A DNA stretch of 64,000 nt, taken from Prosopocoilus inquinatus. Taxonomy: Eukaryota; Arthropoda; Insecta; Coleoptera; Lucanidae. The position numbers and the translations under genes were made by a program. Below, piece by piece: positions 1 to 64,000 of this stretch (its first letter is position 1; every line of letters begins with the position of its first letter). The DNA lies in assembly GCA_036172665.1 (NCBI GenBank), contig CM069871.1, forward strand, positions 58,402,713 through 58,466,712. The letters are read 5' to 3'. A model generated the notes under the pieces. That model ran no database searches. It worked only from the letters and a program-made list of their open reading frames with translations, and was not told the origin of the DNA.

Positions 1-700
1 TATACCAATCAGCACTCACGGTTTTTCGATCCTCTAAAGCCGCGGTTGCTGCATGTCCAGTTAAACCAAAGAAACAATCAATCATTTGCTTCACAGCACT
101 GCGTGAACGGACAACTTTTGTTGGTTTTGGTTCATTTTGAAATACCTAAACGGTAGATTGTTGTTTACTTTCTGTCTCGTACGAATAGATCCACGTTTCG
201 TCACCAGTAACGATGTTATAAACTAAATTTGAGTGACCTCCATTGAATTTCTTGAGCATTTCTTCACACCATTTGACACGACCCTGCTTTTGCGCTTCTG
301 TTAAATTGTGTGGGATCCAACGACTGCAAAGCTTTCGTACGTTCAAATGATCATGCAAAATCTGGTGTATTGCTTTCATGTCAATGCGTAAGGATGCTTG
401 AATCTCACGGTATGTCACATGTCGATCTCGCTCAAGCATTTCACGCACATCTACAATAGTGGCAATAACAGATATTGATGGACGATCTTCACGAAATTCG
501 TCACTGAGAGAGGTACGTCCACGCTGGAATTCGGCAAACCAATTATAAACACTGCTCTTTGATGGTGCTTCATTTCCAAAAGCCAAATGAAGCCGATAAA
601 GGCATTGTTTCGGCGTTAGGCCACATTTGAAATCGTAAAAATCATGTCACGAAAATTTTCACGCGAGATTTCCGTGTATAAACAAAATTACTTTTTCTCA
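1..700 (-). mobile_element. mariner (DD34D-type) transposon fragment with broken transposase
   Basis: The minus strand encodes the N-terminal half of a mariner transposase. The main open stretch runs from about 640 to 146. It shows the helix-turn-helix region (SRWIPHNLT segment) and the first catalytic Asp in the motif VTGDETWIY. Homology continues into 1-145 in a different frame after a stop (residues like QNEPKPTKV and CFFGLTGHAAT). The upstream N-terminal segment (around 640-690) is also in another frame, consistent with a one-base loss. The copy therefore has at least two frame lesions, and its C-terminal half lies beyond the window edge. It is an inactive fossil. I did not locate its terminal inverted repeat with confidence. 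Confidence 0.9.
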
Positions 701-800
701 AATGCTGTACAAACAAAACTAGTTCACTTAGATAGGAACTGTCAATAGAATTATAGGCGAAAAACGTCAAATTTTTCAGATATTACAGTTGATAAACGCT

Positions 801-3800
801 AACAATTGTAGATCTACTAGATTCCAGAAAATTTTCCAGCAGCGCACGTAACTACAGCCAATGATACACGTAACTTTTTTGTAACTTCCATGAGATCACA
901 CTTGTTTCTTAATTTATGAAATAGTGTAGGGGTACTACGAGCTCGTTCTTTTCGGTTATACAGATGAAACCGATCCAAGTAGGCACTTAATTTAAATCGG
1001 CATACATCGCATCATACTCACGCTCACGCTGTAAGACTGCCTCGTGATCGTTCGGGTGTACCTACCTAATGTGGTGGAATCGATAAATGGCCGCCTACAT
1101 TTGGTTTAAAGCATGCTTGTACCTTGTACATCTAATATTATTATGGTAATTTTGAAATAAAGGAGAACGTAGTCAGTTAAAAGTATATTGATTGAAGTAA
1201 TGAAATAGATTTGCATGATTGTGGCACCACTCTTAAGGTGTATCTTGATTTAATGACTTAATGACTACCAGTTCCATTTAAAATTCGGAAGTTCGTATAT
1301 TTATAGCCGTCAGGATCGTACGATCAGGAGAGATGAGCTTATGGAACATCAGATCGTTTCCGGGAAAATGTAAGGACCAATTATTATTATTGTGCAATCG
1401 CATTTTAGATTTTTACAGCGCGAAATTTTACTAACCTCAGCAGACAACGGTTTCTCTTGCATCTTAAATTTGGCTTTGCGCGTATTATTTAGGCGCTCTG
1501 TATTGTTTTCATTACTTTATAAACGCAGGTCTTGATTCCAGGTTAGCTCGCACTGTTCATCTACAATTATCCTTACAATATCATTTCTACTCGCTACAGT
1601 ATAAGTCATATTGTCACGCGAAGATCTTCAACATGTCACGCTTTTACGGCGATCCATCATGTCGTAAATAGCTTCCGGCGGTTGTAGGGGCGTAGGTAGA
1701 GCTTTTTAAACAATTGGATTACAAAACTATACCTCTTTATTTTAATAATACGTTGTATTTTATTTTTGATTTTAAAACTAGATTCAGAGTAATTTTTGGG
1801 GTCGGGGGTTGTTTCTGCCAGTCCGGGGTTCGTCTTCATCCTCGACGCAGGCAACGGAGCAGTGGTTCGTATGGAGTGGGATGTAGGATTTGGAGGTGTT
1901 CGGCTGTGGCTTCTTCGGGTGTTTTAATTAGCCGGTTGTGGCGGCGCGACGCTGACAGGAGTTTCTGGCGACGATGTAATTCTTCTCTGGAGTCGAGGGC
2001 CGACGGTGACGTGGTTAAAGATCTAGGGACGACGATGGTTCCAGCCCAGAGGAAATGACGACGACCATCGTTGAGGCTGGGCGAGGTCCTTTTTGAGAAT
2101 CGTAGTAACATCTTAGTTAACGACTGAAGTTCCAAATGCCTCTCGGCCTATTTGTACGCCTTTGATTACAAACATTTGCTGGTTAAACACAATACGATAA
2201 CACTGAGTACGCGGAATGCTTGCGTGCTCGCGTTCCAGTTTCTTCGCCCGCTAAGTTCTGGTTTCGTAAGTGAAATGTGATTACGCCCGCACTGATTACA
2301 TATAAAGTCTTAGGCTCTTGCGTATTCATAAACCAAACACGCTATGCGTCCGCTTAAAATTTTATATTTCATAAACTGAGCATATTTCCAGCATTTTTGG
2401 CGCATAATTATGAACGTATTGTGAATTACTTTCCCACAATGTTGGAAATACAAACCGTTTATGAAATATAGCGAATTTTAAACGAACGCATAGCGTAAGC
2501 TTGGTTTGAAAATACGAGTATTTATTTCCAGGTAGTTCTTAAATTATTTTATAAAAAACTTAATCGTGACAATATTTTGAATCAAAAAATCTACAAGTAA
2601 ACGTTGAGAAGAAAAGTCAACTCATTTTTACCGCTGCTCTGCACTGCACTCACTGCAGTGCTTCAAATGAGTCGATATTTCCAATTTTTCAGATATTCTC
2701 AGTCCGATATATTTTTTTTACCACTTTATCTTTAATATTTCAAATGTTTTTTTAATATCGCTTAGTCGTCTCAGCCAATTATTATTTTTTAAAAAAAGTG
2801 CATCAGTATTAAACCGTTTGTCATTTGAAAGTTAATAGTGGTACCGGCAACGCTTTTCAACAGTGAAATCACTTAGTATTTAAAAACCGAACCTCGAGTT
2901 TCAGATGTTTTATTTGCAATTTATAAAGAGGAGTAAAAAATCGTATTTAAGAACCGAGTCTCAAGTTTCATATGTTTTATTTGGAATTTATAAAGAGGAG
3001 TAGAAAAGCTCTCCATTTTCTTGAAGGCTCATTTTTTGTGTTGACAAGGCCGTACGTTTGAGAACTGATAACTATTATTGTATTGTATATCAAGGAAATA
3101 CCGTCCAAGCACAGTGTGAAAGACAAATAACAATGTAATTGAACAAACAAGGTTAATAAAGAAGTTAAAAAAAACTCCTCACGTTTGGAGTTGGCCGTGG
3201 CTTGAGATAGCATGAAATATTATTACGTATTTATGAACAAAAGTAAACAAAAATTTGGCTTCACATTTGATTAAAGTTTCAACAAAAAGTTAACGTATAA
3301 AAGCATAATTTGGTTATTCTTCAAAGCTTTTTCTCCACTGAATATTTCCAAATTTTAATAACCTTTGTTCCGTTGCTGAAAGTGACTTTCATTATTAAAA
3401 CTTGATTTCTAAAGAGAATATTGTGTTGAAGAGAAAGCAACAGTTTTTTTTTCTCTTAAAAGCAGCAATTTTTAATAAACAAACTTACAGATGGGAGAGT
3501 GTTAGCTGGACGACACTATTGCTTTAACCTTAAAACGTCAAATTAAATATCACTTGTGTCACGTGAAAATTTTGAGTTTGGTGTTGCGCTTGGTTAGGCA
3601 ACCCTTTTCGCAGAATGTTGCGTGTGTTACGGTCGGCTGAGATGCCGGTCGGATCGGCTTGACAACGCACAAAAGTTGACTCTCTCTTTGATCAGAGCCC
3701 ACATCGCGGAGTTGCATTTAGTGGCTTGGTGTTTTTTTTTGGCCGTTTGGTAGTGGTAGTTTGGAGATTACAAGTTGTGCCAACCGACTTAGAATTGGAT

Positions 3801-3853
3801 TAAGATTCACCTACTTTCCCAATTTCCCCTTTTAAGGACGCGTTTATACAGAG
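801..3853. other. Gene-free AT-rich stretch
   Basis: No convincing coding region is visible. The short overlapping ORFs near 1,700-2,135 have no recognisable motif and lie in a locally GC-rich patch; they are open on both strands, as expected by chance in such a patch. No RNA gene or clear transposon end was seen. Confidence 0.5.
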
Positions 3854-3861
3854 TTATCGTT

Positions 3862-4035
3862 TCTTATGTATTTTACTATGTGCGTAAGCGTACGCGAGAG
3901 TACTCCCGCAGACGCACCGACACCCTTTTTTGGGCCCTGTAAATAACCTTAGTGCTGGATAGAAGAGTCGGAGCTCAGGGCAGTTAGGAAGCTTGCAATT
4001 GTTCGGCTTGCCGTTGTTGAAATAGGCCCGATGAA
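3862..4035. repeat. Dispersed direct repeat, copy A (whole)
   Basis: This ~175 bp segment recurs twice downstream in the same orientation. Its first part (GAGTACTCCCGCAGACGC core) matches about 5,950-6,015. Its second part (GTCGGAGCT..AGGGCAGTTAGGAAGCT core) matches about 7,205-7,285. The two halves are adjacent here but 1.2 kb apart in the second copy, as if that copy were split by an insertion. Confidence 0.75.
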
Positions 4036-4828
4036 GTAAAGAAATTCGTGTGGTATTTTCTAGCTTTTTTGCCCTTAAATGGTGAGGGCAACACTTCATG
4101 TACGCGATTTTATATAAAATGGTTGATATGGTATTTGTCTGATCTGTCACGAGGCAGTAGTCAAACTTTGTTAAAGAATGTGCTGCCTCATTTTTGGCTC
4201 TTGATACTGGTATTTTTTTCTTTATCAAAATCGCTGAACTTTTTTTATTTTGGCTTTGTATTTAATCCGTTTCAGCACATTTTTCCTCTATTGCCTTGTG
4301 CAACCGTGTATATTAGATTTGCCGGAATTGATTGTATTTTTAGACCGGCCAATAAGGAATTTGGTCCGAGCCAATGGTGCGCCACGTTTTCATGCCACGC
4401 GAAAACGCTTTTTATATCTGTTTTGAGCTCAAGCGTAGGTACTTTTATGACCCTAATTACCCGGAACTTATTATATAAAATGCTTGTTTCTTTTTTAATT
4501 ATAGTATTTCCAGTGGTGTTATAAATGCTGGAAATCGCCTTTCTGTTTGTATTTTTTGCAGTTTGTTTTTTATAACCTTTCTCACTCAAACTTCGGACGT
4601 TCTCTTAACCTTCGTCCTGTCTTCGCATTGGTTTTTAATTAAGTCACGTTTTCGCTTGGTTGACTGGTTATACACTTTTTATAACATTAATGCCTTTTTT
4701 CCTTAATTGTATTTATGTTGCGAACAACATCCTTTCCTTTAATTTGTGTTACAATTTCTATTTGCCGGGGTCGACAAAATCTCATTCCATTTACCACATG
4801 TCCCTAATTAAAACCTTCGAACTTCGGA

Positions 4829-4902
4829 GTCACGTTAGCTCAGCTGGTTAGAGCGATCGACATGTAATGGATGTGTCCCGGGTTCGATTCCCGGATATGA
4901 CA
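4829..4902 (+). tRNA. tRNA-Thr(TGT)-like sequence, probably a pseudogene or SINE head
   Basis: A cloverleaf can be drawn. The acceptor stem is 4829-4835 with 4895-4901 (one C.A mismatch, one G.T). The D arm is GCTC/GAGC, the anticodon stem is ATCGA/TGGAT (one mismatch), and the T stem CCGGG/CCCGG is perfect around TTCGATT. A-box and B-box promoter consensus are good. The anticodon by position is TGT (4863-4865). Position 33, nearly always U, is A, and two stems carry mismatches, so a functional tRNA is doubtful. A perfect 9-bp hairpin (4897-4917) overlaps the 3' acceptor strand. I see no intron. Confidence 0.5.
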
Positions 4903-5949
4903 GAATTTTTCTGTCATCCTGTTAGTGCCTTTTCTCTTTAATTGTATCCGATCCTTTTCTTTTCGTTTGTTTTTCTTTTTTCCCTGTCCTCCGAATTGTA
5001 CTAGCTTCATTCTGTATTAAGAGGTCGGATAAACCACTTGCTTTGCGTGTACTATTTTCGTGTTCGTATAATATTTCCCCAGGGGGCGAAATATACTCCA
5101 CAGCCAGTGGCCGGCTTCGAAGGTTTACCCCGAATTAAGTTGTGTGCTCACGCACTTTCGTGCAGTCTGGTACTTACTCCCTCCCAGGTGAGTTTTATTT
5201 GCCGTTGAATAATTTGATCCCTGCTTTACGTTACCTTTTGTTTTACTCTAGGCTTTGCATCTGGTTTTATCTTTGATGATTGCCACCGCCTGTTACCCTC
5301 TTAAGAACCTATTTACGGATTTTTGTTCGTGCATTTCTTGCTATTTCGAGTTCGCTGTCCGTCGCTACAACGGGCTAACTCGCCAAGTTTATTTCCGCCA
5401 TTCTTTTACACGACAGTCTTTATGTGGTTTGCGACCTTTCTCGGGTTTCTGGTTTCCATGTTTTTCTCTTCATTTAACAAGCAATAATTGGCTTATTTCC
5501 CTACGACGACGTCCGGCGTTGGTTTGGCTCGTGGAGCTGGCCCCAGACTCTTTCGTTGTACGCAACCTTCGCTGCTTTTAGGGCCACCGTCCACTAGGAT
5601 CGCCTCTGACGACGACTCCCCTCGACTCTCCACCTCGCGAGTGATGAGGGGTACTTGATGTAAGCAGGAATAAGAGTTTACAATCATTTCTTTTTCCTCT
5701 TTTTATTCCACCGTCTGTTCCCAAGAGAGCATCTTCGTGATTTGGTGAGGAAATTAAAGTGTTACAGTTACGTAATTTTTTTTTGTATTTAGTATATTCA
5801 TTGTTGATGTCATTCTATTTACACCTTCATGTCTTGGACGTTTATTCTCTTAATTCTCGCGTTTGATTCTATTTTATTATTATTTATTTTATCGTACTGA
5901 TGCAGTCTTTTTATTTATGCGCCCCGTATCTATTTGTTGTTGTGTGTTA
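4903..5949. other. T-rich non-coding stretch
   Basis: T-rich on the plus strand with no supported gene. Apart from the hairpin overlapping the tRNA-like sequence, nothing recognisable was found. It lies between copies of the dispersed direct repeat, so it may be the interior of an old non-autonomous element. Confidence 0.4.
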
Positions 5950-6015
5950 CTGTTTTTTTAGGTATTTTACTTGTGTGTAAGCCTACGCGTGAGTACTCCC
6001 GCAGACGCGCCGACG
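5950..6015. repeat. Dispersed direct repeat, copy B, first part
   Basis: Diverged copy of the first part of the repeat at 3,862-4,035, sharing the GAGTACTCCCGCAGACGC core and the flanking TATTTTACT. Spacing to copy A is about 2.09 kb. Confidence 0.7.
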
Positions 6016-7204
6016 CCTTTTTTCTGGCACTTGTAACTAACTTTACATTGCTGCGGAGTTGACGGGCTTTTTTGGAGTTTGTTTCACCTGCAACTATTAT
6101 TGAAATTCAGTGCAGATGTTCTCTCGTTGGTCACGCTACTTCTTGCGTTAGGAGCCGAGGAACAAATTTCGCGTTGCAAGTCTTCTGATATTGAGTTTAT
6201 CGGACAAAATGAATTGGCAAATGCCGTGTACGAGCATAATGTTGTTTGGAGTGATGCAAGAGTATTTGAATGAAGAGTATTTGAATGCACGTTAGAAGTC
6301 ATTTTAGAAATAAGAGGCGTTCAATTTAAAAATATCTAAAGTCTCTCAATTACCAAGATGCCTAATACGTTTTGAACTAAATATTAGTGCATACGTGAAA
6401 AACTCATCAAACATACCTGAAGAACTCAACAAACATTAGTGTTGATAAATGAATTAAGAGTGGATCTCAGTTTGAAATTTAAGTTAATATATTTAATTAT
6501 ACAGGGTATGAGTGGTTTATAGACTTCGTTTTGCCGGCGGTATCAGACCTGAAAGGAGCTCCTGAAATATGCAGGGATCGATAAGCGGAGTCAAGTCAAA
6601 TATCTCCGGCTCCATCTCGCTGCATATAAAGCACGAGTGCAGAAAATAACTACGCGGCGGCTCGTTAATAATGAACGCATTCAATTTTCACAAATTTCGG
6701 GATGCGATTATGTCCGGGGGTGCCCGGTGGAAATCGTGGAAGCGGCAAATGTAGGAGAGAGGTATATTAGATCAGGTACACTCGATAACAGAGTGCCAGT
6801 GGCGAGGGAATACACAATCTTTGCGCACTGTTACCGCAACGGAGAAGGCCTTCCGGCCTTTGCCTGTGAGTTGAAGGAGGGGGGGACCCGTGTAAACACG
6901 TGGAAATTTACATTATTCTTGCGTTCACTCAAATCTTATCTATTAAAATAACAAGATTGCCGTCAAAAAGGCATAAGCGGAAATGAAATTGTGATGCTGA
7001 TGATTAAAGTTTATGTAATTAAATTATTCTTGTGTGGTATGTATACACATTTTATAACGTGGAAATTTAGTAATTTCGTTAAATAGGGAGATGTATATAT
7101 ATAAATATTCCTTTCCTTCAATTTTGAGGCTCCTCTTATCGCCTTATGGCGAGTCTGGATATTGATATTTAATATTTTGGACTTTTCATTAAAATCTAAT
7201 AACG

Positions 7205-7285
7205 CTCGATAGAAAGGTCGGAGCTTAGGGCAGTTAGGAAGCTCGGAATTGTTCGGCATGCCATTGTTGGCATAAAACTCCCGCA
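7205..7285. repeat. Dispersed direct repeat, copy B, second part
   Basis: Diverged copy of the second half of the repeat at 3,862-4,035, sharing the AGGGCAGTTAGGAAGCT core. The 1.2 kb between the two parts (6,016-7,204) contains no recognisable gene. Confidence 0.7.
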
Positions 7286-10200
7286 CCAATTCTCCACAGT
7301 GACATGTAATTGAATCTTGCCAAAAGAAAAACGAAGGGAATTTGATTATAGACCGTTAATGGAACCAGTGGCAATGAAAAGATCACATTTGTACCATAAT
7401 ACATACGGCCTTCCAAGTTGCTACCATCAAAATATGATTACATTATTTCCTGATTAATTAACAAAAACGGGAGCAATATAGCGCTGGGAGAGACTATCAG
7501 CTGTCTCGAGCTAGAACTCAGATGGAGAAGAACAAAGTTCAAGGGCACCAGGGAGTGAAACCTTAGCTGATTACCATGCCACTGCAAAACCGCCTCCCAA
7601 GGTTGACAGCATACGTTAAAATTTAGAAAATTTTTAGGACACACTTTACATTTAAACATTCAAAATAGTTAGTCATCACAGAACGTACTTAAAAGGCGTA
7701 TACTAATACACAAAAAGATATCAACAGTACAATAATAATAGCAGCCCGTCGGCTTAAAATTTTCTGATCAACACTTCGATTAAGCAACGTTCAGACAGAT
7801 CCAGTACTGGTCTACACAAAACGTAAACCGATAATCTACTCTATTTAAATTGAACGCAACCTAAGTCGCTCAGGAAAATGTAAAATTCATGCACCACGCT
7901 GGTATGTAAGATAAATAAATAAAATAACAGAATTTGCCCGTTACGGTTTCTGTTAGAGTTCGAGTGGGTCGTTGTCATTAGCTTTTAGACGTAAACAAAC
8001 GCCACGGAGCGGCGCAGCCACTCGTGGGTGCGTCAAACTTCAAGTTCGTCGCTTGTTACCAACTGTCGTGCACTCGTGGGTACGTCAAACTTCAGTTTCG
8101 TCGCTTGTCACCAACTGTCATGCACCAATGACCTTCGGAAGGGCAACTTTTTGTAATCCCTTTGACCAGCCTTGTCTTTAATCCGTTACACATTCTGTCT
8201 TCGATGTACGTACCCAGTTTAGTGGCCACTGGCTTCTCCGGTACGTCGGATTTTTTCTTCTTTCTTGTCAAAACGTCCTTTACGACCCTCAACCAGACTG
8301 TGTTTCAGTACTCGAATCATTTTTTGTAAACGCAGATAACTTTCCGCACAGAGGCTAATACAAAAATAAATAAAATATGAACGCAATGACATGTAACATC
8401 GTTTGGACCTAAAAATATTTTCTTTCTTCTTCCTACCGATCAACGTTTCGTTCTGTCTAGCTAAAGGAATTTCTTAAGAGTGCTATTGTACTCCTTTTTC
8501 GTGGAAACTTAACGTAGCAGCGAGAAAGAACATCAGCGGCAGACTACTGGTGATGCTCAGGCCTACTACTGTTAGCAAGAAAACATGTAACGTCAATGGA
8601 AAAAGAATTCCAGACGCGGTTTGTTTGTTTAAAGACTTGAAGAATGTACGTTTTTCTCGACATAAAAAAAGAAATTTACCTACCGTACCTACCTACCTAT
8701 AAGTCGCAATGGGAGAGGAAATTAACTTACGTCCCAACACCGACTATTTAGTGGAAAGGGGTGGTTTAAAGAGAGCGCTAAACAATGTACAGGAAATTGA
8801 GGAAGGAAACACCAGTTCCTGCGAACATGTCTTTATTCATTAACGCATAAATGGTTTCAATTGTGAGTACGTACTGAAACCAAGTCTAAAACTACAAGCC
8901 CAAAAAAAGAACGAAACAAACATTATAAACGGAATTGCGCACAGCAATGCTTGTCATAAATACTTGATCGATGATAGTTGTCAGGCTTGGACAAACAAAT
9001 TAATGCTCGAATTAGCGGAAAGTGGAAAGAGGTTCTCGAAACAAAAGATCGCCCTATTCATGACCTTCCGGGCGAAGGCAGCGAAGCCACATGACCTGAA
9101 CTGACCAATCACACAGTTCTACGTAGAAAAGTTCGATTTCGATTGATGAAGGTGAACCCGGGCTCAATTCTGAATCATTTCTGCCAATCCAATAGAAATC
9201 TTCAAATTTGCGATTCAGCCAGTTAAAAACAATACCAGATTACTTGATCGGACGACTATCATGTTGAAAAGTGGTTAAAACTTCAATAATTACAAGGAGC
9301 TACCACGCAAATTTGAATTATGTGCCGCAAGGCATCTGCGTTAATCGAATAGTTTAAAATATTGATTTTGTTTTCTTTTATTTTCGATTTTAAGAACACA
9401 CTGTATTAATGTTGATAGAAATAGATGAAAATTGAAACAAAAAAAAAAATTATTTAAAAATGACATTTGAATTTTTTTCCTCTCCGGAGTTCGATGTCGA
9501 AGAGTTAGTATAACCAGTCTGCTCGAAATCGTCTTTAAAATCTGCCCGGGACTACTTGCTAAAAGGCCGAAAATGTGGAGATAGGCAATGTGGAGATAGG
9601 CAAAACGTGGAGATAGGCAAGGGATACGCACGTGGAAAACAAATAAGCAACAAAATACTTTGCCGTAAACAGCGGCAAATCGAAAAACAGCAGGGCACAA
9701 ATCACAGAACCGGGAGACGGTCCCTACACTACGGGGACAGCAACAGCGATGCGGCTTTGATCCGTTAACAACGGCTGGTTCAATTCGTCATCAACAGAAC
9801 AATCAAAAAGGGCGCCACAGCACGCAGTGCGATTAGCGACGTGACCACAACTTATTCGCTCACTGGTCGAAAACGAACAGGCTCAACGCGGCCGTTAAAC
9901 AAACAAATGTCGAGTGCGGCGCTGAAGTAGATCTACCACAACGCACTCGACGTGTGTGTAAGAGGAATAGCCTACCCGACCGGATCGGTCAAAACAAAAA
10001 TTCGACTGTAACTGTATTATAATTTTTCAAAAGACGCCCACTTGTATCCTTATCATTTTAACACAATGAACTTTATTATTGAACGCATTTTACAAGTAAT
10101 TTCATGAAGTAATCTTGTATACTGTGCGATTAATGACGCTGTGGTAAAAGAACAAAGTAGACAATACTTTAATTTTTTTATATATACTTAATTTTAATAT

Positions 10201-11341
10201 TAATTTAGTAATTTTATTTTGAGGTATAACAGTTGATAACATCTAATTGTAGGTAATGCAGCGATATTTAATAAATAAGTTGGTAATTTCTTGGAGTGCT
10301 AAATCATCCAGTTCATGTTCTGAGGATTTGTCGATCAGTTCTCTAAGTAGTTTCCTCCACGAATTATTATTATTAATAAACACTTCGGGGGTGTTTGATT
10401 TCTGCATTCTATTTACGCAGATGCGGGCAGAATCAATGATCTGAGGTCACGCGTGTCTCAGGGGTCCTCTCGCGGTGAATGTTCCTCTCTTCTTCAGACA
10501 AGACGTGCGCATGCTGCGAAATTTATCGGCGGAATACCGGAATCGTTTCGCTCTGCATCGCCGTCACCGGAAAGCTCCGGTCTTCTCTCGCCGATTATTA
10601 ATTTATTTTACGGCTCCTGTAGTTCGGCATTAGCGCTCAGACCTCACGAAAGTATCGGAACGTGACAATAGCGCTTTTATCTCTGCCAATTACGTGGAAA
10701 ACGGCATTTCGCATTTATTAAATTCCACCCCACCCACCCCACATTACGGATTCTATTTATCGGAGATGTAGCGCTTCGCCGCAAGATTGAATTCTACTAT
10801 TTCGTTAACGTTATACGTTTAGCTATAATGAACGTCGTTGAACTGAGTGCTTGCTCATTAGCAATTTAAATATTCGCCTTTCTCTACTACGACCTTAGTA
10901 TTTGATCTCCACATAAAGTTAAAGTTTTGTACAACCTAATTTTCTCTGTCTCTGCGCTTTACTAAGGAATCTTTACGTTTATTTTATATTTTTTAGTTTT
11001 TCCCAAGACAAATTATCATCGCGAAATATCTGCATTTAACGTTTGAAAATACTGTTAGGTACTATTAATTTCATGAAAAATTATAAAGTTGTATTAAAAA
11101 AGATGTTTTGGGCTACTTTACTTTTGTTTTACTTATTTAATTGTCTTCGCGTTTTTTTTTAACTGTGTTAGTGTCTCAAATTTTTATATAGGCGGTTATA
11201 TTGTGTACAAATAAAAGAATCCTTAGTGTATGTACATGAAATGCTACCTTCTGCGAGTATTTTTCGGTGGCTACCGTATCATAGCCAAAAAAGTGGGGAG
11301 GTACCACTTGTTTGGAACCGCTGAAATGTGCGAGAAAGAAA
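7286..11341. other. Intergenic stretch without a supported gene
   Basis: No gene is supported. It contains a two-copy 52-bp tandem repeat (8,019-8,122), a short tandem array of TGGAGATAGGC units (about 9,567-9,620), and a relatively GC-rich patch (about 10,440-10,680) with several CpGs that could be regulatory. No coding motif was found in the patch. Confidence 0.45.
8019..8122. repeat. 52-bp tandem repeat, two copies
   Basis: Two head-to-tail 52-bp units (8,019-8,070 and 8,071-8,122) both begin CACTCGTGGGT and differ at only a few positions. Confidence 0.85.
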
Positions 11342-11343
11342 TA

Positions 11344-13049
11344 AAATGCGTTCAATTAAATCCGTTATCGAGATGGCTTGGAACTTGCTTTTATTTTATA
11401 CCGGCACGTCGTAGCTTAGTACGTACATTGAAGAACTGCGAACTGTCAGCGGTGTTTACTGTCAAAGGTTTTGTTTACATTTTCGAAGTATTGTGTTCCG
11501 TTATTTGTGTTGTCGCTTTAATTCCATTAAAAAACAGTTCTTTTGGCTTATGTCAAATGCAAATTTTATGAAATCGCGTTAACTTAAGCCACATGATTAT
11601 AATAAACATAACCCAACGTTTTATACCCATTTATGATTTTCTATAAATTGAATAAGAGAATGCAATTAACGAAAACATTTATTTTTTACAAAAGGTGCTT
11701 AAAATGCCCACCACCTACTTCATAACATTTTAAAACTCTACGTTTAAGGGAACTCACGACTACATTTTCTAACAAGTTCGGATTTTGATCAATTTCTTCA
11801 AATTTTTGCCTTATTCGGTGCAGTAGTTCTTCTAGATTGTTCATAGGGGTTGCAAATATTGAATTTTTAAGGTAAGGCCATAAAAAATAATCACAAGGTG
11901 TTAAATCGCACGACCTCGGAGGAAATGTGTTGGAGTGTTGCGACTTATAATTCGGTCATCATAAAATTCATGAAGCATGGCCAATGTTTCTGCTGTACAG
12001 TGGGGTGTTGCAGCATCTTGTTGAAAGTAACCACCTTCTAACTCATCATCGTGAACGTTCTCCAAAAATTCATTTAAAATTTCATTTCGGTATCTTGTTG
12101 CATTAAGCGTACCTAAAAATTAACATGCGAATATAAGTTTAAAGATTATTTTTATGATTTATATATTTATAAACACCTTCAAAGAAAATTGGTCTGCCAC
12201 TTATAGCGGCCCATACACCAATTTTTTCAGGATGCAATGGACGTTCAACAAACATATGAGGATTATCTGAATTCCAAGATCTCATATTCTGCGAATTTAC
12301 ATATCCAGACAAGTAGAACCATGATTCATCAGTAAAGAAAGTCATCCGTAGGGTATCGTCATCATTATTTAAAGTGTTTATAAACCATTGGCAAAATTCT
12401 AACCTCTGCGGTATATCAATGTCTTTCAATTCGTGAACTGCTGTTAGTCGATAAGGATATAAATGTAAATCCTTTCTTAACATCGCATGAGATGTTCCAA
12501 CTGAAACTTCCATTTGTTGCGCTAATTGTTGAACAGTTGTTTTTGGGTTATTTTGCATGATTTCTCGTCCATCATCGATAACCTGTTGACTTCGTTTAAG
12601 AGGACGACCAGAACCTTCCTTTCTTAAGACACCTCCAGTTTCACGAAATAGCGTAACACATCGATCCAGCGTAGCATTAAAATGGTTGTAGTCAATAATC
12701 AACTCCGGAAATTTAGCTCTGAACTCTTCTAAACAATCTGGTCTAGAATATACCCAATTGCCGTCAATTTTACGTCCATTTCGAAAATACGATTCTAACA
12801 TAAACACTCTATGTTCAGTAGTAAACATTTCTCGGCAGTTTAGTTCCCAAAAGAACTGTTTTTTAAAGGAATTAAAGCAACAACACAAATAACGGAACAC
12901 AATACTTCGAAAATGTAAACAAAACCTTTGACAGTAAACACCGCTGACAGTTCCCAGTTATTCAATATACGTACTAAGCTACGACATGCCGGTATAAAAT
13001 AAAAGCAAGTTCCAAGCCATCTCGATAACGGATTTAATTGAACGCATTT
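11344..13049. mobile_element. Tc1/mariner-superfamily transposon with ~200-bp terminal inverted repeats
   Basis: Both ends begin AAATGCGTTC and read inwards as inverted copies for about 200 bp (11,344-11,550 and about 12,840-13,049). TA lies immediately outside each end (11,342-11,343 and 13,050-13,051), the target duplication typical of Tc1/mariner. The interior carries one minus-strand transposase gene with an intron and a frame lesion. Element length is 1,706 bp. Confidence 0.88.
11686..12828 (-). pseudogene. Tc1/mariner-type transposase with one intron and a frameshift
   Basis: Exon 1 runs 12,828-12,177 from the first sensible ATG; an upstream GTG-initiated extension lies in the inverted repeat. 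Exon 2 runs 12,112-11,686. A 64-bp intron (12,113-12,176) has GT..AG ends, and joining across it restores homology without a stop. Exon 1 has a winged-helix/HTH region (TVQQLAQQMEVS) and the first catalytic Asp in FFTDESWF. Exon 2 has the second Asp (QQDAATPH) and, after a one-base frame change near 11,925, the third Asp (PCDYFLW). About 41 residues separate the last two Asp, suggesting a DD41D-like group; the frameshift makes this count approximate. The frame lesion makes it non-functional as read. Confidence 0.85.
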
Positions 13050-13104
13050 TATTTAGCAAGGTCAATGACGCCTTCCTCTGTAGTCGATTTGAAGACGCAC
13101 AGCG

Positions 13105-13765
13105 ATACCGCACCCGATCATTAACACAGAGTTTCGTAATAATAATCGCAGATATCGTTTATTAATTATTTTATTTAAAATTTTAATTCACTGGGCGAAG
13201 TAATGTTACACTTATGTACTCTACGATATCAACTGTCGATAAGTAAATCCGAAAGTTTATGCACCAATTAGGCGAGAGCGTTAAAATGTTTTTCCTTCTC
13301 CCTTTCACGTAAATCAACTTTTGCTGATCTCGTTGCTAGCTATGAAAGTATGACTTACGGTCCATGGGAAAAAATTAAATGTCAAATTTTGATAAGTATA
13401 TTAAAAATACATGTGGAACGAGAAATTACTATTTATTTCTACCTCTATTTTAATTTTGTCGGCGATGTTGAATGCACTAATTTTTATTTTGAAAATACTT
13501 GAATTTCTAATTACTTGAAGTGAAGTTACATTTAATTTAATTTTAATAAATCCAGGCGCATTGTGAACGTGTTTAAAATGTTTTGATTGACGGAATGATT
13601 TATGTTGTTCGTGCACAAGGTCAAGTTAAATACTGACCTATCTTCGTATCGTCGTTCAACTAGCGGCCGCGTGAGTTAGGCCACCATCCACTCATTAGCT
13701 ATGTGAGCAGTTCTCAAACGGTTTGGTAAAAATCTGCCACTGATTTTTTCTCGGAAACTATTAAC
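13105..13765. repeat. 0.66-kb direct repeat, copy 1
   Basis: It matches 14,636-15,330 in the same orientation with scattered substitutions and small indels (roughly one in eight by eye). Shared landmarks are AATTCACTGGGCGAAGTAATG, AGGCGAGAGCGTTAAAA and TTCTCAAACG. There is no coding potential. It starts about 55 bp after the Tc1-like element. Confidence 0.85.
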
Positions 13766-14635
13766 TTTTGTTATTTGTTACTTAACGTTTGTCGAGTTTC
13801 AACTAATATCCTGTTCCATTTTCGTGTTGAAATCAAAAACATACAATAATTAATAAGCCTTACAAGAGAATAGATAAATTATCCGTAGCAAGGAGATGAC
13901 TAATAGACCTTCATCGAAAGTATAAAATGCGAAAATGGAGATAAGTGTATAGGAAAAATGGAATGACTGAACCACCATTCAAATTTATTCGGCTGATACG
14001 CAATTGTAAGAGAGTTAAGTCAAAAAATCTTCACATCTGTAAAGTTAAAGTCAATTTGAGGGTTGATAAACTCCTTTTAAGTTGAGCTTCTGGAAATATT
14101 TATTTCCTTCATCTGGACAAAATCGAAGTCAAAGTCTTTTTGTCTTGAGGGAAATAAACGCATCCAATACATCTGAAAGCTCGACTTACATAAAAAGGAG
14201 TTTCTTTATTAATCCTCAAATTGATAGCATCCCCATGTTAAAATTGATTGAACTTATAACAATCAAAATATCAAACAATTAAAACTAGGGAAAAAAATCC
14301 CTCTAACTATTTCTACTTGTTAAGGCCTATTGAATGCCATTTCATAATTAGTTTATTAATTCCAAATTATAAAGTGTGCTTGCTTATGTGAAAACGTAAA
14401 TCCTAAAGCTGGGTGTTAAGGGCTCGTTTTGATTTAGATGGATGACTCTGTTCTGTCACCGCGTGTCAGCGAAACCAAGCCAGTGCCGATAGTTTTTTGT
14501 GCTAACTCAGGACAGAATTTTTATTTTTTGGAAACCGTTCGCTCTCTGGTACAGTTTCTGTATAATTCGCTGTCTCTACTGAGCAAGTTTCAATCTTCAA
14601 TTCAACTGTTTTAACCTTACTATAAGTATATAAAA
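13766..14635. other. Spacer between the two 0.66-kb repeats, no gene seen
   Basis: Short ORFs only, none with recognisable motifs. No terminal repeats or RNA genes were recognised. Confidence 0.45.
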
Positions 14636-15330
14636 TGCGCACCCGATTATCAACGCAGCTTTTCGTAATAATCGCTGATATCGTTTATTAATTATTTCAT
14701 TTAAAATTTTAATTCACTGGGCGAAGTAATGTTACATTTATTTGTTTTACGATATCAACTTTCGATGAATAAATCCGAAAGTTTATGCACCAATTAGGCG
14801 AGAGCGTTAAAAATGTTTTTCCTTCTCCCTTTTACGTAAATCAAGTTTTGCTAATTTCGTTGCTAGCTATGAAAGTATTACTTATGGTCCATGGAAAAAA
14901 GTAAACATCAAATTTTGATAAGTCTATTAAAAATACATATGGCATGAGAAATTACAATTTATTTCTACTTCGCTTTTAATTTGTTCGACAACAACGAACC
15001 ACATGCGGTATTCGCAGCTTCTTGAATTGCACTAATTTTTAATTTGAAAATACTTAAAATTATAATTACTTCGAGTGAAGTTATATTTATTTATTTTAAT
15101 AAATCCAGGCGCATTGTGAATGCGTTTAAAATGTTTTGATTGACTGGATTATTTACATAGTTCATGTATAAAGTCAAGTTAAACACTGACCTATCTTCGC
15201 GTCGTCATTCAACAGGCGGCCGCATACGCGAGAGTTAGGCTACCATCCACTCGTTAGCTACGCCTGCAGTTCTCAAACGCTTTGGTGAAGACCCGCCAAT
15301 GCATTTTTCCCGAAAACAATTAAATTTTTG
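14636..15330. repeat. 0.66-kb direct repeat, copy 2
   Basis: Second copy of the repeat at 13,105-13,765; start-to-start spacing is about 1.53 kb. The pair could be a segmental duplication or two copies of an undescribed non-coding repeat. No LTR-like TG..CA ends or target duplications were identified. Confidence 0.85.
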
Positions 15331-16861
15331 TTAAGGACATATGAGTTCAATTGGCAAAGAAATATCATACAGGTCTTTAGTTCCAAAACGCGATAGTTAT
15401 TCACACTGCGTCTGTTAGTTCTCGAACGCATACAACTTGATGATTAAAATAATAAGAATTCATGCCACTGTAACTAAAGAAAGAAAATCTTAGAAACTCC
15501 CATTTTATTTAAGTGTAACACATTTTTATTGTTCGATTTAAGAAATCTACTCATGACTTCGGCACGGATGCCCAGGGTTTCGAATCCCAACACTTCTGAT
15601 TTTTCATTGATATTAAAATTTTTAATAAAGAGCTGGAACGCATGGTATGGCTTGTATAGCTTTGATATTAAAGCTATTAAATAAAATTAAAAAAAAACAC
15701 TGTATGCAATACAGCTGATACTAAAAATACTAATATTAGTGAAAACGTAAGAACACAAGGGGATTTCAAAAATACAGCTCGAATTATTCGAGAACTCGGG
15801 CTTGTTCGTTCAGGCAAGCGGCTTAATTGAAAATGAAAGTCTGTTTGCGTGGAATCCATTCAATCCCGAATGACCCCTTTATTTTGAATTAATAATGGCT
15901 AATTAGGCCACTTATTCGAAATTGAAAAATATTCTGAATGCTTGGATGTAGTAAACTGACTGCGCAACAAATTTAAAACTTTCTGTTTTTAAACTGTATA
16001 TATTTGCATTGTACAAATAAATTTTTTAATGTAACTATTTTTTAATAATTCCTATCAAAAATATTGTCGATTTTAATACAACACATACATACATAATTGA
16101 GTAATGTGTGTAAAATACGTCATGATTCAACCACGCAAATGTGTTTCAAAATGACACAATAAAACCTTCTGCATTATAAGTTTTGATGTTTAACAAAAAT
16201 ATGACGTATATATAAATGTTATTGTTAACAGTAATTTGTAGCATTACTGACGATATTTTGAATTATTAATAATAAAGAGCTGTGTAATGTTATTTTGTGT
16301 GATTACCACAGTCCGGAAAATTCTGGACATTGCTAGAAAGTATATGTGATTGTTCGTGGGAAAAAGTACCTTATCTTCTCGGTGCAAACTTTACAGGAGG
16401 ACCGAAAGTCGATAAAATGGTCAAGGTTTTCGGATTAGAGTCGATGGCTTCTAATACAACAGGTCATTTAATGATGCATCGATACTAGAAGATATCGAAA
16501 AGTCGCAAAACAGTTGAGTTTCAAGTAAACATATTGTAAAGACCGTACGGACGGGGGTTGGAAAACCACTTTTCATCCCCTTATGCCCCCAATTCTTTAA
16601 AACAAGCCGTGCAAATTTGGATCTCAATTTCTTTGTTCGTAGCGTAAACCAGTTTAGCCAAAAATCCAGAAATCTATTTCCGAATTTGTTTTCCACAGTT
16701 GCTCGAATGGCGATTTACCTGTATTTTCCGAATTGTCGAAAATATTTCGTCTTTCTCTCTCTCTGGTTTTTTGCTCTGTTTGGATTTCAAAGTGCAGACT
16801 TTTCTTACGAGAATATCTCAAAAAGAAATGACCTAAATTTTAAATATAAAATATATAAATA
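15331..16861. other. Intergenic stretch, no gene seen
   Basis: AT-rich, with only short ORFs without motifs. No transposon ends were recognised until the CAGGGTGTC terminus at 16,864. Confidence 0.45.
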
Positions 16862-16863
16862 TA

Positions 16864-18228
16864 CAGGGTGTCATCAAATAAGTTTCGCATATTAAAACTG
16901 TAAGTTCTTCATGACTTAAGAAAACGAATTCTGCATGTCTTATTTTTTTTGGTGAAAAATGTGAGAAATTAAAGTCCCACAAGAGCCCGGAGTATTTTTG
17001 TTTGAGAACCTCTGACCGATCGTATGTGGATTTTTCTGAGCAAAACATTACATTATAAACAAAACATAAAGCAATAAAGCGTCATCGAAATGAAGGGCAC
17101 TGGGTCAATAAAATCTTCGCACAGCATTTCCATACCAAAAAAATAAACATCCATCACGTTTGTGGCATTACTTTCCGGATTAATTAAGTTAATTTTCTAC
17201 TGTCAAAAGTGTAACAATAAGTAAAAGTTAGGAAATAAAAACATTTAAGGTAACATTCTAAAAATTATCGTAAACAATACACGTCGGTATTCATCGTCCC
17301 TTCATTTATGGTTTGATTATTTTGTTTTGCTTACACTGTACAAATAAATGACATCGAGGAGTATCTGACAAAGAACCTATCTTCTACTTAAATTATTATC
17401 GAATGCTTGTTCATTTTACGTATTTATTTATTTAAACAACTAAAATAGTAAAGGAGACTGTGGTTTAAGAGATAATTGAAATTAACCTCCGCCCACAATA
17501 ATTATTATATCCGTAGATACGTATTTCGGCAGCTAAGCTGCCATCTTCAGTACGCTACCCACTTAACATTTAGACATACATATCTTTTAGGATGATTAGA
17601 TTGTTGTTAGGTTTAACATTTTTATGATTTTGTCAGTGTGATTAGGTTGTTTTTAGACATGTTTTAGTGCTTTTAAGTTGGTAGCGTACTGAAGATGACA
17701 GCTTAGCTGCCGAATTACGTATCTACGGATATAAAAATTATTGTGGACGGAGGTTAATTTCAATTATTTATTTATTTAGTCTTGTCGTTATTGAAGATTC
17801 TTTAGTTATTCAATAAAGAATACAGTTTATGTTTATGTGATTCATACTAAGATCTAATTATTGTCGATTATTTAATAAAACAAATTTAATTCTATAATCA
17901 GTGAGAGTAGATTTAAAATGGTCTTCTTAAATCAAATTGCACACGTGGACAACCACCGGGACACTATGAAATTGATACTGTGTTTACATAAAACATCACA
18001 GCTTTTAAAAATGCGATCAAGCACTTGAACTTGATTTTTGCTGGAGGTTTATTTTATGATGTCTTTACGCATGATCGACCAGAAGTTCTCAAGCCAATGT
18101 ACCAACGCTGCTTTAGTGGGTTATTTTTTTATTTTTGAGTTAGACCTTTTGATAATTGCGGCATTAATTCTCATACATGACGAGGAACTTGCAGTATTAA
18201 TATGTGAAACTAATTTGATTACACCCGG
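16864..18228. mobile_element. Non-autonomous TIR element (CAGGGTGT ends, TA duplications)
   Basis: The left end CAGGGTGTCATCAAATAAGT and the inverted right end CCGGGTGTAATCAAATTAGT match and remain similar inwards for roughly 190 bp. TA flanks both sides (16,862-16,863 and 18,229-18,230). There is no transposase. A second, smaller element (17,472-17,767) is nested inside. The ends suggest a Tc1/mariner-mobilised derivative, which is inference. Confidence 0.8.
17472..17767. mobile_element. Nested 296-bp MITE-like element
   Basis: Near-perfect inverted repeats of about 90 bp (17,472-17,562 and 17,678-17,767) surround a ~110 bp T-rich centre. Each arm contains a palindromic GGCAGCTAAGCTGCC-type core. 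One arm of the same family recurs at 57,041-57,115, so it is a dispersed family. Confidence 0.85.
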
Positions 18229-18230
18229 TA

Positions 18231-20397
18231 TATAAATATAAAATATATTAAAAAAAAGCGTAAAATTTAGTTTACAAAACACTTTCGAAAATTTTAAATA
18301 CAAAAAAATATAACAATACAAAGACGTGAAAAATCAGTTTACAATTTAAAAAGAATTTAATAAAAATTTATAAACAAAATCGTGAAATTTAATTCCAAAA
18401 CAATTACGCAAAAGAAATTATTTTAGTATGAACAATTTTTCAATGAAACGAAAAGAATGAAATTTATTAAAGTATTAGCTAAAAATTTTGTAAATAACCG
18501 AAAATAATTCAAGTTAACAAAATAATTAAATATCAATCAAATTACAACGTTAAGGAAAACAAAAAAAAACTAATTGCTCGGGAAAGAGAAGGCGAGGATT
18601 CGCTATAAAATAAAAAAAAAACTCGTGTTAAAATAAAATAACTTTATACGTAAAACAAAACACAGTTTAAATTAAAATAGAAAAAATTCAGTTACGATTA
18701 AATTGATTATTAAAAAAAAAACAAACACCCGTGAAGTATATTAACTTTTTCGCGAAATTGAAAACTGACCGAAAAAGTATTAAATTTCGACAAGCAGCGA
18801 ATAGCACACTTTAGCTTAGGTCAAGAAGGAGCTGCAAACCCTCTCATGCATTATCCTCCTACTTAAGTGGAGCATTAGGTATGGTTTTTTTAAGCAAGAA
18901 CACCCTTAAAGAAAAGAATTAATTAGGTTTCAGATTGCATTCGATCTCAATTTCGACAGATGAGCGTTGCATCGTAAGCAAACCGTGCCGCGTGCAAAAT
19001 TCTAGGAAGAGGAACTTCGCTACTCTCTTTGACCTTGCACACGTTGTGAATCATTTCAGTATTATAATATTATTTAATCACAAAATTTAATTTTTTAATA
19101 TTAATTAATCTTTACATATCTTAACATTCCGTCGAACCTTTTGGGTAAGTAACCTTACTTTTCTGTAGTTTTTATCATCACCTCATTATCACAAAAGGTA
19201 ATAATAACAATAATATGACCGTCCTGCCACTTTAAAAACAATATTTTTGAATTACTGTGAATGATCACTATCAACAGTATTAAGGATAAAAAATAAAATA
19301 AAACGCTAAAGAACGAACCGAAAGTAACGGGAAACGTTGAATATCTCAAGAAAAAAGTCCCTAAAACATTGACAGCGTTTTTCTCAAAATTGACTTTGGA
19401 AGTTTCAGCTTTAAAAATTCAAACTTTTGAACGGATCGAGATATTGAAAACCTGAAAACATCACCGTGTTCAGTAGCTTTCCGACTGTAAGAAAATGCAA
19501 AAAGGAGATTTTCGAAAAATGGAAGATAAACTACGTTAAATCGAACAAAATACAAAAATTTCTCGTCGAATGTTTGCCAACTTTTACGAATACTATATTA
19601 TGGTCTCAACAAAAAGCGTGAGACAGCGACCTTTAATCAAAAGAAATTTGCGAGATTTACAGCCGAGCGAACGTTATTTTCTGCAGCCATAATATACATT
19701 TATAATTTAACAGGAGTCACGTTTGAAAAATTATATTCTAAATTCGTTTTTTACTTTTAATTTTACAGAAAATTCAGCACGCGTATTTTTGGTTTAAACT
19801 GACAAAATTGTTTAGTTAGCATTTCGCAACTACGGTCAGCGACACCGGCTTAAATTGCCGTAGAAACTGTCGACATGAATTACCGACCAGGTCTTTTCGG
19901 TCTTTGAAACGTAGGCAAAATTAATGTTTTAAATGAAGAGATTCCATGATCGTATTTCATTCAAAACAATTAACGCGCTCGCTCATTAATTGTGTTTCAA
20001 CGAGACGTTGACAGTTTTGATACATCGAACTTTTAGAAAATGCACTACGTCACATCCTGTAGGGATAGTTTAAAAAGAGAAATTTGAAATCAACGCATTC
20101 ATTATTAAGTCGTTATTAGAGAGTGGTTATTATTCTTTATTAATTCGGGCAGTTAGCCAGTGTTTAATAGAAATGAGTACGTCGCAGTGAGCTAATAAAT
20201 CGGTGATTGTTGGCCTGGGATGAAGAGCCAAGGAACATTCATGGTAAAGCAAACTTTGATTGTTTATATTCACGTTCGGTTTGATTATTTTATGCCAAGG
20301 GAGTGCCTTCTACGATGTAATAAAAAACCGAGTGCCTACAATTTAATATGTAATGCAATGTAAAAACTTCTCGACGAACAAGAGGGTACTTAGTACA
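18231..20397. other. AT-rich intergenic stretch, no gene seen
   Basis: It begins with a very A-rich block (18,240-18,780). No ORF has a recognisable motif. Around 19,800-20,230 the sequence is less biased but still carries no coding signal. Confidence 0.45.
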
Positions 20398-20399
20398 TA

Positions 20400-21183
20400 C
20401 AGGGTGTCCTAGAGCTCCGTAAAAGTTATATCACTTTCTTGCTATTCCAGGTATGTACTCAATTTTTTTTGTATAATAGAGGCGCTTCCATTGCACATTT
20501 TAAAATTATTTTCGTTTGTATACGGGGTGTCCAAGTATTATAAAAATACGTTACGTTTTTTTAAATTAAACACCCCATTTTGACTTCATTTTTGTATTCT
20601 ACACTAAATTCTGCGTTAAATTTATTTGAGTCATTTTTACGTATCAATCATACTTCTTGATGTGAGTCAATTTTTTTCTTGAAAATTCCCGGATGTAAGA
20701 TTCCATTCAAAAATTCATAACTTCTGAACCACTAAAGATAACGCAACCGATTCTTTTTCAGTCAATGCCAATGTTGTGGCCAATCTTTCGAGATCAAGCC
20801 GAGTCGTGAAGGGATGTTCCAAGGCTTACTACGATTTTTTAGCATATGAATATTTATAAATAGTAAAAACTCAATTTTTTTCAAATAGAACACCCTGTAT
20901 ATTTTTACACCATTCCATAGCGTTTTTAACAAGCTTTTCAATGATATACAGTTTGTAGGGTCCAATTCTGATATTCAATGAGTTATTGAGAAAATAATAA
21001 TTCTTAGATGTAAATATTTAATAAACAACTGAAAGTTTCTAGTAATTTGGTACCAAAATGAAAAGCGATTAAAATTTTCAACCAACATCGTACCAGTTAC
21101 GGATATACTGTATCAAAAAGTGCGAATTTCATTGGTTTAATATTTTATTCGCTGTGCATGATTATCCGCGATCAATCAGTAGG
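20400..21183. repeat. Outer foldback element, left arm (outer part)
   Basis: This segment reappears inverted at about 52,975-53,753. The left end is CAGGGTGTCC with TA just outside (20,398-20,399); the right end is GGACACCTG with TA at 53,754-53,755. The arm is interrupted at 21,183 by the Polinton and resumes at 49,980. A second CGGGGTGTCC (about 20,524) and an ACACCCTGTAT (about 20,888) inside the arm suggest it is itself composite. Confidence 0.88.
21178..21183. repeat. Polinton target-site duplication, left (AGTAGG)
   Basis: AGTAGG lies directly before the element end AGTAGTATAG and is repeated at 49,974-49,979 directly after the other end. A 6-bp duplication is the Polinton/Maverick hallmark. 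Confidence 0.95.
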
Positions 21184-21944
21184 AGTAGTATAGCAAGCGG
21201 GATCCTAGGACACTTCGATGGCATGTTCCATCCGAAGAGACCACCGTTGAAATCCAACCCCAATTGTAGGGGGTGTTTTTATCGGTGAAGAAGTAACCCC
21301 TGTTGGTTCTTGTGCATGTCGTCAATGACCAGAGGGTGTAAGAAGTGGTCAATGACCAGAGGCTTTCAAGGTCGGGGCTTGTGGACAATGCTGGAGAGGC
21401 CTAAGAAGAAGAAGTCTTTCAAGGTCATCGTCAATGACCAGAGGCCTAAGAAGAAGAAGTGGAGGCTGGAGGAGCCTCGCCGCGGTTGCGCGCGAGCAGA
21501 GGCTTTCAAAGTCGCGCGCTGACCTTTGTACTGTCCTAGTACGAGCGGTATTTCTTGAACGCGTATCGTTTCGCAGGTTTGAACAGAATTTTTGCGCTAC
21601 CTGTCACACACAGGTGACACTTGTTTGTGTCGGTTTTTTTTTTGGTTGCTTACTGATTGAAAAAAAAAAATGCAAAAATGTAGATTTTTAGGAATCTGTG
21701 TTCGAACGTCGCTAGGGGGGATCAGACGAGCGGTTACGCAAAGACGATAAGAGACGCTAGGTCAAACGAGGGATCAGGAAACTGATAAGACGCTTCGTTA
21801 GAATGTAATATTTTATTTCAGACTTGTTCTAATATAATATTACAATTTTTACAAATAAAAAAAAAACTTTTAGTTATAATTTACAATTAAAATAATTAGG
21901 ATTTGTTCGGTTGTGGTGTGGATGATGATGATGATGATGTTTGT
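21184..21944. repeat. Polinton terminal inverted repeat, left
   Basis: About 761 bp, matching 49,216-49,973 inverted with few differences, one being a short CG-repeat length change. The outer part contains repeats of a GTCAATGACCAGAGG module (from about 21,329 to 21,450) and AAGAAGAAG runs. The inner end reaches into the last ~16 codons of the coiled-coil gene. Confidence 0.95.
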
Positions 21945-22624
21945 GTATTAAGTTGTTGTCTTAATCTTCTGTTATTTTTTCGACAGGTATTAAGTGTTAC
22001 ACCCATTTTATTTCTTCGTTCCAAACAATCTTCTTCTCTGTCAATGCAATCGTTGATATTTTTATACATTTTGTTTTGATTCGCCTGTTGTTTCAATAGT
22101 TCATCAATTGTTATATGTAGTTTCTTGCTACAATTGTTGGAATCCGCTCCAATCATATACAATTCATGTGTCAATGTATCGATTTGATTTAATAAACGTG
22201 ATACGTTTTTCTTGTATTCGTTAATTAGAGAATATGCTATGTTTATTTTTTCGTCTAAGACATGTAATTTTTCTGTTGAAGTTTTATTTAATACTTGCAT
22301 AGATGATTCCAATAAAATATTTTCTTTAATTAGTTTAATTCTTTCTGTATTAACGACTTCTTCACTTAAGTTTGTGACCCTTTTTTCACAATTTTCAATT
22401 TGTTGAATGTACTTATCGTTTAAATCTATTTCGTTGGCATGTAATTCAATGTATTCATCGAGCTCCTTTGTACATTCTTGATATATGATAAAACTGCTAT
22501 TATAAAGTGTGTCGTATTCAGCTTGAGCGGTTTCATAACTTTGTTTATAGTATTCACATGAGTCAGTGGTATTGCACTGAATGCGCGTAATGGTAATGAA
22601 AAGTAATGCGATTAAGGTTCTCAT
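21896..22624 (-). CDS. Secreted coiled-coil protein of the Polinton, function unknown
   Basis: 242 residues from an ATG. An N-terminal hydrophobic stretch (about residues 3-16, RTLIALLFITITRI) looks like a cleavable signal peptide. The rest is predicted long alpha-helical coiled coil with about nine Cys and six N-glycosylation sequons (NTT, NSS, NLS, NKT, NVS, NCS), ending in a Ser run and a short polar tail. There is no second membrane segment. This implies a secretory-pathway or virion-surface product, unlike the neighbouring capsid genes. The 3' end is inside the terminal inverted repeat, so its final codons are duplicated at the other end of the element. I do not recognise the family; an attachment fibre or a host-derived secreted protein are possibilities. 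Confidence 0.8.
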   Translation of the reverse strand: MRTLIALLFITITRIQCNTTDSCEYYKQSYETAQAEYDTLYNSSFIIYQECTKELDEYIELHANEIDLNDKYIQQIENCEKRVTNLSEEVVNTERIKLIKENILLESSMQVLNKTSTEKLHVLDEKINIAYSLINEYKKNVSRLLNQIDTLTHELYMIGADSNNCSKKLHITIDELLKQQANQNKMYKNINDCIDREEDCLERRNKMGVTLNTCRKNNRRLRQQLNTQTSSSSSSTPQPNKS

Positions 22625-22695
22625 CTTGCCCGGTGCAATGATTAAAATATACTGAATCAGATGTGTAAAAAATTAAATAATAAGTTCTCCCCTTC

Positions 22696-22824
22696 CTACT
22701 GCCAATGTTTTTTTCCGTAGAGGTCTTTCTGTAATTGATCCATCAAACAAGATATACATTTGTGTTCTGGTATATCTGTCTCTCCTTTACATTTAGGGCA
22801 CTTGTACTTCACCGGAACGGGCAT
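22696..22824 (-). CDS. 42-residue zinc-ribbon mini-protein
   Basis: A 42-codon ORF from ATG at 22,824. It carries two Cys pairs (CPKC and CISC, about 10 residues apart), the spacing of a small zinc ribbon, and ends KKHWQ. It sits between the coiled-coil gene and the major capsid gene, on the same strand. Small zinc-binding ORFs are common in compact viral genomes. The Cys pairs and placement make it more likely real than chance, but there is no independent proof of expression. Confidence 0.6.
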   Translation of the reverse strand: MPVPVKYKCPKCKGETDIPEHKCISCLMDQLQKDLYGKKHWQ

Positions 22825-22880
22825 CTTTTCGAGAATGAATGAATAAAATGACTACACAACACTTTATTTATAATTAATTT

Positions 22881-24101
22881 TTAAAACATTTTTACAGCAT
22901 TTGTAAGTGGATTATATTTTACTAATCTATCATGCAAAATGAGACAAAAAGCGCAGGTGTTTGCGGGAATATTTTTATTAGTTTCAAATTCTAATCTTAT
23001 GTCTACGGTCCCGGATTTGAGTGTTTCGTTTTGTCGGCTACAATCGATCACAACGAGCGGTGCTAAATCTTTAAATTTCGTAAAGCTAAGACACGGTTCG
23101 CCTGCGGTTTTATAATAATAGGATTGTTGAAATTGAGCGTACATTTCGTACAAGATTGCAAATTGATGTTTGTCAAAATTTAAATTTAAATTATCATAAG
23201 GATAGACTTCAGAATTTAAATATAGTTTCATGTTTGTTAAGTTACAATGATCAAATTGGCTGACATTTTTTGAAGCGTCATTTTTTCTACTAGATTGAAA
23301 ACCGACAATAACGAAACGAGGTTTCTCCAATTGGCTGCTAGCTTTAACGTTCCACGTGTGCCTCATCGTCTGCTGTAGGAGAGGTAGTTCGTGTAGTTCC
23401 CAGTTTCTGAACGCGATCTCGAGATCTCTTCCTTTATCGATATATCCGAGCAATTGTAATTTTTCAGCGTCGGCTACTCGAACGTGAGGAATTTTCCATA
23501 GAATTTTTAAAAGTTCTATTTTAGGTTTTTCCCCGTTCTTCGTGGTAATTGTCGCATTAAGATCTGAAGAACTTCGAATGAGCACTAATTCCTGTCGTAC
23601 GTTCACTAAAATTTTTTTAAAATCTTCACAAAATCCGAGCAAAATCTTCAGCGGAACGCAAACGCTAAAATTTCCTGTCGTTAAGTCGGTGATTGTAGGA
23701 TTTTCAAGATGATTCCAGCCGGCATTGTTGTATCGTGTGCAGTCGTTGTGCGTAAAAGAAATGTATCCTTTTATGGTTGACGTTATGCCAGGATTTCGAG
23801 CGCGATCTATGACCGATCCACCGAGTTCGTATCTGATTTCATCGAACAGAAAAGCAATACCGTTATTGATAAAGTTCAAAGTATTGCTGATTTTGTTGTC
23901 CTGATCGAGTATTTTCCCTTCGATGTACAGGTAACTTTGAGATGGTAACGTGTAGATGTCCTGCGTTTGAATCGGTAGTCGAATTTCATCTGATTTATTT
24001 AACGTGGTGTTTGCGTACGGTGGATGACTGTGTATTTCACAGTTTGTAATAGAATCGTCCGTGAAAACGTGCTCACCAATGTTTAACATACCGAAACTCA
24101 T
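22881..24101 (-). CDS. Polinton major capsid protein (double jelly-roll type)
   Basis: 406 residues from an ATG preceded directly by 15 A residues. The sequence is beta-rich without a signal peptide or membrane segment. The segment around residues 85-110 (LFDEIRYELGGSVIDRARN then GITST) is the block I associate with insect Polinton major capsid proteins. The assignment rests on this family resemblance and on position next to the minor capsid and protease genes; the fold itself cannot be seen from sequence. By established knowledge such proteins form pseudo-hexameric trimers of an icosahedral shell. Length is at the short end for the family. Confidence 0.75.
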   Translation of the reverse strand: MSFGMLNIGEHVFTDDSITNCEIHSHPPYANTTLNKSDEIRLPIQTQDIYTLPSQSYLYIEGKILDQDNKISNTLNFINNGIAFLFDEIRYELGGSVIDRARNPGITSTIKGYISFTHNDCTRYNNAGWNHLENPTITDLTTGNFSVCVPLKILLGFCEDFKKILVNVRQELVLIRSSSDLNATITTKNGEKPKIELLKILWKIPHVRVADAEKLQLLGYIDKGRDLEIAFRNWELHELPLLQQTMRHTWNVKASSQLEKPRFVIVGFQSSRKNDASKNVSQFDHCNLTNMKLYLNSEVYPYDNLNLNFDKHQFAILYEMYAQFQQSYYYKTAGEPCLSFTKFKDLAPLVVIDCSRQNETLKSGTVDIRLEFETNKNIPANTCAFCLILHDRLVKYNPLTNAVKMF

Positions 24102-24122
24102 TTTTTTTTTTTTTTATCTTCT

Positions 24123-24266
24123 TTATAATAATTGAAAACCCAACGATAATAAAAACTGTTTATTTTCAGAAGTTAATTCCTTTAACTGCTTCTTTAAACT
24201 GAACCTCTTACATGTAAATTGTCTTTTTATATCCTTAAACGGAAAAATATTGTACTGAAACACCAT
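24123..24266 (-). CDS. 47-residue ORF between the capsid genes
   Basis: It opens with ATG at 24,266 immediately after a run of 17 A residues, which overlaps the stop codon of the upstream minor capsid gene. It ends 22 bp before the major capsid ATG, which also follows an A-run. The product is basic, with a short amphipathic helix (KKQLKELTSENK) and a hydrophobic C-terminus. I do not recognise it. The oligo(A) leader shared with its neighbour is the main argument that it is expressed. Confidence 0.45.
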   Translation of the reverse strand: MVFQYNIFPFKDIKRQFTCKRFSLKKQLKELTSENKQFLLSLGFQLL

Positions 24267-24281
24267 TTTTTTTTTTTTTTT

Positions 24282-25127
24282 TTACTTTAACTCTTTTAAA
24301 TGAAGTCTTATTGTTCTGATTTCGTTTTGAAAATTGACTAAATTTCTATCTTGGTCTAGTATTTTAATGACGATTTCATCGATGTAGTTGGTATTGATTG
24401 GTAGATAAATGACGTTGTTTACTTTTTCTATTATTCTATAACCTGGAGGTGCTTGAGGAAAGAATATGTGTAGCACGTGATCTTGATTGTTATTATTATA
24501 AGAATTCGTAATTAGATTGCATTCGACGCAAATCGCATTGACTTTAGAAATATTAATAGCAAAATCGGATATGTGTTTTTTATTTGCGCTCAGTTTTCTT
24601 CTGTTAAATCCCAACAGAGGTGCAATAGAATTTGATTTTTCGAAATGTATAATCTTGTTACTTTTTAACTCATACTTCAATGTATTATGATTCGTATTTG
24701 CTTTTAGTACTATGACCTCATCATCATTAGCGGTTGTATTTATATTTCTGTCAGGGAACATAAATTTGGGTGTTATATAAGGATCCTCATTATCTTTATT
24801 GATAACGTTTCCATTTTTCTTTTTTGTAGACAATAATTTATTATTACTACTACTACCTTTTTGATTTTTGAAATTAATTTCAACCAATCGAGACTTTATG
24901 TAGTTTTCGATATCTTCGACTTCATAAGCGCCTTCTGGAATTTCTATAATGTGTTTGTCTATGTAAAATTTATTGTTTGTTTCATCGACGTTGGGAATGG
25001 CATTGTACGAATAAAAATCAATCAGTCCGAGAACGTACGTTTTCTTATTATCTAAAATAATCGGAGGATATATTTGTGCGGTTAAAACGGATTCCTTGCC
25101 CGATAACGTGAACGTATAGAAAGACAT
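24282..25127 (-). CDS. Polinton minor capsid (penton-type) protein
   Basis: 281 residues from the ATG at 25,127; an in-frame TTG eight codons upstream is not a plausible eukaryotic start. The N-terminus MSFYTFTLSGKESV, followed by a proline-rich beta segment (QIYPPIILD) and the IPEGAYEVEDIENYI block, is typical of the insect Polinton minor capsid proteins I know, which have a single jelly-roll penton fold. The middle (about residues 100-120) is Ser/Asn/Lys-rich low complexity. It lies directly upstream of the major capsid gene on the same strand, and its stop codon overlaps the A-run leading the next ORF. Confidence 0.75.
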   Translation of the reverse strand: MSFYTFTLSGKESVLTAQIYPPIILDNKKTYVLGLIDFYSYNAIPNVDETNNKFYIDKHIIEIPEGAYEVEDIENYIKSRLVEINFKNQKGSSSNNKLLSTKKKNGNVINKDNEDPYITPKFMFPDRNINTTANDDEVIVLKANTNHNTLKYELKSNKIIHFEKSNSIAPLLGFNRRKLSANKKHISDFAINISKVNAICVECNLITNSYNNNNQDHVLHIFFPQAPPGYRIIEKVNNVIYLPINTNYIDEIVIKILDQDRNLVNFQNEIRTIRLHLKELK

Positions 25128-25179
25128 TTTTACTAGGTCAACGGTTATCAAGCGAATGAAACACTAAATATGATTTATT

Positions 25180-26034
25180 TTATTTTATTGCATTATTAAG
25201 AAAAGATAAGCACAATTGACCGCAGTTAGAACTGTTATAGGTTTGATATGCATTATGATTATAATTAATTCTACAAGGCTCTTTCGAAATAAAATACGCT
25301 ACAACTTCTACAGGAGGCTTTAAGTTTCCAAAACTATCAAAATAAATAACTTGAGATCCCGTTTTCTTGTACGCCGTCCAATGTGTTCCCGGACCGTTTG
25401 CATTATCCAAGTTAATTATTCCTCTTTCGTTTCCTTTAATTTTTTTAGGTAACTCGTTTCTCATAAATACACCTCTAAAATGAGGAATTTTCAAAATTTT
25501 TGCATATTTTTCCAAATCAATATTAGTCATCGGTTTATTGTGAGGAATTTTTAAAATCTGGCTTTTTTTTACGAGTCCTGGTCTTAAAAAAAGTCCAAGT
25601 CCGGTTTTATGCGGTTTCAAATATAATCCTTTGCCCATTGCTATCGCTTCCATAGATTTATTGTGACGTTGTGATTCTTTCAATTGTTCTTTTGCTGTTC
25701 TCGCTTCGTTTATCGCTTTCACTATGCCGGTAGCACCGCCGGTGAGGGCACCTAAAGCGCTCAAACCGGCGAAAATCGGTATTAAAGGTAACACTCCACC
25801 AGTTTTAGGTACTTTAATTATACGTTTTTTGGGTGATATTATCTTATTTTTAAACTTCTTGGATGAATTTACAGCTACTCTAACTGCTTTACTTAGAGTT
25901 TTTGGTTTTTTTTGAAGCACATGTTTCTGTATTTGCTTTATTACTTTTGAAAGGTTTTCTTTCTTCTTTGTTTTAGTTTTAACACGTAATTTTGTCATCC
26001 TCACTCGTTGAATTTTATTTACACACTGAAACAT
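25180..26034 (-). CDS. Adenovirus-type cysteine protease fused to a basic/hydrophobic N-terminal region
   Basis: 284 residues. The C-terminal half (about 170-284) is a C5-type maturation protease: His218 in GTHW, Asp233 in YFDSFG, Gln264 and Cys271 in NCGQLC. The Gln-Cys spacing of 7 matches adenovirus protease. The first ~75 residues are very Lys-rich. Residues 79-105 form a Gly/Ala-rich hydrophobic segment (PLIPIFAGLSALGALTGG), followed by a helix and a GKGLYLKP motif, reminiscent of minor core or membrane-active proteins of adeno-like viruses. By family knowledge the protease matures capsid proteins; the fused part may be self-cleaved, which is inference. A run of eight A residues precedes the ATG by two bases. 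Confidence 0.9.
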   Translation of the reverse strand: MFQCVNKIQRVRMTKLRVKTKTKKKENLSKVIKQIQKHVLQKKPKTLSKAVRVAVNSSKKFKNKIISPKKRIIKVPKTGGVLPLIPIFAGLSALGALTGGATGIVKAINEARTAKEQLKESQRHNKSMEAIAMGKGLYLKPHKTGLGLFLRPGLVKKSQILKIPHNKPMTNIDLEKYAKILKIPHFRGVFMRNELPKKIKGNERGIINLDNANGPGTHWTAYKKTGSQVIYFDSFGNLKPPVEVVAYFISKEPCRINYNHNAYQTYNSSNCGQLCLSFLNNAIK

Positions 26035-26054
26035 TATTTTTTTCCTTGAAGAAT

Positions 26055-27104
26055 TTATTTCAATATATTATCATATGATTTTGGTTTTTTCTTTTCAACA
26101 TTGTCATCATCAACATCATCATCGATTGATAATTTTCTCTTCAAAGATGTATTTTGTTGTATAACGGGATCACTTGGATTTATTTTAATTTTTTTAAATT
26201 CAAAATCATCGTTATCGTCCGTTTTATCTAATTTTCGTTTTTCACGTCTGGACAGTTTCATTGGACAGTCCTCTACCAAACCTACATCTATTTTTTCAGT
26301 TTTATTTTTGTTCTTTCTTTTTTGATGTGTGATTGGATAGTCATCAATAATATCTACATCCATTTTTTCATCTTCTTCTTCAAGGTTAATTTTAGTTTTG
26401 TTCCTAAGTTTTCGTTTTACAGCCTTCTTTTTCTTCTGTACTAATTCGTTCTTTTTGGTTTCTTGGATTAATTTTTTTTTGTATTCAATATTATCGTTTT
26501 CATTTATTCTCTTTTCATTAATTTTATGCGGTTTCATTGAGAAGTTATCTGTAATATCTACATCTGTTTTATGATGTGCTCGTTCTTTAATGTTCTTTAC
26601 ATTAGGTTTAAGTACCATCTTCTTCTTCTTCTTATCCTTTTGTACTGTATCGTTTTGTGTTAAAACTTTTATACAATATTCAATGTTTTCAACCAGAGAC
26701 TCTGCTGTTTTTCTTGTTTTTTCTAATTTTTTAAAACATTCATTAATAGACTTTTTCGTCGTTAATCCCATTCCCAATTTTAGTTTGGCTTTCATGGCTC
26801 CTGCTACTCCCAATGAAGCGGCTTTTTCACCCCACGAAGCATCCTTGGATCGAAATCTTTCCATTGCTTTCTTATATAATTTATTATCTGCCACGTGTCT
26901 ACGTGCTAAATCTTTTTCTTGAGAATAAGCTTTGTCATGTTCCTTGCATGCCTCATCTAAATCGTTTATACCGATGTCACCGCGTGCCAAGCGTTTATGT
27001 AGTTTAGTACCGGGTCCGCAAAATCTATAAGTAGGTATGTGCATTTCAAAGGGTAAATTATTGATAGCTGAATTTAATAATCCGTCTCCTATATAACACT
27101 TCAC
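26055..27104 (-). CDS. Phospholipase A2-like protein (parvovirus VP1-type domain)
   Basis: About 350 codons. Residues 25-80 hold a calcium-loop motif (FCGPGT) and the catalytic His-Asp pair in EACKEHDKAY, the arrangement of the parvovirus capsid PLA2-like domain used for endosome escape. A Gly/Ala-rich helix follows (AASLGVAGAMKAK), and the remaining ~230 residues are Lys/Asp-rich low complexity. The open frame begins at a GTG (27,104) with a stop just upstream. The first ATG is 20 codons in (27,044), after a conserved-looking GDGLLNSAINNLPFE segment. The start may therefore be mutated, non-AUG, or supplied by an upstream exon. It is divergent to the ATPase gene with under 100 bp between them. 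Confidence 0.82.
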   Translation of the reverse strand: MKCYIGDGLLNSAINNLPFEMHIPTYRFCGPGTKLHKRLARGDIGINDLDEACKEHDKAYSQEKDLARRHVADNKLYKKAMERFRSKDASWGEKAASLGVAGAMKAKLKLGMGLTTKKSINECFKKLEKTRKTAESLVENIEYCIKVLTQNDTVQKDKKKKKMVLKPNVKNIKERAHHKTDVDITDNFSMKPHKINEKRINENDNIEYKKKLIQETKKNELVQKKKKAVKRKLRNKTKINLEEEDEKMDVDIIDDYPITHQKRKNKNKTEKIDVGLVEDCPMKLSRREKRKLDKTDDNDDFEFKKIKINPSDPVIQQNTSLKRKLSIDDDVDDDNVEKKKPKSYDNILK

Positions 27105-27203
27105 TCTAATTTTTTTTTTTTAACAAACGTGATTTCTTAAACGACAACTCTTTAACTGAATATAAATTTAAATGTAAAACTATTTCATAACATTTCTCAT
27201 GTG

Positions 27204-27908
27204 ATGCTCCATCTGTCTAACAATATGAAATTAGTTAAACAAAAAATAACTTTAAAAATAGAAAATAATAGTTTTGAAGATGAACGTTTTAAAAGACACG
27301 GTGTACTATTTCCTGCGACCTTGAGATGTATTATCGTAGGTCCTTCGAATTGTGGAAAGACGAACCTTATCATTAACTTGATCGAACATGAAAACGGTTT
27401 GGCATTTGAAAACGTTTACGTGTACTCGAAATCATTAAATCAACCGAAGTATGTTTATTTACAACAGCTATTGAAGCCGATCAAAGGCATCGGTTATTTT
27501 GCGTACAGTGCAGGTGAGAACATACTTCCACCTTCACAAGCGAAACCTAATTCGATTTTTATTTTCGACGATGTTGCATGCAACAATCAAGACATAATTA
27601 GAGAATATTTTAGTATGGGTAGACATAATTACATAGATTCGTTTTATCTCTCTCAAACGTATGCCAAAGTGCAAAAACATTTGATTAGAGACAATGCTAA
27701 TGCTCTCATACTTTTCAAGCAAGATGACCTAAATTTAAAACACGTTTACAACGATCACGTTGGCACTGACATGAATTTCGATAAATTTAAAAATATTTGT
27801 TCTCTCTGTTGGGGAAGCGGTCCGTACGAATTTGTAACTATTTTTAAAGATAATCGCATGGATGATGGAAGATACAGGAAAGGATTTGATCAGTATATAT
27901 ATCTCTGA
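27204..27908 (+). CDS. Genome-packaging ATPase (FtsK/HerA, A32-like)
   Basis: 234 residues from the ATG at 27,204; the GTG one codon earlier is discounted. Walker A is GPSNCGKT (about residues 46-53) and Walker B is IFIFDD (Asp122, Asp123). A Gln in the SQTYAKV segment fits the sensor position. By family knowledge this motor packages DNA into preformed capsids in Polintons, adenovirus-like and pox-like viruses. It starts the plus-strand gene block and is followed 58 bp later by the conserved acidic protein. Confidence 0.93.
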   Translation: MLHLSNNMKLVKQKITLKIENNSFEDERFKRHGVLFPATLRCIIVGPSNCGKTNLIINLIEHENGLAFENVYVYSKSLNQPKYVYLQQLLKPIKGIGYFAYSAGENILPPSQAKPNSIFIFDDVACNNQDIIREYFSMGRHNYIDSFYLSQTYAKVQKHLIRDNANALILFKQDDLNLKHVYNDHVGTDMNFDKFKNICSLCWGSGPYEFVTIFKDNRMDDGRYRKGFDQYIYL

Positions 27909-27966
27909 TGAACTTATATTGTAGTTATTAAGGTTTGAAATATCATACGAACCGTTACTTCTCAAG

Positions 27967-28974
27967 ATGACCGATAAATGTATGAAACAAAAACTTTTGT
28001 TAAAACGTAAAAATATTCGAGACAAATTAAATTATTTAAAACATGGTGAATTAACCAAAGAAAAGACGTTTGAACCTATTACCAAACATTTGAAAAATAT
28101 CGAAAGCAAATTACAACCAAGAAACGAAAATGAATTATCCAACATCCACGTAAAACCTTCAACCTCTCAGCAAGAACAACAACAACAACAACAACTACAT
28201 GATTTTACGACTCCCAAACAATATGATTTTGCAACTCCAAAAAGATTTTCTTCTATAAGAAAACGTAAACCATCAGTGATGGATTTTAACGAAGATGAAG
28301 CTGACGAATCGGAAAGATTTAAAGAATCTATTTTAGAAAGTGTTGAATCGGATGAAGAGGAAGATTCACGATTTAAGGGTCTCGATGAGAAAGCCTATGT
28401 CGATTATTTAGATCAGTATCATCCCTTACCTAGAAAATACATCAATGATATGTACACAGACGATGAAAATAAAGAATTTGATCATAAATATGGAGTGAGA
28501 CTCGATAAAAGTACTGAAAACTTAAGAATCGGTGACTCATCATTAAATCTCGATGGAGCTGACATAATTGTTAAAAATAGAAGGTACAAAGGTACTCCAG
28601 GATTATATGAGTTACTGTTTAAAAAATTCCCCGAGAATTACACCAAAGAAGATACTAAAAATTATAAACAAATCATTCTTAGGACTAATACTCATCGACG
28701 ACATTATAAATCGAATAAACAAGTAGATGGCAGTAAAATGCAAAAGTATAAAAATATTGTAGCTCCTTTAATTAACAACAGTAATAGTACAGGTAGTGGA
28801 TTGTTGATGCAAGCAACCGATAATAAAATCGATTACGTACATTGGAATGATCCAAATGAGCTTGTTGAAAGGTTAAGATTATTGTTAGCATCACAAGCGG
28901 CCGGTAATACGAGCCACACGAATGAAATAAATTCAATAATAGAGGAACTAAGAGAAGCTCGTATCATCAGGTAA
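27967..28974 (+). CDS. Conserved Polinton protein of unknown function (possibly DUF8207-like)
   Basis: 335 residues from an ATG. The N-terminal ~50 residues are a basic helix, followed by a Gln run (CAA/CAG repeat near 28,170) and an acidic middle (ESDEEEDSRF). The C-terminal region carries the block KYGVRL..LRIGDSSL..GADIIVKNRRYKGTPGLYELLF, then a basic segment. I associate the RYKGTPGLYELL motif with a domain widespread in insect Polintons, but cannot state its biochemical role. It lies between the ATPase and the integrase, 10 bp before the latter, so co-expression is likely. Confidence 0.8.
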   Translation: MTDKCMKQKLLLKRKNIRDKLNYLKHGELTKEKTFEPITKHLKNIESKLQPRNENELSNIHVKPSTSQQEQQQQQQLHDFTTPKQYDFATPKRFSSIRKRKPSVMDFNEDEADESERFKESILESVESDEEEDSRFKGLDEKAYVDYLDQYHPLPRKYINDMYTDDENKEFDHKYGVRLDKSTENLRIGDSSLNLDGADIIVKNRRYKGTPGLYELLFKKFPENYTKEDTKNYKQIILRTNTHRRHYKSNKQVDGSKMQKYKNIVAPLINNSNSTGSGLLMQATDNKIDYVHWNDPNELVERLRLLLASQAAGNTSHTNEINSIIEELREARIIR

Positions 28975-28984
28975 AGAAAAAAAG

Positions 28985-29923
28985 ATGGTGAATCTAATTA
29001 CAGACGCTAAAAAACAAGTAGTAGATGAAATTCACAAACCTGCAAGAATTAATTTTCAAAGGCGTAAAGTCATAATTAAATCTTTGAACGATCTGTATCA
29101 AGCCGACCTGGTGGAAATGATTCCTTACGCTAAGGAAAATAACGGTTATAAATACATATTGATCGTGATTAATTGCTTTTCAAAATACGTTTGGGCGTTC
29201 CCTTTGAAGAATAAATCCGGATCCGAAGTCAGCAATGCCATGGAAAAGGTATTTAACGAACAGTCACCTAATAATCTTCAGACGGACTTGGGAAAGGAGT
29301 TTTTTAATCAAGAATTCAAGAAATTAATGAAAAAATACAACGTTAACCATTATAATGTGTTCAGCGAGAAAAAGGCATCGATAGTAGAGCGAGTAAATCG
29401 AACAATCAAGAACGATATGTTTAAAAACTTTAACCTACAAGGCAACTACAAATGGATAAATTTATTAAAACGTGTCGTGGAAAAATACAACAACAAAAAG
29501 CACAGAACAATAGGCATGAAGCCGATCGAAGTCGGAAAGGAAAACGAACAAGAATTGTTGAATACCGTGTACAACAAAGTTAAATTAGTTGACTTTAAAA
29601 GTAAAAAATTCAATGTCGGTGATTACGTACGTATTTCTAAAATTAGAGGAATCTTCGATAAGTCATATATGCCTAATTGGTCAACGGAGATTTTCACGAT
29701 TCGAAAAGTACAACTCACAAATCCGATTACTTATTTATTAAAAGACACAACCGGAAGTGACATATCAGGAGGATTTTATAAAGAACAATTACAAAAAGTA
29801 AAATATCCAGACGTTTATCTCGTGGAAAAAGTTTTAAAAAGAAATAAAAATAAAGTGTTCGTGAAATGGTTAGGTTTTGATAAGACACATAACAGCTGGA
29901 TAGATAAAAATAACATTGCATAA
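28985..29923 (+). CDS. int: Retrovirus-type integrase with C-terminal chromodomain
   Basis: 312 residues from an ATG. An RNase-H-fold catalytic core has Asp41 (YQADLVEM), Asp101 (LQTDLGKEF) and Glu135 (SIVERVNR), a D,D-33-E arrangement. A basic SH3-like region follows, then a C-terminal chromodomain (about residues 275-312: VYLVEKVL..VKWLGF..NSWID). A classic HHCC zinc finger is not evident at the N-terminus. By established Polinton biology it integrates the linear element and creates the 6-bp duplication; the chromodomain probably guides it to modified chromatin, which is inference. Confidence 0.95.
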   Translation: MVNLITDAKKQVVDEIHKPARINFQRRKVIIKSLNDLYQADLVEMIPYAKENNGYKYILIVINCFSKYVWAFPLKNKSGSEVSNAMEKVFNEQSPNNLQTDLGKEFFNQEFKKLMKKYNVNHYNVFSEKKASIVERVNRTIKNDMFKNFNLQGNYKWINLLKRVVEKYNNKKHRTIGMKPIEVGKENEQELLNTVYNKVKLVDFKSKKFNVGDYVRISKIRGIFDKSYMPNWSTEIFTIRKVQLTNPITYLLKDTTGSDISGGFYKEQLQKVKYPDVYLVEKVLKRNKNKVFVKWLGFDKTHNSWIDKNNIA

Positions 29924-30296
29924 GATGGCAAGGAGGAGACAATTACAAGAGAGAATGTAAAGAAAAGTTTTAAAAAGAATTGTAGAAAGGTTTTATATTT
30001 ATTCAAAAAGAAAAACAGTTTAATAAAATAATTTATAAATGACTAGCTCTTTTATTTACTTGTTTATAGGTATATAATAGGTTTTAATCATATACATAAT
30101 AGTTATAAATAAAAACAATATCATATAATGATGAAATACTAAAGAAGATAAGAGTAACATCCTTGTATGTATGTATAGTGGGGGGGAAATTGTACCTATA
30201 TAAACGTTTCTACAACCGTAATCTAACCACTAAAGAAAAAGAAACGAAGCATTAATTATTTTGCTTTAATTATTTCTTTTATTCAAATTATATAAA
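29924..30296. promoter_or_regulatory. Intergenic region with TATA box upstream of the interrupted gene
   Basis: 373 bp without an ORF. TATATAA lies at 30,197-30,203, about 95 bp before the next ATG, and follows a G-run (30,179-30,186). It is a plausible promoter for the gene starting at 30,297. Confidence 0.55.
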
Positions 30297-30729
30297 ATGT
30301 ATATAATTGATCTACAAGGATTCCAATATCAAGAAAGTGAATTTATTATAAGAGAGGTGGCGATCTACGATGTAAATGGTAAGATGATGCATCACTCTTT
30401 AGTGTCAACACCACAGAAGAAGTCTTGGTTCTGTGAAGAATTAATCCGTCACATCGATTGGCAAACTAGGAAACTTCATGGGTTAAATTGGAATACTTCA
30501 AACGACTATTATCATATACCGCAGGAAAATATTGGCATTTACATCAAAAGCCTAATAGGAAATGGAATTGTATTGGTCAAGGGACTTAACAAGAAGCAAG
30601 TGTTAAGTAAATTTTTAAATAATAACATTATTGATTTAGATCAATTTAATTGTCCTAATTTGAAAAAGTTGAAACTTACAAAAAATTACATAAAAACTCA
30701 TTGTAACCTGCATGAAATTAATACATTAA

Positions 30730-30733
30730 ATTG
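30730..30733. repeat. LTR-retrotransposon target duplication, left (ATTG)
   Basis: ATTG precedes the LTR start TGTCACG and is repeated at 42,221-42,224 after the LTR end GTGACA. Four bp is usual for gypsy-type integrases. Confidence 0.93.
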
Positions 30734-31114
30734 TGTCACGAAGGGTGCTTTTGTTAATTTAAACACTCTGTATATACATGTTAAATATTGCGGTACGGTG
30801 GGGCACACTTTGCTGAGTCGCCAATATCGGAATGAGCGCTCGATCGCGTCTTCGATCGGAGCGGGGGACTATTCGCTGGGCAAGGGCGACTCAGGAACGT
30901 GGGTCTTCCGGAGATTGGGTTGGTTGTGCCAAATAAACGTGATACTCAGTGAGTGGGCTTTTCCTGGACCCCTTTACCCTCATACCAGCTTCAGGCGACC
31001 CCAAGAAGGCCGGTAAGTCGATCCAATTTTTAAACGGCAAAACGGTTCCTTTACCACTGAGCTACCCCCTCATTTTTATGATAGCATCGCCGCTACCCCG
31101 GAGCGAGCGTGACA
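30734..31114 (+). repeat. 5' LTR (381 bp)
   Basis: Starts TGTCACGAAG and ends GAGCGTGACA, the same as 41,840-42,220 by block-by-block reading. It contains AATAAA at 30,932-30,937 and a strong splice-donor consensus GTAAGT at 31,013-31,018. Confidence 0.97.
31013..31018 (+). promoter_or_regulatory. Candidate splice donor for subgenomic env RNA
   Basis: CCG followed by GTAAGT in the LTR downstream of the poly(A) signal, a near-consensus donor. Acceptors of the form TTTTATTTTTAG occur just before the env ATG (about 39,013-39,026). Errantivirus env is made from a spliced RNA; use of these sites here is inference. Confidence 0.4.
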
Positions 31115-31798
31115 GTGGTGGAGGCGCCTCTTTGCGCGATAATTTGAGTAGAAGTAACGTTTAACATTAATTGGGTCGGGACACGTAGTCAACTCGTTAG
31201 GGTGCGGTCACTTGAAATACCTCGTGTGTTTTAGGCAAAAGCGGTCACAGTTTATGATATATTTTTTTAAATACAATTAGAGAATCCAGCCCGCTAATTA
31301 TAAATACCTTTCCTTTTTCTTATCTAAATAATGCGTTGATCAAAAAACTGCCACTTTGCCATTTATAAGAGCTATAGGTCGTTCAAACCAACAACGCAAC
31401 GGTATGAATTGATAACCAAATATTAATTTTTAAATAAATACGGTGTCCAATATTAACAAAAATTATTAAATAAAAAGGAATACGTGTGCGGTAATTATTT
31501 AATTGCACGTACCGCGGAAGTTCACTGAACAGGTGTATTGTGACACGTTGCTGTGTCAGACGATTTTAAATAGGTAACAATTAAAATCGTATACGATAAA
31601 AATGTGCAAATGTAAGGCACTATAGTAAGGTGCTTATTGCGGTCTATAAAAAGCCTAATAATAAAAAGGGCCCAAAGAGACAAAATAAATATTAGCGTAC
31701 ACAAAGATGCTTCTAATAAACATAATATTTAATTATCGGAACATTAATTAAGGCGGACGGAATAATCTCGGGTAAATTTAATAACGTTTGATACATAA
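31115..31798 (+). other. Untranslated leader with possible primer-binding site
   Basis: 684 bp between the LTR and the gag ATG. TGGAGGCGCC begins at 31,119, four bases past the LTR. It resembles, but does not clearly match, the complement of a tRNA 3' end, so the primer is undetermined. No ORF here is supported. Confidence 0.5.
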
Positions 31799-33583
31799 AT
31801 GGCTGAAGGACCCAGAACAAGGCTAAGGAGCAAAGACGACGAAAAAGTCGAGAATTTAATAAAGGAAAAAAAGAAGCCAGAAATTCACGTAACATTAGAT
31901 AAACACGCTTTTTTCCCGCTAGCGAGGAGCACATTGACACCACGATCGCCGCCAGCAGGTCGAAAAAATTTACAAATAACATTAGGCAGCGAAGAAGACT
32001 TAACAATTTTGGAAGATAAAAATGACAAAACAGAGACACTAGAACAAACACCCGCGATTACCACGCCTAACAGAGGTCAGCAGACTCAAGTCAGTCCGAA
32101 CCCACACCAATTTCGGACATTGAAACAAGTCTTACATCAAGAAAACCAGCGGCAAATTCTAAATCCCGGTCCAATACCCGATCCCCCCACTTGGCCAGAA
32201 CGACTGAGCACAGAGACAACAATTAAACCGAAATCCTTAGCGGAATCGATAATGGAACAAAGAGAAAAAATACTGGAAACGCGCGTTGCGCCATCAGCAG
32301 ATGATACGTTCTTACGAAAAGGAGCAATTCCGAAACAAAATAATATCGTACAGAGGAAACAATTGGAACCTAATAACGGAAAATTGAAGCAAAACCCGGA
32401 AATCCACGAATTTAATTCGAAGGAACCTAATTGGACGAGTAGAAATAAATCAATTAGTATGTTTTATAACACACGTAAATCAGTGGCGCCAAAATTTTCG
32501 AAACCACCAGCTTTTAATCCGCAGGAAGATGATCCTATGACTTTCTTGAAAAAATATAAAGTTGTAGCCAAAATGAACGGTTGGGACGAATTGGAACAGC
32601 TGGGATATTTGGAAAATTCTTTGGAAGGTAGTGCACTTTCCTGGTTTGAAAATTTGATAAGAAATAATCCAGAGGCCGATTGGGATTGGACAATAAAAAA
32701 GTTCAAAGATAAATTTTTAGGTCCCAATTTCGAATTTAAATTGCAAGAAAAATTAATTATTCGGAAACAACGAACAAACGAAAGCTTAACGGACTTTTTT
32801 TATTCATTTATAGAAATCTGTAACGATTATAATCCGAAAATGCCCGAAAGAGAAATACTACAACGCTTGATGGCGGGATTATTACCCTACTATAGACATA
32901 TGGTATGCATAAAGTGTCCAACAAGTTTAAAAGATTTAGAACATTTTATGGACACCATAGAAGAGACAGAAAAGGAAGGGAAGACAATTCTGCATAAGGA
33001 CGTGGGGAAAAATCCCGAAGATGAGAATCACGGCTATGACCTACGAAGATCGGACATAAGACAAGATCAGTCGGAAACAATGGGCATAATAAATAAATTA
33101 ATCGACAAATTGACTGTTGACCGAAAAGAAGACGCCTTTAGAGATCGAAAGGGGGATTCTGTTTACTACAATGCCAGAAGAAAACTCGAGCATACAAAAT
33201 TTGGAGAGGATGACAAAAAGAATAATTTTCATTTGACAGGAATCAAAAACCAAAAGCATTATCAACGAACTTCAAACATCTTTAATTGCCAAATTTGTGG
33301 TTACGCTGGTCATATGGCCAGAAATTGTAGAAAATTGACTCCAAGAAGAGGGTATAACAATGACAACAATAAAGAAGCGAGATCAGTGAACGTCCCGACA
33401 TGTCAATGGTGTAATACAAGAGGACACACAGCGTCAACATGTAGAAAATTAGTAGCAGGAAGGCAAATTCCCAATAATCCACTGAACAGAGAGGGGCAAT
33501 GCGTAATTAAGAAAGGATACGATTATGGCAGAAAGATGAATAATAATTTAAATGGTACAGGACAGAGCACGAAAAGGCCCTGA
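31799..33583 (+). CDS. gag: Gag polyprotein with two zinc knuckles
   Basis: 594 residues from ATG. The N-terminal third is charged and Pro-rich. Residues ~220-400 look like a gypsy-type capsid region (DPMTFLKKYK.., LEGSALSWFENL, LREKLIIRKQ-like segment, LMAGLLPYYR). Two CX2CX4HX4C zinc knuckles sit at Cys497-Cys510 and Cys535-Cys548, giving RNA binding and packaging. The TGA stop at 33,581-33,583 lies in the loop of a predicted hairpin that follows a slippery heptamer, so Pol is probably made by -1 frameshifting. Confidence 0.93.
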   Translation: MAEGPRTRLRSKDDEKVENLIKEKKKPEIHVTLDKHAFFPLARSTLTPRSPPAGRKNLQITLGSEEDLTILEDKNDKTETLEQTPAITTPNRGQQTQVSPNPHQFRTLKQVLHQENQRQILNPGPIPDPPTWPERLSTETTIKPKSLAESIMEQREKILETRVAPSADDTFLRKGAIPKQNNIVQRKQLEPNNGKLKQNPEIHEFNSKEPNWTSRNKSISMFYNTRKSVAPKFSKPPAFNPQEDDPMTFLKKYKVVAKMNGWDELEQLGYLENSLEGSALSWFENLIRNNPEADWDWTIKKFKDKFLGPNFEFKLQEKLIIRKQRTNESLTDFFYSFIEICNDYNPKMPEREILQRLMAGLLPYYRHMVCIKCPTSLKDLEHFMDTIEETEKEGKTILHKDVGKNPEDENHGYDLRRSDIRQDQSETMGIINKLIDKLTVDRKEDAFRDRKGDSVYYNARRKLEHTKFGEDDKKNNFHLTGIKNQKHYQRTSNIFNCQICGYAGHMARNCRKLTPRRGYNNDNNKEARSVNVPTCQWCNTRGHTASTCRKLVAGRQIPNNPLNREGQCVIKKGYDYGRKMNNNLNGTGQSTKRP

Positions 33584-33592
33584 ACTCTGTCC
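33547..33592 (+). promoter_or_regulatory. -1 ribosomal frameshift signal at the gag-pol overlap
   Basis: The heptamer T TTA AAT (33,547-33,553) is in the gag reading phase and fits the X XXY YYZ rule. After a 6-nt spacer, GGACAGAG (33,560-33,567) pairs perfectly with CTCTGTCC (33,585-33,592). The pol frame opens exactly at 33,547, just after an in-frame TAA (33,544-33,546), and the gag stop lies in the loop. All three elements of a classical -1 signal are therefore present. Confidence 0.85.
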
Positions 33593-36500
33593 GGAATTAT
33601 TTCCAAAAAGGGGCCTCAAGTGATAGTGGTTCGTGTAGTGAAACAAGGAAAAATAATAATATTAAGTGTAATTTAATAACAATTCCAACAAATGACGCCA
33701 ATATATTGACAACAACAGGTAGTCTTAATGGAAGAGATGTTAATATTATTGTGGACACGGGAGCAGCATTTAACGTTATTACTAGACGTTTTGCAACCGA
33801 TATATTACCATTGGAAAATTCGCCCGTTCTGAATACGATTAATAATAAAAAAGTTGTCCCTTTAGGAATGTCAAAAGTAACGGTTTCACTGAGGGGCAAA
33901 ATTTTTTTGCTACAGGCACTAGTTGTGGAGAACCTGACAGCACCACTAATTTTAGGATGCCCTTTTCTTAAGGATTATGATGCCGAAATAAATTTTTCTT
34001 CCAAGGAAATTAAGTTGAATAACCTAGAAACGAGCGTTGAAACTAATTTAGAAATACGGCAACAAAATATTGATAGTATTAAAAGTCAAAATTCCCGAAG
34101 ATTAGGACAGGGTTGGCTAAAAATACCTAAATGGACAAGTCAAAGGGTCTCGTATGAGAATTTTAAAAATCAGGACACAACGAAATTTTCCACTGAAATC
34201 AAGTACGTGAAGACAGATTTATTTAATTTACCAAAGTCATTTAGTTTAGCTCATTGCGTATCAGCCGATCTAAGAATGTCTAAAGGTATTGCTAAGTTAT
34301 TTAAAGCTAAATTTGATAACATCGAGCAACTTAAAAACCAGAATCCAAATGTGGGAAATGTGGTTTACTTAAAATTAAAAGAGAGATTTGTTTTTTACTT
34401 AATAACAAAAAGACATTCGCAGGATAAACCAACTTTACAAAATATTTTTAATTCCCTCTTATCGTTAAAACAGCTGATGGTACAAAATAAACTCGAAAAT
34501 TTAGGGATGCCAAAAATAGCTTGCGGAATGGATAAGCAAAAATGGAAAACTATAGAAAAAATGATACGATACATCTTTCAGGGAACAGACATTAACATCA
34601 ACATATGTGAACTGCCAGAACAAGATTATCAAAAATCAGCAACTACAGCTCATAAAAATAAAACAGCAGTGTCTTGGAACGAACTACCAGGAGAGGATAT
34701 CGTAGATGAAATTGTACAAGATCAAATAATTAAGGTCAATATAGCGGAAGATGCAATGATTGAAGGAGGAGAATCTAGAAGCTGTCAAATTAAATTTTCA
34801 GATAATGCAAACTTTGAAAAACCATTACTGTTTTGTACGTTTCATGCAAGAGGACAATTTCTTCATAAAAATAAATTGGAGATAGCAGATGATTTTCGAG
34901 ATTTTGGAAATAATAAAATTAACATCTCTAATTATGATAAAAACAGAAAACTAATCAAGAAGGATACGGCATTGGGCTACATTGTGGTGGATAACAAAAA
35001 TGAAATTGGAAAAATATTAGCAGAACAAAATAAGCTTTTAAATTTAAATGTAGTGATGGAAGAAAAGTCGTCAAAAGTTTATAACATAAACAATCATCTG
35101 CAAGACGAAGAAAAGAAGAAATTAGAAAATTTATTACAGAAAAATTCAGACATTATGGCATGGACAAACCTACTTCTCGGAAAAACAGATCGGGCAGAAC
35201 ACACGATCGATATTGGACAAAACAGCCCCGTCAAATCACGACCATACAGGGTAAGTATGAAGGAGCGGGATATCATTAAACAACAAATAGAAGAGATGTT
35301 GGAAGCCGGGATCATACGTCCTTCAGACAGCGAATTCGCTTCGCCCGTCGTGTTAGTAAAAAAACCGGATGGTACATTTAGATTCTGTGTTGATTACCGG
35401 AAACTGAATGCCATCACAACGAAGTCATCGTACCCCCTACCGCTGATAGATGATATACTAAATTTTTTAGGAGGAAATAAATATTTTTCGACACTAGACT
35501 TAAACAGCGGTTACTGGCAATGTCCAGTTAAAGAAGAAGATCGGCATAAAACGGCATTTACAACAAACGATGGGCTGTATGAGTTTAACCGCTTGAGCTT
35601 CGGACTGTGTAATGCACCAAGTACCTTCCAAAGGCTGACTGACTCAATATTTAAGGACTTAAAATGGAAGGAAGTGGCAATCTATTTAGACGATATCATC
35701 GTGGTAAGCAATACCATGGAGGAACACTTAGAACGTTTACAAAGAGTCTTCAATTGCATAAAAGGAGCAGGTCTTACTTTAAAACCTTCAAAGTGCTATT
35801 TTGGAATGCAGGAACTTAGGGTGTTAGGATTTAAGATTTCAACTAAAGGTATATTACCAGACGAGACAAAGATCCAAGCAGTAAGAAATTTCCCTACACC
35901 AAGAAAAATAAGAGAAGTTCAAAGTTTCTTAGGATTATGTAATTTTTTTAGACGGTTTATTAAAAATTTTTCAATTATCGCCGGCCCGTTGTATAACATT
36001 ATTGGGGCAAATTCAAAATTTGAATGGGGTCAAAACCAGAAAAAAGCTTTCGAAGCTCTAAAAGAAAAACTAACCAGTGCTCCCATCTTAGGACATTACA
36101 ATCCTACGGCAGAAACCGAGCTACGAGTAGATGCGAGTGGAAACGGAATCGGAGCAGTTTTATTGCAAAAAGACGTGGTGTCACAAAAACTTCACCCTAT
36201 TTCGTATATCTCAAGAACTCTTACCAAATACGAAAAAAGCTACCCCATAACAGAATTAGAATGCCTAGCGGCAGTATGGTCGGTGGAATACTTTAGATCG
36301 TACTTGTGGGGATTGGACAGCTTTCACATAATTACAGATCACCACGCGTTGTGTTGGCTACAGACGTTAAAAACTCCCGGAGGTCGTCTACTGCGCTGGT
36401 CGTTGAAACTGATGGAATATTCATACAAAGTTTTCCATAAAAAAGGAACATCAAACAAGGATGCGGATGCACTCTCGAGGTACCCTTGTACTCTAGGAAC

Positions 36501-38841
36501 CACAGAAGATGAGAAGGAAGCACAAAATGTTCCAACATTCATTGCAAGTGCAACAGATCTGGAAAAGTGGCAAAGGAAAGATTCACGTTTACAAGAGATA
36601 AAAAAGGCAGTAGAAAATCCTGAATATGGAGGACCAGCAATCCAAAGAGCAGCAAAAAATTATGAACTGGTTAATGAGGTTTTGTATAAGAAGGACCCGT
36701 CATCCATAACTGACGCAAAACTATTAGTTATCCCGCAAAATTTAAAAGAAGAGATTATGACAAATTTCCATCGGGATCCCATAAGCGGCCACTTAGGATT
36801 GACTAAAACTCTAGATAAGATCAGAAAAAGATATTTCTGGGAAGGAATGAAACAAGATATCACAAAATTTATTAGGGGTTGCCCAGAATGCCAAATTCGG
36901 AAGGGACCAACAAATCGGAAACCTGCAGGATTACTGAAACCCATTACAACGGAAACGCCTTTCGCCATGGTAGGAATTGATCTTTTAGGCCCATTTCCAC
37001 GAAGTTCAGCCGGAGCAAAATTCATAGTTGTAGCAACGGATTATGCTACACGTTGGGCTGAAGCTAAGGCCCTGCCAAGTGGAAAAGCTGAACCCGTAGC
37101 AAAATTTATAGTAGAGCAGCTCATTTGCAGACACGGATCACCAAAAAGAATTTTAAGTGATCGCGGAGCAGTGTTTCTATCCAATTTAGTTACAGAAATT
37201 TTAAAATTATTAGGAAGTGATAGTTTATTTACAACTGCGTACAAACCCTCAACGAATGGACTAACGGAGCGATTAAATAAAACAATAGCCGACATGATTA
37301 GTAAATATACGACTAATTCCCAAAAGGATTGGGATGTTTTCCTGCCACATTGCATATTTGCTTACAATACATCACGGCAAGAGGCCACTAAGCATAGTCC
37401 ATTTTCGTTGGTATATGGTCGCGAACCAGTTCTTCCAACCGATGCGGAACTTAGCCAACCAATGTCTACAGAATTTACACTCAGAAGTCAACAAGTGATA
37501 CGTGAGACACGGGAAATCGCCAAAAGAAACATCGAAAGGAAACAGGAAAACGACAAAGAAATCTATAATAAAAAGCACAGGTATGTCAGCTTTAACGTGG
37601 GCGACAAAGTGAAATTAAGAAATTTTGTCAGAAAAGTAGGAAAATGTGAAAAGTTGTTACCAAAATACTTCGGCCCGTTCGTCATAATTGAAAAAAGGAA
37701 TGATTTGAACTATGTAATTTCAACAGATTCCGGAAAAAATAGCAAACAGGATGTGGTACATGTTTCAAGATTAGCACCTTTTTATGAACAATGGAAAGAA
37801 GATGGTTCCCAAGATACTTTTAAGAGAGCCAAGTGTTTCTACAAGAGCCGAAAACATGACAACTCAAAAGAAAATATGGAGAACATGGGCTTTAAACCAA
37901 TTCAAGTAAATGAAATAAAAGGTTTAAAAAACACGGGAAATACGTGTTACCTAAATTCGGTTATAAGCTGTCTCGCGCATATAGAAGAAGTAACACACTT
38001 TTGTAGGCAATATTCACCGAGAAATAATAAAGAAAACGTAAATTTTTTAGAAAATTTTGTACAAACAATTAATGATTTAACCAATAATTCCAAGAAGAAA
38101 GTAATATCAATATCAAGATTAAAAAATAAACTAGAAGCGGTAAATCCCTTATTTAAAGGGAAAGGGCAACAGGACGCCCACGAGTGTCTGTTTTATATTC
38201 TACAGATCCTCCACGAAGAAGCAAAACAAGTTGAAAATCGAAACAGTGAAAAATCATTTATATCAGACATTTTTGCGGGCGCATACGATTTAATGGCGGA
38301 ATGTCTAGAATGTGGAAATCAGTCCATCACCAAAAGTCCAGGATGGGGCATTTCACTTTCCATAGATAAACATAGAGACACCCGCTTGGAGACTTGTTTG
38401 GATAATTACTTCGGAGAAGAGATTCTTTCGGAAGATAATCGGCCTATTTGTTGGTCTTGCCGTAAAAGAACCAACACTAGAAAATATACAAAAATTGTGA
38501 AATTGCCGGAGTACCTGGTGCTACATTTCAACAGTTACTATTGGTCGGGTCAAGAGACTGAGAAATTACATAAAAGTGTAAAATTTCCATTAACTGATTT
38601 AAATGTAGGAACATTCTATAAAAATGTTGAAAGTAAAAATACAAGGTATAATTTACAGGGGGCAATTGAACACGTAGGAAGTGCGAATGAAGGACATTAC
38701 ATAAGTTACATTACAGGCAAGAATTCACAAGGAATTGACACCTGGGTGAAATGTAACGATGATGTAGTAACTAAAATAGACTCAAAAGAACTTTTAGAAA
38801 AAAATATGTACATACTTTTTTATAAGCGAGAAAACCATTAG
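33547..38841 (+). CDS. pol: Pol polyprotein: PR - macrodomain - RT - RNase H - integrase - USP
   Basis: Open from 33,547, in the -1 frame relative to gag. Residues are numbered from codon 33,706. Aspartic protease: Asp17 in VDTGAAF. Macrodomain: 167-302. Reverse transcriptase: ~530-720 with YLDD (Asp662, Asp663). RNase H: ~800-925 (Asp809, Asp878, Asp921). Integrase: zinc site His1022, His1029, Cys1059, Cys1062, then catalytic Asp1092, Asp1152, Glu1188 (DD35E), and a GPF module at 1323-1325. Ubiquitin-specific protease: 1403-1708. There is no internal stop or frame change, so both extra domains are translated with the enzymes. A ~170-residue beta-rich linker lies between macrodomain and RT. 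It has no ATG near its 5' end, in keeping with frameshift expression. Confidence 0.95.
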   Translation, partial: FKWYRTEHEKALNSVRNYFQKGASSDSGSCSETRKNNNIKCNLITIPTNDANILTTTGSLNGRDVNIIVDTGAAFNVITRRFATDILPLENSPVLNTINNKKVVPLGMSKVTVSLRGKIFLLQALVVENLTAPLILGCPFLKDYDAEINFSSKEIKLNNLETSVETNLEIRQQNIDSIKSQNSRRLGQGWLKIPKWTSQRVSYENFKNQDTTKFSTEIKYVKTDLFNLPKSFSLAHCVSADLRMSKGIAKLFKAKFDNIEQLKNQNPNVGNVVYLKLKERFVFYLITKRHSQDKPTLQNIFNSLLSLKQLMVQNKLENLGMPKIACGMDKQKWKTIEKMIRYIFQGTDININICELPEQDYQKSATTAHKNKTAVSWNELPGEDIVDEIVQDQIIKVNIAEDAMIEGGESRSCQIKFSDNANFEKPLLFCTFHARGQFLHKNKLEIADDFRDFGNNKINISNYDKNRKLIKKDTALGYIVVDNKNEIGKILAEQNKLLNLNVVMEEKSSKVYNINNHLQDEEKKKLENLLQKNSDIMAWTNLLLGKTDRAEHTIDIGQNSPVKSRPYRVSMKERDIIKQQIEEMLEAGIIRPSDSEFASPVVLVKKPDGTFRFCVDYRKLNAITTKSSYPLPLIDDILNFLGGNKYFSTLDLNSGYWQCPVKEEDRHKTAFTTNDGLYEFNRLSFGLCNAPSTFQRLTDSIFKDLKWKEVAIYLDDIIVVSNTMEEHLERLQRVFNCIKGAGLTLKPSKCYFGMQELRVLGFKISTKGILPDETKIQAVRNFPTPRKIREVQSFLGLCNFFRRFIKNFSIIAGPLYNIIGANSKFEWGQNQKKAFEALKEKLTSAPILGHYNPTAETELRVDASGNGIGAVLLQKDVVSQKLHPISYISRTLTKYEKSYPITELECLAAVWSVEYFRSYLWGLDSFHIITDHHALCWLQTLKTPGGRLLRWSLKLMEYSYKVFHKKGTSNKDADALSRYPCTLGTTEDEKEAQNVPTFIASATDLEKWQRKDSRLQEIKKAVENPEYGGPAIQRAAKNYELVNEVLYKKDPSSITDAKLLVIPQNLKEEIMTNFHRDPISGHLGLTKTLDKIRKRYFWEGMKQDITKFIRGCPECQIRKGPTNRKPAGLLKPITTETPFAMVGIDLLGPFPRSSAGAKFIVVATDYATRWAEAKALPSGKAEPVAKFIVEQLICRHGSPKRILSDRGAVFLSNLVTEILKLLGSDSLFTTAYKPSTNGLTERLNKTIADMISKYTTNSQKDWDVFLPHCIFAYNTSRQEATKHSPFSLVYGREPVLPTDAELSQPMSTEFTLRSQQVIRETREIAKRNIERKQENDKEIYNKKHRYVSFNVGDKVKLRNFVRKVGKCEKLLPKYFGPFVIIEKRNDLNYVISTDSGKNSKQDVVHVSRLAPFYEQWKEDGSQDTFKRAKCFYKSRKHDNSKENMENMGFKPIQVNEIKGLKNTGNTCYLNSVISCLAHIEEVTHFCRQYSPRNNKENVNFLENFVQTINDLTNNSKKKVISISRLKNKLEAVNPLFKGKGQQDAHECLFYILQILHEEAKQVENRNSEKSFISDIFAGAYDLMAECLECGNQSITKSPGWGISLSIDKHRDTRLETCLDNYFGEEILSEDNRPICWSCRKRTNTRKYTKIVKLPEYLVLHFNSYYWSGQETEKLHKSVKFPLTDLNVGTFYKNVESKNTRYNLQGAIEHVGSANEGHYISYITGKNSQGIDTWVKCNDDVVTKIDSKELLEKNMYILFYKRENH
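34204..34611 (+). other. Macrodomain (TARG1/OARD1-like ADP-ribosyl hydrolase) inside Pol
   Basis: Pol residues 167-302. Landmarks of the TARG1/OARD1 branch are visible: LAHCVSADLRMSKGIA (ribose/phosphate loop), YLITKRHSQDKPT and MPKIACGMDKQKW. The Lys of ITK (235) and the Asp of CGMD (276) fall where human TARG1 has its catalytic Lys84 and Asp125. By family knowledge such enzymes remove ADP-ribose from acidic residues and deacylate O-acetyl-ADP-ribose. It sits between protease and RT. Retained catalytic residues argue for activity; substrate and role are unknown. Confidence 0.88.
37912..38829 (+). other. Ubiquitin-specific protease (USP) domain at the Pol C-terminus
   Basis: Pol residues 1403-1708. 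The Cys box is GLKNTGNTCYLNSV with Cys1414. QQDAHE follows at ~1488-1493. Zinc-ribbon Cys pairs are 1533/1536 and 1582/1585. The His box is NEGHYISYI with His1664, and Asp1685 follows in KCNDD. The full catalytic triad and zinc ribbon of C19 peptidases are present in a compact ~305-residue domain. It follows the integrase C-terminal module with a ~40-residue linker. It would cleave ubiquitin from proteins; whether it is released by the viral protease is unknown. Confidence 0.93.
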
Positions 38842-39049
38842 TCAACACGTGTTGGTCAAATTTACATAGATATACAATACGTTAAAGTAGACATTAAATA
38901 TATTATTATTTTACTTATATTTCTTTATGTTTTAGGTGTAATTTAGAAGACATCAATTGGGGCCCCAAACACGAAACAATCTATTATTGTTCTAATATTA
39001 AAAATATAGCTTATTTTTATTTTTAGTCATAAAGGTAAACAAACAAAAC
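38842..39049 (+). other. pol-env spacer with candidate splice acceptors
   Basis: 208 bp. Pyrimidine-rich acceptors ending TTTTAG occur at about 38,936 and 39,026. No ORF. Confidence 0.4.
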
Positions 39050-40972
39050 ATGTGGCCACAAAATTTAGCAGCATGTATTTTATATCTGCTAATAACGGAA
39101 AATGCGAGAGGCGAATTGGATCAAAAATACGAGATAAAATCCATGGATGGGACGTCAGGAATGGTATACGAGGATCTAGGTAAATTCTATATAACGGATT
39201 CCTTCTGGAATTTGTTAACTTTCATAGACTTAGATAAATTTGAAGAAAAATTTGTGCAGATCATTAATCTTTTTAAAGATACTGAAAAAATATGTAATGA
39301 TAAAACATTAAAAGCGTCTGATTTATGCGGAAATTACTTAAATATAATAAATGCAACAATTAATCGCGTAAAATGGGAAAAAGATATGATTCCAAATTTA
39401 TTAGGGCATAATTTGGTAAAACGAGGATATTTTGACGCAATTGGAAAAATTTCTAAGACTTTATTCGGTACTCTAACGACTGATGATGCAGAAAGATTTG
39501 AAAAGATGATAAATGAAGTTGAAGCTGACCAGGACACTTTGTCTAAAGTTATGAAAAATCAAACAATAATAGTAATGTCAACATTAGATTCACTAAATAA
39601 TACATTAGGCCATATTGAGCATAATGAAAAACTGATTTCCCAGAGTTACAATTCGATAAAAAATATTTTAGGTAAAACTGCAACGGAAGTGGATTTCTTG
39701 TATAGAATAGACAGGCATTTGAAAGATCATATATCGATACTAACGACAATTATTGAGCAGTATAAATTAGAGGTAATAAATTTAATAAATATTATTGTTT
39801 CGGCAAAGCAGGGAATATTTCATCCATTATTTATCTCTCCAACAACCCTATTAGAAAATTTGAAGTCCATAATCACATTTATACCGGCAGGGGTTAAATT
39901 CCCTACAAATATTGATAACCCAAATGCAATAGAAGCCTTATTTAAAATTAGTAAATTAAGTATATTTTTCAAAAATTCAAAGTTATATGGAGTAGTCAGA
40001 ATACCGTTAGTCCAAATTAAGCCGTTTACATTCTACAAATTAATTTCTATCCCTGTGAGATGGCATAAGAATATATTTGTAGTAATTAAACTTTCATACG
40101 CATACCTTGCACTAAATGAAATAAGATCAGAATTCGTCCTGTTGGACAAAGATGAAATGTTAACAATTATTTCTCTACAAGATCAGGTGTATATTTCACT
40201 TAAAGAAAAAACTTTAATTACTACAAACAAAAATATTTGTGAGATACAATTATTGTCATATAAAAAATCAATTCCAGATATTTGCGAGCGGCACGTGTTA
40301 ACTATTAATCACATTTATTTTATGGAGTCTGTATTAGCAAATTCGTGGATATTTGTAACCCCAAATGCAGAATCGTTAACATTAACTTGCACCGGTCAAG
40401 ATGGCAACAACACAATTAAATATATAAATTTAAACGGCACCGGTAAACTTTATTTGGCAACAGGATGTAAAGCATTCTCTGAAAATGTAATACTGAAGGC
40501 AATACAAACGGAAGAATTCGAATTATTTCAACATATACCTTCTTTAAACATGAAAGATTTTAATGAGAAAGGGGATAATTTGACGTCACCATTAATCGAA
40601 GATCTAAAAATATTAGATTTAGAAAAATTAGAAAAAGTAATGAACATTAATGAATCTCTGATAAATAAACGCCAAAAGCTAGAATCAGTTCTAAACGATA
40701 TTAATAATATCCAAATAAAACATAAACACAAACTAAAAGAAAATTATGAATCGATTATATTATACTGTGTAACAATAACTATTATTATAAGTATAGGCAC
40801 ATATTGTTTTAAAAAAAGATTAGGAACGTGTAATCGAAAAAACCAGAAAAGGAGAGAAAATATCCTTATGAAGGAGTATGAGGAAGGAACCTTCGTATTA
40901 CCTGACGGAAGGAAGTGTACGGTAAACCTACGGGAGGCGACTTCACGTGAGGAATTGGATCGTCTGAACTGA
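39050..40972 (+). CDS. env: F-type envelope glycoprotein of the LTR retrotransposon
   Basis: 640 residues from ATG. An N-terminal hydrophobic stretch (residues 5-16) is a probable signal peptide. A dibasic site (LVKR, ending at residue 125) is followed by a GYFDAIGKISKTLFGTL segment, the cleavage-plus-fusion-peptide arrangement shared by errantivirus Env and baculovirus F proteins. A heptad-rich helix follows (about 145-240). A transmembrane segment lies at about residues 568-587, with a ~50-residue cytoplasmic tail. By family knowledge it would mediate membrane fusion. The ORF is intact. The cleavage site lacks a full RXK/RR consensus, so processing efficiency is uncertain. Confidence 0.9.
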   Translation: MWPQNLAACILYLLITENARGELDQKYEIKSMDGTSGMVYEDLGKFYITDSFWNLLTFIDLDKFEEKFVQIINLFKDTEKICNDKTLKASDLCGNYLNIINATINRVKWEKDMIPNLLGHNLVKRGYFDAIGKISKTLFGTLTTDDAERFEKMINEVEADQDTLSKVMKNQTIIVMSTLDSLNNTLGHIEHNEKLISQSYNSIKNILGKTATEVDFLYRIDRHLKDHISILTTIIEQYKLEVINLINIIVSAKQGIFHPLFISPTTLLENLKSIITFIPAGVKFPTNIDNPNAIEALFKISKLSIFFKNSKLYGVVRIPLVQIKPFTFYKLISIPVRWHKNIFVVIKLSYAYLALNEIRSEFVLLDKDEMLTIISLQDQVYISLKEKTLITTNKNICEIQLLSYKKSIPDICERHVLTINHIYFMESVLANSWIFVTPNAESLTLTCTGQDGNNTIKYINLNGTGKLYLATGCKAFSENVILKAIQTEEFELFQHIPSLNMKDFNEKGDNLTSPLIEDLKILDLEKLEKVMNINESLINKRQKLESVLNDINNIQIKHKHKLKENYESIILYCVTITIIISIGTYCFKKRLGTCNRKNQKRRENILMKEYEEGTFVLPDGRKCTVNLREATSREELDRLN

Positions 40973-41826
40973 TCAGCAGACATCCAACCCTCGACGGAAG
41001 TAGTGTCCCGAGGTTAACTACTAATAAGAAAATTACAATTTCTAATTACATTTTCCGTTAGCTTAAGAAAATTTTAGCACTTAGTAGTAAACATGTACTA
41101 TATAAGTATTACTCATTTTTTTTCCTTGACCTACGCAAGGAAATGGCCAATCGTTGCGTCGGTACTAGATATTTTTGTTATTACCATTATAATTATTATA
41201 TTAAAGTTCTTGTTAATTCTACGATTGTAATACTTGTATGTCATTCAAGCATAATACCAAATTTAACAGAAAATATTTTTATAACTTTATATTGAATCAG
41301 AGATTAGTCAAATATTGTAATTCATTGGGCACAACCTACAAACCTAACGTATATTGTAAATGTAAAATTCTGATGCTGCCTTTTCTTTTATGGACGCTGC
41401 CGAAGAACCAAGGATATTATCGAGTTAATCAACGGACAAAGGAAAGAAAATATGGAACCAAAAAATCCTAGTGGAGGGAAAAGTAGTTGAGGCTCCTAAA
41501 CGATAAACCGAAGGTCAACACCAGAGCAAAATGAAGATGATGCCTGAATTAAGTAGGGCATCACACAAGTACATATACTACGAATTCAAGACCGAGTTTA
41601 CCACCTTAAATCACTTCGACCTATAAGCAAACGAGGAGTCCCTCCAACATCTTGAATTTGAACATCATTCGGACCATGGAATAAATAGAAAATCAGCAGT
41701 TGATCCATTAAGAATAATGTGTAGCTTTGTTAACATATTTAAATTATAATTCAATTAGCTATTAGGAAAAGTAATATCTTCGTGACGGCTATTGGTAATA
41801 TAAATATGCATGGAAGCATATTCTCC
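40973..41826 (+). other. 3' untranslated region of the LTR retrotransposon
   Basis: About 850 bp between env and the polypurine tract. A 77-codon ORF at 41,238-41,471 has no recognisable motif and is not called as a gene. Confidence 0.5.
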
Positions 41827-41839
41827 GGCGGGGGGGAAA
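41827..41839 (+). promoter_or_regulatory. Polypurine tract
   Basis: A G-rich purine run (GGCGGGGGGGAAA, one C) abuts the 3' LTR start, the expected plus-strand primer position. Confidence 0.85.
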
Positions 41840-42220
41840 TGTCACGAAGGGTGCTTTTGTTAATTTAAACACTCTGTATATACATGTTAAATATTGCGGT
41901 ACGGTGGGGCACACTTTGCTGAGTCGCCAATATCGGAATGAGCGCTCGATCGCGTCTTCGATCGGAGCGGGGGACTATTCGCTGGGCAAGGGCGACTCAG
42001 GAACGTGGGTCTTCCGGAGATTGGGTTGGTTGTGCCAAATAAACGTGATACTCAGTGAGTGGGCTTTTCCTGGACCCCTTTACCCTCATACCAGCTTCAG
42101 GCGACCCCAAGAAGGCCGGTAAGTCGATCCAATTTTTAAACGGCAAAACGGTTCCTTTACCACTGAGCTACCCCCTCATTTTTATGATAGCATCGCCGCT
42201 ACCCCGGAGCGAGCGTGACA
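41840..42220 (+). repeat. 3' LTR (381 bp)
   Basis: Same length and, as read, same sequence as the 5' LTR, implying very recent integration. Confidence 0.97.
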
Positions 42221-42288
42221 ATTGTGCCAAAGATCATGCTAATTTATTATGTCAATGGTTTGTTACAGATTGTAATAAAAAATTGTAA

Positions 42289-42520
42289 ATATTAGGTTTT
42301 AAATAATATTATAGATTTAGATCAATATAATTAGTAAATTGCGTCAAGAATTATGTTAATTTATTATATCAATAGTTTGTTAAAGACTATAATAAAACAA
42401 TATAAATATTTAATTATGGTTTATTGAATCACATACATACAAATATATATATATATAAATATACATCTTCATCATATACCTCTCCTAAATTTTAGGAATT
42501 TCACATACAAAATAATTTTA
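42289..42520. other. Polinton intergenic region
   Basis: 232 bp, AT-rich, with a short TA run near 42,446. It separates the 3' ends of convergent genes; no gene. Confidence 0.5.
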
Positions 42521-43140
42521 TTAATCATCTAACACAATTGAATACTTTTGTGATTCGAATAGATGTGCATCTTCATCATATTGCGCCTTATATTTTGGAA
42601 GGTCAGGTTTTTTTAGCACTTTATTTTCTAGAATTTTAATTTTCTTCGCACAACCATCCTCATCGCTGTTCACTGCATCGGTAGTCCATTTAATTTTTCT
42701 TTTGGATGTTCCTTCAGAAGAAGGGGCTTCTTCTAACATGCGGTCATCATCGCCTTGTTGGCTGATTGTATTAAATGAAAATTTCAGCATCGCCTGCTGG
42801 AACAAATTCATTTCCTCTTCTGTTTCCAACGCCAACCGTACATATTGAATTGGTAAATTTCCAAATTTTTTTGTTAAAGTTTCACCTTTCGGTGAATAAC
42901 TTAAACTTATAATCACCTGATCTTTTCCTTTAATTTGCAACGATTTCATTCCATATCTATAAAATAATTAAAAAAATAATAATAAAATAAAAAAATTAAG
43001 CAACTTATGTTATAAATACAATGAAAAAAAAAAAAAAAATCTTACCTAAATAATTGTTTACATATCACGTATAACATTTTTATAGGTAAATCGTTCACGT
43101 CATTGGTTTGAACGATTAATGTGCATGGTACGTTTGCCAT
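42521..43140 (-). CDS. Spliced Polinton gene of unknown function (two exons)
   Basis: Exon 1 is 43,140-43,046 (ATG at 43,140). An 89-bp intron (43,045-42,957) has GTAAG..ATAG ends, and exon 2 is 42,956-42,521. Reading through the splice gives a 176-residue product; without splicing, exon 2 alone could start at an internal ATG (42,949). The N-terminal ~95 residues look like a compact fold with beta strands (DQVIISLSYS). The C-terminal half is Ser/Glu/Asp-rich with a Lys patch (SKRKIKW). No family was recognised. An intron in a Polinton gene implies nuclear transcription. Confidence 0.7.
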
Positions 43141-43371
43141 TTTGATATTCTTAGTCTTCTGTTTGGTACTTCTTAGACACTATCCCTCTGTGAAACTCTG
43201 CAGCATTTATATGAAATTTAATCTAATTTTACATAAAATTCAACTATTTTTATTGAAAAACGATAAGTGTACGCTATTAAAAATGATTTTTACAGACATT
43301 CTCATATTTTGCTTATTTGAAAACTAATTGAAAATAACACTTGTATATTTTTATAAATATTCTGCAAAGTT

Positions 43372-44034
43372 TGTGGAAAACACAAATTACTGAGAAAGCA
43401 TGACCTCAACTTTGTTGTAATCTGCATGTTAAAATGATTTTTATAGACATTTTGCTGATATCAATTGAACTTGTGTAACAATAATATTTTTACAGACATT
43501 TTATTGACGGAAACTTTATGGATAAACATAATTTAAGCAACTAAGCACTTCAACCTTGTTGCTATCTAAATATTAAAATGATTTTTACAGACTGTGGAAA
43601 ACACAAATTACTCAGAAAGCATGACCTCAACTTTGTTGTAATCTGCATATTAAAATGATTTTTATAGACATTTTGCTGATATCAATTGAACTTGTGTAAC
43701 AATAATATTTTTACAGACATTTTATTGACGGAAACTTTGTGGATAAACATAATTTAAGCAACTAAGCACTTCAACCTTGTTGCTATCTAAATATTAAAAT
43801 GATTTTTACAGACTGTGGAAAACACAAATTACTCAGAAAGCATGACCTCAACTTTGTTGTAATCTGCATATTAAAATGATTTTTATAGACATTTTGCTGA
43901 TATCAATTGAACTTGTGTAACAATAATATTTTTACAGACATTTTATTGACGGAAACTTTGTGGATAAACATAATTTAAGCAACTAAGCACTTCAACCTTT
44001 TTGCTATCTAAATATTAAAATGATTTTTACAGAC
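43372..44034. repeat. Three tandem 221-bp repeats upstream of DNA polymerase B
   Basis: Units begin TGTGGAAAACACAAATTACT at 43,372, 43,593 and 43,814 (exact 221-bp period). Copies two and three are almost identical. Each unit contains several smaller ATTTTTACAGACATTTT-type motifs, which also occur singly just outside (about 43,287 and 44,024). Direct iteron-like arrays next to a polymerase gene suggest a replication or transcription control region; this is inference. Confidence 0.9.
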
Positions 44035-44265
44035 ATTTTGTATGACATCAATCGAACACGTGTAGATTTTTATAAAATATTCTGCAAGTTCTAGAAGGCA
44101 TAGTATATATATATTTTTTATGCAATTAAGTACTTCAACTTTGTTGTTATCTCAATATTATTGATTTTGAAATTAAAATTTGTTTTACCAGCAGACAAAT
44201 ATCAGTTTATTAGTAACGCTTGCATAAATCCCACACACACACACACACATACAAAAGTGTGAATC

Positions 44266-47200
44266 ATGAATTTCAGTCAGCAGTTGGGTGGCATCTTGAA
44301 GAAGATTGAAACTGTTGGTAAGTTAGTTAAAACAAAAAAAGATTATTTAAAATGGGTTAAATTCATTAAAAAAACAATTTTTTTAACCAAGAAGTACTTA
44401 AAGCTTTTAAATAAAGAAAAAATTCCAAATTATTCAAAAATCGAATCGTATTTAACACTTTTGTTAAATTATAGAGAAATTTTTAAAGAACAATTAAGAA
44501 AAAAAAGAAACCAAAAAAGAAAGTCTTTGGTTTGGCAGGATCTAGAGTCATGTTTTAAAAATAGAATGAGGACAGGTGCAGTAATTAATTTAAGCATTAA
44601 AGACCCAAATTTGTTTTTTCTAAAATCTTATAGACATTTTTATTTTAAAATCAAGAAAGAATTATCGAAAAGTGTTTTAAAAGTAAATGTAATATTTTTA
44701 GCCAACTTTGTTAAACCGCAAAATGGTGAAACAGATATCAAACATTTTACGACTAGAAATCACGTAATTGATCACTCTACAAATTTAAAGGAATGGTACG
44801 AGATAAACGTTAAAAATAAAATTTTATCAAAATTAGAGGAATTTCAAGAAAGGGACAGCGGATGGGCTCTATATGAAATTTTACAATTAAAAATTAACAT
44901 TAATAATTATACACCTATAACCGGAAGTATTTCAACGTATGTTGAAATGCCTAATTTTATTAAAAATAAAAAGTGTGTCTTAAATATACAAAACAACGAC
45001 AAATATTGTTTTCTATGGTCAATCGTGGCAGCTTTATATCCTGCACCTGCACATAAAAAATCTGAACGTGTTTCATCTTATCCACATTTTTCAAATGTTT
45101 TAAAATTTGAAGGTATTCATTTTCCTATTAGTTTGAAAAACGTTAAAAAATTTGAGTTATTAAACGAACTTTCAATTAACATATTTACAATAGAAAAAAC
45201 AGAAGTATTACCAATTTCCTTGAGTAAGTTCGACTTTACAAAACGAATTAATTTATTAATGATTCCCTGTGAAGAAGAAGAAAATTCTGATGATGATGAA
45301 ATTAACTTAAATATAAACTCAGAGATTACATTTCACTTTGCTTTAATAAAAAATTTGTCCGGTCTACTTCACAGACAAATCGGTAACTTACATAATAAAA
45401 AGTGGTTTTGTGAACGTTGTCTAAATCATTTCGGATCGGAAGAGAATTTGAAAAAGCACATAATTTCGTGCAGAGATATAAATAAAACTAAAATTACGAT
45501 ACCACTTGAAAGAGAAAAATATCTAACATTTAAAAATTTTAAAAATAAAGAGAAAGTTCCCTTTGTAATTTATGCAGACATAGAATGTATATTGAGAAAA
45601 TATAATGATTTAAAATCTTCAAATAAAAACATAAAGCATCAAAAACATGAACCCTTTTCTATAGCATATTTTTTGCTCTGTTCATATAATCCAACACTTT
45701 CAAAATTCAGTTTACATACTGGGAAAGATTGTGTAAGCTGGTTTGTCAATGAACTAGAAAAAATCGGCTTAGAAATTAATGATATTTTTTCGAACGTGGT
45801 ACCGTGTGAGAAATTAACGGTAAAAGAAGAGTGTGACTATCGAAATGCCACACATTGTCACATTTGTTTAAAACCATTCAACAATTTTACTGATATAAAA
45901 GTACGTGATCATTGTCACTTAACTGGCAGGTATCGAGGAAGTTGTCATCAAGCGTGCAATCTAAATTATAAAAACAGTAACGCAGTACCCGTAATCTTTC
46001 ACAATATGTCAGGTTATGATAGTCATTTTATAATAAAAGCTTTAGCTACAGAAATTCCAGGCAAAATTGATTTATTACCGATTAATAAGGAAAAATATAT
46101 TTCATTTTCTAAATACATTTCAAATACTAATATTAATTTTAGATTTTTAGATTCTTTTCGATTCATGGCTAGTAGTTTAGATAAACTTTCCTCATATTTA
46201 GAGAGCGATCAAAAAGTAATTACCAAAGCTCATTGTAAAAATAATACTGAATTTAAATTGCTTGAAAGGAAAGGAATTTTCCCCTATGAATATCTTGACA
46301 ATTGGGAAAAATTACAAGATACAAATTTACCATCAAAAGATAATTTTTTCAGTAAAATTAATCAATCTCACATATCAGACGGTGAATATGAGCACGCATT
46401 GAATGTATGGCATACATTCAATATTCAAAATTTACAAGAGTACGCAGAATTGTACTTGAAAACGGATGTTTTGCTTTTAGCTGATATTTTTGAAAATTTC
46501 AGGTCAACATGTTTGCAAACTTATCATTTAGACGCGTTACATTATTATACAGCACCAGGTTTAACTTTCGACAGCATGTTGAAAACAACTTCCATTACCT
46601 TAGAATTATTAACGGACGTTGACATGATAATGTTTATCGAAAAAGGCATCAGAGGTGGGGTATCACAGTGTTCTAATCGTTATGGTAAAGCGAATAACAA
46701 GTACATGAACGATTTCAATGCTGATGAACCTTCATCATTTTTAATGTATTATGATGTTAACAACTTGTACGGTACAGCTATGTGTCTACCTTTACCTTTT
46801 GCTCAATTTGAATGGGTAGATCCTTACTCGATAGATATCATCAATGTCTCAGATGATGCTGAATTTGGTTATATTTTGGAATGTGATTTACTTTATCCCG
46901 AAGAACTATTTGAAAATCATAGAGATTTACCACTCTGTCCTGAACGTTTAGTACCACCATCATTATCTTCAAAAGTTCCAAAATTATTAACAACTTTATT
47001 TGATAAAAAACAATACGTTATACATTACAGAAATTTAAAGCAAGCAATCCAATTAGGATTAAAAATTGAAAGAGTCACTAGAGTATTAAAATTTAAGCAA
47101 TCGAATTGGATGGAACCGTACATAAATTTAAATAATGATTTACGTAAAAAAAGTAAAAATGATTTTGAAAAAAATTTTTATAAACTAATGAACAATTCGG

Positions 47201-47961
47201 TGTTCGGAAAGACTATGGAAAACGTAAGGAAATATAAAGATGTAAAATTGGTAACTAAGTGGGAGGGACGTTACGGAGCAAAATGTTATATCTCGAAGCC
47301 AAACTTTCACAGTTGTACCATTTTTGATAACGATATGATCATTATCGAAATGAAACGATTGAATATTAAATTTAACAAACCTATATACATAGGTTTTGCT
47401 ATATTAGATCTTTCTAAAACGTTTTTATATGATTTTCATTATAATTATATTAAAAATAAATTTAAAAACAATGCTAAATTACTTTATACTGATACCGATT
47501 CGTTAATTTATCATTTTTTCGTTGAAGACATATACGAACACATCAAGGAAGACATTTTAAAATTTGACACATCAGATTATTCACCTGATAACAGATATCA
47601 AATACCTCTTCGTAATAAAAAGATTTTAGGATTGATGAAAGATGAAAATAATGGAAAATTAATGTTAGAGTTTATCGGTCTTAGATCAAAAATGTATGCA
47701 ATAAAAAATGAAAATAGCAACATTATAAAAAAAGCAAAAGGCATAAAAAATTCAGCACTTCGTTCTATATCGTTCGAAGATTATTATCAAACTCTATTTA
47801 ATAATTCTATAATAGATACCTGTCAGCATTTAATTAAATCAGAGAAACATGAAGTTTACACGATTGAACAAAAGAAAGTAGCTCTGAGTCCATTCGATGA
47901 TAAAAGAATTGTTAATTTTATTCATACAGATACCATTCCTTGGGGCTATAAAAAAAATTAG
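44266..47961 (+). CDS. polB: Protein-primed family B DNA polymerase
   Basis: 1,231 residues from ATG. The N-terminal ~380 residues are Lys-rich and probably include the terminal-protein-like region. A C2H2-like finger lies at ~382-402 (CERC..HIISC). The exonuclease has Exo I Asp438/Glu440 (YADIEC), Exo II around Asp585 (GYDSHF) and Exo III around Asp734 (LKTDVL). Between Exo I and II is a Cys/His segment (CHIC..DHCHLTG..CHQACN, ~531-566) resembling an endonuclease VII/HNH zinc site. Polymerase motifs are A with Asp830 (YYDVNNLYG), B with KLMNNSVFG (~973-981) and C with YTDTDS (Asp1076, Asp1078). All catalytic residues are present, so it is probably active and replicates the element by protein priming. 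Confidence 0.95.
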
Positions 47962-48120
47962 AAAGGGAGGAAATAACTTTTTTTGTTTTAAAACAAAACT
48001 TATCAAACAGTTGAAGGCTAATTTCAGAATAACTTCAACATGTAAGTATTTTTTTTTTTTTTTCTTAAATATATTTTTTTTCATGTTGTAGCCGAAAATC
48101 AACAACCACATTTAAAATTT

Positions 48121-48531
48121 ATGAAAGCTGTAGCTCACGCATTTGCACCAACCAAAAGTTCAACAAAAGCAGCTGGCTATGATTTACGCAGCGCTTATGA
48201 TTATACTATTCCAGCAAGAGGCAGGGAAATCATCGATATTGGTATACGAATTGAACTTCCTGAAGGTTGTTACGGACGCATAGCATCAAGGTCAGGACTG
48301 TCATCAAGAAACGGTGTAGAAGTCGGAGCAGGCGTCATCGACGAAGATTACCGTGGTGTAATTAAAGTCGTATTATTTAACCATTCCGACATAACGTTCA
48401 AAATAACGCGCGGTGATCGTGTTGCACAACTGATCTGTCAAAAAATTTATTACCCTGAATTAGAAGAAGTGAAGGAACTATCAGATACGGTTCGAGGTGA
48501 TAACGGATTTGGATCGAGCGGTATTCAATAA
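48121..48531 (+). CDS. dUTPase (trimeric type)
   Basis: 136 residues from ATG 48,121. All five trimeric dUTPase motifs are present in order: AGYDLRSA, GRIASRSGLS, GAGVIDEDYRG (catalytic Asp), GDRVAQLI and RGDNGFGSSG. It hydrolyses dUTP to dUMP, limiting uracil in newly made DNA. The frame continues upstream in the dUTPase-like LKF segment to an acceptor TTGTAG at 48,091. A consensus donor GTAAGTATT lies at 48,042, so a spliced longer N-terminus (overlapping the end of polB) is possible. It follows polB by 159 bp. Confidence 0.95.
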   Translation: MKAVAHAFAPTKSSTKAAGYDLRSAYDYTIPARGREIIDIGIRIELPEGCYGRIASRSGLSSRNGVEVGAGVIDEDYRGVIKVVLFNHSDITFKITRGDRVAQLICQKIYYPELEEVKELSDTVRGDNGFGSSGIQ

Positions 48532-48546
48532 CTAGAAACTCTTAAA

Positions 48547-48753
48547 ATGAGTCAATATTGTAGAAAATGTCAAAAGTTTTTCTGTTTTTGTGAACTATCT
48601 ATAAAAAAACACACTGCTAGTATCAAAGATAACGATGAAAAAACATCATTGAGTAAGAGTCCGTTTTTAGAATTCCTACAATGTAATGAAAAGATTTCGC
48701 AATCAAGCTCTGAAGAAAAACCTTTATCCAAAAAGAAAAAAATAACTACTTAA
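48547..48753 (+). CDS. Small Cys-rich basic protein, unknown
   Basis: 68 residues from ATG, 15 bp after the dUTPase stop. The N-terminus has five Cys in a CRKC..CFC pattern that could bind zinc. The middle is polar, and the C-terminus ends in a basic KKKK stretch resembling a nuclear signal. No family recognised. Tight spacing with the dUTPase suggests joint expression. Confidence 0.6.
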   Translation: MSQYCRKCQKFFCFCELSIKKHTASIKDNDEKTSLSKSPFLEFLQCNEKISQSSSEEKPLSKKKKITT

Positions 48754-48816
48754 GTGGTGGAAACGATCATACGTATAAATTAGCTTGAGCGATTCATTCG
48801 TTCATTACATAAAAAT

Positions 48817-49164
48817 ATGGCTGAGTACAAAGTTTGCGTTGTATCCCGGGTGCATTCCGTTTATCAATTATTTGGTAACCGACATCTGGTCATTCGCATA
48901 TGTGCACCGTGTGAAAGATTCTGGAACGTTGAAATAAGTGACTGTTTACGTCTGATGGAATTCGATACGATGTTGTCAACCGAAGATAGGCATCAAATAA
49001 ACGTAAATCAAATCTCTCGTTTCAATAACATCGGGAACTGTTTAGCATGTAAAAAAGATCTGTACGATGTTATCGAATCAGAATTTTGTATTTGTAATTT
49101 TAATGACTCAGATTCTGATAATCATAATGAAACTGTACCCGTAACAAGTACATGTAACATGTGA
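48817..49164 (+). CDS. 115-residue Polinton protein with CxxC pairs, unknown
   Basis: From ATG. It contains CAPC and CLAC pairs about 45 residues apart plus a CIC motif, consistent with zinc binding, and an acidic, polar C-terminus (DSDSDNHNE). It is the last gene before the right inverted repeat, about 50 bp away. The family was not recognised; a regulatory DNA- or protein-binding role is plausible but unproven. Confidence 0.65.
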   Translation: MAEYKVCVVSRVHSVYQLFGNRHLVIRICAPCERFWNVEISDCLRLMEFDTMLSTEDRHQINVNQISRFNNIGNCLACKKDLYDVIESEFCICNFNDSDSDNHNETVPVTSTCNM

Positions 49165-49215
49165 ATATCAACTTTTTTTAAATTTCTTATTTGTAAAAAT
49201 TGTAACATTTGTTGT

Positions 49216-49973
49216 ACAAACATCATCATCATCATCATCCACACCACAACCGAACAAATCCTAATTATTTTAATTGTAAATTATAACTAAAAGTTTTTTT
49301 TATTTGTAAAAATTGTAATATTATATTAGAACAAGTCTGAAATAAAATATTACATTCTAACGAAGCGTCTTATCAGTTTCCTGATCCCTCGTTTGACCTA
49401 GCGTCTCTTATCGTCTTTGCGTAACCGCTCGTCTGATCCCCCCTAGCGACGTTCGAACACAGATTCCTAAAAATCTACATTTTTGCATTTTTTTTTTTCA
49501 ATCAGTAAGCAACCAAAAAAAACCGACACAAACAAGTGTCACCTGTGTGTGACAGGTAGCGCAAAAATTCTGTTCAAACCTGCGAAACGATACGCGTTCA
49601 AGAAATACCGCTCGTACTAGGACAGTACAAAGGTCAGCGCGCGCGCGACTTTGAAAGCCTCTGCTCGCGCGCAACCGCGGCGAGGCTCCTCCAGCCTCCA
49701 CTTCTTCTTAGGCCTCTGGTCATTGACGATGACCTTGAAAGACTTCTTCTTCTTAGGCCTCTCCAGCATTGTCCACAAGCCCCGACCTTGAAAGCCTCTG
49801 GTCATTGACCACTTCTTACACCCTCTGGTCATTGACGACATGCACAAGAACCAACAGGGGTTACTTCTTCACCGATAAAAACACCCCCTACAATTGGGGT
49901 TGGATTTCAACGGTGGTCTCTTCGGATGGAACATGCCATCGAAGTGTCCTAGGATCCCGCTTGCTATACTACT
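49216..49973. repeat. Polinton terminal inverted repeat, right
   Basis: Inverse of 21,184-21,944. It ends CTTGCTATACTACT, followed by AGTAGG at 49,974-49,979. Confidence 0.95.
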
Positions 49974-49979
49974 AGTAGG
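49974..49979. repeat. Polinton target-site duplication, right (AGTAGG)
   Basis: Pairs with 21,178-21,183. Confidence 0.95.
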
Positions 49980-50057
49980 ACTACGGCTTTAATTTCAAAT
50001 TTATCCTCCCAGTTCGCGTGAATTAGAAGTTCTCTTGATGATTCATTCATTCATTCA
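49980..50057. repeat. Outer foldback element, left arm (inner part)
   Basis: Continues the arm interrupted at 21,183. Its inverse is at about 52,913-52,990, and both inner ends finish in an ATTC/GAAT tetranucleotide run next to the central LINE insertion. Confidence 0.88.
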
Positions 50058-50195
50058 AATTCTAACTTGAGTACTCGGGAGAAACTGATATACAAGTCAG
50101 TTTCTTTTGAGGTTTCCCGAGTACTCAAGTTAAAATTTGAAAGTGACATACAAATCAGTTTCTCGTGAAATTTCCTGAGTACTTAAGTTAGAATT

Positions 50196-50198
<3 letters not shown>
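50058..50198. repeat. Three ~57-bp modules forming a long hairpin
   Basis: A module containing GAGTACTCGGGAGAAACTGA occurs first in one orientation, then inverted (CCCGAGTACTC, about 50,100-50,141), then again in the inverted orientation (about 50,142-50,198). The first two pair into a ~40-bp stem. It lies between the TAA run at the LINE 3' end and the arm boundary, so it belongs either to the LINE 3' region or to the loop of the foldback element. Confidence 0.75.
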
Positions 50199-50227
<29 letters not shown>

Positions 50228-52912
50228 TATATTTGTCAATAGGTCTTGCACAAAGTTATAAAAACAAAGTGAGGACATGTGACTTGTCATACAATACAAA
50301 TAAGAAGATTAAAAATATTTCAAAACATCATACATTAAAGAATTCTTCTAAGGAGTAAAATGCAGCTGTTGTCAGGAACGATTGCAGCTTGTTCTTGAGT
50401 AGCTTTACATTGGATGGGATGTTTCCATTCCACAGTGTTTTAATTTTGTTAAGACATAACAATCCCATGTATTCAGGACCTTTCTGACTTATAGCCAAGC
50501 GATTGAAAGGCAATCTCCAATCATCACGATGTCTGGTCAAGTAGTCATGGAAGTCGCAATTTTTATTTATACTTTGAGTAATATTTGTCGCATACAAGAT
50601 TAGCTGATATATATAAAGAGATGGTAGCGTCATTATACCAAAACAAGTAAAAAATTCTCGACAACTCCTACGGTAAGGGATTCCTGCCATAATTCGAATA
50701 ACCTTCTTTTGTATGGCGAAGATATTAAACATATTACCACTGCCACCCCATACAAGTAAGCCATAAGAAATATTTGAATGTACAAGACCAAAATATAATA
50801 AACGCAGTACATCAGATGTTACAGTGTCTTTTAGTCTGTATATTAGAAATAGGTGTCTGCTTAACTTCAATTCAAGATCTTCAATGTGTCGACTCCAAGT
50901 TAACTTCGCATCAATGTGGACACCAAGAAATTTAACGTCGGAAACACAGGTAATAGAGGTTCTTCCAGATCGTACTAGGGGATATGAGTCGAGAGTAGAA
51001 TTTTTTGTCAAGATCGGGACTATTACGGTCTTGGAAACATTAAGCAGTAAGCCATTAGATGAGCACCATTCTTCCATTTCTTTCATTGTATGATTTGCCT
51101 TAACAATAGCTTCAGATGTGAAATTATCTGAGACAACAAACGTTGTATCATCCGCATATATAGTTGTTAATGAGGCTGATGGACATCGACTCGGCAAGTC
51201 ATTTATGAATAAGGCAAACAGGATTGGGCCCAGTATAGAACCCTGGGGTACACCCGCATTCACCTCGGCAATGTCAGAGAACGTATTGCTTATAACTACC
51301 TTTTGGGATCTATTGGAAATATAAGATCTAATCCAATTATTAGCTGTGCCTCTAATACCCATTGCATCAAGTTTATCACATAAAAGCTGATGGTTTACCG
51401 TGTCAAATGCACGACTTAAATCGCAAAATATGGTATACGTTTTCCTTTTGTTGTTTAATTCACTAAGTAAATAGTTGTATGTTGTGGTTATGGCAGTAAT
51501 TGTTGATTTGCCTTTTCTGAAACCATGCTGAGAGTCATTATAGAGGTCGTGTGCATTGATATATGAATCAAGTCTTTTGTGAAAAATTTCCTCAAATATT
51601 TTTGAAATTTGATTTTGAACAGCAATGGGTCTGTGGTTGCTTACGTCATGAGGACTTCCTTTGTTTTTGTATATAGGCACAATCTTAGAGGACTTCAAAG
51701 CAGAGGGATATATTCCTTCACAGAAGGATTCATTAATTATATGGCTCAATGGAAAGGCAATTAATTCAGCCACTGATTTCAGAACAAAACTGGGAATATT
51801 GTCTGGTCCAGCGCATCGCTTCCTACATTTTTCGTTAACTGTGCGGATAACTTCTAATGGATCAGTCGGAAATAGAGACATAGACTGCATGAAATTTTCC
51901 TTGGAGAAATTATTATTTGACACAAAATTGCTAGAAGAACTTTCAATGAAATAGGTATTTAGCATGTTGGAAACCGTTTTTGCGTCAGACACTTCGTTAT
52001 TCATTGAATCAAGGAGCGTAAACTCTGGAGTACTCTTGTCGAATCTTTCGGTATTAATTATATTCCAGCATTCACGATTCAGATTGGAGGCTTTAATAAT
52101 CCTGTTGGAGTTATAAGTATGCTTAGCCGAATTGATTGTTATTTTATACAATTTTTTTAATTCCAAAAATCGTTGATGATACCAGTCATCGTTTAAACGT
52201 TTATCAGTTTGATTCATTTCAGTCAACATCTTACTTAATTCCTTAATGTGATGTGTCTTCCATGGAAGCTGGTTTGTAGGTGTTTGTATCTTTCTGCGGA
52301 CAAGCGGAAAAGCCATATTAAAAAAATAGGAAAGCGTTTCCATAAATGCAGTGAACTTTTCATTGGTGCCACTGGCATTATATACATCATACCATTCCTC
52401 AGAAATTAAGTAGTTCTTGAAGATATCAATATTTTCCTTTTTAAATTGTCTTCTGAATTCATAATTCGGCCCATTGTTGAAGTTCAGTGTAGAAATGTTG
52501 ATATTTTGATAGGTATGGTCAGATAAATGAGTATCCACTACATCGACATTACATGAGAAATCAGTGAAAACGTTATCTATGCAAGATACTGAATTTTTAT
52601 TTCTTCTTGTTCCCTCAGACGATTTTAGTATTAGATTGTATTGGAGCATCGCATTAATAAGTTTTCGAGTTTCCGTTGATGTGACCAGAGTGTTGATGTT
52701 AAAATCACCACAGATCCCATGAAAGTTATAAGGTGGATAAATTTTTCCCAATTCCGAATCAATGTGTAACAAAAAATCATCAAGACTGGTGTTAGGAGGT
52801 CTATATACACACATAACAACATATTTTAAATTATGCATTGTTAATCTGCAAGCTGTCATCTCACATAATCCTTCTTGAGAGCTACATGCTACTTTCTCCG
52901 CTTGAATACCAT
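50199..52912 (-). mobile_element. 5'-truncated non-LTR retrotransposon (Jockey/CR1-like LINE)
   Basis: Minus-strand insertion with a (TAA)n-type tail at 50,199-50,226 on its 3' side. The 5' end stops inside the endonuclease domain at the GAAT run of the right arm. The whole element lies between the two arms of the palindrome. Confidence 0.88.
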
Positions 52913-52931
52913 GAATGAATGAATGAATCAT
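50328..52931 (-). pseudogene. LINE ORF2 fragment: partial endonuclease plus complete reverse transcriptase
   Basis: A ~867-residue open frame. The first ATG (52,931) and the next few codons are encoded by the flanking arm, so the element lacks its own start. The endonuclease is only the C-terminal part (VCVYRPPN, GDFNIN, SDH). The RT is complete: GFRKGKS, FCDLSRAFDTVNH, GVPQGSILGP and the catalytic YADD. It is followed by a thumb and C-terminal region (KFLGVHID, KVIRIMAG). No RNase H or zinc knuckle was seen. It falls in the Jockey/CR1 group by motif style; the exact clade cannot be fixed without a tree. It is open but 5'-truncated, so presumably immobile alone. Confidence 0.88.
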
Positions 52932-53753
52932 CAAGAGAACTTCTAATTCACGCGAACTGGGAGAATAAATTTTAAATTAAAGCCGCAGTCCCACTGATTG
53001 ATCGCGGATAATCATGCACAGCGAATAAAATATTAAATCAATGAAATTCGCACTTTTTGACACAGTTTGTTGAAAATTTTAATCGCTTTTCATTTTGGCA
53101 CCAAACTACTAGAAACTTTCAGTTGTTTATTAAATATTTACATCTAAAAATTACTATTTTCTCAATAACTTGTCGAATATCAGAACTGGGCCCTACAAAC
53201 TGTATATCATTGAAAAGCTTGTTAAAAACGCTATGGAATGGTGTAAAAATATGCAGGGTGTTCTATTTGAAAAAATGGAGTTTTTACTATTTATAAATAT
53301 TCATAACCAAAAAATCGTAGTGAGCCTTGAAACATCCCTTCACAACTCGGCTTGATCTCGAAAGATTGGCCACAGCCTTGGCATTGACTGAAAAAAAATT
53401 GGTTGCGTTTTCTTTAGTGGTTTAGAAGTTACGAATTTTTTAATGGAACCTTACATCCGAGAATTTTCAAGAAAAATTGACTCACATCAATAAGTATGAT
53501 TGATACATAAAAGTGACTCAAATAAATTTAACGCAGAATTTAGTGTAGAATCCAAAAATGAAGTAAAAATGGGGTGTTTCGATTTAAAAAAACGTAACTT
53601 TAATATTTTTATAATACTTGGACACCCTGTATACAAACGAAAATAATTTTAAAATGTGCAATGGAAGCGCCTCTATTATACAAAAAAAAAATTGAGTCCA
53701 TACCTGGAATAGCAAGAAAGTTATGGAACTTTTACGGAGCTCTGGGACACCTG
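52913..53753. repeat. Outer foldback element, right arm
   Basis: Inverse of 20,400-21,183 plus 49,980-50,057, with scattered substitutions (about one in twenty by eye). Outer end GGACACCTG, then TA. Confidence 0.88.
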
Positions 53754-53755
53754 TA

Positions 53756-54068
53756 TATTTATTTTTTTATTAATCGCTTTATTAAGTTTTAACGACGTGT
53801 ATTATTTTTCAATTCATCTTTTGTATTTATATACGAAAACAAAAAAAAAATATTTCCTTTTTCTGTTCTTTTATTATTTGGGACAATAATAAAGAAGGAT
53901 GTTTTCTTCAGGCATCCTCAGGAAATTAAGAATTGTAAGTATCTTTTGTCTCTTCTGAAACATTAATTCTCATGCTGTCGCATTTTATAGGTTTTTTAGT
54001 TTGGATATGCAATGTCAATGTCAAAATAAAATAAAAAATCCAAAATTTCAAAATTATATTGCATTGTT

Positions 54069-54101
<33 letters not shown>

Positions 54102-55310
54102 GCAGTTTTGAAATGTTCACAGTCAATTCAAACAAATTCGCATTCGATCGAACTGTAAATATTTTGTGCTGAAATGTACAATATAGCTCTAGGTTTTAAC
54201 GGTGCAGGACCGTTCATTTTGATGTTTCGTTTCATCGGATCGGTTCACTTTGATGTAGAACGAGCCATCCTATTGAAGATTTCCGTGCAAATAGAAAACG
54301 CACATTTTGTGTACCTGTTTTTAATTTCGATTATCTAAAGCGCGTTTAACTACACTTTCACAAACAACAAACTGCAGGAACACTGTCTTAGAAATATCCT
54401 ATTACGTAAACTAATCTGAGCCGAAGATAAAACGAACACGCCCAAGATAATGTTGTTATTTGCCATTGGTCCATCTCCACAATTTTATTAAAATCGTACG
54501 GCATCAGAATTAAAAAATAATTTTCCTGAATTTTTTAAGAGAACGTAATTAAAATTCTCCAGATATTTTGATGCGTAGGCAGTTACAATGAACTGAAGTC
54601 TTCGTTGTTCCTTTTCGCTTTCGCTGCGGGGGAAAAGAATTGATAACAATTTGTGTGTTACTTGTTTGTATCCGAACCAAAAGAATAATAAAATAAAAAT
54701 TGTGACTGCTACTTTCTGTTTGTTTTCTTCATTGGTTCGCTCTATTATTATTATAGGGACTTCTTAAAAATTCGTAAGTTATATTGAAATGCTAGTTAGG
54801 CTCGTATGATATGGTGATATTTTTTGTATCAAATTTGCAAAAAACGGACAGAGAAATATCGAATTAACCAATAAACATTCACTATGATAATCCGTCTCTG
54901 TTACTTTGTAATAAATTTTTGCGTAGTCACGTCGTGTCAAATGGCTCTTAAGAAAGATATTATTTTCGTAAGAATACAGATTCTTATGTTTATTATTTTT
55001 ATAATTCGGTACACTTCATTTAATTAAGATACTTTGTTAAATTAGAACTATCAGTATATGACTCATTGGAAAAGACAAATGACACAAAAGTAGTGTCATG
55101 TAACGAAAGCGAGCTTCCAACGAGATCATAGTGTAACAGAAGAAATAATTATGTAAAGGCTCCTGATTCCTACGAGCAAACCTTGACCTACTTTCGCACA
55201 ATGGTTACATAATAACTGCTGCCAGTAAAATAGAATGAGTCATCACAATTTTTGAAGAGCAACACCTAATGCAAAGCCGACGCAGACTGGAAATTCGGTC
55301 AATCATTTTC
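53756..55310. other. Intergenic stretch, no gene seen
   Basis: AT-rich, with an (AAT)n microsatellite at about 54,071-54,099. No supported ORF or transposon ends. Confidence 0.45.
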
Positions 55311-55540
55311 ATATAAATACGTAGCTTTCCTGATTAGAAGGGAGTTCGTCGAGACACTTGCCACAGTGCACGAACTCCTCTCATCTAGTAAAGTGCCTCT
55401 TCAGTTCCGAATGTAATTTAGTCTGTTTGATCTTTCGTGAAGTTCTTAAAATTCTATTTTTTTTTTCAATCAGTCAATTTTCCTAATTTAATTTAATTTA
55501 AATAAAGTGGACCGAAGAAGGATCCACTCTCGGCAAGGGT
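55311..55540 (+). promoter_or_regulatory. Possible promoter and non-coding first exon
   Basis: TATAAATAC at 55,312-55,320 is followed about 30 bp later by GC-richer sequence with a 9-bp perfect stem (GGAGTTCGT..ACGAACTCC, about 55,342-55,379). At 55,539 CAAGG|GTGAGT is a near-consensus splice donor. Together this resembles a TATA promoter with a ~200-bp 5' untranslated exon of a plus-strand gene whose coding exons I cannot identify in the window. Confidence 0.35.
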
Positions 55541-56460
55541 GAGTTTAAATAGAATAGAATCATTGTTGCATACAAATTCAGCATCTGACAAAGTTTTATA
55601 GAGGCGAATTGATTTTTCTTAATCTTCCCTTCTCTCTTTCATATTCTAGTTTCAGTTTTATGTTAATTGCTAAATTTTGATTTGTTAATTAATTTAATTA
55701 AATTCAAGCATTATTTTGTTTGTAATCTCTTTGTTATTGCAGGAAAATTTTTCTTAGGTACATTTGACTATAATGTAATTATGGAATTTCATTTAAACTA
55801 TTATAAGGAATGACTATTAAGTAAGTTGAGAAGGATATAATGAGTGGCAATTTTGAAAATATAAGTAGACGCTATTCGAGCATTCCGTGGAAGACGATTT
55901 GGAAATCGATTTCTGGCTTTTTTCCGACAAACATGAAACACTACGAACAAAAGAATTGGGGACAAAAAAAGGGATGAAAAGCGTCTGTACATTTTTATAT
56001 TTTGAATATTTATTGTTTTTTGCTAAAAAAGGAAAAAAAAATTAGAAATATCTGTAAGGCATTTCCGTTTTATTAGTTACTATAATTTTTAAAGCTGCTG
56101 TAAATGTCCATGTCCGAATAAGACGTGGAATGAACAGAAAACTGAATAAAAAAGGTAGCAATTTGTAACTTGCAGTTAAACTGAACGAAAGCAAAAGTTT
56201 AAACTGTGCAATGTAAATCAATTTAGAAATAAAAATAGAATACAATCTTGTCTGTGTTGGTTTCTATCATTTGACTACCACCCTCAATCACCGGAAAAAT
56301 CTGCCGAGAAAAGTCAGGAAATTGAGAAAACGTTTGATTTAACATTTTGTTGTGTGCAATTTATTTCTTTACATGTTTTCATTAACAATCGTTTTATAAA
56401 ATTTCATTATTTATTGATTTTTAATTTTACAGTGATTTAATGGTTTTCTGCATTATTTAT
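55541..56460. other. Non-coding stretch (possible intron)
   Basis: AT-rich, no supported gene. If the upstream donor is real this would be intron. Confidence 0.35.
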
Positions 56461-56596
56461 ATTAATAATTGCGAAGAAACACTAACTAAATATTTTGGCG
56501 GAAAATATCTAGATTTGAATCCAAATCTCTTGGTTCCTCTGCGGCGGAAATTTTTCTACCAAAAAATTTGAGTAGTGTTTCTCCACAATTATTAAT
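56461..56596. mobile_element. 136-bp MITE-like inverted-repeat element
   Basis: The left end ATTAATAATTGCGAAGAAACACT matches the inverted right end with few mismatches. The arms are ~40-50 bp with a short centre, and GGCGGAAA also recurs. No coding content. Confidence 0.75.
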
Positions 56597-57040
56597 GAAA
56601 TTATTTTCTACGTAGCCTTAGTAATCTGTTCTATGTTAATGAAAGTGCCTTATCTTAAATTAGTAACTCTAGCACATCTACTAAAAGTACAGATAATTTT
56701 AATTATTAAAAAAATAAGAAAAATTGCATGATTTTAGTAAATCGTGAACAAGTATATCCATTAGAAATTAAATAAATAAATTCTTAGCAATTTCCGTTAG
56801 GCAACAACAGAAACGACTGTGTTTATTGGGTTGCCTGTACTAACTTTAAGGCTTCGTATTTTTTTGTAAAGGTTTGTTTTTTATTATTTTTTAAACACGT
56901 AAGTTATTATTTTATTATAGTTTCTAAGTTCAATTAATTCAATAATTTTCATTTCAGAGAAAGTAACTTTAATATCAGCAAAAATTAATCAAAATTAGTA
57001 ATTAAATTAAGCATTTCTTTTCTGAGATCAGAAAGAATTG

Positions 57041-57115
57041 GAAGCAGCTTAGCTGCCGAAATACGTATCTACGGATATAAAATTATTGTGGGCGGAGATT
57101 AATTTCAGTTATTTT
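57041..57115. mobile_element. Single arm of the 17.5-kb MITE family
   Basis: 75 bp closely matching the right arm of the element at 17,472-17,767 (CAGCTTAGCTGCCGAA..ACGTATCTACGGATATAAAA). Only one arm is present, so it is a truncated or recombined copy. Confidence 0.85.
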
Positions 57116-57345
57116 TAAAGGTAGTTCAATAACTTTATCCATTAATAGACGAACAAATTTAAATGAATTAAATCAAGTTTTGTACGCCGGGAATCAGGAA
57201 GAAATAGAAATGTGAATGTTTGTGTATTATTGACTAAAATTTTTCTAAAATTCAATTTATTTTTTCTCATCGGAAAGCTTAAATTGAACAAAATATAGGT
57301 AGTTTCAAAGGATTATCCATGAGATTAGTGACTATTTAAAATTTA

Positions 57346-57830
57346 GAAAAAAATCGTCGAAAGAGAAGCCTCGAGCCTCTATACAGAATTTTAGGTTAAG
57401 TTTCGAAATCCGTTTATTATTATTATGATTTACATTTTGCCAAGCTCCAAATCGTTTACGATATAGCAATACTACATTTTATTCTTTCTAACCCACGGGA
57501 AAATCATATCAAGCTAGGTCGGCCAACTATAAAATCTGATGAACAATTGCGAATAAATTGGACAAGTCGTTTTTGTTTGCAGCGGAAATGTCGAGCTACG
57601 TCTCTGCTGAAGAAGCCCCAAGCAGGGCTGAAACAGCTGTCCAGAGGCTGCTCGAGGTTTTCACTGCAATCAAGAACGATTTGCACAAAATTTTTCTATA
57701 AAATCTTACATTACTAACGAAATGACGTTGTACTGCCGAACCTTGTCCGACATCATATCTAGGGACCTTAACATTAACATATATTGACTAGTTGACATGC
57801 TTCGTCGGAAAGAATCTCATTTTCAATTAC
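57346..57830. repeat. Partial copy of the 57.8-kb inverted-repeat family
   Basis: The start (GTCGAAAGAGAAGCCTCGAG) and the end (about 57,780-57,830, GACATGCTTCGTCGGAAAGA) match consecutive parts of the arm at 57,834-58,087. Unrelated sequence lies between, as if split by an insertion. Confidence 0.6.
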
Positions 57831-57833
57831 TAG

Positions 57834-58897
57834 GTGAAGCTTATTTTTCTTCTGCATCCTATTTTGAAAAAATTCGTCGAAAGAGAAGCCTCGAGTCACT
57901 ATAAAAATTTTTAGGTCAATTTCCAAATCCGTTTGAAGTGAAAGAGCATCACAGTCACAGTAACATATTTGACATGTTTCGGAAGATACTCTATTTTCAT
58001 AACTCTAAAGATACAAAAATTTTATGAAATTATCGCCAAAAAATTGGAAAAACTAATTACAAACTTAATTAACTCGAATTCACAAACTTAGGCTCAATTC
58101 TAAAAGTTGCTACGGTTTTGAATGAGGCAATTCTCACTCCGAAGCATTTTATGTCAAAAAAATACATGTAAAAGCATAGGAACCAAAATGACGCGACGCG
58201 ACGCGCTACCTTGTGAGAATTGAGCCTTAAAGTAAGACATGTTGCCGCCAACCTAAGTAACTAAAACAGTAAAAGTTCCCAAAAGACAGAACATGTAAAA
58301 TAGCAACAAATTTTGAAAAATATTGTCAAAAACTAGCGAAAGTGCAAGTTGAACCCTTAATTATTACCAAAATTTAGAAACAAAAAGGTATTAAATCACA
58401 ATAAGAAAACAAAGCTAAAAAGCTATAAGTGACGTACACAAAACAAATTAAAATTGTTAAAATTAATAAAATCTGAAAAAAGAAAATGGATAAAGGCAAG
58501 GGCTCACAAATTATTTGAATTTCTTCTAATTTGTTCCCACGTAAAAAAAATGTCTAAAATTTCCGCAATATTGAGTTTTAAGCTTTTGGAGAACCTTAAT
58601 ATTGCCTAAGTTTTAGTTTACAAATGGCGATGTGTTTTTGTGGATTCGACTTAATTGAGTTAAGTTTGTAATTAGTTTTTCAATTTTTTTTTAGCGATAA
58701 TTTCATAAAAAGTTTGTATCTTTAGAGTTTTGAAAATAGAATTTCTTCCGAAACATATGAAATATGTTACTGCGAAAGTAATGCTCTTTCAATTCGAACG
58801 GATTTGGAAATTTTACCTAAATTTTTTTATAGTGACTCGAGGGTCTTCTTTCGACGATTTTTTTCAGAATAAAATGCAGAAGAGAAAGAAGCTTGAC
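57834..58897. mobile_element. Long inverted-repeat element (~255-bp arms) with a nested MITE
   Basis: The left arm 57,834-58,087 and right arm 58,640-58,897 are inverse copies (AAGCTT..CTTCTGCAT outer, AACTAATTACAAACTTAA inner). There is no ORF with motifs. A 136-bp element is inserted just inside the left arm. Confidence 0.78.
58091..58226. mobile_element. 136-bp Harbinger-like MITE
   Basis: GGCTCAATTCT at the left and AGAATTGAGCC at the right are perfect 11-bp inverted ends flanked by TTA on both sides (58,088-58,090 and 58,227-58,229). A 3-bp TTA duplication suggests PIF/Harbinger mobilisation. Confidence 0.75.
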
Positions 58898-59119
58898 CTT
58901 ATAATTACCTACTTTGCACATGTAAAACCAACAAAACAAAGTAACATCTTTTGTTTATTACATTATAAGAAATACTATCGTGAAAAATTGCTCAATTGAC
59001 TTTACAACAGGTCTATTAAGTGTTAAACAGTTTCTGAGGGATACTATTTTAATCTGGGCTACATCTTTCGTTTTAATAATTGCGTGCGATATTTCACTAT
59101 TTCCACATCCCTGTTTGTA

Positions 59120-60174
59120 CAGTGCCCGAAAAAACTAATGTCTCCTCCATAAAATGCAAACGTTCGGGCTAAGCTGTCGAGACCCACATTATAGGGAGGC
59201 GGCCAAGCATTGCGGGCAGGTAATCCCGCTTGCGAAATGTGCCTGAAAGATATTCGAAGCGTTAAACCGCCAGCTTCCATGAATACAATTATAAAACAGA
59301 ACGTTGTATAGTAACAATTTTATTTTCAGATTAAAAAAAAATTGAGTTAAATGCTACTACTATGTTCCATTCTTCTATTTTTTATATTATTGTTAACATT
59401 TTTTTTCAATTTTAAAACTCAATTTTCTTTAGATTTCTTAGATTAATACAAAAAATTTTCTTTCCCCGTTACCTGATATCGAACTACATTTTTCGTTTTT
59501 ATTTCCAAGACAAAAATATAAATACGGACTATGGCCATAATAATCAGAAACAGCTAAAATACAGTATTCCGGAGAAAAATTGTATTATTGGTTTTAAAAA
59601 CTATCGATGTGTGCCCCTATTTTTAAATAATTTAAGTTAACTCGGTATTTCATTTGCTCCTGTCAAAATAGAGTCCATAAAACGAACGAATCACACATAA
59701 TGCAAAACAATTTATATTTGAAATGAACACTGAACCTTTACAATTTCAAAATAAAACGAATAACAATAATAAAATATTAAATGAATATTACTCCTTAAAT
59801 GCAAGTTAAAGGTCGAAATAAACCTTTGAAGAAGGTCAATTCTCAAATATTGAAATAATTTATTTTTTATTAATAATTAATTACCACGTGAGAATTGTTG
59901 TGTTGGACTTAATTTTATAAAATCATTACAAATTTACTTTTATTTTACGTGTATTGCAGAGCAGAAAATGTATGATTTTACCGAACAAAAAACACTTTGT
60001 TTTATAATTATATTTACGAAATATGACAGTCGAACGCTTGAAGCAGATTAAATACATTTAGCAAGCGGGATTACGCACCCGCAATGCTTGACCGCCTCCC
60101 TGTAATTTGGGTCTCGATTGCTTAGCCCGAACACTTGCATTTTATGGAGGAGACATTACTTTGTTCCGGCACTG
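59120..60174. mobile_element. Non-autonomous TIR element with ~120-bp arms and TA duplications
   Basis: CAGTGCC at the left and GGCACTG at the right lie between TA dinucleotides (59,118-59,119 and 60,175-60,176). The arms (59,120-59,242 and 60,054-60,174) are inverse copies sharing TAATGTCTCCTCCATAAAAT. The interior is AT-rich without a transposase. It is probably mobilised by a Tc1/mariner enzyme. Confidence 0.85.
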
Positions 60175-60176
60175 TA

Positions 60177-61241
60177 CGTTCTAGCTTAACCTACCTACCC
60201 TTACCGCGATCATCAGTTAGGGTGCAATTAGCTTGGTAAGACGACCGCGACTGTACAATGCTTGTGATTCGGAATTTATAAAACTCTCATTATTAGAGAT
60301 GGAGAGAAAAGAGGCTTTACGACAAAATACTCTAATCTATAATATCGAGTAGTAGTTTCATAACGTCTTCAAACTTCAATTTTTAATAGCATGAGAAGCT
60401 TTTCCCGGTGAATTTCTACAGAATATTCAGGACCGTAACGCGAAACAGTTAACGAGAGCTTCTAAAAAAAGAACAAACCTTTTTCTTTGTGATCCATTCA
60501 GTCACGAATGCGACGGGAAAGATTTAATTTTCTATTGTCCTATAAAAGTACTTCTAGATTTTCGATTTGAGAAACGTGGTTGTCAGAGATTACAGAACGT
60601 AATAGGCTATAAGTAAGTTAATAGCGTCAGTATCAAATTTATTACAAAATTATTGCCATGTTAACACCTAATAAATGTGCCTTGATAAATGTAAAATGAA
60701 AATGAAAAAAAAAATTGAGCAGTCTTAAAGATTAACTTCCTTTGTTTTATCTCCAGTAAGAAAATTATTTAAAGAATAATACTGGGTGTTACAGCATTAT
60801 GTGTATGTTTGGCATAACTTTCTGTATTTGCTGCACGCAATATTTTATTATAGCTTTGACAAGTGATGCATGTTACTAAAACGATGTCATGTATTCGGAA
60901 AAGTAAAATTCATTCTCGTATTTCTATATTTCCAACCTTACTTCTATCACAATACATAGAACATTTGCCAAATAGATATAAATATATGACATGTATGTAC
61001 AAGTAGTAGCAAAACTTACATTATTTTTTTTTTGGGGGGGCGGCGGGGGATCTCTTTTCCATAAATTTAACTTGTACGCGCGTACCCCGCCTATGAAAAA
61101 TATCTCAACTATCTTACAATTTTTATAAGTACAAAAAGATCAGTCATACAAAATCTTACACATTTATCACAAGCACGTGTCTGGGAGTTAAGTAATTGTA
61201 TCGTAGAGGACAGTTCGGTCATCGTCCCCGTTCCTCAGATG
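60177..61241. other. Intergenic / 3' flank of the LRR gene
   Basis: No gene seen. A G-run (61,034-61,049) lies about 200 bp beyond the LRR gene stop on its 3' side. The 3' UTR of the LRR gene probably lies here, but I could not place a poly(A) site with confidence. Confidence 0.4.
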
Positions 61242-63488
61242 TCACCATAGCTCCGTAACCCCCGAAATGCTGCTCACTTCGATTTCGGAAAGTCGTCTCG
61301 AATTTCGCTTTTTTGTAAACCTCCTCGTTAGCATCGCCAACACCGCAGCGGTCGCCAGGATTCCTATTACCAGGATCAGCATGCCTGGGTGAGCGAGTTC
61401 CGTTTTGTTGTTGCTGTTGCTGCTGTCCCCATAGAAGGACATCTGTGCAGTAGGAATAGTCACATTGATGTCAATAACTTCGTTAGCGTAGTACGTGGAG
61501 TTTTCCTGCCAACTCTCGGTGGTATTTGCATTTCTGTTTCTGTGCTTTACAAAAAAAGGATTCTCAGTGTCCGTATTACTTCCGCTTAAGTTTTTTAAAT
61601 CGTGCGATAACGCTGCCGGATTTTTCTTTGGATTGGCGGTTATTATTTCGAAAATTTCTGCGTCCGTCGTTATCAAAGTTGACACGTGGGGTTTCATTAT
61701 TTGATTCGTTTCGTTAAGCTCTGCTTTAGCTATTCCCGATTCATTAGTACCTATTAAAACTTCCGATTCTGTCTCTTGCAAATCAATTAATGGTGTTCCC
61801 CATAAGTCCGGGGGCGACGCGCACGTTATTTCGCGATATTCGGGTTCGTCCTGCTTGCGCATCCAGAATCCCAACCATTGGAGATCCGTACAGTTTATGA
61901 AATTATCCCGCAGGTGTAATACGCGCAGTTGTTGAAGAAAGTGCAGGAGGTCCGAACGGATGTTTTCCAGGCCTGTATTGGACAGATTCAATTCTTGTAA
62001 TTCCCTGGCGGCGGCCAGGGCGGCCGTGTCCGCCAGTAACTGGTGAGCAAGGCCGGGGCTATTTGATAAATCTAAGATTATAAGGTGTTCGGGGGCGGTT
62101 AGTGGAAACGCAACTTCTTTAACCTGCGGCACTACCGCCAACCCTGATAATCTCAACACTTGCAACCGCACTGGCCCGGAAAGGATCCCAGCTGGCAAAG
62201 TCAGAATGGGATTTTTTGAAAAATCAAGCGTCACCAACGATCCAAGCTGACTGAAAGCGCTGGCTTCTACCGAATGGATTTTGTTATTATTCAAGAGCAG
62301 CACTTCGATCTGCCTGAGACCTTGAAGGTCGTTCAATTGCACCTGCTCTATTTCATTATTTTCCAAGTGCAGCACTTTCAGTTTCTCGGGCAAACTGCGC
62401 GGGATGGATTTTAACTTGTTGTCGCTTAAATACAAGACGCAAAGTGAATCTAAACGCCCCAAGGCATCATCCTCCACGTATTCCAAGTTATTAGATATAA
62501 AGTCGAGTAATTGCAATAAAGGATATGAATCTAAGTCACCACAGTTCACGGATCTAATAGAATTCCCTGCCAAGCGCAGCGTGCGAATCGAGTGGGTTAA
62601 TGCTGCCGGCACTTGCTTAAGACCTGTGCGTGAAGCATCTACGGTTTGTAGTTTTCTGCCGGTACCAACCAATAAGGTGGGCTTACGGGAAAGCCCCAAG
62701 CCGGGATTACCGGCGAGCAAGAGTCGGGCTAAACTAGGCAGCTCCAGGCTACCAGGAAGAACTCGCGCAAGTCTATTCCACGACACATCCAACTGTTGCA
62801 AGTGCAAAAGACTGCTGAAACATGCCTCGTTCAACACTTCCAATCGGTTGTTGCTCAAATTCAAATGTTGAAGATTCACCACGGGAACTAATACCCTGTC
62901 ATTTAAAACCGTCAAATTATTATCCGACAAGTCAAGACACTTTAAATTAGATAATCCGGCGAATACTCTTGGAAAAAGAACTTCGATCGCATTGGCACTT
63001 AAATTTAACACTTCCAGCGACGATAAAGTCCTGAAGGGACTCAATCTTATCACTTCTTCGATGTTGTTGCCCGACAAATCCAGAACTTTTAAACTCGTTA
63101 CGTTCACCGTTGGCACCGAGCTAATGCGGCATTGAATAAATCTTAAAGTCCTGAGGTGGTCCGTCTCGAAACGAATGTTAGTCACATTAAAAAGGTCACA
63201 ATTAGAAATGTGCAACTTGGTTAAGTGCGGCAGGCAGTGGAAACTCTTGCCGAGCTCTTCGAAAAACTCGCACAGTCCCGAATGCACGTCCACTAATTGC
63301 AAGTTGTACGTGTATTTAGGTAAGTGCTGCGTAATGTTATCGCCTGTATTACAAACGACGGACGCAAACAGTTTTTCCGGTTGTTGGAGTTCGTAACGCG
63401 AAAATTCAGAACAGCTACATGAACCGGGACAATCGCTCGCCCGAACCGTCGATACCATAACAAGGAAAGTTAAATAGAGCATCGTCAT
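61242..63488 (-). CDS. Single-pass leucine-rich-repeat cell-surface protein
   Basis: 748 residues from ATG in one exon. Signal peptide about 1-18 (LYLTFLVMVSTVRAS). LRR N-terminal Cys cap CPGSCSC..C (20-46). About 18-20 tandem LRRs (LxxLxLxxNxL, e.g. LKVLDLSGNNI, LQHLNLSNNRL). LRR C-terminal cap NCTDLQWLGFW..ITCASPP. Then a ~130-residue Ser/Thr/Asn-rich stalk with several N-glycosylation sequons, a transmembrane helix (~702-720, LILVIGILATAAVLAML) and a 28-residue basic tail. There is no TIR domain, so it is not a complete Toll receptor. The architecture suits adhesion or ligand-binding roles in development or immunity; I cannot assign an orthologue. It is the only evident host gene and appears intact. 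Confidence 0.93.
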   Translation of the reverse strand: MTMLYLTFLVMVSTVRASDCPGSCSCSEFSRYELQQPEKLFASVVCNTGDNITQHLPKYTYNLQLVDVHSGLCEFFEELGKSFHCLPHLTKLHISNCDLFNVTNIRFETDHLRTLRFIQCRISSVPTVNVTSLKVLDLSGNNIEEVIRLSPFRTLSSLEVLNLSANAIEVLFPRVFAGLSNLKCLDLSDNNLTVLNDRVLVPVVNLQHLNLSNNRLEVLNEACFSSLLHLQQLDVSWNRLARVLPGSLELPSLARLLLAGNPGLGLSRKPTLLVGTGRKLQTVDASRTGLKQVPAALTHSIRTLRLAGNSIRSVNCGDLDSYPLLQLLDFISNNLEYVEDDALGRLDSLCVLYLSDNKLKSIPRSLPEKLKVLHLENNEIEQVQLNDLQGLRQIEVLLLNNNKIHSVEASAFSQLGSLVTLDFSKNPILTLPAGILSGPVRLQVLRLSGLAVVPQVKEVAFPLTAPEHLIILDLSNSPGLAHQLLADTAALAAARELQELNLSNTGLENIRSDLLHFLQQLRVLHLRDNFINCTDLQWLGFWMRKQDEPEYREITCASPPDLWGTPLIDLQETESEVLIGTNESGIAKAELNETNQIMKPHVSTLITTDAEIFEIITANPKKNPAALSHDLKNLSGSNTDTENPFFVKHRNRNANTTESWQENSTYYANEVIDINVTIPTAQMSFYGDSSNSNNKTELAHPGMLILVIGILATAAVLAMLTRRFTKKRNSRRLSEIEVSSISGVTELW

Positions 63489-63537
63489 GGTACATATTTT
63501 TACACTGACATCACCGAGCCACTCGCTCTATTTAACT
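63468..63537. promoter_or_regulatory. 13-bp perfect inverted repeat flanking the LRR start codon
   Basis: AGTTAAATAGAGC (63,468-63,480) and GCTCTATTTAACT (63,525-63,537) are exact inverse copies 44 bp apart, and the start codon (63,486-63,488) is in the loop. In the mRNA this could form a stem that encloses the initiation site. Confidence 0.7.
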
Positions 63538-64000
63538 CTTTACACATAGTGATGTATTTCGCGGGGGTTGTAACACGACTGTGAAGCTCGGATCGCAGCT
63601 GCCCGCTGACGTTCACCCTGCGCGATGTGATGCGCCACTGCTCCCTAAAACCCTGATATTTTCCTTATAGCTTTCGGTTTGCGTATCAACAAATATTAAA
63701 GTGCGTTTCAAATGTGAGTGTACTTGCTTTTTGGAAAATTGTTGACTTCGTATTTCAAAAAAAAATATGTATAGTTGGCAGTCAACATCTTCATACAAGA
63801 CTGCAGACTTCAAATTAAAAAAAAAAAGTCTCTCGATATTAATAGCACTACAACGGGCCTTTGCAGCCCTTGGCTTGGCCGCCTCTTTTCCGTCCATCGC
63901 TTTTCGCTTCCATTTTTTTAAAACCTAAGTTTTTAAATTTCTTAATCCTCGTTCTATTTGTTCTTTCCTCCTCGGTTTAGGTCTACCCTCTTTTTGGTTG
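63538..64000. other. Upstream flank of the LRR gene
   Basis: Likely promoter/5' region. A 94-codon minus-strand ORF (63,613-63,897) has no motif and no support. No clear TATA box was placed. Confidence 0.4.

What the first reader, a model, noticed from the sequence alone, without database searches (positions are those of the whole stretch)
33547..38841. Gypsy-type Pol carrying both a macrodomain and a ubiquitin-specific protease
One uninterrupted frame encodes protease, TARG1-like macrodomain, RT, RNase H, integrase and a USP deubiquitinase. Catalytic residues of both captured domains are kept (macro Lys235/Asp276; USP Cys1414/His1664/Asp1685). I know of no described LTR element with this pair. 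ADP-ribosylation and ubiquitination act together in antiviral and DNA-damage responses, and some E3 ligases ADP-ribosylate ubiquitin, so an element that carries both erasers could be countering host PARP/ubiquitin restriction, or protecting its own Gag or integrase from degradation. The domains are direct observation; the function is inference.
Basis: partly seen in the sequence, partly recalled or inferred. Interest (0 to 1): 0.96.

Follow-up and report, generated by a model that had tools for sequence, protein, structure and literature searches.

The report
Retroelement with ADP-ribose and ubiquitin erasers
A young, virus-like jumping element in a probable insect genome carries, inside its replication polyprotein, two enzymes that look able to strip ADP-ribose and ubiquitin tags; this hints that both tags are weapons in the conflict between the host and its retroelements.

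Summary
Confirmed and extended. Window 30734-42220 is a structurally intact Ty3/Gypsy element: identical 381-bp LTRs, ATTG target duplication, gag, a candidate -1 frameshift site, pol, Baculo_F-type env. Pol holds protease, macrodomain, RT, RNase H, integrase and USP in one frame. The macrodomain matches human TARG1/OARD1 (E 3e-38) and keeps Lys84/Asp125. The USP matches USP2 by sequence and predicted fold and keeps Cys, His, Asp and four zinc-finger cysteines. The genome (TTGGG-type contig ends, as in some insects) holds 25 USP copies of at least 98% identity, 17 in 1764-aa open frames. Three more divergent families (USP 35-50% identical) carry the pair, though every fetched copy of them has a broken Pol frame. 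Two sister families have the macrodomain without USP; the integrase tree suggests the USP came later, once. TARG1-type domains also sit elsewhere in Pol in other Gypsy lineages of this genome. Between-family dN/dS is about 0.12-0.20, with dS near saturation. Best explanation: particle-borne erasers countering host ADP-ribosylation and ubiquitination; function is inferred. The nearest analogue is coronavirus nsp3. My paper searches showed no LTR element with this pair; fish ERVs with macro domains are a partial precedent.

The parts
30734..31114 (+). 5' LTR, 381 bp (TGTCACG...CGTGACA)
   Evidence: identical to 41840-42220
41840..42220 (+). 3' LTR, 381 bp, 0 differences from the 5' LTR
30730..30733 (.). 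target-site duplication ATTG, left copy
   Evidence: flank letters
42221..42224 (.). target-site duplication ATTG, right copy
   Evidence: flank letters
31115..31132 (+). putative primer-binding site (TGG one base after the LTR); tRNA not identified
   Evidence: sequence; not tested further
41826..41839 (+). purine-rich tract just before the 3' LTR
31799..33583 (+). gag ORF, 594 aa, with a CX2CX4HX4C knuckle read by eye
   Evidence: Retrotrans_gag E 5.1e-10; zf-CCHC below cut-off
33547..33553 (+). candidate -1 frameshift heptamer T TTA AAT in gag phase
33560..33592 (+). stem-loop with 8-bp outer stem, 6 nt downstream of the heptamer
   Evidence: -16 kcal/mol, z -2.3 against shuffles, over 33554-33610
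33547..38841 (+). pol frame, 1764 aa
33715..33972 (+). aspartic protease
   Evidence: gag-asp_proteas E 1.3e-6; coordinates
34192..34602 (+). TARG1-type macrodomain; K288 codon 34408-34410, D329 codon 34531-34533
   Evidence: OARD1 E 3.4e-38; dyad
35356..35838 (+). reverse transcriptase core
   Evidence: RVT_1 E 2.1e-34
36025..36420 (+). RNase H
   Evidence: RT_RNaseH E 9.4e-34
36730..37779 (+). integrase: zinc-binding, core, C-terminal domains
   Evidence: Integrase_H2C2 E 2.2e-21, rve E 5.5e-6 (under cut-off), p58_C E 6.2e-8
37921..38823 (+). USP/C19 deubiquitinase domain; C1467 codon 37945-37947, H1717 38695-38697, N1737 38755-38757, D1738 38758-38760
   Evidence: UCH E 2.2e-56; USP2 E 1.8e-43; fold match to USP2 E 3.1e-30
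39050..40972 (+). env ORF, 640 aa, Baculovirus F-type, with a basic site and fusion-peptide-like stretch at about 39419 and a C-terminal hydrophobic segment at about 40754 (both read by eye)
   Evidence: Baculo_F E 1.3e-31; positions

Best explanation
This is a recently active, envelope-carrying Ty3/Gypsy element whose Gag-Pol polyprotein delivers two added enzymes into the particle together with RT and integrase. One is a TARG1-type macrodomain that removes ADP-ribose (from Asp/Glu esters on proteins and, in the known enzyme, from phosphate ends of nucleic acids). The other is a USP that removes ubiquitin. Made at Pol level by frameshifting and presumably cut free by the element's protease, they would act locally on Gag, integrase, cDNA ends or host sensors around the incoming complex. 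There they would erase PARP and ubiquitin marks laid by host defence or DNA-damage signalling. Shown: domains, catalytic residues, families, constraint, young intact copies. Inferred: enzyme activity, frameshifting, packaging, targets, benefit.
For: Sequence matches to TARG1 and USP2 and USP fold. TARG1 K84 kept in 32 of 32 and D125 in 29 of 32 genome sequences examined (the window plus 31 loci that I picked from 151 matches). USP Cys, His and Asp kept in 9 of 9 sequences examined, and with four zinc Cys invariant across four divergent families, the window's included (a simple draw gives about 4e-6 for the seven USP sites, but only 0.03 for the macro dyad). Between-family dN/dS: macro 0.12-0.19 in six pairs, USP 0.17-0.20 in four pairs, a fifth being saturated. 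17 copies with 1764-aa frames, identical LTRs. The macrodomain recurs in other Gypsy lineages at other Pol positions with the dyad intact. Placement inside Pol behind a frameshift signal suggests co-packaging. TARG1's known reactions: PMC7050489 passages. A viral precedent for the pair in one polyprotein is coronavirus nsp3, PMC7832007 passages, with weak fold matches to coronavirus nsp3 or polyprotein 1a.
Against: No activity, expression or packaging data. dS between families is near saturation, so dN/dS is rough; RT and IN of the same pairs were fully saturated, so there is no yardstick. In the three other families with the pair, every copy fetched has a broken Pol frame. Within the window's family the N/S ratio of the USP (0.56, 24 other copies) is no lower than that of IN (0.45), and singletons hit the zinc finger and D1738. 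Very close pairs give ratios up to 1.05 for the USP and 0.82 for the macrodomain, on few changes. Some Gypsy relatives keep the macro fold without the full dyad (P0076, P0118, P0073), so binding alone may matter there. Sister families lack a USP. Insects have few PARPs (recalled), and no host target is known.
Confidence: 0.55

Rival explanations
1. The enzymes protect the element's own proteins and cDNA rather than silencing host defence: the USP stops proteasomal loss of Gag, integrase or Env, and the macrodomain cleans ADP-ribosylated cDNA ends or integrase during integration-linked DNA damage.
For: Both sit in Pol beside RT and IN. TARG1 acts on ADP-ribose phosphoesters at nucleic-acid ends (PMC7050489 passages). 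The macrodomain is also found in Gypsy loci in which I saw no USP (L012-L019), so it has a use of its own.
Against: Nothing here separates self-protection from host antagonism. USP and macrodomain diverge faster than RT and IN (USP 43-50% against RT/IN 81-86% identity between the same families; macro 56-64%), which fits a host-facing role slightly better.
Confidence: 0.3
2. The captured domains are retained as structural or binding modules (ADP-ribose or ubiquitin readers, spacers, particle tethers), with catalysis unimportant.
For: Relatives P0076, P0118 and P0073 keep a macro-like segment without the full dyad.
Against: K84 in 32 of 32 and D125 in 29 of 32 sequences of this genome; USP triad and zinc Cys invariant across four divergent families, chance about 4e-6 by a simple draw.
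Confidence: 0.1
3. Passenger host sequence caught by chance and carried neutrally.
For: Capture of host sequence by retroelements is known in general (recalled). Fetched copies of the other families with the pair have broken Pol frames.
Against: Catalytic residues kept across families whose synonymous sites are near saturation, with low dN/dS; several different positions in Pol.
Confidence: 0.05

Closest known systems
TARG1/OARD1 (ALC1-like macrodomain hydrolase)
   Same: full-domain match, 45% identity for the window's copy and 39-53% among the listed copies of this genome, Lys84/Asp125
   Different: here fused inside a retroelement Pol, in several positions, not a free nuclear or cytoplasmic enzyme
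USP/peptidase C19, USP2-USP8-USP21-like
   Same: full USP fold, Cys/His/Asp boxes, zinc-finger CxxC pairs
   Different: about 30% identical to USP2, fused to integrase, compact at about 310 aa
Coronavirus nsp3 (macrodomain plus PLpro)
   Same: one viral polyprotein with a macrodomain and a deubiquitinating protease (PMC7832007 passages; weak fold matches)
   Different: PLpro is only a distant structural match and also the viral protease; no common origin of the pair is implied
Envelope-carrying Ty3/Gypsy elements (errantiviruses)
   Same: gag-pol-env, LTRs, Baculo_F-type Env
   Different: two added enzymes in Pol; whether the Pol belongs to the errantivirus clade was not tested
Fish epsilon-like ERVs with macro domain ORFs (Basta et al. 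2009, seen only as cited in one passage of PMC4977317)
   Same: a retroelement with a macro domain
   Different: vertebrate retroviruses, additional ORF; macro type and position not seen by me; no USP in that passage
dUTPase in retroviral Pol (recalled)
   Same: an accessory enzyme captured at different Pol positions
   Different: nucleotide hygiene, not protein-modification erasure
Giant-virus USPs
   Same: virus-encoded USP folds
   Different: proteins of large DNA viruses, not retroelement Pol domains

Membership tests
Ty3/Gypsy LTR retrotransposon | LTR pair with target-site duplication | tested here: met
   381-bp identical LTRs, ATTG duplication
Ty3/Gypsy LTR retrotransposon | Pol order protease-RT-RNase H-integrase | tested here: met
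Ty3/Gypsy LTR retrotransposon | RT groups with Gypsy RTs rather than Copia, BEL or retroviruses | tested here: inconclusive
   RT-IN homologs and RT tree fit, but no Copia, BEL or retrovirus rows were included as contrast
Errantivirus-like (infectious, env-bearing) | env of the Baculo_F type | tested here: met
   Baculo_F E 1.3e-31
Errantivirus-like (infectious, env-bearing) | Pol falls in the errantivirus clade | not tested
   no reference errantiviruses at hand
Errantivirus-like (infectious, env-bearing) | cell-to-cell infection | not testable with these tools
   -
TARG1 (ALC1-like) macrodomain | domain-wide homology to TARG1 rather than MacroD | tested here: met
   five OARD1/C6orf130 chains at E 3e-38 to 5e-38; the only other listed match is at 0.053
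TARG1 (ALC1-like) macrodomain | Lys84/Asp125 dyad | tested here: met
   PMC7050489 names Lys84 and writes residue 125 as Glu, the solved chain's letter is Asp
TARG1 (ALC1-like) macrodomain | ADP-ribosyl hydrolysis | not testable with these tools
   -
USP / peptidase C19 | Cys, His and Asp/Asn catalytic boxes | tested here: met
USP / peptidase C19 | USP fold | tested here: met
   AlphaFold2 model pLDDT 78; USP2 TM 0.82
USP / peptidase C19 | deubiquitinase activity | not testable with these tools
   -
Coronavirus nsp3-type module | homologous PLpro and CoV-type macrodomain | tested here: not met
   USP model matches cellular USPs far better (E about 3e-30) than coronavirus nsp3/1a entries (E 7.7e-8 at best); macro is TARG1-type. 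A working analogue only

The most novel reading that the evidence does not exclude
A TARG1-type ADP-ribosyl-hydrolase is a recurrently captured, movable accessory enzyme of Gypsy Pol, much as dUTPase is of retroviral Pol, and one envelope-bearing lineage then added a USP, converging on the macrodomain-plus-deubiquitinase design of coronavirus nsp3. This would mean that ADP-ribosylation and ubiquitination are major, so far unrecognised barriers to retroelements in insects.
Probability: 0.4. Interest if true: 0.92.

Novelty: new variant of a known kind. Interest (0 to 1): 0.85.

Why it matters
ADP-ribosylation is an antiviral theme in vertebrates, and viral macrodomains are counter-measures (recalled). 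A TARG1-type eraser inside the Pol of many Gypsy copies of an insect would point to the same conflict there, where I know of no writer shown to restrict retroelements. The paired macro-USP lineage gives a natural, testable case in which ADP-ribose and ubiquitin erasers were recruited in order, and supplies compact enzymes whose substrates could reveal the host pathway.

Tried and rejected
Database-wide protein search with the macro region (162 candidates, no hit) and with the USP region (1044 candidates, no hit at E 1e-10) looked like evidence of uniqueness, but I reject it. One search missed P0074 and P0082, which do carry the domain, and one search did not return even cellular USPs of fitting length. 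So neither negative is used.

Single-sequence scans of viral contigs gave nothing. With the family alignment A4, 103 viral stretches encode TARG1-like proteins, of which 80 were kept. They are short frames (median 152 aa, longest 200), and 0 of the 82 loci has a match to the window's RT or IN, so they are not this kind of element. Two distant USP loci turned up.

A single-capture history for all Gypsy macrodomains was considered. Position and RT tree argue against it. On the macro tree, holding the pre-RT macrodomains together gives p-AU 0.031, holding the window lineage with the metagenome macrodomains 0.032, and holding the C-terminal ones 0.096, not rejected. The groups were named after seeing the tree, the domain is short and the tree poorly resolved, so independent capture is likely, not proven; domain shuffling between elements remains possible.

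A host TARG1 gene as the donor could not be picked out: the search with the human domain gave 150 scored of 1286 candidates, a list filled by repeat copies. A model of the macrodomain could not be run. The 2025 eLife paper on metazoan envelope-carrying elements cited by PMC13172572 is not held and may describe related elements.

Full report
What is there. The window lies in a 650-Mb genome of 173 contigs. The two contig ends that I read are CCCAA/TTGGG repeats, a telomere motif reported for some scarabaeoid beetles (PMC8233369 passages) and a lacewing (PMC12564400, search listing); the host is therefore probably an insect (inference). Window 30734-42220 is a structurally intact LTR element: 381-bp LTRs with no difference, flanked by ATTG on both sides, a purine tract before the 3' LTR, gag, pol and an env of the Baculo_F type. 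Pol opens exactly at a T TTA AAT heptamer in the gag phase that would allow a -1 slip, followed by a stem-loop.

The two captured domains are real. Pol residues 216-352 match human TARG1/OARD1 over the full domain (E 3.4e-38). Pfam's Macro model alone scores just under its cut-off. Residues 1459-1759 are a USP: UCH E 2.2e-56, USP2 E 1.8e-43, and an AlphaFold2 model (pLDDT 78, four-row alignment) whose best solved matches are USP2, USP46 and USP8. C1467, H1717, D1738 and the zinc cysteines 1586, 1589, 1635 and 1638 are invariant in the window's and three divergent families.

Copies and families. USP search of the genome: 81 matches, 94 of 94 candidates scored. Of these, 25 are at least 98% identical to the window's, itself included, and 17 lie in a 1764-aa open frame, as in the macro search. 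Three divergent families also have both domains: L009/L066 with the close L067 (USP 48-50%; the macro hit of L067 is at C2:50321494), L010/L011 with their USP stretches L068 and L069 (43-44%; L071 and L072 are USP stretches close to them, whose macro side I did not look at), and L070 (35%). In none of the fetched copies of these three families is the whole Pol frame unbroken: in L070 macro-RT and IN-USP lie in two overlapping frames, and L009, L010, L011 and L067 are interrupted as well. Two sister families, L012 and L013, have protease-macro-RT-IN and env but no USP match. In the integrase tree the USP carriers (WIN, L009, L010, L011, L070) form a clade (99/98), with L012 and L013 outside it. 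The RT tree does not resolve this; it puts the five USP carriers in no clade of their own, and holding them together is not rejected (p-AU 0.184). So the macrodomain probably came first and the USP was added once. The macro-less relatives P0059 and P0071 lie next to the whole group, with modest support (macro scan).

A movable macrodomain. The macro search scored 150 of 1301 candidates and listed matches down to 42% identity, most of those listed without a stop inside; counts are lower bounds. In the 11 loci that I fetched at length, the domain lies before RT (L009-L013 and, in a distant RT clade, L015), between RNase H and integrase (L014) or after integrase (L016-L019). Metagenome Pols P0074 and P0082 have it before RT with the dyad; P0076 and P0118 have degraded versions, and P0073 a degraded one at the C-terminus. 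These are 5 of the 120 listed homologs (of 6361); none of the 120 matches the USP. In 32 sequences of this genome (the window and 31 loci picked from 151 matches) K84 is present in 32 and D125 in 29; in two of the three misses the domain is cut by a stop and only the first piece was read, and one has Asn.

Selection. Macro dN/dS between families, six pairs: WIN-L009 0.12, WIN-L010 0.19, L009-L010 0.16, L012-L013 0.15, WIN-L012 0.15, L015-L034 0.13, with dS of 1.4-2.7, near saturation; six close pairs range from 0.06 to 0.82 on few changes. USP between families: 0.20, 0.20, 0.19 and 0.17, with WIN-L070 saturated; four close pairs 0.42-1.05 on few changes. RT and IN of the same family pairs are saturated at synonymous sites, so no direct comparison of ratios was possible. 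Within the window's family (24 other copies) the nonsynonymous-to-synonymous ratio is 0.45 for IN, 0.56 for the USP and 0.64 for the first 1290 bases of env; rare variants hit the zinc finger and D1738. The reading is long-term constraint, with a weak signal inside the young family. By a simple draw of invariant columns the seven USP sites are unlikely to be kept by chance (4e-6), the macro dyad only mildly so (0.03).

Mechanism. Lying inside Pol behind a frameshift signal, the enzymes would be made with RT and integrase and packaged with them (inference). TARG1 breaks ADP-ribose esters on Asp/Glu and phosphoesters at nucleic-acid ends (PMC7050489 passages), so proteins and cDNA ends are both candidate substrates. 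A USP would remove ubiquitin from Gag, integrase, Env or host sensors. The nearest working analogue is coronavirus nsp3, with a macrodomain and a deubiquitinating PLpro in one chain (PMC7832007 passages); among viral structures the USP model finds mostly giant-virus USPs first and then, weakly, coronavirus and torovirus nsp3 or polyprotein entries. Host antagonism and self-protection cannot be separated here.

Novelty. In the listings of my paper searches in the open PMC set (titles and abstract starts) I saw no LTR element with this pair. One passage reports macro domain ORFs in fish epsilon-like ERVs (PMC4977317). Two recent insect ERV papers do not contain the words macrodomain, macro domain or ubiquitin in the main text (PMC12992720; PMC13172572). 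The most relevant survey, eLife 2025 by Chary and Hayashi, was not held. Most subscription papers and Repbase were not searched, so prior notice of such elements is possible.

Noticed in passing
window 21896-29923 and 44266-47961: The LTR element appears nested in a Maverick/Polinton: double-jelly-roll capsid ORF (PF21738 E 7.6e-129), PLA2-like ORF and a weak ATPase match, integrase with a weak chromodomain match, and across the insertion a 1231-aa ORF with DNA polymerase B motifs read by eye (Pfam names none).
   Followed up: partly
G000:C5:47386756-47410127: Three copies of the element lie head to tail with 11,482-bp spacing, about the length of the whole element with both LTRs; an integrated concatemer or an assembly artefact.
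   Followed up: no
L075-L154: 80 kept viral loci (of 103 matches) encode short TARG1-like macrodomain proteins of about 150 aa, perhaps protection against ADP-ribosylating defence (inference).
   Followed up: partly
G000 whole genome: TARG1-type domains occur in further long-frame families not examined, e.g. 1784-aa and 1953-aa frames; over 1,280 first-look candidates.
   Followed up: partly
G000:C6 about 36.7-37.6 Mb and 42.1-43.2 Mb; C5 31 and 40 Mb: Pairs of equal-scoring hits about 5-9 Mb apart suggest large duplicated segments or retained haplotypes.
   Followed up: no
window 61242-63488 (-) and 50328-52934 (-): A 748-aa leucine-rich-repeat ORF and an 868-aa ORF with an RVT_1 reverse transcriptase.
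   Followed up: no
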